Shown here one piece after another: positions 1 through 38,579 of a stretch of DNA of 38,579 nucleotides. A program made the translations under genes and the position numbers. Origin of the DNA: Coriobacteriales bacterium (GTDB lineage Bacteria; Actinomycetota; Coriobacteriia; Coriobacteriales; UBA8131); assembly GCA_031272005.1 (NCBI GenBank), contig JAISUQ010000091.1, forward strand, positions 1 to 38,579, given 5' to 3'. Numbering within the stretch: the stretch's first letter is position 1; every line of letters starts with the position of its first letter. A model generated the notes under the pieces. That model saw only the letters and a program-made list of their open reading frames with translations, searched no databases and was not told the DNA's origin.

Positions 1-714
1 GCAACGCCTGGGAATCTCAAGCAGCTGGAGCTGCGCAAACACAACATCGCCAAGCGCGAGGCCGACAGGTTGGATACGGCTGATAAGCTGGTTGCCGCCC
101 TGGATGGACAGACCGTACTCATCGCCGCCAAGGTGGGCGAGGAGGGGCAGTTGTTTGGCTCCGTCACGCCGGTGCAGGTGGCCACAGCCATCAACGAGCG
201 CTTTGGTACCGACATCGACCGCAAGCGGATCGATTTGCATGGTGCCATCAAGGCCGCCGGCCTGCACACCGCCAGCATCAGCATCTATCGTGATGTCAAG
301 GCGACTGTGACCATCGAGGTGGTGGACGAGAAGACCGCCGCCGCCTCCGAGGCGGACAGTGTGGCTGAGGAACTGGTTGCTGAAGGCTTGAGCTCCGAGG
401 AGGCCGCCGAGGTTGCCGAAGATGCTGAGGCCGCAGCAGGCGCGGCCGAGGGTGTGGATGCGGATGCGGCAGGTGATGTGGCAGCTGATGCGGCTGTGGA
501 TGCAGTTGCGGATGCAGCTGTGGATGCAGCCGAGGTCGAGTTCAGCTCTCTGAGCCTGGAAGAGCAGGCCAACATCGCCGATGAAGCCCTGGCTGAGGGT
601 CTGAGTGCCGAAGAAGCGGCAGAAGTGGTGGACGAGGTGGAGGGCGCCATCGACGCCGCCATCGCCGACGCCGTGGTTGCCGAAGTCGCCGAGAACCTGG
701 AAAACCCAGAATGA
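1..714 (+). CDS. rplI: 50S ribosomal protein L9 (5' end outside window) with long Ala/Glu/Asp-rich C-terminal extension
   Basis: Frame is open from base 1: ATPGNLKQLELRKHNIAKREAD...LVAALDGQTVLIAAKVGEEGQLFGSVT...IDLHGAIKAAGLH..., a characteristic L9 C-terminal domain; stop TGA 712-714. Confidence 0.95.
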   Translation, partial: ATPGNLKQLELRKHNIAKREADRLDTADKLVAALDGQTVLIAAKVGEEGQLFGSVTPVQVATAINERFGTDIDRKRIDLHGAIKAAGLHTASISIYRDVKATVTIEVVDEKTAAASEADSVAEELVAEGLSSEEAAEVAEDAEAAAGAAEGVDADAAGDVAADAAVDAVADAAVDAAEVEFSSLSLEEQANIADEALAEGLSAEEAAEVVDEVEGAIDAAIADAVVAEVAENLENPE

Positions 715-720
715 CGCTGA

Positions 721-764
721 AGAAGCTCCGTCTGGTTGGCTAAGCCCAACCCGGCGGAGCTTCT
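721..764 (+). terminator. Strong hairpin downstream of rplI
   Basis: Perfect 10-bp arms AGAAGCTCCG (721-730) / CGGAGCTTCT (755-764) with inner GGTTGG/CCAACC pairing. Confidence 0.7.
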
Positions 765-792
765 GAGAATCCAACTCGGCAGTGTATTCAGC

Positions 793-1560
793 TCAGCAGT
801 GACTGAGCCAACAACTCCGACCGCGTTCCCGATTCTGCCGGGCGATGCGATTCAGGGTGCCAGAGAAGCCGATTATCACGCTCTCCAGTAAGAACAGGGC
901 AATCATCGTCGGGGTCCAACCGTCGGTGATGGCTCGAGGCAGACTCATATCCTCTGTCGCGGCAAAGACGGCTACGCTGACAGCCGAAACCACAATGACT
1001 CCAATCAACGGCACGACACTGCGGCGTGGCCGGTTGGCTGCGCGCGTTGTTTGGCCAAACCCCTTGTTCGCGTCTCCCGGGTGCGGAGCGGCAGCCGGTC
1101 TGACGCTGGGTAGATTGCGACGGAGCAACTCATAGCCCGCAAATGCCAGAAACTCCAGGATGCAGGCACCGACAAACAACAAGTTAACCAAACCCCAGCT
1201 CTGATGGGGTGTCATGGCGCTCAATGGTACGTCTGCGTTTTCCAGCGTGATGGTTGGGATGTCGTAGTCTTCAGCCTTGATGTCGGTGCTGAAATCCGAC
1301 AACGGTTCTGACAGCGTGGAGCTGGAATTGGAGTTGGTCTCGGGAGTACTGTTGGCTCCACTGTCAGTTGCCTGGCTGGTGGCTTCGATAGCTGCTGTCT
1401 CTTCTGTCGCAGAGGCATCCAACTGATCTGTTTGAATCTGGGCCGTTGTGGCTGCCACTGCACTGGCTGGCTGCAGGGCATAAAACAAGGTCGCAATGCC
1501 GACAAAAGCTAACATTAGTTTGAGTAGGAAAGTGAATCTACTTTGTATGAGCCCAACCAT
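793..1560 (-). CDS. Hypothetical membrane protein with N-terminal signal/TM segment and several TM helices
   Basis: ORF track 793..1629; start likely at MVGLIQ (ATG at 1560) preceded by AGGGG; Ser/Thr-rich linker then hydrophobic helices. Confidence 0.6.
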   Translation of the reverse strand: MVGLIQSRFTFLLKLMLAFVGIATLFYALQPASAVAATTAQIQTDQLDASATEETAAIEATSQATDSGANSTPETNSNSSSTLSEPLSDFSTDIKAEDYDIPTITLENADVPLSAMTPHQSWGLVNLLFVGACILEFLAFAGYELLRRNLPSVRPAAAPHPGDANKGFGQTTRAANRPRRSVVPLIGVIVVSAVSVAVFAATEDMSLPRAITDGWTPTMIALFLLESVIIGFSGTLNRIARQNRERGRSCWLSHC

Positions 1561-1755
1561 GGCGCGCCCCTGCCTGTTATGCTCCCCGTGATTCAGAATG
1601 TAACTCAATGATACGCTTCTCCAGCGCAATGACCATCCCCGTTCATCCGGATAAATGGCAAAAGTCGACAGTAAGGTGTGACAGTTGGTAGTGCGACAGC
1701 GTGATAGTGGGCAGGGCCAGCAGGGGCGGTTCTGATCGCCCCCTGATTTGCAGCG

Positions 1756-2697
1756 TCAGCTTCGTGCGGCCAGAAAAGCCTCGGCAAACTCGACCCAGCC
1801 GTCGGCCGTTGGCAGCGAGGTGATAAATGTCGGCAGCCCCTGGGCAACGCGAGTCTCCAGAGCGTGCCGGGCGGATTCGGCGCGCAGGGCGTTTGCTACG
1901 GCAACCAGGCAGCCGGTACTCTGGCCCATGGCGATGTCGCCAACCGAGTCGCCGATGGCCAGTGCCTGCTCAGGGCGCAAGCCCCGCTCGCACATATCCA
2001 GTGCTACGGCAGCAGCCTTGGAGCAACCCCGAGGCAAGAGGTGATAGATGTGCACCACCGGGCAATCCTCAAGCCCAGAAGTGTTGCTGCGGATGATACC
2101 ATTGTCCAAAAGCTGCAATGGCAGATGCTCTTTGGCCAACTCCGCTTCTGCTGCTGCGGTGTCCACGCAACCATGCAGAGCCTGGGAGACGCTGCTGTTG
2201 TAGGGGCGGTAGTATTGCAGCTTGCCGGCAAACGCCACCAGCAGTCTCTCAATCACCCTGCTGTCACGCAGTATCTCATAGGGCTGGACGCCCGCCGGCA
2301 ATTCTCCGGGCTGAAGCCCATCGGCCAGCACGACGTCGCGCCATTCTCCCAATTCAAAGCGGGTCCTGGCGTCATCTCCGATGCCGTGCTGGATGAATGT
2401 GCCCATCTCCCCGATATAGCTGTTCAGATTGAGGATGCGCAGCAGCTCATTGCCACCGCGGGCGTCCCGGCCGGTGACGATGACCACCTCGATGCCGGCT
2501 GCTTTGAGTGCGCACAAGGCCTCTGCTGTGGCAGTGGAGGGCTGTCCGGCGTGGTCGGCCAGCAGGCGGCCGCCGGGGGCGAACAGGGTGCCGTCCAGGT
2601 CGGTGTAGATGGTGGTGACGTTGGCAAATGCCGCCGCTGCCGCTGCTGAGTTTACGCCTGGCAGTGCTGAAGGGGTATACTGTACGTCTGTCTGCAT
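1756..2697 (-). CDS. HAD-superfamily (Cof/IIB-like) hydrolase
   Basis: TTIYTDLDGTLFAPGG (motif I), VIVTGRD (motif II), ALAIGDSVGDIAMGQ (motif IV); start probably MQTDVQ at 2697. Confidence 0.85.
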   Translation of the reverse strand: MQTDVQYTPSALPGVNSAAAAAAFANVTTIYTDLDGTLFAPGGRLLADHAGQPSTATAEALCALKAAGIEVVIVTGRDARGGNELLRILNLNSYIGEMGTFIQHGIGDDARTRFELGEWRDVVLADGLQPGELPAGVQPYEILRDSRVIERLLVAFAGKLQYYRPYNSSVSQALHGCVDTAAAEAELAKEHLPLQLLDNGIIRSNTSGLEDCPVVHIYHLLPRGCSKAAAVALDMCERGLRPEQALAIGDSVGDIAMGQSTGCLVAVANALRAESARHALETRVAQGLPTFITSLPTADGWVEFAEAFLAARS

Positions 2698-2715
2698 AGA
2701 CTCACAGTATACCAA

Positions 2716-4113
2716 TTGTCACTTTGGAAGCGGCTGAAGACCCGGATGGCAGCGAGATCTGCCCCCTTTGACCGATACTCCGAAGATGAGGAACTGAAGG
2801 ATTTATCTGTTTCGATGTTTAGTGAACGTCTCCAATCGCGCATGGTACGCCTGCTGACCCACAAATACCTGCGTCTCGACAACCATGGCGAATTCGCTCT
2901 GCCTGCCGCCAATGCCGGCCAGGAGTACATGCTCTACGCCCATATTCCATTCTGCGAGCAGCTCTGCCCCTATTGCTCGTTCAATCGCTATCCCTTCTCT
3001 GAGGACCGCGCCCGGCGGTACTTTGTCAATCTGCGTCGGGAGATGCAGATGGTGGCGGAGCAGGGCTATGACTTCGTGTCGCTGTATGTGGGCGGCGGCA
3101 CTCCCACCGTGCTGCCTGGCGAGCTGGTGCAGACCATCGACCTGGCCCGGGAGCTGTTTTCGCTGCGCGAGGTCAGTTGCGAGACCAACCCCAACCATCT
3201 CTGCCCGCAGATTCTCGATCAACTGGAGGGGAGGGTGCAGCGCCTGAGCGTTGGAGTGCAGAGTTTTGACGACGGCTTGCTTCAGCAGATGCAGCGCTAC
3301 GGCAAATACGGCTCCGGGTTGGAGACCCTGGAGCGCATCCTGGCTGTACGCGATCGTTTTAAGAGCTTCAACGTTGATATGATCTTCAACTTTCCCAGCC
3401 AGACGGAAGATATACTGGCAAATGATCTTGCCAGCATATTAGAGAGCGGCGTCTCGCAGGTCAGCTTCTACCCACTGATGGCTTCACCATCGGTGTCGCG
3501 CCAGCTGTCCACCACCGTGGGGCGCGTGGATTACCGCCGCGAGGAGCGCTATTATCGCATCATCTGCGAGGCGCTGACCAGGGGGGATAACCCCGCCTAC
3601 ACTTTCGGCAGCGCCTGGACTTTTAACAAGCGCACCGAAGCCAACACCATGATTGATGAGTACATCGTGGATTTTGAGGAGTATCCGGCTATCGGCTCGG
3701 GGGGACTGTCCTATCTCGGAGGCAGCCTGTTCTGCAACACATTCTCCGTCAAGGAGTATAACGAGCGCATTGAAAGTGGGCGGATGAGTGTCTGCGGCAG
3801 CACGCATTTCTCCAAACACGACCGGATGCGCTACCGCTTCATGATGCAGCTGTTTGGCCTGCGGCTGGACAAACGCCAATGGCAACGCGATTTCGGTTGC
3901 TCGGTGGCCGCTGGCCTGCCCGCCGAATATGGTTTCTTCAAGGCTGCCGGCGCCTTTGCCACAGAAGACGACGAGCAGATTCTGCTCACTCCCAAGGGAC
4001 GCTATCTGATGGTGGCACTGATGCGGGAGTTCTTCATCGGCGTGAACAAGGTCCGCGACCAGGCCCGTGCTGCGCTGGTCGGCGAGGAGCGCGAGTTGCT
4101 CTTCGGCAGCTGA
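2716..4113 (+). CDS. HemW-like / coproporphyrinogen III oxidase-like radical SAM protein
   Basis: AHIPFCEQLCPYCSFNRYPF (CxxxCxxC radical SAM motif), YVGGGTPTVL, SVGVQSFDD, FNVDMIFNFPSQT; TTG start at 2716 or ATG at 2746. Confidence 0.85.
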   Translation: MSLWKRLKTRMAARSAPFDRYSEDEELKDLSVSMFSERLQSRMVRLLTHKYLRLDNHGEFALPAANAGQEYMLYAHIPFCEQLCPYCSFNRYPFSEDRARRYFVNLRREMQMVAEQGYDFVSLYVGGGTPTVLPGELVQTIDLARELFSLREVSCETNPNHLCPQILDQLEGRVQRLSVGVQSFDDGLLQQMQRYGKYGSGLETLERILAVRDRFKSFNVDMIFNFPSQTEDILANDLASILESGVSQVSFYPLMASPSVSRQLSTTVGRVDYRREERYYRIICEALTRGDNPAYTFGSAWTFNKRTEANTMIDEYIVDFEEYPAIGSGGLSYLGGSLFCNTFSVKEYNERIESGRMSVCGSTHFSKHDRMRYRFMMQLFGLRLDKRQWQRDFGCSVAAGLPAEYGFFKAAGAFATEDDEQILLTPKGRYLMVALMREFFIGVNKVRDQARAALVGEERELLFGS

Positions 4114-4139
4114 TGTTGTGGTACCATAATCACCGACGA

Positions 4140-4214
4140 GCGGGTGTCGCCAAGTGGTAAGGCCCAAGCTTCCCAAGCTTGTACTCGCGGGTTCGAATCC
4201 CGTCACCCGCTCCA
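4140..4214 (+). tRNA. tRNA-Gly (anticodon CCC), 3' CCA encoded
   Basis: Cloverleaf: acceptor GCGGGTG/CACCCGC, D arm, anticodon arm CAAGC-TTCCCAA-GCTTG, T arm GCGGG-TTCGAAT-CCCGT, TCCA. Confidence 0.93.
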
Positions 4215-4252
4215 GTAATGCGAGTGCCCCTACAGGGGGCGCTCGCATTACT
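4214..4252 (+). terminator. Long hairpin after tRNA-Gly
   Basis: AGTAATGCGAGTGCCCC-TACAG-GGGGCGCTCGCATTACT, about 17-bp stem with one G.U, no T-tract. Confidence 0.65.
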
Positions 4253-4279
4253 GCAAACTGTGACAGGATTCGATGTCGC

Positions 4280-4320
4280 TTGACTTCTCTGTTCTATCTG
4301 TTATAGTAAAGCTATAACAG
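4280..4320 (+). promoter_or_regulatory. Promoter with overlapping operator upstream of GntR gene
   Basis: TTGACT (4280-4285), 16-nt spacer, TATAGT (4302-4307); perfect inverted repeat CTGTTATAG-TAAAG-CTATAACAG (4298-4320) covers the -10. Confidence 0.7.
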
Positions 4321-4341
4321 ATTTACCTTCGTACAGAGAGG

Positions 4342-4734
4342 TTGACCAAGGTGTTGTTGCAGATTGAGCCGCAGAGTGATGAGCCTATCTATTTGCAGCT
4401 GCGCAATCAGATAGTCCAGGCGTTGGTGCGCGGGGAGCTGAAGGAAGGGGATGCCTTGCCCTCAGTGCGGCGGTTGGCAGTGGATCTGGGCATCAACCTG
4501 CACACCGTGAATAAGGCCTATCAGCTGCTGGAATCCCAAGGTTATCTACACATCTATGGACGCCGCGGTGCCCGTATCACCGCTCCGCTGGCGCCAACCG
4601 GGGACTACGTAGACCAGCTGGCATCCGACCTCAAAAAGCTATATATCGAAGCCCAAAGTCACGGGGTTGACCGCCGGATGTTTGAGCAGACCGTCAAAGC
4701 CATGTTGGCAAAGGAGGCCGAAAATGCCCACTGA
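4342..4734 (+). CDS. GntR family (YtrA-like, short C-terminal domain) transcriptional regulator
   Basis: EPIYLQLRNQIVQALVRGELKEGDALPSVRRLAVDLGINLHTVNKAYQLLESQGYL; TTG start. Confidence 0.9.
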   Translation: MTKVLLQIEPQSDEPIYLQLRNQIVQALVRGELKEGDALPSVRRLAVDLGINLHTVNKAYQLLESQGYLHIYGRRGARITAPLAPTGDYVDQLASDLKKLYIEAQSHGVDRRMFEQTVKAMLAKEAENAH

Positions 4735-5848
4735 GTTGTTCGTCGTCTTTATCCTGCTGATGGATATCCTCTTGATTGTCAGCTTTGCCTTTGTGCCCTA
4801 TGTGACCCGCAAGACCGAGCTGTTCGGTGTCTCCATCCCCTCAGAGCAGACGCGGCTGCCGCAGCTGATGCGCGAGAGGGCAATCTATCGTAATCAGCTG
4901 CTGGTTGGCGGGGCTGTACTGGTGATTTTAAGCCTGCTCCTGATCTGGCGGACCGACCCCAGCTCGCCCTGGATGATCGGCATCTGGCTGTCTGCCGCGT
5001 GCATTTATCTGCTGGCTGCTTTCCTCCTCTACCTGCCACGCCATCGCGCGCTCCAGCGGATCAAGCAGGAGCAGGGTTGGGATGCGCCAACTCAGAAGTC
5101 GGTGGTCATCGCCGATACCACTCCTTACAGCAAAGACACCATCCATCCGGCCTGGAATCTGCTCTATCTGCCGGTGCTGGCGCTGTGGTCGCTGGCGATG
5201 TGGTGGCTCTGGCCTACACTTCCTGATATGGTCCCCACTCACTACAACGCCGCTGGGGAAGCGGACGCCTGGACGCCTAAAGGGCCCTCGTTAATCTGGG
5301 TGCAGCTGGCCATATACCTGTTCATGGCGATAATCATGATTGGCTGCTACTTCATCATCCGTCACTCCCGCCGCCAAAACGATGCCGCCAAACCGCTGGA
5401 GACCCTGGAGCAGGAAAAACGCTTTCGGCGCCTGAACAGCATCTTTGTGCTGGTCGTTGGCCTGCTGACCTTGATATTCATTGAGGCGATGTTCCTCTAT
5501 ATGATGGTTGGCGGCCCCAACGCCACGTTGCTTTGGGCCAGCGTCATTGCTTATCTGGCGATAGTCGCTGTGGGCGTGGTGCTGCTGATGGTCTTTGTGG
5601 GGCAGGGCGGCTCGCGCCTGAGAAGTCGCGCCCAGCAACAGGTCAGCCAGGTCAACTACGATGACGACCGCTTTTGGAAGCTGGGGCTGTTCTACTGCAA
5701 CCGTGACGACCCGGCCCTGTTTGTGGAGAAGCGCTTCGGCATCGGCTGGACGTCTAACTTCGCCCGCCCGTTGAACTGGGTGCTGATCACCGGACTGCTC
5801 GTACTTATCGCCGCTTTGCTGGTCATCACGATCACCCTGTCTGCCTGA
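4724..5848 (+). CDS. DUF1648/SdpI-like multi-pass membrane protein
   Basis: ATG at 4724 overlaps the GntR stop; LPDMVPTHYNAAGEADAWTPKG (DUF1648 signature) plus TM helices and a C-terminal DUF5808-like segment (DDDRFWKLGLFYCNRDDPALFVEKRFGIGWTSNFARP). Confidence 0.8.
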   Translation: MPTELFVVFILLMDILLIVSFAFVPYVTRKTELFGVSIPSEQTRLPQLMRERAIYRNQLLVGGAVLVILSLLLIWRTDPSSPWMIGIWLSAACIYLLAAFLLYLPRHRALQRIKQEQGWDAPTQKSVVIADTTPYSKDTIHPAWNLLYLPVLALWSLAMWWLWPTLPDMVPTHYNAAGEADAWTPKGPSLIWVQLAIYLFMAIIMIGCYFIIRHSRRQNDAAKPLETLEQEKRFRRLNSIFVLVVGLLTLIFIEAMFLYMMVGGPNATLLWASVIAYLAIVAVGVVLLMVFVGQGGSRLRSRAQQQVSQVNYDDDRFWKLGLFYCNRDDPALFVEKRFGIGWTSNFARPLNWVLITGLLVLIAALLVITITLSA

Positions 5849-5861
5849 TGGGAGATGTGCC

Positions 5862-6821
5862 ATGAAACGCGTGCTTGCCTACCTGGCGTTGGTTTTTGGG
5901 ATTACCTGGGGAGTCTGGTTTGCCCTCTTTGGCGTGATTGCTGCAAACCCAGCTGCCTCTGCTCTATATGTGGCTGTAGTGGCAGCCTCGATGTGGGTGC
6001 CGGCAGCATCGGTGAGGCTGGTCAAGTTATTGTGCGGAGAAAAGCGGGTACTGGCTGCCAGCTTCAAACCACTGTTCACCAAACCTCAGGGCAACTGGCA
6101 AAACTACCTGCTGGCCTGGGGTTTGCCAGTGGCGGCTACTCTGGTGGGGGCGGTGCTGTACTTCCTGTGCTTCCCAGAGCAATTCACGTTGAGTAATGAG
6201 TATCTGAAAAACGTGGTGGAGCAGTCCGTGTCGAGCACCATAGCTGCCACAGGCGGCACAACGGACAGTGTAGAGATGCCCGCAGAGAGCCTCTGGCCAT
6301 TGCTGATGGTCTTCCAAATCCTCTTTGCCATAACCCTGGCACCGGCCATCAACAGCCTGTTTGCTCTGGGTGAGGAGATCGGCTGGCGTGGGTTTCTCTA
6401 TCCTCAGCTGGCACAACTGATGCCCCAGCGGTTGGCGTTGCTGTTGACCGGTATAATCTGGGGCTTGTGGCATGCGCCGATTATCGTGCTGATGGGGCAT
6501 AACTATGGCTTTGGCTATTGGGGTGCTCCCATAACAGGTGTGGCGATGATGTGCCTGTTCTGCGTGAGCTTCGGCACCATCCTCAGCTGGCTGACCCAGC
6601 GCAGTGGGAGCATCTGGCCGGCCGCCCTGGGGCACGGTTGCATTAACGCTGTAGGCGGCATCGGTATGCTGTTCTCCACCGTTGACCCTGCTCCCAACCT
6701 GCTGCTTGGTCCCGCTCCGGTTGGGTTTATCGGCACACTGCCGTTTCTGGCCACAGTAATAGTTGTCATGATTCGCACTGCAAAAGAATCGCCTCCACAG
6801 ACAAACAGCGTGGGCGTTTAG
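5862..6821 (+). CDS. CPBP-family (CAAX protease/bacteriocin self-immunity type) intramembrane metalloprotease
   Basis: ALGEEIGWRGFLYPQL and GIIWGLWHAPIIVLMGHNY (EExxxR and HxxxN-type motifs); TM helices. Confidence 0.88.
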   Translation: MKRVLAYLALVFGITWGVWFALFGVIAANPAASALYVAVVAASMWVPAASVRLVKLLCGEKRVLAASFKPLFTKPQGNWQNYLLAWGLPVAATLVGAVLYFLCFPEQFTLSNEYLKNVVEQSVSSTIAATGGTTDSVEMPAESLWPLLMVFQILFAITLAPAINSLFALGEEIGWRGFLYPQLAQLMPQRLALLLTGIIWGLWHAPIIVLMGHNYGFGYWGAPITGVAMMCLFCVSFGTILSWLTQRSGSIWPAALGHGCINAVGGIGMLFSTVDPAPNLLLGPAPVGFIGTLPFLATVIVVMIRTAKESPPQTNSVGV

Positions 6822-7690
6822 CCCAAGGCTCGGCGCTTGCGTTCGGCGGCGATGAAGATGTCGCCTATGGCTTTGAACTCCCGACGTTCCTGGGCGTCCA
6901 GCGTCCCCATACGTTCGTGGGTCAGCGCGTCCATCGGCCTGTAAGCCCTGAAGAACACCTCGTTGCCCTCCTCAGTGATGCTCAACAGGTGCGAGCGCCT
7001 GTCCCCAGCGTCCACATGCAGCTGCACCAGATTGTTGGCAAGCAGGGCTTTGGCGGAGGCGGTGAGGGTGTTCTGGCGCATCAACAAGGTGTTGGCGACA
7101 TCCATGGCCCGCATCGGATTACGCTGCCTGGCCAGGGCAAACAGTATGCTGAAGCTGTTCAGTGTCAGGCCGTGTTGTCTGGCAATCCGGCCCAGGGAGG
7201 CGTATGTGATCAGCACGGCCTCGGCATAGAGCGTATCCGCCCTGACCCGACCGCTCTCCAGTCGGATGTTGCGATGCATCCTGACAATCACCAAAGACCC
7301 CTTGAGCAACAGCTCGCGCTGCGCTGAGGTCAACGGCTGCCAGATGTCGGAGATAACCTGAGCGACCTCCCGATCGATTTGTGGCAGCAGCTGAAGGCCG
7401 CTGGCAGAAAGTACGATGTCGAGGCGTCTGGCATCATCGCCTTGCGCCGCCTTATCCACCAGACCGCGCTGCTCAAGATGGTTGAGGCACAGCGTCACAG
7501 CGCTGGGGGTGAGCCCAAGCCGTTGGCTGAGATGACTGGGGGAGCCGGGGCTGGCTCCCTTGATCAGCTCCAAAAAGATGCAGTATTCAGTCAGGCTGAT
7601 ATCGAAGCAGCGGGCGATGGCTGCTTTGAGGGCATGGGTGGTGTAGATGTTGTTAATCAGGTGATTGAGTGTGAACAGCCCCTGTTTCAT
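6818..7690 (-). CDS. Tandem double-MarR-domain transcriptional regulator
   Basis: Two winged-helix segments in one 290-aa chain: TEYCIFLELIKG...LSQRLGLTPSAVTLCLNHLEQRGLVDKAAQGDDARRLDIVLS and NSFSILFALARQRNPMRAMDVANTLLMRQNTLTASAKALLANNLVQLHVDAGDRRSHLLSITEEG. Confidence 0.8.
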   Translation of the reverse strand: MKQGLFTLNHLINNIYTTHALKAAIARCFDISLTEYCIFLELIKGASPGSPSHLSQRLGLTPSAVTLCLNHLEQRGLVDKAAQGDDARRLDIVLSASGLQLLPQIDREVAQVISDIWQPLTSAQRELLLKGSLVIVRMHRNIRLESGRVRADTLYAEAVLITYASLGRIARQHGLTLNSFSILFALARQRNPMRAMDVANTLLMRQNTLTASAKALLANNLVQLHVDAGDRRSHLLSITEEGNEVFFRAYRPMDALTHERMGTLDAQERREFKAIGDIFIAAERKRRALG

Positions 7691-7699
7691 CAGCTACCC

Positions 7700-7870
7700 C
7701 CTTCGTCTGCCGAGGCACCGTATGTCGCATGCGCCACGGCCGCCGCCGCCGCCGTTTGACTCCTTCGCCTACCGAGGCACCGTTCGCTGCCTGCGCCATG
7801 GCGGCCGCCGCCGTTTGACTTCCCTTCGCCTGCCGGGGCACCGTACGTTACGTTGGCGATGCGCGGATCC
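7700..7870. repeat. Degenerate tandem repeat, about 3 copies of a 61-62 bp GC-rich unit
   Basis: CCTTCG(T/C)CT(G/A)CCG(A/G)GGCACCGT starts at 7700, 7762 and 7823; the first two units end in GCCGCCGCCGTTTGACT. Confidence 0.8.
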
Positions 7871-7911
7871 GAAAGCCGTTGTGCCAATTCTACAGCTTCT
7901 CCATCGGCAAA

Positions 7912-7928
7912 TTCATTGAGTCAATGAA
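7912..7928. promoter_or_regulatory. Perfect palindrome, candidate MarR operator between divergent genes
   Basis: TTCATTGA-G-TCAATGAA. Confidence 0.55.
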
Positions 7929-8009
7929 GCATCTGGTCAAGGGTCTGTTCGCAATCGCCAGCGCAGGGCGTATCTTTGTGGTAATGCAGAAATCTCGAGA
8001 GGAGGCTTC

Positions 8010-10403
8010 ATGTCTGAAGAGTCATATGTCTACACGGCCTGCCCTGGATGGGGTGACCACGATTATTGTGCCATCAAGACGATAGTCAAGGATGGCAGGA
8101 TAGTCCGTACCGAGAAAGCCGACTACACCGGGCCGGAATTCTGTGAGGGCCATATCTGCCAGAAGGGCCTGAGCGCCGGTCGCCAGCCCTACAACCCCAA
8201 CCGCCTGCTCTACCCGCTGAAGCGGGCCGGTGAGCGTGGCGAGGGCAAGTGGGACCGCATCAGCTGGGACCAGGCGCTGGACGAGATTTCAGCCAAGCTG
8301 CTGGAGTTGCGCGAGCAATACGGCCCGGAGTCGCTGGTGATCTGGAACCTGCCAGCCGGCGCGCCGCCCTCCAGTGGGCTATTGGCGCAGATGCCCTATC
8401 GCTTCGGAGGGCTCTGGGGCGCCACCGATCCTTTGCTTTCACAAGGCCTCGATGATGGTCCGATGTACACGCACTTCTACAACTTCGGGCCGGCGGGGCT
8501 GATGTACTTCCTCATCGACCCGGCCAACTTCGACGACGCCAACTTCATCTTCGTCTGGGGCGCCAACCCCATCGAGAACCAGATGCGCATCACCCAGCAC
8601 CTGGTGCGCGCCCGGGCCAAAGGCGCCAAAATCGTGGACATCGGCCTGGTGTTCGACGGCACCGCCGGCTGGTGCGACGAATTCATCGGCGTGGCCCCCG
8701 GAAGCGACGGCTACCTGGCCCTGGCCATGGCCAACTATCTGGTTCAGACCGGCCAATATAAGACCGACTTCCTCACACAACACACCATAGCATGCTATCT
8801 TGTAAGGGATGACGACGGCCAGCTCCTGCGCGACTCCGACGGCAACTTCGTCGTCTGGGATGAGAGCACCAGCGCCCCAGTCTCCGTAGCTCCGCAGAAG
8901 GGTGAGATAACCGCGGCTGCCCCAGCTTTGCTGGGCAGCTTCACGGCGATGGGCGTTGCCACCCAAACCGCCTTCCAGCTGCTGACCAAGCGCCTGACCG
9001 AATACACGCTGGAGGAGGCCGAGCGCATCTCCACAGTGCCGGCAGCCACCATCACCCGCCTGGCCGACGAGTACGCCGCCGCTCCCAACGCCTATCTGCT
9101 GGGCGCCCTGGGGCTGCGCTACATCAACCAGGGCGAGACTTATCGCGCATTCTACATCCTCGGCTTTCTGACCGGCAACCTCGGCCGCCCGGGCGCCGGC
9201 GTCACGGCCGAGCTCATCCCCTGCTGCTATCCCACGGCGTTCAATGACGAGGTCATCACCCGGCCTTTGGGAGCCGAGGGCAACAAGACCAACTGTCTGC
9301 GCATGCACGAGTTCTTTGAGCAGGTCAAGGCTGATGTCATCCCCTATCACGCCTTCATTTGCTCCTCGGGCAACCCCGTGCATCAAAACCCCAATCGGGC
9401 CCGTTGGGACGACTTCTTCTCCAAACTGGAGCTGATTGTCGACATCGACATCTGGATGACCGACACCGGCGAGATGGCCGACTACGTGCTGCCCGACTGC
9501 ATGCCCTTCGAGCGCTACGACCTGATTGCCACCGGCTTCTACAATCATGTGGTGCTGCAGGAGCCAGCCATCGAGCCGCAGGGCGAGGCCCGCGATACGG
9601 TCTATCTGTGGAGTGAGCTGGCCCGCCGCGTTGGCCTGGGCGAGTACTTCGACAAGACCACCGAGGAGTGGATCGCCCTGCGCCTGCAGACACCCTACCC
9701 CCTGATTGCCGGCATCCAGCCGCCGCTGACCTATGAGCGCTTAAAGGCCGAGAAGATGGTGCGGATGGTGGCGCCGGAGTTCCCCAAATTCGACCCCTTT
9801 GCCAGCCTGACCTTCCCCACGCGCACCGGGCGCATCGAGTTTTACAACGAGCAGCTGGTGAGCGTAGGCTTTGAGCTGCCCAAATACTTCCCCTGCTTTG
9901 AGTCGCCGGTCATCGACGGCAACGACCGGCACCCCTATCAGCTGTTCACCGGGCGGCAGCGCTTCTTCATGCAGTCGATGTTCACCGACGACCCCATCAC
10001 CATCCAACTCTCCGGCGGCAAGCCGGCTGTGCGCATGCACCCCGATGACGCTCTGCGCGAGGGCTTCAAGGACGGCGACAAGCTGGAGGTCTATAACGAC
10101 CGCGGGCATGTAGTCTGCGAGTTGAAGGTCGACCAGGCGGTGCCGCCCAAGACCGTGCACGTCTGGTTCGGCTGGCGGCGGCGCCAGTTTGAGGAGGGCA
10201 TGTACAACGAGATGCTGGTGCCCTTAAGCGACGCCGCGATTGTCGACGAGTTGGCGGAGAAGTGGTGGCAGGATTTCGTCGCTGTACGCGGCAAACCGGA
10301 CACGGCAACGATGCCCGACGCCATTCTCACTGGCGCCTGGGATACGATGTGGGATTGCGCCTGCAGCGTGCGACTCTACAACAACGCCGGGAAGGAGGCC
10401 TGA
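8010..10403 (+). CDS. Molybdopterin oxidoreductase catalytic subunit (DMSO reductase superfamily), no Tat signal
   Basis: NPNRLLYPLKRAGERGEGKWDRISWDQALDEI, VDIDIWMTDTGEMADYVLPDCMPFER, TRTGRIEFYNE; AGGAGG before ATG. Confidence 0.9.
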   Translation: MSEESYVYTACPGWGDHDYCAIKTIVKDGRIVRTEKADYTGPEFCEGHICQKGLSAGRQPYNPNRLLYPLKRAGERGEGKWDRISWDQALDEISAKLLELREQYGPESLVIWNLPAGAPPSSGLLAQMPYRFGGLWGATDPLLSQGLDDGPMYTHFYNFGPAGLMYFLIDPANFDDANFIFVWGANPIENQMRITQHLVRARAKGAKIVDIGLVFDGTAGWCDEFIGVAPGSDGYLALAMANYLVQTGQYKTDFLTQHTIACYLVRDDDGQLLRDSDGNFVVWDESTSAPVSVAPQKGEITAAAPALLGSFTAMGVATQTAFQLLTKRLTEYTLEEAERISTVPAATITRLADEYAAAPNAYLLGALGLRYINQGETYRAFYILGFLTGNLGRPGAGVTAELIPCCYPTAFNDEVITRPLGAEGNKTNCLRMHEFFEQVKADVIPYHAFICSSGNPVHQNPNRARWDDFFSKLELIVDIDIWMTDTGEMADYVLPDCMPFERYDLIATGFYNHVVLQEPAIEPQGEARDTVYLWSELARRVGLGEYFDKTTEEWIALRLQTPYPLIAGIQPPLTYERLKAEKMVRMVAPEFPKFDPFASLTFPTRTGRIEFYNEQLVSVGFELPKYFPCFESPVIDGNDRHPYQLFTGRQRFFMQSMFTDDPITIQLSGGKPAVRMHPDDALREGFKDGDKLEVYNDRGHVVCELKVDQAVPPKTVHVWFGWRRRQFEEGMYNEMLVPLSDAAIVDELAEKWWQDFVAVRGKPDTATMPDAILTGAWDTMWDCACSVRLYNNAGKEA

Positions 10404-10405
10404 TC

Positions 10406-10807
10406 ATGGCTGAGACAAAGATCCTGGTCAACCTGGAGCGTTGCGTTGGTTGTTGGAGCTGCGCCATGGCCTGCAAGATCGGCAACGGCCTGGCCGATGA
10501 TGCCTGGTGGGTAACGGTGCGCACGTTAGGCAGTGGTGAGGGCATCGACCGCCCGGCCGGCACCTATCCCAACCTGAGCATGGGCTGGCTGCCGGTCTGG
10601 AGCGAGAGTTGCGTCTTCTGCGCCGGCCGCACCCGCGATGGCAAGCAGCCCTACTGTGTCTACAACTGCCCCACCGAAGCCCTGGTATTTGGAGAGGAGG
10701 CCGCAGCAGCCGAAATCGCGCAGCTGCGTGCGGCCGGCTTCAGGGTATTCGAGCTGCCCGTATGGGAGAACCAAAAACCCGGCATCACCTACGCCAGCCG
10801 CAAGTAA
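10406..10807 (+). CDS. Short [4Fe-4S] ferredoxin-like electron-transfer subunit (8 Cys)
   Basis: ATG 10406 two bases after the catalytic subunit stop, GGAGG upstream; CVGCWSCAMACK and CVFCAGRTRDGKQPYCVYNCPTEAL. Confidence 0.88.
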   Translation: MAETKILVNLERCVGCWSCAMACKIGNGLADDAWWVTVRTLGSGEGIDRPAGTYPNLSMGWLPVWSESCVFCAGRTRDGKQPYCVYNCPTEALVFGEEAAAAEIAQLRAAGFRVFELPVWENQKPGITYASRK

Positions 10808-10835
10808 AGCCGCTCCAGCTGGAGAATGCCGCTCA

Positions 10836-10867
10836 ATGCCCCAGGGTCCGAACGAGCCCTGGGGCAT
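10836..10867. terminator. Bidirectional hairpin between convergent genes
   Basis: Perfect 11-bp arms ATGCCCCAGGG / CCCTGGGGCAT with 10-nt loop. Confidence 0.75.
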
Positions 10868-10906
10868 GACTTACTCTGCTCAAGGTAGAACAGACAGGGC
10901 CTGTTG

Positions 10907-12241
10907 TCAGCCCTCTGCGGCTGCCTCTTTGAGCTCTCTGGCAGCCTCTTCCTCCATGGCGATGAGCTGCTTGCTCTTGCGGGCAAAGAGCATACAGGTC
11001 GCTGAAGCGATGACGAATACCGCAGCAACGATGTAGGCTGCGGTCCAACCCAGTGGGCCATTGGAGATATTTGTAATCAGCGGGACGCCTATCGAGTCCA
11101 TAAGCGGCTTCCCTAAAAAGACGATGCCGTACAGCTGCCCGAAGTATTTGGGACCCAAGAACTTGGCTGTGGCATTGGAGAAGCAGACAGCCGATGAGCT
11201 CAGGGCGGCACCGAAGAAGAAGCCGGCGATATAAAGGACAACGAGCTTGTCACCGCCAAGCATGATGGCAATCAGCCCTATTGCAGCCAGATAGTTGATG
11301 ATGGAGTAGGCCCAGCGTGGCCCCAGCTTATCAACTATGATGCCAGCGGACAGCTTGCCGCAGCAGCCGGCAAAGGCCAGAAAAGTCATGAACGTGCCTG
11401 CTGCGGCAAGGTCGTAATCGTGAGCCACCATGTATGTCGGGAAGTTCTGGAATGGCCCCTGTTCACCGATGCCAATGAGGGCAAAGGCCAGAAATATCAT
11501 CCAGAACGGCAGGGTCTTCAGTGCCTGCTTGCGGTTCAGACCAACCAACTTGGCAGCCCCGGCACGCTCAGCCACCTCTGCTGCTTCAGCAGCGGTCATG
11601 CCATCCGGGAAAAGCCCAACCTCCTGGGGCCGCCATTTGAGAACGAAGCTGGAAGCAAATAATACGACGAAGGCAATTATCCCCAAGGTGATGGGAGCGT
11701 TTTGCCAATGCCCACTGGCGGCGGCCGCCGAGACCAGAAACGTGGTGATGAAAGACCCGGGTAGGGTAGCGCACCAGGTGACGCCGATGGCGATGCCGCG
11801 ACGCTTGGCAAACCAGTTGGAGGGGATGCCGGAAACCACCACCATGCCTCCCAATGCCGTCCCGATGCCCATTGAGACATAGGCGGCATAGACCATCCAA
11901 AGAGCGTTCATGAAGCCGAGGATGAAGAAGCCACCACTGAAAAACACTGCGGAGAGAATCATCGAGACGCGCAGCCCCAGCTTCTCAATCACATCACCGA
12001 CAATCAACGATGTGATGCCGGCGACCAGGGCGTAGATAGAAAACCCCAGCGCCACTGCGGTGGGATCTGCTCCCAGCATCTCGGTCATCGGGACGCGGAT
12101 CATGCTGAACGAATAAAGCCCAAATCCCTGCGTGCAGATGGCCGTGATGAAGACCACCATGATCATCAGCCAGCCGCGGGTAAAGAACGCACTGCTCTTC
12201 GTGCTCTTCGCTGCTGTCTCCAGATTGTTTTGCTTTTCCAT
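10907..12241 (-). CDS. Major facilitator superfamily transporter (OFA/oxalate-formate-antiporter-like)
   Basis: Twelve-TM pattern, GWLMIMVVFITAICTQGFGLYSFSMI..., NWFAKRRGIAIGV, KFLGPKYFGQLYGIVF. Confidence 0.88.
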   Translation of the reverse strand: MEKQNNLETAAKSTKSSAFFTRGWLMIMVVFITAICTQGFGLYSFSMIRVPMTEMLGADPTAVALGFSIYALVAGITSLIVGDVIEKLGLRVSMILSAVFFSGGFFILGFMNALWMVYAAYVSMGIGTALGGMVVVSGIPSNWFAKRRGIAIGVTWCATLPGSFITTFLVSAAAASGHWQNAPITLGIIAFVVLFASSFVLKWRPQEVGLFPDGMTAAEAAEVAERAGAAKLVGLNRKQALKTLPFWMIFLAFALIGIGEQGPFQNFPTYMVAHDYDLAAAGTFMTFLAFAGCCGKLSAGIIVDKLGPRWAYSIINYLAAIGLIAIMLGGDKLVVLYIAGFFFGAALSSSAVCFSNATAKFLGPKYFGQLYGIVFLGKPLMDSIGVPLITNISNGPLGWTAAYIVAAVFVIASATCMLFARKSKQLIAMEEEAARELKEAAAEG

Positions 12242-12253
12242 TGCTCCTCCTCC

Positions 12254-12538
12254 TCAGGCTGTGAATATGGTGCAGTGCCGTCCTTTGGCCAGCTCGACCA
12301 TCTCCTCAAAGGCCCCGATAAACAAGGCACCGGCGGAGGCGACAGAGGGGACAGAGGGGACAGTGGAAACGGTTACACCGAATTCATCCTTGGCCAACAG
12401 CGCGACGTTGAACTCCTTCTCCAGATGCTGCATGGCCTTGCTCATGCCCTGCTGAGAGATGAAGTTTGCAGCCGCTGCCTTGGTGATGGAGCCGTGCTTG
12501 AGCACCTCAAGGTAGTAGCGAAGACTTTCCAGCTGCAC
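12254..12538 (-). CDS. LysR-type HTH domain only (94 aa, no effector-binding domain)
   Basis: MQLESLRYYLEVLKHGSITKAAAANFISQQGMSKAMQHLEKEFNVALL = LysR N-terminal wHTH; ends TTCACAGCCTGA immediately before the MFS RBS/start. Confidence 0.75.
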   Translation of the reverse strand: MQLESLRYYLEVLKHGSITKAAAANFISQQGMSKAMQHLEKEFNVALLAKDEFGVTVSTVPSVPSVASAGALFIGAFEEMVELAKGRHCTIFTA

Positions 12539-12723
12539 AAAGCCCCCCTAATCATAGAATCGAGATTGATTTGCAGCAGTAACATTGTATCAAGTATTCA
12601 GCTGGATTCGCGCTTGGAAAACTGATGCAGAATGGTCAGGTAATACCAGGAGATGCTACATTAACCCTGGTCGTATAAATGAAATTGCGCCATCTATCCT
12701 GAAGCTGGCTCAACAGCTTCATT

Positions 12724-14229
12724 TCAAAGATGGGCGCTTTTTTGGCGGTCAACCAGATCGATCAATTGTTGCTGTGAGCTGATATTCATTTTGCGGTAGA
12801 TATGACGGATATGGGTTCGCGTTGTGTTGCTGCTGATGAAAAGTGTCTGCTGGATGTGTTCTGCATTTCTGCCCTTAGCGAGACAGTTGAAGATTTCGGC
12901 TTCGCGGTTGGTCAGTCCATACCGTTCTGCCAAGGCATCGCAGCGTTCTCTGAAAGGCGCTGAATTCCTCAAGGATGTTGTGTCGGAGTCCTCAGCCGCC
13001 GAAACGGATACAATCGCATACTCGTCATCCACGCCCTCTTCCTTTTCACCTGCAAACAGAGCGTACGCCGTGACGACTGCGATGACAATCAGGCAGCAGA
13101 GCAACAGCAACGGTTCCAGAGGTAAGGGTTCGATGATGAATGCAAAAAGAGCAATAAGGGCGCCAACAATGAATCCGATAGCCGTCGAAAGCTGGCCAGT
13201 AGCAAGGCGTCTTACCGGGAATATCTGGAATTCTGCGCTCATCACCACAAGCTCGGTCATCTCCATCAGCTTCGTATAGGCAAAGGTCGCGACAGCGATG
13301 CCGCCGCAGATAGACCTTCCGAGGTCATCGAAAAAAGGAATCAAAAGCAAAATAGCTACGACCAAGGGAATTGTCATACGCTGAACAGTGCTGAAATTCC
13401 ATTTCGGTTTGGTCCGCCGAATAGCCCAAAGAACAGAAACAAGCGATCCGAATACGGCGATAGCAATGGCGAAAAGAACATCCGAAAGACCCATTGAACA
13501 CAGCATGACAACAACGAACCCATAGGCTAAACGATAGAAAGCACTCGAAACCGACGCCCTCTTGCGTACCGGGTATTTATGTTGGTACGTCTTCATCATT
13601 TCGAACTGCTCTGGTTCGGTTCGGGTGAAAAGGTAAAGCGCGATTACGCACCCAATGACTATGATGAAGACAATCCCAGCAAGGCCTAAAGTCGGATTCC
13701 CGACATTGAGCATAAGCAACACCAAAGGTGGACTGAGCACGCCCCCAACCGCTATCGACAATGCAACCCATCTTGCAGACATCAGGCTGAAGAGGGTTAT
13801 CCAGGCCAGCGAGAGGAAAAGCTCGCCCAATCCGAAAATCGCCCATGCAGAATAGAGCACCGGCTTGCTCACGGCAACGATATTCGCCCCGTCGAGAAAC
13901 GCCATCATGAACGCGGGAGCAAAACAGACCAAGGTGCCTGGAACAATAAGTTTCTTCAGATGCTCGAACAACCAATCAGCCTTCGCAAAACAAAATACCA
14001 GCGAAAAGATGGAGAACACATGCGAGAAGACCAGGCAATTCACACCGATTTGCGTGGGGGCGAACGAGAGCATGGGGGTGACCGGGGCAAACACGATATA
14101 GGTCCACATCGTGGCGAGACAGGCAAATCCCAGTGAAGAAAGTACACAGGCGACAGGTGTTTGCATAAAAGGAGGGGGATTGGGAGTGACAGAATCACAT
14201 TTCGAGTCGACTTCCCGCCCCTTTGGCAT
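12724..14229 (-). CDS. Membrane-anchored LuxR-family regulator (multi-TM MFS-like N-terminus + C-terminal LuxR HTH)
   Basis: About 10-12 hydrophobic helices, then YGLTNREAEIFNCLAKGRNAEHIQQTLFISSNTTRTHIRHIYRKMNISSQQQLIDLV; start uncertain (14229 or 14166). Confidence 0.9.
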   Translation of the reverse strand: MPKGREVDSKCDSVTPNPPPFMQTPVACVLSSLGFACLATMWTYIVFAPVTPMLSFAPTQIGVNCLVFSHVFSIFSLVFCFAKADWLFEHLKKLIVPGTLVCFAPAFMMAFLDGANIVAVSKPVLYSAWAIFGLGELFLSLAWITLFSLMSARWVALSIAVGGVLSPPLVLLMLNVGNPTLGLAGIVFIIVIGCVIALYLFTRTEPEQFEMMKTYQHKYPVRKRASVSSAFYRLAYGFVVVMLCSMGLSDVLFAIAIAVFGSLVSVLWAIRRTKPKWNFSTVQRMTIPLVVAILLLIPFFDDLGRSICGGIAVATFAYTKLMEMTELVVMSAEFQIFPVRRLATGQLSTAIGFIVGALIALFAFIIEPLPLEPLLLLCCLIVIAVVTAYALFAGEKEEGVDDEYAIVSVSAAEDSDTTSLRNSAPFRERCDALAERYGLTNREAEIFNCLAKGRNAEHIQQTLFISSNTTRTHIRHIYRKMNISSQQQLIDLVDRQKSAHL

Positions 14230-14489
14230 GTTCGTAATGCTGTGCGACAGTACTGCCGTAAATCCTCCTTTTGTGAGCCTTGCGGCGCTTATACCACTCG
14301 ATTATCACACAAATCACCGAATGATGGTGATGCGTATTCTGCCGAAGCGGGTATCTCACTCAGGCGTGGTGACGTATTTCTGATGCATTCCCGGTATCTT
14401 CTCAGACACCCCGTCGCTACTATCGGCGATGGAGAGCCTGGCTCAAGTAGTACTTATACCGGCGTTACGATGAGAAAGGAGAAGGCACT

Positions 14490-16700
14490 ATGGCTGATAC
14501 GACAATCGAATGGGAAGTTAAACGAGCATCATGTTTCCTCTGTCACTTGAACTGTGGCGTAATATGTACTAAGGAGAATGGGAGGATCGTCAAGATTGAA
14601 GGAGACCCAGATTGCCCGCACAACGAAGGTTTTGTCTGCGCCCGTCTTGAGCAAGATCGGTGGAAGGATTTCGTCTACAATCCCAACCGTTTGAAGAAAC
14701 CACTGAAGCGCATCGGCGAGCGCGGAGCAGGACAATGGGAAGAAATCAGCTGGGAGCAGGCCTTTGATGAAATGGCTGAGAAACTTGCCGCATTACGTAA
14801 TGAGTACGGCGCCGAAACCCTCTGCTTCTTAGAAGGAACCTATCGGACACAGTCGAACTTGCACTATAAGTTCACCAACTTGTTCGGCACTCCGAATACT
14901 GGGGGCAACGGTACAATTTGCTACAGCAGCGATATGTGGCTTGAGCCCTGTACCTATGGAGGTTTCTGCTCGGACAAGTCCGACTGGAAACGTGCCGACC
15001 TCATTGTACTCTGGGGCCGCAACCCGGCCGTATCTGAACAACTTTGTTGGGAGTGGGTTGTAAAGAATATCGAGGAGCGAGGCGCGAAATTACTCGTCAT
15101 TGACCCGCGGTACTGCGAAGCTGCCCAAAAGGCCGACCTCTACCTGCAAATCCGTCCCGGCACTGATTCAGCATTGGCTATGGGCTTTATCAACATCATC
15201 ATCGAAGAAGGCCTCTACGACCATGAGTTCGTCGAAGAGTGGTGCTATGGTTTCGAAGAGATCAAGGAACGGGCGAAGGAATACCCGGTTGCCAAGGTCT
15301 CTGAGATTACCTGGATATCTGAGGAAAAGATTATCGAAGCTGCGCGACTTTATGCCAGCATCAAGCCGGCCTGCATGCCGTGGGGAGAAAAAGGCGGCGA
15401 TGGTTGCGGCGTTAATGCAACGAGCGCCATTCGGGCAAAAGCGATATTGCGCGCCATCACTGGCAACATCGATGTAATCGGCGGCGACCAGTTGACGATG
15501 CCCTCCGATCGCGGTGATTCGGATATGCAATACAATCACAACAGCCTCTCGCAAGAGCAGCGTGACAAGATGATTGGCAATAACGTGCACCCCGGTCTGA
15601 CTTTCAAGGGATGGGATTTGATTTCCAAGGCCTATCCTCGGTTCTACCCGTACAGCAACGCGCCGCTGATGTTCAGGGCGATGATTACAGGCGATCCTTA
15701 TCCCGTCAAGGCCTGTATCGTGCAAGCCGACAACCCGATGCTCTCTTACTCGAATTCCAAGCTCGTCTACGAAGCCCTCACCAGCCTTGAGCTTCTCATT
15801 GTCAACGATTTCTTCATGACACCGACGGCAGCCATCGCCGATTATGTCCTCCCTGCAGCAACTTGGCTGGAACGCTGCAGCATTGGATATCCCACCATGG
15901 ATGTCGAGCAGGTGAGCATGAATGGCACCTTGCCGGTGCTGGAGCGTTTCGAAGGCGGCGCCGATATCGATTTCCGTGATGATTACGAATTCTGGTACGG
16001 CCTTTCAGAGCGTCTGGGCTTCGCCGATGAATGGTGGGGGCCTTCGATGGTCGATATGTTCAACGATACGGTTGCCCACTTTGGTATGAACTTCAAGGAC
16101 TTCAGCGAGAACGTTAAATACCTCAGAGTCCCCAACGCTCCTGAGAAGTATAAAGCGGAAGGCTTCAAATTCCTCACCCCAACAGGCAAAGTCGAACTCT
16201 ATTCGACCATTATCGAAGAACTCGGCGAAGGGTATGACCCCCTTCCCGGCTTCGAGTATCCGCCATACTTCCCAGAAGTGAATCCGGAACACGCTGAAGA
16301 GTATCCGCTTTCGATGATTACCGGCGCTCGCTTCATGCCCTTCTACCATACCGAGCACCGCCAGCCTGGTGCCTATCGCGACCTGCATCCCGACCCAATC
16401 TTCGACATCCATCCGGATACCGCCATGAAGCTCAATATCGCTTCGGGAGATTGGTGTTGGATCGAAACCCCCTTGGGACGTATCAAGCAACGCGCCCGCA
16501 CGACTACGATATTGGACCCGCGGGTTATCTCCGTCCAGCACGGCTGGTGGTTCCCCGAACTACCCGAGACGGATCTTTTTGGGGTATTCGATTCGAACAT
16601 CAACGCGATACTCGACGACTCTCCGGAAGTCCTCGATTCGTTGATGGGCGCTTGGCCGAATACAGGTTTGTATGCCAAGGTCTACAAAGTTGAGGATTAG
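14490..16700 (+). CDS. Acetylene-hydratase-like molybdopterin/tungstopterin enzyme (soluble, [4Fe-4S])
   Basis: CFLCHLNC cluster motif; LAMGFINIIIEEGLYDHEFVEEWCYGFEEIKERAKEYPVAKVSEIT and NDFFMTPTAAIADYVLPAATWLERC resemble recalled Pelobacter acetylene hydratase; GGAG RBS. Confidence 0.85.
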   Translation: MADTTIEWEVKRASCFLCHLNCGVICTKENGRIVKIEGDPDCPHNEGFVCARLEQDRWKDFVYNPNRLKKPLKRIGERGAGQWEEISWEQAFDEMAEKLAALRNEYGAETLCFLEGTYRTQSNLHYKFTNLFGTPNTGGNGTICYSSDMWLEPCTYGGFCSDKSDWKRADLIVLWGRNPAVSEQLCWEWVVKNIEERGAKLLVIDPRYCEAAQKADLYLQIRPGTDSALAMGFINIIIEEGLYDHEFVEEWCYGFEEIKERAKEYPVAKVSEITWISEEKIIEAARLYASIKPACMPWGEKGGDGCGVNATSAIRAKAILRAITGNIDVIGGDQLTMPSDRGDSDMQYNHNSLSQEQRDKMIGNNVHPGLTFKGWDLISKAYPRFYPYSNAPLMFRAMITGDPYPVKACIVQADNPMLSYSNSKLVYEALTSLELLIVNDFFMTPTAAIADYVLPAATWLERCSIGYPTMDVEQVSMNGTLPVLERFEGGADIDFRDDYEFWYGLSERLGFADEWWGPSMVDMFNDTVAHFGMNFKDFSENVKYLRVPNAPEKYKAEGFKFLTPTGKVELYSTIIEELGEGYDPLPGFEYPPYFPEVNPEHAEEYPLSMITGARFMPFYHTEHRQPGAYRDLHPDPIFDIHPDTAMKLNIASGDWCWIETPLGRIKQRARTTTILDPRVISVQHGWWFPELPETDLFGVFDSNINAILDDSPEVLDSLMGAWPNTGLYAKVYKVED

Positions 16701-16730
16701 TAGGTTATCTGGCTTAGATTGGAGAAAGTC

Positions 16731-16970
16731 ATGTGCTTCAGGCCAGCATCGACAACCATGGGTGCTCGTATCTGCAAGTCTTGTTTTACCGTAATCGATG
16801 ATACGGAGGCGACCAATTGCCCTCAATGTGGGGTAGTTCTTGAGACTTCATTCGTGAACAGCGGAAAGGCTCCCGAAACGGTTGCGCCCACCGCACCAAA
16901 GTCCATACCCAAGGCAGCGCCAGCAGCTCCAAGGGCTCCGGAGGCACCCAAGGCACCGAAACCAATCTAG
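16731..16970 (+). CDS. Small zinc-ribbon protein with Pro/Ala/Lys-rich tail
   Basis: TTGGAGAAAGTC-ATG; MCFRPASTTMGARICKSCFTVIDDTEATNCPQCGVVLET (two CxxC knuckles) then APTAPKSIPKAAPAAPRAPEAPKAPKPI. Confidence 0.75.
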   Translation: MCFRPASTTMGARICKSCFTVIDDTEATNCPQCGVVLETSFVNSGKAPETVAPTAPKSIPKAAPAAPRAPEAPKAPKPI

Positions 16971-17077
16971 TGCTATAACCGCTGCTTTGTCCGCAATGCT
17001 GCCTTGGTACAAATGTTAGCAATATAGCACAACGTGAGAAGCTCGATTTCCTGGCTTTGGAGTGACTTGAGAGAAGA

Positions 17078-17117
17078 GTAGCCCGGCACCGCAGGCAATA
17101 AGCGGTGTCCGGGCTAC
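17078..17117. terminator. Hairpin downstream of the zinc-ribbon gene
   Basis: GTAGCCCGGCACCGC ... GCGGTGTCCGGGCTAC with one bulge. Confidence 0.6.
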
Positions 17118-17383
17118 GTTGCGGTGAATCTTGAGGGCTGTTACCCAGGTTTGCCGGCCTATGTGTCCAAGCAATCGCTCCTAACATATTCATTTAGGGC
17201 ATCCAGACTCTGCACAACGGTCTGTGCTACGGTCCGGCAGGTGATGACTGCGTCACCCACGTCGAAGAATTCGGTGCAATGGGATATCAGTATGAGTGAA
17301 CGGGGCATTCCTCCCCATGTCTGAAGACAGAGGCATCCAGGACGCCCTAGTTGATGAGCCGTACTGTTGACTGTCAGCTCGCG

Positions 17384-17776
17384 CTATGCAGCGGCGTTGC
17401 AGCGGTTGCAGCGGCTGCCGCAGTCGTTGGCGCGATCCAGGGAGTCGGCGCCCCATTGGTAGAGCGGGGCGATGACGGGCAGGAGGCCGCGTCCTTTTGG
17501 AGTCAGTGAGTATTCGACATGGGGCGGTACCTCGTTGAACTGTTCGCGGAGCACCAGGCCAGCAACCTCCAACTCCTTGAGCGACTGAGCCAGCATCATG
17601 TTGGTGATGCCGTCGAGCCTGCGGCGGATAGCGCCGTAGCGCTGGGGCACATCGCCTGAGAGTGCGCAGATGATTGGCAGTTTCCACTTACCGCCCACGA
17701 CGTCCAAAGCGAAGCGGATGGGGCAGAGCAGATCGTCCATGGCCGGCTCAGCTGCGGCCGCCTGGCTTTTCGACAT
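17384..17776 (-). CDS. HxlR family transcriptional regulator
   Basis: CPIRFALDVVGGKWKLPIICALSG...RYGAIRRRLDGITNMMLAQSLKELEVAGLVLREQFNEVPPHVEYSLTPKGRGLLPVI. Confidence 0.92.
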   Translation of the reverse strand: MSKSQAAAAEPAMDDLLCPIRFALDVVGGKWKLPIICALSGDVPQRYGAIRRRLDGITNMMLAQSLKELEVAGLVLREQFNEVPPHVEYSLTPKGRGLLPVIAPLYQWGADSLDRANDCGSRCNRCNAAA

Positions 17777-17804
17777 GACCGGGACTCCCTTCTGCGATAA
17801 CTTA

Positions 17805-17823
17805 TAGTATCTAAACGATACTA
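17805..17823. promoter_or_regulatory. Candidate HxlR operator
   Basis: Inverted repeat TAGTATC-TAAAC-GATACTA just upstream of the hxlR start. Confidence 0.6.
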
Positions 17824-18210
17824 AGTCAGAAAATACTGCATACTTGCAACATATTTACTAAGTCATATCATAATACCAGTAAGACCGACAGCGCGCAAAG
17901 CCGCACCGCAGCGCAACACCAAGCGGTTGCATCACCAGCAAGGCTGACACATGAAACCAATCTGCACGATTCACTGGTCTTATCCGGCCTGAGTTGCCCG
18001 AACTGCAAGCGTCACTGCCCGCTGACTGCCCCCAGCTGCAAGCGCGGGCAGGCCGAGGCCAGACGCTTGCAGGCGGCCTGAGGAAGCACTGAGCAAGGCC
18101 CAGCTTATGTCCGGGCGTGTCGCATAGACGTCAGTCTCACAATACGGTGCAGTGGTGACTGCGGTATGATTCAAGGTAAACTACCAGCAGCTATGGTAAA
18201 GGAGGCAGAC

Positions 18211-18837
18211 ATGAAGGCATTATTGATCAACGGCAGCCCCAATGAGCGGCGCTGCACATTCACGGCCCTGGAGCAGGTGGCTAAAGGTTTGGAGGAGAAT
18301 GGCGTCGAGGCCGAGATCCGCTGGCTCGGGCGCGAGGCTGTGCGGCCCTGTCTGGGCTGTGGCGCCTGCGGCGAGACCCAACGCTGCGTCTTTGGCGACG
18401 AGGACGGCGTGAACGACCTGATTGACAGCATCGCCGCCGCCGATGCCCTGGTCATTGGCTCGCCGGTGTATTACGCAGGCATCAACGGCTCGCTGAAGGC
18501 GGCACTCGACCGGGCGTTCTTCGCGGCCGGCAGCCGCTTCGCCTTCAAACCCGGCGGCACCGTGGTCAGCGCCAGGCGGGCAGGCACCACGGCGGCGTTG
18601 GAGCAGCTGAATAAGTACTTCACCATCTCGCAGATGCCCATCGTCGGCTCGCTCTACTGGCCGATGGTGCACGGCACGTCGGCTGATGAGGTGCTGCAGG
18701 ATGCCGAGGGAGTGCTCGTCGCCTACCAATTGGGCGCCAACACCGCCTGGCTGCTGAAGTGCATAGCCGCCGGCCGGGAAGCAGGCTTCGAGCCGACGCA
18801 GCCCGAGCAGCGAGCCAGGACGAACTTCATCCGCTAA
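18211..18837 (+). CDS. Iron-sulfur flavoprotein / NADPH-dependent FMN reductase family protein
   Basis: AGGAGG then ATG 18211: MKALLINGSPNERRCTFTALEQV...CLGCGACGETQRC...DALVIGSPVYYAGINGSLKAALDR. Confidence 0.88.
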   Translation: MKALLINGSPNERRCTFTALEQVAKGLEENGVEAEIRWLGREAVRPCLGCGACGETQRCVFGDEDGVNDLIDSIAAADALVIGSPVYYAGINGSLKAALDRAFFAAGSRFAFKPGGTVVSARRAGTTAALEQLNKYFTISQMPIVGSLYWPMVHGTSADEVLQDAEGVLVAYQLGANTAWLLKCIAAGREAGFEPTQPEQRARTNFIR

Positions 18838-18929
18838 GCCGCTTGGCAGGCAGCTTACATCACACGAGAGACAGAGACAGGGGGGACGTTCGACTACGGC
18901 CCGAGTTGCTCGTACGAGCATGCGGCGAA

Positions 18930-18958
18930 TTGCGCCTCTTGGGGGATTACCATACAAT
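18930..18958 (+). promoter_or_regulatory. Putative selC promoter
   Basis: TTGCGC (18930-18935), 17-nt spacer, TACAAT (18953-18958), tRNA starts 18969. Confidence 0.5.
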
Positions 18959-18968
18959 AATCATCTGT

Positions 18969-19065
18969 GGAGATGGATGGTCCCTGGTGGGGCCCGCGGC
19001 CTTCAAAGCCGTTGCGGGGCGTGAAGAGCGTCCTGGGTGCGTTCGATTCGCACGCATCTCCGCCA
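18969..19065 (+). tRNA. selC: tRNA-Sec (anticodon TCA)
   Basis: GGAGATGG...; 6-bp D stem GGTCCC/GGGCCC; anticodon arm GCGGC-CTTCAAA-GCCGT; long variable arm GGGGCG/CGTCCT; T arm GTGCG-TTCGATT-CGCAC; CATCTCCGCCA; 97 nt. Confidence 0.95.
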
Positions 19066-19086
19066 GTAATATTTTGATGCCTGCCG

Positions 19087-20004
19087 CTACGCCCCTTCTC
19101 CCTGGTGCATGCCGCTTTGGGCGGCCATGTCCAGGCGGGCCATGACTACATCCTCCACTTCGTAGCTGACAGGCACGCGCAGTGAGTCGGTGAAGGCGGT
19201 GCGGGTGTATTCGCCGCATTCGTCGCAGAGGTAGAGGCGATGGGCGTCGTCGCCGTCGATGTGGAAGTAGTGCAGCTTGCTCTGGTTTTGGGTACCGCAG
19301 CGGCCGCAGCGGATCCGCTCGAACTCCCAGGCGGTGCCGCAGACGCCGCAGAACAACTGCCGTCCGTTTTTGGCGCCGGATGGCACCGGGCCGACGAATG
19401 CCGCCGTAGCCGGGCTGCCGCAAATCGGACAGTGCAGCGGCTTATTGTGGATCTGGTTGCCCCGCTTGAGGTTCAGCAAACCCATGATGGCCTGGGCATA
19501 ACCCTCCAGCAGTGGGCGGAGAGAGGCGCCGAGGACCATCCAGGCCAGAGTCTGGACAGGCTTGCTGAGTTGCTGGGTGGTTTGGGACAGACAGGCGGCG
19601 AGATAGGCCTGAGGGTCGGTGCCGGCCAGGCCAACACTGCCGTTGTGCACCAGCTCTGGCCAGTTGCAGGCATCCAGTGCGGCAACAGTCGTGCTGTTCA
19701 GGCCGCCGGCCTCAGTGAAGTAGGTGGCGATGTGGGCAGCGTTGCCAGCCAGCTGGGCCTCCTCAATCGCCAGCGGAGCGCAGTGCAGCACGGGCTTCTC
19801 CTGCCAATACCAGCCTTCGATGATGTTAGCATCAGGGAGCTTTTCGACGGCTTCGGTCACGTTGGTGGCGAAGGCAGCGTTACTCGCGGCTATCTCGGCC
19901 TGTATCTCCCATAGCCCCCGGAAGAACTCCAGCCGCTGGCGGTCGTCGGCGGCCAGGATGGTGCTGTAGGCGTCTATTGCCTGATCAATCTGTTGCAGAT
20001 CCAT
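19087..20004 (-). CDS. fdhE: Formate dehydrogenase accessory protein FdhE
   Basis: Multiple CxxC pairs: CPICGSPATAAFV, LFCGVCGTAWEFERIRCGRCGTQNQSKLHYFHIDGDDAHRLYLCDECGEY. Confidence 0.88.
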   Translation of the reverse strand: MDLQQIDQAIDAYSTILAADDRQRLEFFRGLWEIQAEIAASNAAFATNVTEAVEKLPDANIIEGWYWQEKPVLHCAPLAIEEAQLAGNAAHIATYFTEAGGLNSTTVAALDACNWPELVHNGSVGLAGTDPQAYLAACLSQTTQQLSKPVQTLAWMVLGASLRPLLEGYAQAIMGLLNLKRGNQIHNKPLHCPICGSPATAAFVGPVPSGAKNGRQLFCGVCGTAWEFERIRCGRCGTQNQSKLHYFHIDGDDAHRLYLCDECGEYTRTAFTDSLRVPVSYEVEDVVMARLDMAAQSGMHQGEGA

Positions 20005-20049
20005 CTATATCCCTGCGCTCTCTCGATAGGTTGATAAAGGCGGTCAACT

Positions 20050-21231
20050 TTATCGGCAGTCTTTGTTGGCAATTATAGCTTCCAGGGCATCCAGCAAGGC
20101 GGTGATTTCGTCGGGTCGGGTCTGGGTGCTGAAGCTGACGCGATAGGTGCTGAAGGAGTACTTCAATGGCACCCCGGCAGATTGCAGTACCTGCTGCCGT
20201 TTGGGACGCCAGGTGCCCGCTGCCACGTTCTCGGCGTTATTCTCGCAGGCTGATGCTGTGGAGATAAAAATCCCACGATTGCTGAGGGCGTCCAGCACCT
20301 GGCGATTGTTGGTGTTTGGCAACGTGAAGTTGACCAGGTAGGGAGAGCCGTCATCGCGAGAATTGATCAAGACGTCGGCAAAGCGCTCCTTCAGGCCTCC
20401 CACCAGCTGTTCCCAGAGCTGACGAGCGCGCTGTTCGGCTTTGATGCGCTGGGCAAAGGTAATGCGCACGGCGGCAGCAAAACCGGCAATCAGCGGCACG
20501 GCCTCGGTGCCGGAGCGCAGCCAGCGCTCCTGACCGCCACCGTGGGCGGTGGTGTACATCTTCACACCACTGCGTACATACAATGCCCCGACGCCTTTGG
20601 GGCCGCCAATCTTATGTGCGGAGATACTGGCCAGATCGACTCCCAGCTGGCGGGGGAAGAACTCCAGCTTGCCGTAGGCCTGCACGGCGTCGGTATGCAC
20701 CAGAGCCTCTGGTGCCAGCTCGTTGCGCCGGGCGACGACGCTCTCCAGATCCATGCGGTAGCCCAGCTCGTTTTGCACCAGCATCGCCGAGACCAGCGCC
20801 GGCTGGGCGGCCATGGCAGCGGTGAGCTGTTGCTCGGCCAACTGACCACCCTCCGCCTCCAGATAATCTATCCGCCAACCCTGACGCTTGAGGTTGCGGA
20901 CCGGCTTGGTCACCGAGGCGTGCTCCAGAGTGGTGGTCAACAGATACAGTGGCTGAGAGGCCCCAGCCGCTATCGCCCAGGCAGCGCCGTGCAGCGCCAG
21001 GTTGTTGGATTCGGTGCCGCCGGAGGTGAAGTAGATCTCGCTTTGGTCCACTCGCAGCGACGCAGCCACTATACTGCGGCTTTCCTCCACCAGCATGCGG
21101 GCATCGCGACCGAGAGCATGGCGCGACGAGGGATTGCCCCAGGTCTGCTCCATGGCTTCAGAAACAGCCGCCACCACCTTGCCGTAGGGCTTGGTGGTGG
21201 CGGCGTTGTCCAGATAAATCAACTGTGGCAT
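20050..21231 (-). CDS. Cysteine desulfurase (NifS/IscS class)
   Basis: IYLDNAATTKP, YFTSGGTESNN, HTDAVQAYGK, SAHKIGGPKGVGALYV, STASACEN. Confidence 0.9.
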   Translation of the reverse strand: MPQLIYLDNAATTKPYGKVVAAVSEAMEQTWGNPSSRHALGRDARMLVEESRSIVAASLRVDQSEIYFTSGGTESNNLALHGAAWAIAAGASQPLYLLTTTLEHASVTKPVRNLKRQGWRIDYLEAEGGQLAEQQLTAAMAAQPALVSAMLVQNELGYRMDLESVVARRNELAPEALVHTDAVQAYGKLEFFPRQLGVDLASISAHKIGGPKGVGALYVRSGVKMYTTAHGGGQERWLRSGTEAVPLIAGFAAAVRITFAQRIKAEQRARQLWEQLVGGLKERFADVLINSRDDGSPYLVNFTLPNTNNRQVLDALSNRGIFISTASACENNAENVAAGTWRPKRQQVLQSAGVPLKYSFSTYRVSFSTQTRPDEITALLDALEAIIANKDCR

Positions 21232-21255
21232 CAGGCGGCAATGGATGGCGGCGAG

Positions 21256-21924
21256 CTACTCCGGCTTCTCGACGACATTGGCGCCCGAACTCAACTCCTC
21301 ACGCGCCCAGTGGCCCCAATGATACAGCGCGTCGCTCTCGCTGACCTTGCCGTCGCCAAACATCAGGCGGACGGTGTGGCGATAAGGCTGGAAGATGCCG
21401 GCGCCCAGATAGATATGGGCGATGCCGAAGAGAATCAGAGCCACAAAGCCGATGTCGTGGAAGAGCAGCGACACGGACTTCAGTCCGGTGCCGCCAAACA
21501 TCAGCCCAAAGCCGCTGATGATCATCACCAGCGAAATCAGGATCAGCATGCCGTCGGCGACGATCTGGCCGCTCTTGACGATGCGCTGATCGGGCATGTG
21601 CACGCGCTTGGGCCCGAGCATGTAGGGCACGAAACGGATCAGCCAGGTGATGTCGTCCTTATCCCATTTGCGCAGGTACTTGCCAAAGAAGTGGCCGGCT
21701 CCCTTAGGCGCGATGATGGCCGAGACAATCGGGAAGAGGATGAAGATGGCTGCCAGCACCCGATGAGCCATACGGATGCCGTAGACTACCGAAGCCGGCA
21801 GGGCCTGGGTCAGCGGTGGCACGAAGACGAACAGCCCGGTGATGGCCAGCAGGATGCAGCTGGAGATGAAGACACCGTGGGTGATACGGGTCTGGCGGGA
21901 GTGGCGCTGGATATATTTGGTCAT
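21256..21924 (-). CDS. fdnI: Formate dehydrogenase gamma subunit (cytochrome b556-type)
   Basis: RQTRITHGVFISSCILLAITGLFVF..., RMAHRVLAAIFI, LFHDIGFVALILFGIAHIYLGAGIFQPYRHTVRLMFGDGKV; operonic position. Confidence 0.9.
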   Translation of the reverse strand: MTKYIQRHSRQTRITHGVFISSCILLAITGLFVFVPPLTQALPASVVYGIRMAHRVLAAIFILFPIVSAIIAPKGAGHFFGKYLRKWDKDDITWLIRFVPYMLGPKRVHMPDQRIVKSGQIVADGMLILISLVMIISGFGLMFGGTGLKSVSLLFHDIGFVALILFGIAHIYLGAGIFQPYRHTVRLMFGDGKVSESDALYHWGHWAREELSSGANVVEKPE

Positions 21925-21926
21925 GG

Positions 21927-22946
21927 CTACTCCTCTCCTTCCTGGGCCTTGTCGGCGACCGTGGCAACCGCCGCAACCGCCGCATCAGATGCCGCATCAG
22001 CAGCAGCCCGGATCTTATGCCCGTGCCCATCGCCCACGCAGACGACCTCGCCGGTGTCCATGTCGATGGTCTCCTCGGTATCCGGGTCGAAGTGCAGGGT
22101 ATCGCGCTTGTAGCCCAGGCCGGTGATGTACGACAGCCCCAGACCGGCAATCGTAGCCACGCCGACAAAGGCCGCCAGCGGCTTCATCCAGCTGGTCAGG
22201 GTGGGCAGGATACCGACCTTGGGGTCGGCGGGCAGGCCGTAGGTCTCCGGCGCGTACTTCAGAACCATTATCACGTGGGTGCCTTCCAGCTGCACATCGC
22301 CATAGACGCTGGCTGTGGAGCAGGGATTGACCGGCTTGTTCTGCAGGAACTGCACGCGAGCATAGGCCTTAGCTAACATATCCTCCCGCGTGCCGAAGTC
22401 CAGAGCCGCCGGCGAGCAGGTATGCACGCAGGCCGGAACACTGTAGCGGGGGTTGCCGGTGCCGGTGCCGCCGTTGACCGGCTTAGCGCCGCCGTTCTTC
22501 ACCCGATCCAGGCAGGCGGTGCACTTGTTGATTCTGCTGCCGCCGGCATAGTAGCGCGGCACATCAAAGGGGCAGACACCGGAGCAGTACTGGCAGCCGA
22601 TGCACTTGTCGTCCTGCACCCGCACAAAGCCGGTGTCCTCATCAACCGACAGCGCGCCCGAGGGGCAGACGGTGGCGCAGGCCGGGTTGACGCAGTGCAT
22701 GCAGCTGCGCCGACCGATAGACCACTCCACACCCCATTTCTTATCGTCGCTGACCTCGTTCTCCTGAAAGGTCATCAGCAGCCGGGTGTTGCCGTTCAGA
22801 TCCAGCGGCGACTGATAGGAGCCCGTGGGCTCATTGACATTCTTCCCTAAGGGAGAAGGCAGGAGGTTCCAGCACTTGCAGGCGGACTGGCAGCCCTTGC
22901 AGCCAGTACATTTCGAAGCATCCCAAAAAATCGCGTAATCAGCCAT
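21927..22946 (-). CDS. fdnH: Formate dehydrogenase beta subunit, 4x[4Fe-4S], C-terminal TM anchor
   Basis: AIFWDASKCTGCKGCQSACKCWN, CMHCVNPACATVCPSGAL, CIGCQYCSGVCPFDVPRY; likely start MADYAIFWD at 22946. Confidence 0.92.
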   Translation of the reverse strand: MADYAIFWDASKCTGCKGCQSACKCWNLLPSPLGKNVNEPTGSYQSPLDLNGNTRLLMTFQENEVSDDKKWGVEWSIGRRSCMHCVNPACATVCPSGALSVDEDTGFVRVQDDKCIGCQYCSGVCPFDVPRYYAGGSRINKCTACLDRVKNGGAKPVNGGTGTGNPRYSVPACVHTCSPAALDFGTREDMLAKAYARVQFLQNKPVNPCSTASVYGDVQLEGTHVIMVLKYAPETYGLPADPKVGILPTLTSWMKPLAAFVGVATIAGLGLSYITGLGYKRDTLHFDPDTEETIDMDTGEVVCVGDGHGHKIRAAADAASDAAVAAVATVADKAQEGEE

Positions 22947-22962
22947 GGTCTCCCTCACCTCC

Positions 22963-25900
22963 CTATATCTTCTCGACGTTTACCAGAAACGCCTTGTACT
23001 CGGGAATATAGCTGTTGGGGTCGCCGACATTGGGGCTGAGGTCGTTGACTGTGTCGCCGGTGGAGTAATCGCCGGTCCAGTCCCAGTGGTGGATCATACC
23101 CACCAGATGGCAGACCTCGCCGTTGACCTGCAGTGGGCGCAGACGCCGGGTGACAAAGGCGGTCAGCTGTACGTCGCCGCGGTTGTTCCAGACCCGCACC
23201 TTGTCGCCGTTGGCGATGCCTTTCTCCTCGGCCAGCTCTACACTCATCTCGATGAACTGATCGGGCATCGCCTCTACCAGCACCGGGCAGCCACGCGTCT
23301 GGGCGCCGGTCTGCCAGTGCTCGACCACCGAGTAGGTGGTGGCAGCAATCGGGAACTCGCTGCGGTCGCCCTTCTGTACCGAGGGGTGGTCGGCGAACAT
23401 GATGCAGGGCGAGTTCTGGCGGCCGTTGAGGATGTTGTCAGTGGGCGACTCCAGCGGCTCGTAGTGCTCCGGCAGCGGCATATCCTTCATGGTGGAGCAG
23501 ACGAAGCGGGCGTTTTGCTCCCAGGTCATCATGAAGGCCTTGTTGTTCGGCGGTACCGGCACCGAGGTGCCGTCGGCGGCGGTGGAGGCGGCCACGAAGT
23601 CGGGCACGTCGTTGTTGTCCCATTTCTCGCCGGTCCACTCCACGACCTTGCGGGCCGGGTTCCAGGGCTTGCCTTCCATGTCGGCCGAGGCCCGGTTGTA
23701 GAGCACGCGCCGGTTGACCGGCCAGGCATAGGCCCATTCCTGATAGAGCCCCAGGCCGCCCTTGTCCTCCAGGCTGCGCTTACCGACGTTTTGCTGCGAG
23801 GGGTCATAGCGCGCCTCGCTGTTGCCGTAGAATCCGGAGTAGATCCAGATGGCGCAGGCCGTGGTGCCGTTGGCCTGGAGATTGGCAAAGGTGGTGAGCA
23901 GTTCGCGGCTGTCCCAGTCGCCGTCGTCGCCGGGCTGCTTCTTGTAGCCGTTCAAGGCCATGGCCACGGCCCGGGGGTCGATCTGGCCGTCGATGTGGTA
24001 GTCCCACTTGACGTTGAGAATCGGCTCGGGGCAGGCCCCGCCCTCATCGGTGTAGAGGCTGGTGATCTGCTTCCAGAGCCGGTCGCAGATCTCGTAGTCC
24101 GGCAGGGCTTCATCCGCCGGGTCCAGCGCCTTGTAGCGCCACTGCAGCCAGCGGCCGGAGTTGGCGATGGTGCCGCTCTTCTCGTAGATCAGCGCCGCCG
24201 GCAGGTGGTAGACCTCGGTCTGGATCTGCGCGGGGTCCAGGTCCGGAGCCTTCCAGAAGGCGGCTGTGGCCGTCTCCACCCAGTCCACCGAGACCAGCCA
24301 GTCCAGCTTGGACATCGCCTGGCGGGCGAACTTGGCGTTGGGCGTGGAGTTCATCGGGTTCATACCCCAGGCAAAGTAGCCCTTGATTATGCCCTCGTCG
24401 ATCAGCTCGAAGGTGGAGATGGTGGTGTAGTCGCGGCTGCCGATCTTGGGCAGCCAGTCGTAGCCGTAGTCGTTGTCGGCGGTGGCATTGTCGCCGAACC
24501 ACTCCTTGAGCGCCGAGATGAAGAACTTCGGCTTGTTGACGTAATAGCCATCGCTGTAGGTCTCATGCTCCAGCCATTCGCGCAGCGTGGAGTGGCTGGC
24601 GACCGTGGGCCACTTCAGGTAGCCGGGGAAGTCGTAGACCAGCATGGCCATGTCGGTGGCACCCTGGACATTGGGCTCGCCGCGCAGGGCGTTGACGCCG
24701 CCGCCGGCCACTCCGACGTTGCCCAGCAGCAGCTGCACCAGGCTCATGATGCGGGTGTTCTGCGAGCCGTAATGGTGCTGGGTCTGGCCCAGGGCATAGA
24801 GGATGGCGCCGGACTTCTCCGGAGCACCGCTGGAGGCGTAGGTGGCATAGACCAGCTCCAGGGTCTCTCTGTCCATACCGCAGACGTTGCAGACGGTGTC
24901 GAGGTCGTAGCGGCTGTAGTGCTCCTTGAAGACGTTGAAGGAGCAGAGCGGGTCGCTCAGGGTCGCATCCTTTTTGGGTACCAGTTTGGATGGGGGAGTA
25001 AACTCGGGCACGCCCTCGCCCAGTGTGTAGGCAAAGGCCCCGCCGGTGGCGGTGTTGGGCGCCACGGTTTCCTCCGTCTGATAACCCCAGGTGGTGGTGA
25101 CGTACTTCTTATGCTCCTCGTCCCAGCCGGAGAACAGGCCGGTGGTGACGTCGAAGTTGTAGTCGGGGTTGATCAGGTAGGTGGCGTTGGTGTAGTTGAG
25201 CACGTATTCGTGCTGCCAGAGGTCGTGTTCGATGATGTAGTTGATCATCCCGCCCCAGAAGGTGATGTCGGTACCGGAGCGCATCGGGCAGTAGATGTCG
25301 GCCACGGCCGCCGTGCGCGTGAAGCGCGGGTCGACGACGATCCAGGTGGCGCCATTGTCCACAGCCGTGTGGCACCAACGGGCGCTTTCGGGGTGGTTCT
25401 CGACATTATTCGAACCGCAGGAGATGATTACATCGGCGTTCTTGAAGTCGCACCAGTGCCCCGTCATGGAGCCGCGACCAAACGTGTTCGCCAGACCGGC
25501 GACAGTAGAGCTGTGTCAAACACGCGCTTGATTATCGAGCGCGACCACCCCCAAAGAACGCATCGTCTTCAAGATCAAATAATCCTCTTCGCAATTCTGC
25601 TGACTGCCGCCCAAAGAGGCGATGGCCTCGGTGCGGTTGACGGTGACGCCATTCTCGTCCTGCTCGACGAAGGTGGCGTCGCGGGTCTCCTTGACGTGGC
25701 GGGCAATCTCCAGGATGGCCTGGTCCCAGGACAGCTGTTCCCACTCGGAGGCGCCGGGGCGGCGAACCAGTGGGTGGGTTTTGCGGTTGGGGTTGTGGAT
25801 GACTTCGCGGGTCTCCTCGGTGATGACGTTGCGCAGCTGGAACATCGAAGCGCCCTTGGCGCACAACCCACCCTGGTTGATGGGATGGTCGCTGTCGCCT

Positions 25901-26118
25901 TCCAGGTTGATCAGCTCATTATCCTGTACCGAGACAATCGTTCCACAGCCACCTGAACAGTAACAGCAGATGTTGGTGAACTCTTCGGTGTTTACCAGCC
26001 GCCAGTCCAGATCATCGGCGAAGGCCAGAGTGCTGGACTGGGTTGCCAGCCCATAGGCCATACTGGTGCCAAAAGCCAGGCCAATCGACTTGACGAAGCT
26101 TCTGCGTGTCAGATCCAT
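22963..26118 (-). CDS. fdnG: Formate dehydrogenase alpha subunit, selenoprotein (Sec at UGA 25516-25518), Tat signal
   Basis: N-terminal ORF (MDLTRRSFVKSIGLAFG Tat signal) ends ...VALDNQARV-UGA-HSSTVAGLANTFGRGSMTGHWCDFKNADV...; frame continuous with the 22963..25467 ORF; matches the FdnG/FdoG Sec context. Confidence 0.95.
25488..25502 (-). promoter_or_regulatory. Bacterial SECIS hairpin of fdnG
   Basis: On minus strand UGA-(13 nt)-TCGCC-GGTCT-GGCGA; loop GGUCU and spacing as in the E. coli fdhF SECIS. Confidence 0.85.
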
Positions 26119-26431
26119 GCTTTCCCTCCTCTACATATATTGTCAACTTCCGACATCTCTGCATAAAAAAGTAGCACAAACCAGGCTTTGTGGGAGAGAA
26201 TGTGCACGTTTTTCCCTGCCAGCGGTAAATCTGGCGGCAGACTGATTGCCAGTGTTGGGCTTGGTTTGCCTGTTGATTGGGCTTTGTCCGAGTTCTGCTG
26301 GTGCAGGATGTCCGTTCGTCCAGTTGGACGGTTAATGATAACTGCCAATCAGTCTGGTTATCGTTAGAATAGAGTAAGGATATAGCCAGTGCGGGCAGGT
26401 TCCAAAAGGTTGCGGGGAGCGGTTCCTTAAG

Positions 26432-27589
26432 ATGATCTATTTCGACAACGCGGCGACAACGCTGGCCAAACCACCTGGAGTGCTGACGGCTGTGCAGCAG
26501 GCCCTGGGCAGTTTTGGCGCTGCCGGACGGGGTGCGCATACGGCATCTCTGGCAGCCGGGCGGGCGATATATAAGGCTCGGGAGCGGGTGGCCTGGCTGT
26601 TGGGGGCCCCCAGTCCCCAGCGGGTGGCTTTTTGCGCCAATGCCACCGAGGCGCTGAATATCGTGCTCAGCTCACTGGCGCGGCCGGGCAGTCATGCTCT
26701 GACCACCGCAGCTGCGCATAACTCCATTCTGCGGCCACTTTATCGGCAGGCTGAGCGAGGCGCCCGGATGTCGATTCTGCCGGTGGCAGCGGACGGCTCG
26801 ATAGACTACGCAGCCTTTGCCGATTTGTTTGAAGCTGATACCAACCTGGCGGTGGTGACGCATAATTCCAATGTCACCGGTGATGTTTACGACATCGCCC
26901 GGATGGCCGAAATCTGTCATGCCCATGGTGCACTGCTGGCTGTGGACGCCGCCCAGACTGCCGGCATATTGCCTCTGGATATGGCGGAGATGGGCATCGA
27001 CATCCTGGTCTTTACCGGGCACAAGGGGTTGTATGGCATTCAGGGCACCGGGGGCCTGTGCCTGGCTGAAGGGGTGGAACTGGAGCCATTGGTGGTTGGC
27101 GGCTCGGGCCTGCACAGCTTTGATCATCAGCATCCCACGCTGATGCCGGAGCGGCTGGAGGCCGGAACAGCCAACGCCCATGGGTTGGCGGCGCTGGCTG
27201 CCGGCTGCGACTACCTGATTGAAGTTGGCGTGGCCGAGGTGCGCAGTCAGTCCCTGGTATTGGCCCGCCACTTCGAGGCCGGGGCCCGGCGCATCCCGGG
27301 AGTGCGAATATACGGCGGCCAGGCTGATGTACAGCGCAGTCCGATCGTGGCCCTGAATGTCGGCTCGGAGGACTCAGCCGCCATCAGCGACCGCCTGGAT
27401 ATGGAGTACGGCATCTGCACCCGACCCGGCGTGCACTGCGCGCCGCTGATGCACGAGGCTTTGGGCACAGCTGAGCAGGGAGCAGTGCGCTTCAGCTTCT
27501 CGCATCTCAATACTGTAGCGGAAGTAGACAAGGCACTTGCGGCTCTGGAGCAGGTCAGCCAGACGAGGAAGAGATCCAGATGCAGCTGA
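26432..27589 (+). CDS. Aminotransferase class V: cysteine desulfurase / selenocysteine lyase-like (selenium-cluster type)
   Basis: MIYFDNAATTLAKPPGV, FCANATEALN, VDAAQTAGILPLDM, FTGHKGLYGIQGTGGL, GICTRPGVHCAPLMHEALGT. Confidence 0.88.
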   Translation: MIYFDNAATTLAKPPGVLTAVQQALGSFGAAGRGAHTASLAAGRAIYKARERVAWLLGAPSPQRVAFCANATEALNIVLSSLARPGSHALTTAAAHNSILRPLYRQAERGARMSILPVAADGSIDYAAFADLFEADTNLAVVTHNSNVTGDVYDIARMAEICHAHGALLAVDAAQTAGILPLDMAEMGIDILVFTGHKGLYGIQGTGGLCLAEGVELEPLVVGGSGLHSFDHQHPTLMPERLEAGTANAHGLAALAAGCDYLIEVGVAEVRSQSLVLARHFEAGARRIPGVRIYGGQADVQRSPIVALNVGSEDSAAISDRLDMEYGICTRPGVHCAPLMHEALGTAEQGAVRFSFSHLNTVAEVDKALAALEQVSQTRKRSRCS

Positions 27590-27804
27590 TTGTGACCTTT
27601 GCCTCCACCGCTGCCGCCATGGCCATGGAAGCATACTGCCGCAGCGCCGGTGTGCCCGGACGCATCATCCCGGTGCCGACGCAGATCTCGGCCGGCTGCG
27701 GCCTGGCCTGGAGTGCTCCTTTGGATAGCAAGCTCGTAATCGAGCAAGCGTTGCTGGACTGCCAGCTGGCAGCGGTTGGCCTGCACGAATTGGAACTGCC
27801 ATGA
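27580..27804 (+). CDS. DUF3343 protein (putative Se/S carrier-like)
   Basis: MQLIVTFASTAAAMAMEAYCRSAGVPGRIIPVPTQISAGCGLAW; overlaps neighbours at both ends. Confidence 0.75.
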   Translation: MQLIVTFASTAAAMAMEAYCRSAGVPGRIIPVPTQISAGCGLAWSAPLDSKLVIEQALLDCQLAAVGLHELELP

Positions 27805-28808
27805 AGCCCCATACCGCACCTGGCCAGTTGGGCCAGATTGGTTTATCGGCCGCAGTGCAGCCAGCGGCTTCGGAGGCCGCACCGCAGCTTGGGCGGCCAG
27901 CCGCGCCAGCTTCGCCAATCGCGCCAATCGCGCCAACCGCGCCAACCGCGACTGGCCAATATCGCATCGGAATCGACATCGGCTCCACCGTCGCCAAGGC
28001 GGCAGTTCTCGATGCAACCGGCGAGCTTATCCACACCTTATCGCTGCCCACCGGCTACAGCAGCGTAGATGCGGCTGAACGCCTGGCCGCTGCCCTGGCG
28101 GCGGACGGCTTTGCGGTCGGCGAATTGCCGGTGCTGGCTACCGGATATGGTCGCATCTCCGTGCCCTGGGCCAGTGCCGTGGCTACCGAGATCACCTGTC
28201 ATGGGCGCGGCGCGGCCTGGCTGTTTGGCCCGGACGGTGTGGTGCTCGACATCGGCGGGCAGGACACCAAGGTCATCTGTCTGGCTGCGGGCAAGGTGCG
28301 CCGCTTCCTGATGAACGACAAGTGCTCTGCGGGCACCGGGCGGTTTCTGGACATCATGGCCGATCGTCTGGGCCTGAGCCCGGATGGGCTGGCGGAGCTG
28401 GCCGCCACAGGTCGGCCTGCCGCCATCTCCTCGATGTGCACGGTCTTTGCCGAGTCTGAAGTGATTTCGCTGATTGGCCAGGGCACGCCGCGCGCTGATA
28501 TCGCCTGTGGCCTGGTGGAGTCGGTGGTTACCAAGGTGGCTTCGCTGGCGGCGCAGATGCCGGGGGATGTCTATTACCTCACCGGAGGCTTATGCGAGAA
28601 CAGCTATATGCTACAGCGTCTATCGGTGCAGTTGGGTACAGAAGTGCAGTCTGTGCCACTGGCACGTTATGCCGGTGCCATCGGCGCAGCTTTACTTATT
28701 GATACCGGTCAAATAACAGATAATGCCGAATTGGGAGCAGATCAGCTGGTAGCGGGTCAGAAAGCGCATCAGCGGTCGAACGCAGAGAAAGCAGGAGGTT
28801 CATGGTAA
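27801..28808 (+). CDS. Acyl-CoA dehydratase activase-type ATPase (HgdC/BcrA/BadF family)
   Basis: YRIGIDIGSTVAKAAVLDATGE, DIGGQDTKVICL, FLMNDKCSAGTGRFLDIMADRLG; Ala/Pro-rich N-terminal extension. Confidence 0.88.
   Translation: MKPHTAPGQLGQIGLSAAVQPAASEAAPQLGRPAAPASPIAPIAPTAPTATGQYRIGIDIGSTVAKAAVLDATGELIHTLSLPTGYSSVDAAERLAAALAADGFAVGELPVLATGYGRISVPWASAVATEITCHGRGAAWLFGPDGVVLDIGGQDTKVICLAAGKVRRFLMNDKCSAGTGRFLDIMADRLGLSPDGLAELAATGRPAAISSMCTVFAESEVISLIGQGTPRADIACGLVESVVTKVASLAAQMPGDVYYLTGGLCENSYMLQRLSVQLGTEVQSVPLARYAGAIGAALLIDTGQITDNAELGADQLVAGQKAHQRSNAEKAGGSW
27912..27950 (+). repeat. 9-bp in-frame tandem repeat in activase N-terminus
   Basis: TCGCCAATC GCGCCAATC GCGCCAACC GCGCCAACC GCG. Confidence 0.9.
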
Positions 28809-30010
28809 CGCAAACAACAGTCAGCAGTCCAAAAGCGGCAACAGCGGCATCGGCGGCAACAGCCCTGCCCGATCATTTCGAGGCCTTTGCCGACGCCCGC
28901 AAGCTGAGTTTCATCAAGGCCAAGGAGTTCAAGGAGTCCGGCGGGCGCCTGGCTGGCTACCTCTGCTCCTTCGCACCCCTGGAGGCCCTGGACGCCGGCG
29001 GTCTGGCGGCGGTGGGGCTGTGTGGCACCAGCAACGAGACGGTCCCCGACGCCGAGACCGTACTGCCCAAGAACCTCTGCCCGCTGATCAAGAGCACCTA
29101 CGGCTTCGCCCTGACTCAGAAGTGCCCCTTTACCTACTTCTCCGACATCATCATCGGTGAGACCACCTGCGACGGCAAGAAGAAGATGTACGAGTTGCTG
29201 GCCGACCTCAAGCCGGTTTACGTGCTGCAACTGCCCCAGGGACAGCAGCGGCCTTACGCTGCCGAAATCTGGAAGAAGGAGCTGGAGCTGTTCATCGCCG
29301 AAATCGAGCAACGCTTTGCCGTGCAGATCGACGATGCCGCACTGCGCCAGGCGGCAACCCGGCGCAACCGCCTGCGCCAGGCCCTGGTTGAGCTGTATGC
29401 CCTGCAGCAGGCCACACCGCCGATGATGTCGGGCGTGGAGATCATGACAACCATCCTCCAGGGCGCCTTCAGCTTCGATATCGAAGAATATACGGAGAAG
29501 CTGCAGGCTCTGGTGGCGGAGAAACGCGCCGCCTACGCCGCCGGCCAGCGCCCTGTAGCGGCCAGCGCCAGGCGGATTCTGCTGACGGGCTGCCCCTCCG
29601 GCGGCCTGGTGCAGAAGGTCGGCATGGCCATTGAGGAGAACGGCGGCGTGATAGTCTGCCTGGATGACTGCATGGGTGAGCGCACCAACAGATTGATGGT
29701 CGACGACCAGGCTGAGGACATCTGTCAGGCCATCTCCGACCGCTACCTGGAAATCCACTGCGCGGTGATGTCGCCCAACGCCACCCGACAGGATAATCTG
29801 CTGGAGTTGATCAAGCGCTACCAGGTGGACGGCGTGATTGAGCTGGTGCTGCAGGCCTGCCACCCCTTCAATATCGAGTCCGCGCACATCTCCACATTGC
29901 TGGAGCAGCATGACATACCTTACATGAAGCTGGAGACCGATTATTCGCCCAGCGACAGCGGCCAGCTGCAGACCCGTATCGCAGCGTTTATCGAGACCCT
30001 GGCCCAGTAG
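28802..30010 (+). CDS. 2-hydroxyacyl-CoA dehydratase subunit D/HgdB family; likely double-cubane-cluster-type anaerobic reductase
   Basis: GYLCSFAPLEALDAGG, NLCPLIKSTYGF, GETTCDGKKKMYE, LTGCPSGG, ELVLQACHPFNIES; paired with activase; GGAGG RBS. Confidence 0.85.
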   Translation: MVTQTTVSSPKAATAASAATALPDHFEAFADARKLSFIKAKEFKESGGRLAGYLCSFAPLEALDAGGLAAVGLCGTSNETVPDAETVLPKNLCPLIKSTYGFALTQKCPFTYFSDIIIGETTCDGKKKMYELLADLKPVYVLQLPQGQQRPYAAEIWKKELELFIAEIEQRFAVQIDDAALRQAATRRNRLRQALVELYALQQATPPMMSGVEIMTTILQGAFSFDIEEYTEKLQALVAEKRAAYAAGQRPVAASARRILLTGCPSGGLVQKVGMAIEENGGVIVCLDDCMGERTNRLMVDDQAEDICQAISDRYLEIHCAVMSPNATRQDNLLELIKRYQVDGVIELVLQACHPFNIESAHISTLLEQHDIPYMKLETDYSPSDSGQLQTRIAAFIETLAQ

Positions 30011-30099
30011 CTGTCGCCAGACGGCAATGATAAGCCGACGGCAATGGAAGGCCGCGGGAAGGAAGCAGAAAGCGACAGCAAGCGACAGGAGGAAAGACG

Positions 30100-30813
30100 A
30101 TGGAGAGAATTGATGCAGTTGGCCTGGCTTGTCCCAAGCCGGTGATGCTGGCCAAGGCGGCCATCGACGCCGGGGCTGGGGAGTTGGAAGTGGCGGTGGA
30201 TAACCAGACCGCGACCGAGAATTTGAGCAACCTGGCCCGACGCCTGGGCTACACCGCTGAGGTGACAGAGCCGGAGCCGGAGCGGTTCTTGGTGACGTTG
30301 GCGCGCAATGGTGAGGCTGCCGGCGCAGCAGCGCCCGCCGCCACCGCCATCGCCGCCGAACCCGCGCCCACCGCCGCCGCCGCCCCTACCGCCGCACCCA
30401 CCACCGCCGCCGCCCCTACCGCCGCGCCCACCACCGCGCCCGCGCCCGGGCTTGCGCAGGTGCAACCTGGCCTCGGCAGCCACGTGGTGTTCGTCGGCAA
30501 GCGCTGCGTCGGCGCCGGGGATGAGCAGCTGGGCTACAACCTGCTGAAGATGGCCATCTATGTGCTGGCGGCCGCCGACGAGGCGCCGGCGGCGCTGCTG
30601 TTCATGAACGACGGCGTCAAGCTGCCCGCCGGCGACGACGAAGATGTCCTCAACGACCTGCGCAAACTGGTGGAGCGGGGCAGCGAGGTGCTGGTCTGCG
30701 GCACCTGCCTGAACCACTACGGCCTGGCCGAGGGCCTCAAGGTCGGCACAGTCAGTAATATGTACGACATCCTGGGGCGGATGCAGCAAGCCTCCCAGAC
30801 CATCACGCTTTAG
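30100..30813 (+). CDS. yedF: YedF: TusA-like domain + DsrE-like domain, selenium metabolism sulfurtransferase-like protein
   Basis: IDAVGLACPKPVMLAKAAID (TusA CPxP) and C-terminal GYNLLKMAIYVLAAADEAPAALLFMNDGVKL...LVCGTCLNHYGLAEGLKVGTVSNMYDI. Confidence 0.88.
   Translation: MERIDAVGLACPKPVMLAKAAIDAGAGELEVAVDNQTATENLSNLARRLGYTAEVTEPEPERFLVTLARNGEAAGAAAPAATAIAAEPAPTAAAAPTAAPTTAAAPTAAPTTAPAPGLAQVQPGLGSHVVFVGKRCVGAGDEQLGYNLLKMAIYVLAAADEAPAALLFMNDGVKLPAGDDEDVLNDLRKLVERGSEVLVCGTCLNHYGLAEGLKVGTVSNMYDILGRMQQASQTITL
30370..30433 (+). repeat. About 30-bp in-frame tandem duplication in YedF linker
   Basis: ACCGCCGCCGCCCCTACCGCCGC(A/G)CCCACC x2, encoding TAAAPTAAPT repeats. Confidence 0.75.
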
Positions 30814-30824
30814 AAAGGCAGGAG

Positions 30825-31937
30825 ATGAGCAGAGAAGAGCGGCTGCGGCTGACAGCCCATACTTCCAAGGGTGGTTGAGCCGCCAAGTGGGCTCCGGGCG
30901 AGCTTATGGCCATATTAGCAAGCATTGCTCCGCAGCCTGAGGCTGGAAAAACGCCCCCGCAATCGGCCATGTGCCCCGACCCTAATCTGCTGTTGGGCTA
31001 CGACACCAGCGACGACGCCGCCGTCTACCGGCTCAGCGACGAGCTGGCCGCCGTGCTGACAGTGGACTTCTTCACGCCGATGGTCGACGATCCCTACATC
31101 TTCGGACGCATCGCCGCCGCCAATGCCTTAAGCGACATCTACGCCATGGGCGCCCGGCCGGTGGCTGCCCTCAATCTGCTGGCTTTTCCGCCGGCGCTGG
31201 GGGCAGCGGCGGCAGCCGATGTGTTGCGCGGCGGGCGCGACGCCGTAGCCCAGGCCGGTGCCAGCGTAGCCGGCGGGCACACCATCGAGGACGACGAACC
31301 CAAGTACGGGCTGGCAGTGATGGGCCTGGTGCATCCGGAGCGCATCATGCTCAACTCCGGCGCCCAGGCCGGTGACGTGCTCTACTACACCAAACCTCTG
31401 GGTATCGGCATCATCATGGCGGCGCTCAAGGCCGGGTTGCAGGATGAGCAGGGTGCCGCCGCCGTGCTGGAGGCGATGATGACGCTCAATGACCACGCCG
31501 CCACGGCGATGCTGGCCGCCGGAGCCCACGCTGCCACCGACGTCACCGGCTTCGGCCTGGTGGGGCACCTGCATGAGTTGCTGGCCGCCAGCGGTCAGGC
31601 CGCCATTCTCCACAGCAGCGCTCTGCCGACCTTCGATGGCGTGCTGGAGTGCTCGGCAGCCTTCTGCCGCCCGGGCAAGAGCTTCGAGATCATCAACTGG
31701 GCTGAGCCCTTCCTGACGCGGGCCATCGCCGACGATGACTGCTATGAGAACCTGCTGGGAGTCATCTGCGATCCCCAGACCAGCGGCGGGCTGCTGGTGG
31801 CCTTGGCGCCGCAACAGCAGCAGCTGTTCGTCAGGACCTTTGCGGAGCTGGCAGGTTATCAGCCCTGGAAGATTGGCGAGGTCATCTCCGGACAGCCAGG
31901 TCAGATAATCCTGGCGCAGCAGGCCGGGGAGCAGTGA
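30825..31937 (+). CDS. selD: Selenide, water dikinase; selenoprotein with Sec at UGA 30876-30878
   Basis: In-frame upstream extension MSREERLRLTAHTSKGG-U-AAKWAPGELMAILASIAPQ...; the SelD active-site Cys/Sec motif (LTxxxxxGGC/UxAKxxPxxL); ORF track starts late at 30906. Confidence 0.9.
30889..30905 (+). promoter_or_regulatory. SECIS-like hairpin downstream of selD UGA
   Basis: GGGCTC-CGGGC-GAGCTT (4 W-C plus 2 G.U pairs), about 12 nt after the UGA. Confidence 0.5.
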
Positions 31938-32031
31938 GAGCAGGCCTGTGCGGCGTGCCTCTGCGGGTACTGAATGCAAGCATCAACAGGTACACAGCAG
32001 TAATGCTACTGCAGGACGGGGAGAGAAACGG

Positions 32032-33609
32032 ATGTCTGAACAACAGGAATTGCTGAGAATGATACCCTCGGTCGACCGCGTCTTAGGCGAGCTGTTTGCC
32101 ATAGCTCCCAAGGTCACGGCCTTCTTGCCGCATGACCCGCTGGCGGATCTGGTGCGCTCCAGGACCGATGCCGTGCGCGAGTGGCTGTGCAGCGGCCAGT
32201 CGCCAACGCATCTGGACGAGCCGCAGATTATGGAGATGATCGTCGAGCAGGTCTGTGCCGCGTCACACCTCTCTCTGCGCCCGGTGGTCAACGCCACCGG
32301 CGTCATCCTGCACACCAACCTCGGGCGCAGCTGCCTGGCCGAGCGGGCGGTGGAGGCAATCAGCCAGGTGGCCCGGAACTACTCCACATTGGAGTATGAT
32401 ACCGCCAGTTGCCAGCGCGGCTCGCGGCAGTCGCATTGTGCCCGGATGCTCAGTGCGCTGACCGGCGCCGAGGATGCCATGGTGGTCAACAACAACAACG
32501 CCGCCGCCGTGATGCTGGTGCTGGCAGAGTTCGCCGGCTACCAGGCGGGCTGCGGCGAAGTGATCATCTCCCGGGGCGAGCTGGTGGAGATTGGCGGCTC
32601 CTTCAGGATTCCCGACATCATCGCTCAGACCGGCGCCCGGATGGTGGAGGTGGGCACCACCAACAAGACCCACCTGGCTGATTACCAGCGGGCCTTGAGC
32701 AGCCGCACGGCGCTGATAGCCAAGGTCCATCCCTCCAACTTCCACATCGTTGGCTTTACCGAGTCGGTTGGCATCGCCGAGCTGGCTGCCCTGCGCGACG
32801 ACTTCGCCCAAGAGTCGCCAGCGGACAGCGCTAACGGCGATGCCGCCGCGGTCCTGCTCTACGAGGATCAGGGTGCTGGGCAGTTGTTCGAGCTGCCCAT
32901 CAAGGGGGCGCACAGCGAGCCGATAGTCTCCCGTTCCATCGCCCAGGGCGCCGATTTGGTGAGCTTCTCCGCCGACAAGCTGCTGGGCGGCCCACAGGCC
33001 GGCATCATCGTCGGTCGGCGCGAGCTGCTCAGTCGCCTGAAGGCCAATCCGCTGGCCCGCGTGCTGCGCCCGGATAAGCTGACCCTGGCGGCGCTGGAGG
33101 CAACCCTTTGCATCTGCCTGGATGAGAAGGCTGCCTTTGCCGAGATACCGACCTTGCGGATGCTGACCATGGATCAGGACACCCTGAGCCAGCGGGCCGA
33201 GGAACTCAGCGAGCTGTTGGCGGTAGTACTGCCCGAGGGGTGCTGCACTTTCTCAGTGGAGGATTCCCTGGCGATGGTCGGCGGCGGCTCATTGCCAGTA
33301 TGCGAGCTACCTAGCAAAGCCGTTGCTGTGCAACCAGCAACCGGCAATCTTCAGGCTCTGGAGGCTCACCTGGCCGCTCGGCCGGCGATGCCGATCATCG
33401 CCCGTAAGAGCAATGACTATCTGCTGTTCGATGTGCGCACGCTGCGCAGCCAGGATGAGCTGTCCGAAATCGCCATGGGCCTCAAGGAATACTTTGCCGG
33501 CCTGGGGCTGGAGAAGACCGAGCCGCCGCGAGCCCGGAAGCGCTTGAAGCCCCGGGCCCAACGACAGGCGGCCCAACAACAGGCGGCCCAACAGCAGGCG
33601 GCCCGATGA
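32032..33609 (+). CDS. selA: L-seryl-tRNA(Sec) selenium transferase
   Basis: [76 protein letters not shown] 32032 after GGGGAGAGAAACGG. Confidence 0.95.
33565..33609 (+). repeat. 15-bp x3 tandem repeat spanning the selA stop/selB start
   Basis: CAGGCGGCCCAACAA / CAGGCGGCCCAACAG / CAGGCGGCCCGATGA. Confidence 0.95.
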
Positions 33610-35765
33610 GCGCCGCTGCCGAGTCGCTGACTGCGGCTGGCGCATCTGCAGCGGCTGATGGTTTGGAGCCTCCAGGCTCGCCCAAGCCGGCTGGCAGGCT
33701 CGAGGTCGCCGCCGCGCCGCAGACATCTGGCGCGCCCGGGGCGCCCGAGGCGCCTGCCGCGCCGCAGACATCTGGCGCTGCTGGGGCCGCTGGGGCGCCG
33801 GACCAGGCACTTCTCCCAACCCTGATCCTCGGTACTGCCGGGCATATCGACCACGGGAAGTCGGCATTGGTCAAGGCGCTGACCGGTACCGACCCCGACC
33901 GCCTGGCCGAGGAGAAGCGCCGCGGCATCACCATCGAGCTGGGGTTTGCCCAACTGACGCTGCCCAGCGGTGCGACCATGGGGATAGTCGATGTGCCCGG
34001 CCATGAGCGCTTCGTGCGCCAGATGATGGCCGGGGCCAGCGGCGTGGATGTGGCGCTGCTGGTGGTGGCCGCCGACGATGGCGTCATGCCCCAGACCCGC
34101 GAGCACCTGACCGTGCTGGAGATGCTCGACGTCCAGCGCTTGGTGGTGGCCCTGACCAAGATGGACAAGGTTGATGCCGAATGGGCGGAGCTGGTGCAGG
34201 CTGAGCTGGAGGACTTCCTGCAGCATTCGGCCTATGCCGGAGCGCCGGTTGTGCCGGTCTCGGCGGTCACCGGCCAGGGCCTGGACGCCCTGCTGGCGGC
34301 TATCGAGCGCACAGCCGATGCCACCGTGGCACATGATGAAGCTGCCGCAGCGCGGTTGGCTGTGGATCGGGCCTTCACCATCAAGGGCGCCGGCACCGTG
34401 ATTACCGGCACGCTGTGGACGGGCCAGATTGCCGAGGGTCAGATGCTGGAGATCATTCCCGGAGTCAGGCAGGTGCGCGCCCGCAGCGTGCAAAGCCATG
34501 GTGTGCCGGTGGCGTTGGCCCATGCCGGTTCGCGGGTGGCGCTGAATCTGGCTGGCGTCAAACCCAGCGAGGTGGCGCCGGGTTGCTTTGTGGCCGCACC
34601 CGGATTGCTCACTCCCAGCGATCGTCTGGATGTGCGCGTCCGCCATCTGGGAGCCCGCCTGCTGAAAAGCGGTGCCCGGGTGCGCATCGCCCACGGTACG
34701 CGGGAGGTCCTGGCGCGGCTGCTGTTGATGACAGGTGAAGCCGCCGATGGCCCTGGCGAGCAGCTGCAACCCGGCGAGATAGCCCTGGCCCAGCTGCGCC
34801 TGGATGAGCCTCTGGCGCCGTTGCCCTTCGACCGCTTCGTGATGCGCTCCTACTCCCCGGTGACGGTCATCGGTGGCGGCCTGGTGCTGGCCGTGCACCC
34901 CAGGCGGCGCACTACCCTTAAAGACGCCGAGCGGCAACTGCTGGAGGCCCTGGAACAACATGAATATAAGATAGCAATAGAAAAAGCTATTGAATTGGCG
35001 GCAGTACCGGTCTCCCTGGCCAGCCTCAGTGCTCAGACCGGGTTGGAGCCGGCGCTGATAGCCGCCATTCTGCCCCAGGTGAAGCTGCAGGAATTGCCCA
35101 GCGCTCCTCTCGACTGCCCGAAGCATTATGCTCCCGAGCCATTGCAACGCTCCCTGCTGGCCAACCTGGAGACCTGCCTGTTGAACTTCCACAGCGCCAA
35201 CCCGCAACTCACAGGTCTCAGCCTGGCAGCGTTGGCGGCGGCATTCAAGCCCGGGGCGACTGGGGCGACTGTGGGCAGATTGGATGAGCAGGCCTTCAAA
35301 GCCCTGGTGAATGCGGCTCTGGCCGCCGGCTTTGCCGTCTATCACGCAGGGGAGATCAGCCATGGTCGCTTTGGAGCCGGAGCCCGGCAATTGGTGCAGC
35401 AGGCCGCCGAGGCTTTGGGCCAGCTGTTGGCCCAGGCCGGCCCGACTCCACCAGCTGTCGAGCAGCTGCCGGCTCTGCTCGGCCTGGACAAGACGCTGAC
35501 CCACAAGGCGCTGGGACAGCTGGAGGCCGCCGGCTCAGTCGAACGGCTCCCCGGAGGTTTTGTCTTCGATGCTGCGGCCTATGCCAGCCTGCGCGACAGC
35601 GCCCTGGACTACCTGGGCAGTCACGGCCCCGCCACAGCGGCCGCGCTGCGCGAGGCCATGGGCGTCAGCCGTAAATACGCCATCCCTCTGCTGGAGCACT
35701 TCGACGCCCAGAACCTGACCAAACGCCAGGGCGACCTGCGCACCCGCGGCAGCCGCAGCCGGTGA
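33606..35765 (+). CDS. selB: Selenocysteine-specific elongation factor SelB with Ala/Pro-rich N-terminal extension
   Basis: [69 protein letters not shown]-terminal winged helices; ATGA overlap with selA. Confidence 0.95.
33711..33778 (+). repeat. 45-bp-period direct repeat in selB 5' coding region
   Basis: GCCGCGCCGCAGACATCTGGCGC at 33711-33733 and 33756-33778, encoding AAPQTSGA twice. Confidence 0.9.
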
Positions 35766-35792
35766 CGAAGGCAGGGGAGCGCAGATAGAAAA

Positions 35793-35828
35793 CGACCCCG
35801 CTCAGGCTTGCGGGGTCGATTCTTGTTG
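35793..35828 (+). terminator. Intrinsic terminator of the selenium operon
   Basis: CGACCCCGC-TCAGGCTT-GCGGGGTCG followed by ATTCTTGTT. Confidence 0.8.
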
Positions 35829-35879
35829 CCGAGTCTGATGCAAGGGGCTGTATGCTCAGGCGTTGGGACGGGAAGGGGG

Positions 35880-35976
35880 GAAGTCGGGTTGAATGGCAGG
35901 GGGAAGAAAGGATAGTGGGTGATTCACAAGGAGGAAGAACTTACCCAGGGGACACGCTGCCTTTCAGCCCGACTTC
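35880..35976. repeat. Long-range inverted repeat in noncoding DNA
   Basis: GAAGTCGGGTTGAA (35880-35893) vs TTCAGCCCGACTTC (35963-35976), 13/14 W-C plus one G.U. Confidence 0.7.
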
Positions 35977-36122
35977 TATTTCCCATCGATATCCATCCTA
36001 CAGGGCGGTTATCCGGAGCCAGTCAGACAAATGTCATGGAGTTGTAAAAACGTTAATCAATTTAACTAAATCTTCAACGCAGCAATTCGCAGGGGCAGGT
36101 TTGAAACCTGTGCTCTCGGCTC

Positions 36123-37433
36123 TCAGGGGTTGAGCAGGTTGAAGCCCAGGCAATGCAGGTTATTGGGATCCAGATAGAGCACCAGGCGCACGCCGGAGGG
36201 CAGGTCGTAGATATAGAGCAGGAAGTCCTCGGTGGCAAAGACGGTAGGCGTCAGCACCACCGGCTCGGCAGTTGGGACAGACCCCGAGCCATCTGGCTCC
36301 AGGAGCGCATCGCTGCCTGCCTCAACATCGCCCCCCGCTGCCTGGGCGTCAGCGGTTGCTTCCTGCTCGCCCTGTTCGCTCTGCTCCCCCTGCTCGCCTT
36401 CAACAGCCGCCGGTTGGGGCAGCAGCTGCTGGAAGGCGTAACCATAACGGGCGGCATAGCTGGCGTCGAGCTGGGCGAAACAGTTGGCCAGAATCCGCTG
36501 ATCGAAGGCCGTGGCCTCCATCGAGGTGGCATAGGCAAAGGACCAGATTTGCAGATCCTCATCCACCGGCAGCGGCTCGTTGAGCGAGAGGATGTCGGCG
36601 GGATTGAGTGTCTCCGCGCCCTGCTCCGCATTGTTGCCTTCCCCGCCATCGCCGCCGCCATCGCCGCCTGTGGCCGCCGCTTCATCTCCCGCACCAGAAT
36701 CCGGGGTTGTCCCGTCGACCTGCTCATCGCCCTGTCCGTCGCCTGCTGCGCTGGGTCCGCTGCCTTCCGACTCGGTTGCCGACGCACCGGAGGCGCCGCC
36801 AGCCGGTGCGGTGATGTACTGGGACACAGCTTGCAGGTTGACGCTTCCCCAGGCATCGGTTAAGAACAGCAGCGAAATGATGTTGCCGCTCATATCCACT
36901 GCGCAGTTCAGATCGGCTGTGCCGTCGGCGTCAACATCGGCATCGACGAGCACCAGGCAGTTCTGGCGGGCGTCGGCTTCGACCTCCAGAAACTGGAAGC
37001 CGTTGATGATGGTCAAGCGGTAGTAGCCGAGGTCATCGGGCATCGGCATGCCGCGGTCGCGCAGCGCCGCCAGCAGGAAGTCGGGGATGCCGTTGCTGTT
37101 CAGCAGGTCCTGCTGGGAGCTGGTCAGCGAGCGGTGCGGGTTGGCGTCGTAGAGGTTCCAGGGGTAGAGCACGACCGGCTCCTTGAAGATATGGGCCGAG
37201 GTATCGGGGCTGTCGGTGCTGGCCAGCATGACGGTCTGGTTGCGATAGGTATCCAGTTGGGGATAGAACAGCGAGGGGATGAGCAAACCGCCGCTGATGA
37301 TAACCAGAGTCAGCAGCAGGGTTGCCAGGTTGCTGAGCAGATCGCGGCGGCGGCTGGCTGGCGCTGCGGATTCCGGAGAGGTGCTGGGCGGACTCCAGTC
37401 GAATTCCAGGTCGTGGCGCTTGTCGGCCATCAT
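36123..37433 (-). CDS. Single-TM putative exported protein with Gly/Ser/Glu-rich low-complexity linkers, kinase-linked
   Basis: LLSNLATLLLTLVIISGGLLIPSLFY TM segment; VLVDADVDADGTADLNCAVD; start overlaps the upstream kinase stop. Confidence 0.65.
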   Translation of the reverse strand: MMADKRHDLEFDWSPPSTSPESAAPASRRRDLLSNLATLLLTLVIISGGLLIPSLFYPQLDTYRNQTVMLASTDSPDTSAHIFKEPVVLYPWNLYDANPHRSLTSSQQDLLNSNGIPDFLLAALRDRGMPMPDDLGYYRLTIINGFQFLEVEADARQNCLVLVDADVDADGTADLNCAVDMSGNIISLLFLTDAWGSVNLQAVSQYITAPAGGASGASATESEGSGPSAAGDGQGDEQVDGTTPDSGAGDEAAATGGDGGGDGGEGNNAEQGAETLNPADILSLNEPLPVDEDLQIWSFAYATSMEATAFDQRILANCFAQLDASYAARYGYAFQQLLPQPAAVEGEQGEQSEQGEQEATADAQAAGGDVEAGSDALLEPDGSGSVPTAEPVVLTPTVFATEDFLLYIYDLPSGVRLVLYLDPNNLHCLGFNLLNP

Positions 37434-38579
37434 CCATCACCTCCCGCCAGAGGGAAGTCGACACTGACGCTGGTGCCCCGGCCCATCTCGCTGTCGAAGA
37501 GCAGCTCGGTGCCGTGGACCCGGGCGATCTCGGCACACAGCGCCAGGCCCAGGCCGGCGCCGCCGTGCTTGCGGGTGCGGGCCTTATCCAGCATATAGAA
37601 GGGCTCGGTGAGCAGGGGAATCTGGTCGGCGGGGATGCCGGTGCCCTCGTCGGCGACCTGCAGGCGGGCGCTGGTCTCGGAGGGGATGACCGCCAGGGTC
37701 ACGGTGGCGCCGGGCGCGGAGGCTTTGATGGCGTTGTCTATCAGGTTATAGAGCAGCGACTTGATCAGCTCGCGGTCGGCGTTGATGTACACCGGCTGGT
37801 TGGGCAGCAGGCCATCGAAGCCAATCTGCTGGCGGATAAAGACCGGCTGCAAGGTGATGCCCAGCTCGTTGGCCAGCTCCACCAAATCGATGCGCTCCAA
37901 CGAGGCCTCCAGGCTGCCGAAGGCCAGCAGCTCCATCAATTTGCTGGACAGGCCCTGGAGCCTCTTGGTCTCGTTGACGATGACGCCGGCGTACTCGATG
38001 CGGTCGGCCTCGGAGACCTCGCGTTTGATGCGCAGGATGTCGGCAAAGCCGAGGATCGAGGTCAGCGGCGTGCGCATCTCATGGGCCAGGTTGCCGATGA
38101 ACACCCGCCGCGATTCGGCCAGCTTCTCCAACTCGGTGACGTTGTGCTCGATGGAGTCGGCCATGGTGTTGAGGTTGACGGCCACCTCGCTGACCTCGTC
38201 GTTGCCGGTGACGGTGGCGCGTTTGTCCAAGTCACCGCTGGCAATCTGGCGGGTGGTGTTGCTCAGTGAGCGCAGCGGTTTGAGCAGCGTGCGTACCAGC
38301 AACAGCAACAGACCGGCCACCAGCAGCGCCGAGGCGATGCCAACGATGCGCACCAACGTGAAGTCGGCGGCAAACAGCTGGTAGGTGGAGGTGATGTCGT
38401 AGGAGCTGACCAGCTGATAGGGTTCACCATTGAGTTCTGTGGAGGAGACCAGCAGCAGGTAGGTGCTGCCACTGGCTTCAATCACCCGCGAGGAGTAATC
38501 GACTTCGCCGAGCAGGTCGCGCTCGGCCTCGGCTGGCTGGTTGTTGATGGCAGAGATTGGTTCGCCGGCCTTGAACAGC
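37430..38579 (-). CDS. Sensor histidine kinase (HAMP, HisKA, HATPase_c), 5' end beyond window
   Basis: NTTRQIASGDLDKRATVTGNDEV (HAMP), RRVFIGNLAHEMRTPLTSILGFADIL (H box), LIDNAIKAS (N box), DEGTGIP, GGAGLGLAL; frame open to window end. Confidence 0.92.
   Translation of the reverse strand, partial: LFKAGEPISAINNQPAEAERDLLGEVDYSSRVIEASGSTYLLLVSSTELNGEPYQLVSSYDITSTYQLFAADFTLVRIVGIASALLVAGLLLLLVRTLLKPLRSLSNTTRQIASGDLDKRATVTGNDEVSEVAVNLNTMADSIEHNVTELEKLAESRRVFIGNLAHEMRTPLTSILGFADILRIKREVSEADRIEYAGVIVNETKRLQGLSSKLMELLAFGSLEASLERIDLVELANELGITLQPVFIRQQIGFDGLLPNQPVYINADRELIKSLLYNLIDNAIKASAPGATVTLAVIPSETSARLQVADEGTGIPADQIPLLTEPFYMLDKARTRKHGGAGLGLALCAEIARVHGTELLFDSEMGRGTSVSVDFPLAGGDG

Follow-up and report, generated by a model that had tools for sequence, protein, structure and literature searches.

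The double-cubane cluster protein (DCCP) of Carboxydothermus hydrogenoformans and its reductase (DCCP:DCCP-R; structures 6ENO, 7YYL, 7YZM and 7YZQ) combine an HgdB-like subunit encoded by one gene with an activase. This arrangement is shared with the locus described here, which lies in a window of 38,579 nucleotides (the whole stretch of DNA that was analysed) from a Coriobacteriales bacterium. The two DCCPs have all eight invariant cysteines in common, with 138 of 360 aligned residues identical and a TM-score of 0.87-0.88. They differ in their surroundings: SelD, SelA, SelB or YedF genes adjoin none of the DCCPs in the 22 rows of the C. hydrogenoformans subtree, whereas the DCCP of the window is encoded amid sel genes. 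ATP-driven electron transfer and small-molecule reduction are described in the literature for related DCCPs; their structures and an in vitro activity are known, and the 2025 literature assigns DCCP no physiological job.

In Escherichia coli K-12, yjiM-yjiL-ytiA encodes a DCCP, an activase and a DUF3343 protein in one operon, as in the window; the window DCCP is 46% identical to YjiM, and the Cys-Gly pair of DUF3343 is retained in YtiA. The E. coli operon differs in not lying beside sel genes, and its record assigns no function. Benzoyl-CoA reductase BzdNO/BzdPQ shares with the window DCCP the superfamily, an ATP-driven activase and, in BzdN, an [8Fe-9S] cluster with the same six cysteines, but it is a heterodimer acting on a CoA ester, and counterparts of Cys74 and Cys108 are absent. 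The selenium region of Slackia heliotrinireducens holds Sec lyase, DUF3343, YedF, SelD, SelA and SelB, as the window does. For YedF/DUF3343 of Slackia, Table 1 of Lin et al. 2015 names as STRING partners an activase and a “2-hydroxyglutaryl-CoA dehydratase subunit”; in the accessible part of that paper these partners are tabulated without discussion of their role. Kountz & Balskus 2023 describe DCCP as “provisionally linked to selenium metabolism”. The original prediction of a biochemically undescribed selenium-reduction system thus concerns a link already flagged in these two papers; within the literature available, neither a biochemical description of the system nor a quantification or explanation of the link was found.

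Gene content of the selenium operon

Three genes share positions 27580-30010 of the window, for a DUF3343 (Se/S carrier) protein, an HgdB-like protein and, between them, an activase ATPase; they belong to an eight-gene operon (first eight rows of Table 1, in gene order). The predicted gene coordinates and overlaps proved exact, with 10 bases shared by the Sec-lyase-like and DUF3343 genes, 4 by the DUF3343 and activase genes and 7 by the activase and HgdB-like genes. Membership of the activase and HgdB-like pair in this operon, also predicted, is borne out by these overlaps, by a terminator-like stem after selB and by a search of the + strand within the operon, in which no promoter-like site was found.

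Table 1. Features of the window, with coordinates counted from its first nucleotide
Feature	Position	Strand	Basis or remark
Sec-lyase / cysteine-desulfurase-like PLP enzyme	26432..27589	+	TIGR01977 type
DUF3343 / Se_S_carrier protein	27580..27804	+	PF11823, 72 bits
Activase ATPase (DCCP reductase, HgdC/BcrA type)	27801..28808	+	TIGR00241
Double-cubane cluster protein (DCCP), 402 aa	28802..30010	+	NF040772
YedF (TusA + DsrE domains)	30100..30813	+	TIGR03527, 170 bits vs cut-off 110
SelD (predicted selenoprotein)	30825..31937	+	TIGR00476; Sec codon TGA 30876-30878
SelA	31948..33609	+	translation; window SelA protein finds SelA in other loci
SelB	33606..35765	+	translation
Terminator-like stem-loop	35793..35818	+	9 pairs, 8 G-C; operon end, after selB
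tRNA-Sec (selC)	18969..19065	+	
fdnG-like formate dehydrogenase alpha	22963..26118	-	divergent from operon; Sec TGA 25516-25518 (RVUHSSTV)

Two points can be added to the original prediction from the nucleotide sequence: SelD is itself a predicted selenoprotein, and a tRNA-Sec gene is present within the window. The annotated selD ORF is too short; its true start lies near 30825, upstream of an in-frame TGA in the motif TSKGGUAAKWAP. For selA, the ORF starts at a GTG (31948) and the real start may be an ATG near 32032. Simple folding of SECIS hairpins 3' of the two UGAs gave no signal (z of -0.40 and +1.02 against shuffles), and a Rfam search for bacterial SECIS elements found none, two tRNAs being the sole Rfam matches.

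Identity of the HgdB-like protein and its partners

The HgdB-like protein passes the curated equivalog model NF040772 (double-cubane anaerobic reductase) with 474.7 bits for a cut-off of 350, and with 474.6 bits as the one match in a search of the whole source genome (82.6% complete). All six cluster cysteines (55, 93, 123, 290, 320 and 353) are present and align with Cys36/73/100/263/293/327 of the BzdN ligand list and with the C. hydrogenoformans DCCP, these positions being 99-100% Cys across 188 DCCPs; Cys74 and Cys108 are further, DCCP-specific cysteines. The sequence matches 6eno/7yyl with an E-value of 5e-80, which are also the best folds for its AF2 model (pLDDT 93.5), and the top five PDB matches by Foldseek are all DCCP chains. 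The overlapping activase gene identifies a dedicated activase. Sequence and model together indicate a genuine double-cubane cluster protein, as had been claimed, for which an [8Fe-9S] cluster and an ATP-driven small-molecule reductase activity are predicted.

A grouping with genuine 2-hydroxyacyl-CoA dehydratases was also looked for, and the protein sided with DCCP instead. Identity as such a dehydratase or as a class I benzoyl-CoA reductase was rejected on family models (HadC 71 bits vs 700, BzdN 87 vs 454, BcrC 55 vs 421), cysteines and gene content. The scan of the 16 main ORFs of the window (5 of which had no match at 1e-20) gave no second (alpha) subunit and no acyl-CoA pathway gene among its NCBIfam matches, in agreement with the absence of such genes noted earlier.

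The activase matches the acyl-CoA dehydratase activase model TIGR00241 with 205.6 bits (cut-off 125.4). In alignment, the two conserved cysteines of HgdC correspond to Cys175 (MNDKC) and Cys213 (SSMC) of the activase; its PDB matches are 1hux, 4eht and 7yyl_E, and its N-terminus carries a low-complexity extension of ~50 residues. In DUF3343, Cys40-Gly41 is invariant in an alignment of 20 homologues; the AF2 model is confident (mean pLDDT 95.5) and ACT/PII-like, and neither a significant structure match for this model nor a sequence match was found in the PDB. The first enzyme of the operon scores 370 bits with the cysteine desulfurase family TIGR01977, just below the cut-off of 377, and its segment PGVHCAPLMH occupies the place of the catalytic Cys in such enzymes. 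Selenocysteine lyase SclA was considered as its identity and discarded (NF040779, 314 bits vs 525), and from its sequence the product is better called a TIGR01977-type desulfurase/Sec-lyase-like enzyme.

Association of DCCP with selenium genes

The predicted association of DCCP with selenium genes across genomes was recovered in the phylum sample and again in Lactobacillales; bulk sampling covers three clades only, and the counts ignore shared ancestry. In a phylum sample of 250 Bacillota_A-type genomes (78 with DCCP, 172 without), SelD was present in 76/78 DCCP carriers vs 91/172 others (Fisher p 2.6e-14). The association with YedF is tighter (77/78 vs 64/172, p 1e-23), and among SelD-positive genomes YedF accompanied DCCP in 76/76 cases vs 58/91 without DCCP. 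Selenium users made up 13/13 DCCP carriers vs 38/186 other genomes in Lactobacillales (p 5.8e-9), and 5/5 vs 9/36 among relatives of the window; they also made up 47 of the 50 named DCCP genomes. DCCP carriers are thus almost always selenium users, with exceptions such as Enterococcus pingfangensis (locus L101), where SelD is absent. DCCP is not obligatory for selenium use, since 91 SelD-positive genomes of the phylum sample lack it, nor strictly bound to Sec decoding, since SelA was found in 11 of the 13 Lactobacillales carriers. Among 14 control genomes, E. coli and M. jannaschii were the only two with matches to both DCCP and SelD; in an Enterobacterales sample DCCP occurred in 2/198 genomes, too few to inform on co-occurrence.

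SelD, SelA, SelB or YedF genes lie within 10 kb of DCCP, in shuffled orders, at 29/80 named loci and 13/89 loci of the phylum sample, and nowhere near at the other 76. Most DCCPs thus do not adjoin selenium genes, a counterpoint to a selenium role. LysR_Sec_metab regulators were found near DCCP at 20/169 loci with a model built for this analysis, and 4 of the 5 checked exceed the NF040786 cut-off. The window DCCP falls in an 18-row set of the DCCP tree, all Se-linked, and the linkage recurs across the tree with at least 23 changes of state (23-27), so that a single selenium clade was rejected. Of the original prediction, the association of this HgdB-like protein with selenium genes is supported, but the special clade is not: the link spans the whole DCCP family, E. 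coli YjiM included.

Proposed role and competing explanations

Since DCCP lies in a selenium operon and its carriers are almost always selenium users, it probably helps to produce reduced selenium for selenoproteins. Observed here were the operon structure with its genes, the signatures of DCCP and of the activase, and the SelD/YedF association; on this basis, with a probability of about 0.5, DUF3343, activase and DCCP would form an ATP-driven, very-low-potential module of selenium assimilation in which DCCP supplies selenide to SelD, with substrate, product and carrier hand-over as conjectured below. The [4Fe-4S] cluster of the activase dimer would be reduced by ferredoxin or flavodoxin, and ATP hydrolysis by the dimer would drive electrons into the [8Fe-9S] double cubane, from which DCCP would pass them to a selenium species and so form the selenide that SelD uses. 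In the window the likeliest substrate would be zero-valent selenium, as Cys-S-Se(-) or freed by the Sec-lyase-like enzyme, with DUF3343 and YedF as putative carriers to DCCP. Sec lyases make Cys-S-Se(-) (PMC3266270), and Se0 reduction requires a strong reductant (PMC9820544). The standard potential of Se/H2Se is -0.40 V, from which about -0.7 V can be estimated for the pH 7 standard state and about -0.5 V for micromolar HSe-, below thiols. Carrier perselenides could be thiol-reduced without ATP, which counts against the proposal.

A broader reading, less likely than not, extends ATP-driven generation of selenide from carrier-bound Se0 to all DCCPs as their task in the cell, with YjiM-YjiL-YtiA of E. 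coli no exception. Sec lyase, selenite after its reduction, or Se0 would then furnish the zero-valent selenium, the product would be HSe- for SelD, and ATP would be spent because the Se0/selenide couple is lower than ordinary cellular reductants. Many anaerobes would, if this is true, pay ATP for very-low-potential electron transfer in selenium assimilation.

Organic selenium may be the source at other loci, where DCCP lies beside organic S/Se transporters or methyltransferases. DCCP might there reductively cleave C-Se (or C-S) bonds of imported organics (selenocystine, methylated Se, sulfonate-like compounds) and free selenide, much as the nitrogenase-like MarHDK cleaves C-S bonds. Of the 80 named and 89 phylum-sample loci, 12 and 12, respectively, have SsuABC-like or SaoX transporter genes near DCCP, 9 and 2 have a cystine-type ABC transporter, and 8 and 6 have MtaA-like/RACE methyltransferases; the superfamily member TudS takes sulfur off a thiolated nucleotide, and Kountz & Balskus assigned mlp clusters to methyl-selenide. 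As a general account, C-Se cleavage is nevertheless rather unlikely: the window DCCP adjoins neither transporter nor methyltransferase, and the most widely shared partner is YedF, a sulfur/selenium-transfer protein and no transporter.

Also unlikely is a function unrelated to selenium, as an all-purpose low-potential reductase or as a scavenger that clears toxic small molecules, with SelD co-occurring through a shared anaerobic lifestyle. According to the literature, acetylene, azide and hydrazine are substrates for in vitro reduction by DCCP, and DCCP is down-regulated under CO in Calderihabitans; 47/89 phylum-sample loci have none of the tested families near DCCP. However, the anaerobic enzyme AsrA, a small control of 22 genomes, had no SelD association in the same genomes (14/22, OR 0.86, p 0.81), the YedF tie exceeds the SelD tie, the association repeats in Lactobacillales, and a DUF3343 gene is kept in the E. 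coli yjiM operon.

Organometallic or mercury chemistry with SAO (selenocysteine-assisted organometallic) proteins, whose selenoproteins rather than selenide supply would explain the link, is very improbable: SaoX exceeds its cut-off beside DCCP in L144, L152 and L171, and a permease in L085 has SaoP as its best match, though under the cut-off, but no SAO genes were seen in the window and few of the DCCP loci tested have them. It is hardly credible that the pair represents an acyl-CoA dehydratase or reductase lying in this operon by chance: the PF06050 superfamily is shared, but the family-model scores, the single subunit, the intact double-cubane cysteines and the gene content all speak against it.

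The selenide source of bacterial SelD is still poorly defined, and the strong, replicated tie of DCCP to SelD and YedF makes both this source and the role of DCCP testable in a model organism, as 5,345 of the 5,426 complete genomes of E. coli carry DCCP.

Identity and operon of the double-cubane cluster protein

The HgdB-like protein passed the curated double-cubane cluster protein (DCCP) model NF040772 (474.7 bits, cut-off 350), and identity as a 2-hydroxyacyl-CoA dehydratase or benzoyl-CoA reductase subunit was rejected, as it scored below the cut-offs of those models. Its closest solved structures are the C. hydrogenoformans DCCP and DCCP-activase complex (7yyl, 6eno; E 5e-80), BzdN being a much weaker match (2e-24), and DCCP chains ranked first (TM 0.87-0.88) for its AlphaFold2 model (pLDDT 93.5). 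The BzdN [8Fe-9S] ligands Cys36/73/100/263/293/327 align with Cys55/93/123/290/320/353, conserved at 99-100% in 188 DCCPs; the double-cubane type assigned in the original prediction is thus supported by curated model, predicted fold and six aligned cluster cysteines. Cys74 and Cys108 are equally conserved in these DCCPs but have no cysteine counterpart in the BzdN alignment, and are candidates for substrate handling. In the activase alignment, the ATPase motifs and two cysteines matching those of HgdC are kept. An Ala/Pro-rich low-complexity stretch of some 50 residues, missing from solved relatives, extends the N terminus of the activase ORF, whose real start may be internal.

The operon comprises eight genes (Sec-lyase-like, DUF3343, activase, DCCP, yedF, selD, selA, selB), with overlaps or spacing of at most 90 bases throughout and no promoter-like site found on the + strand within it. 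The coordinates and overlaps originally reported for the DUF3343, activase and HgdB-like genes were exact, while selC and the in-frame UGA of selD (motif TSKGGUAAKWAP) had been overlooked. Read through at this codon, SelD is itself a selenoprotein, and the ORF call from ATG 30906 is a truncated version. About 17 kb of the window thus groups selA, selB, selC, selD and two selenoprotein genes (selD and fdnG).

Features of the window and of DCCP loci in other genomes (L-numbers)
Feature	Location	Strand	Remark
Molybdopterin oxidoreductases (two further)	8010-10400; 14490-16697		under the cut-off of all named NCBIfam models
selC (tRNA-Sec)	18969-19065
NifS-like cysteine desulfurase	20053-21231	-	second in the window; near selenium genes and fdn operon
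fdnG Sec codon	25516-25518		divergent from operon
Eight-gene operon	26432-35765	+
DUF3343	27580-27804	+	Se_S_carrier protein
Activase	27801-28808	+	N-terminal extension 27801-27960
DCCP	28802-30010	+	HgdB-like
selD	30825-31937	+	start approximate; UGA 30876-30878
Terminator-like stem	35793-35818		strong; 3' of selB
SaoX adjoining DCCP	L144 3950-5083; L152 870-2138; L171 3925-5079
Paired DCCP-like genes	L034 7337-11137; L063 9331-11908; L084 9992-12780

Co-occurrence of DCCP and selenium genes

YedF, DUF3343 and others were put forward as selenium candidates by Lin et al. 2015 (PMC5322559). For Slackia, Table 1 of that study counts an activase and a "2-hydroxyglutaryl-CoA dehydratase subunit" among the partners, neither being discussed in the parts covered here. 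DCCP was later "provisionally linked to selenium metabolism" (Kountz & Balskus 2023, PMC10418091) and is not mentioned in two reviews of 2022 and 2026. The link had therefore already been remarked on but, within the incomplete set of literature surveyed, was neither quantified nor explained.

Bulk surveys covered three clades, many of the genomes being incomplete MAGs. In 250 genomes sampled evenly across the phylum that includes Clostridium intestinale, DCCP exceeded the cut-off in 78; SelD was found in 76 of these against 91/172 remaining genomes (Fisher p 2.6e-14) and YedF in 77 against 64/172 (p 1e-23), counts that ignore shared ancestry. Among the SelD-positive genomes of this sample, YedF accompanied DCCP in 76/76 cases, and was present in 58/91 without DCCP. 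One of the two exceptions (G273) probably reflects an assembly gap at selD, because yedF lies directly 3' of its DCCP (L171). SelD likewise occurred in 13/13 DCCP-positive Lactobacillales against 38/186 others (p 5.8e-9) and in 5/5 DCCP-positive relatives of the window against 9/36 others (p 0.003), shared ancestry again being ignored. The association across genomes, a check named beforehand, therefore holds. Within the window's family, DCCP was found in 1/25 sampled genomes, solely the window's own. SelD was also present in 47 of 50 named DCCP genomes, all except four of which had been picked for absence of a SelD, SelA, SelB or YedF gene near DCCP, and among 14 well-known control genomes E. 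coli and M. jannaschii had both proteins and the others neither. The negative control AsrA, an anaerobic sulfite reductase subunit, showed no association with SelD (14/22; OR 0.86, p 0.81). Enterococcus pingfangensis (L101) carries DCCP and activase with no SelD above cut-off in the genome, possibly a true exception.

Gene neighbourhoods of DCCP

Of the 80 DCCP loci closest to that of the window, 29 had SelD, SelA, SelB or YedF within about 10 kb, as did 13 of 89 phylum-sample loci; the latter count rose to 29/89 when Sec-lyase-like, LysR_Sec or DUF3343 genes were included. The neighbour models were built from our own clusters and spot-checked only. For each single-copy gene in an approximately 2.7-Mb genome, chance placement within 10 kb is estimated at <1%. 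Gene order around DCCP differs among loci, e.g. DCCP-activase-selD-LysR-SecLyase-yedF-DUF3343-selB in Lacrimispora and SecLyase-yedF-DUF3343-DCCP in Sporomusa. Mapped on a tree of 187 labelled DCCPs, linkage to selenium genes required 27 changes, 23 of them forced by well-supported branches (45 with shuffled labels), so that it was gained or lost repeatedly and is not one inherited accident.

DUF3343 was immediately adjacent to DCCP or activase in 28/169 loci and within 3 kb in 45/169. The same trio is found as yjiM-yjiL-ytiA in E. coli K-12 MG1655; the annotation of another strain gives ytiA as encoding a DUF3343 protein. Of the complete genomes of E. coli, 5,345 of 5,426 carry yjiM. The window DCCP shares 46% identity with YjiM and is nearer to it than to the biochemically studied DCCP (138/360).

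Further recurrent neighbours (SsuABC-like transporters including SaoX, cystine-type ABC transporters, MtaA-like methyltransferases and corrinoid proteins, selenium-type LysR regulators, GrdA) fit sulfur/selenium metabolism. SaoX substrate-binding proteins belong to the selenocysteine-assisted organometallic system, and adjoin DCCP at three loci.

Possible role in selenide supply

In relatives, activase and ATP push very-low-potential electrons into the cluster; DCCP is known to reduce small molecules, its physiological role being unknown (PMC11971306). After Sec lyase action selenium remains as Cys-S-Se(-), and free selenide may be taken up by the Sec/Cys of SelD (PMC3266270); reduction of elemental selenium requires strong reductants (PMC9820544). 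In line with the ATP-driven selenide generation originally proposed, DUF3343/YedF would pass zero-valent selenium to DCCP, which would reduce it to selenide for use by SelD. Starting from a standard potential, we estimate the reduction of elemental selenium at about -0.7 V (pH 7, standard state), or about -0.5 V at micromolar selenide. Alternatively, DCCP may cleave C-Se bonds in organic selenium, a reading with which the transporter and methyltransferase neighbours at loci other than the window's are compatible.

Some clusters (at L034, L063 and L084) carry two DCCP-like genes each, sometimes with DUF3343 between or beside them, and their products are possibly heterodimers.
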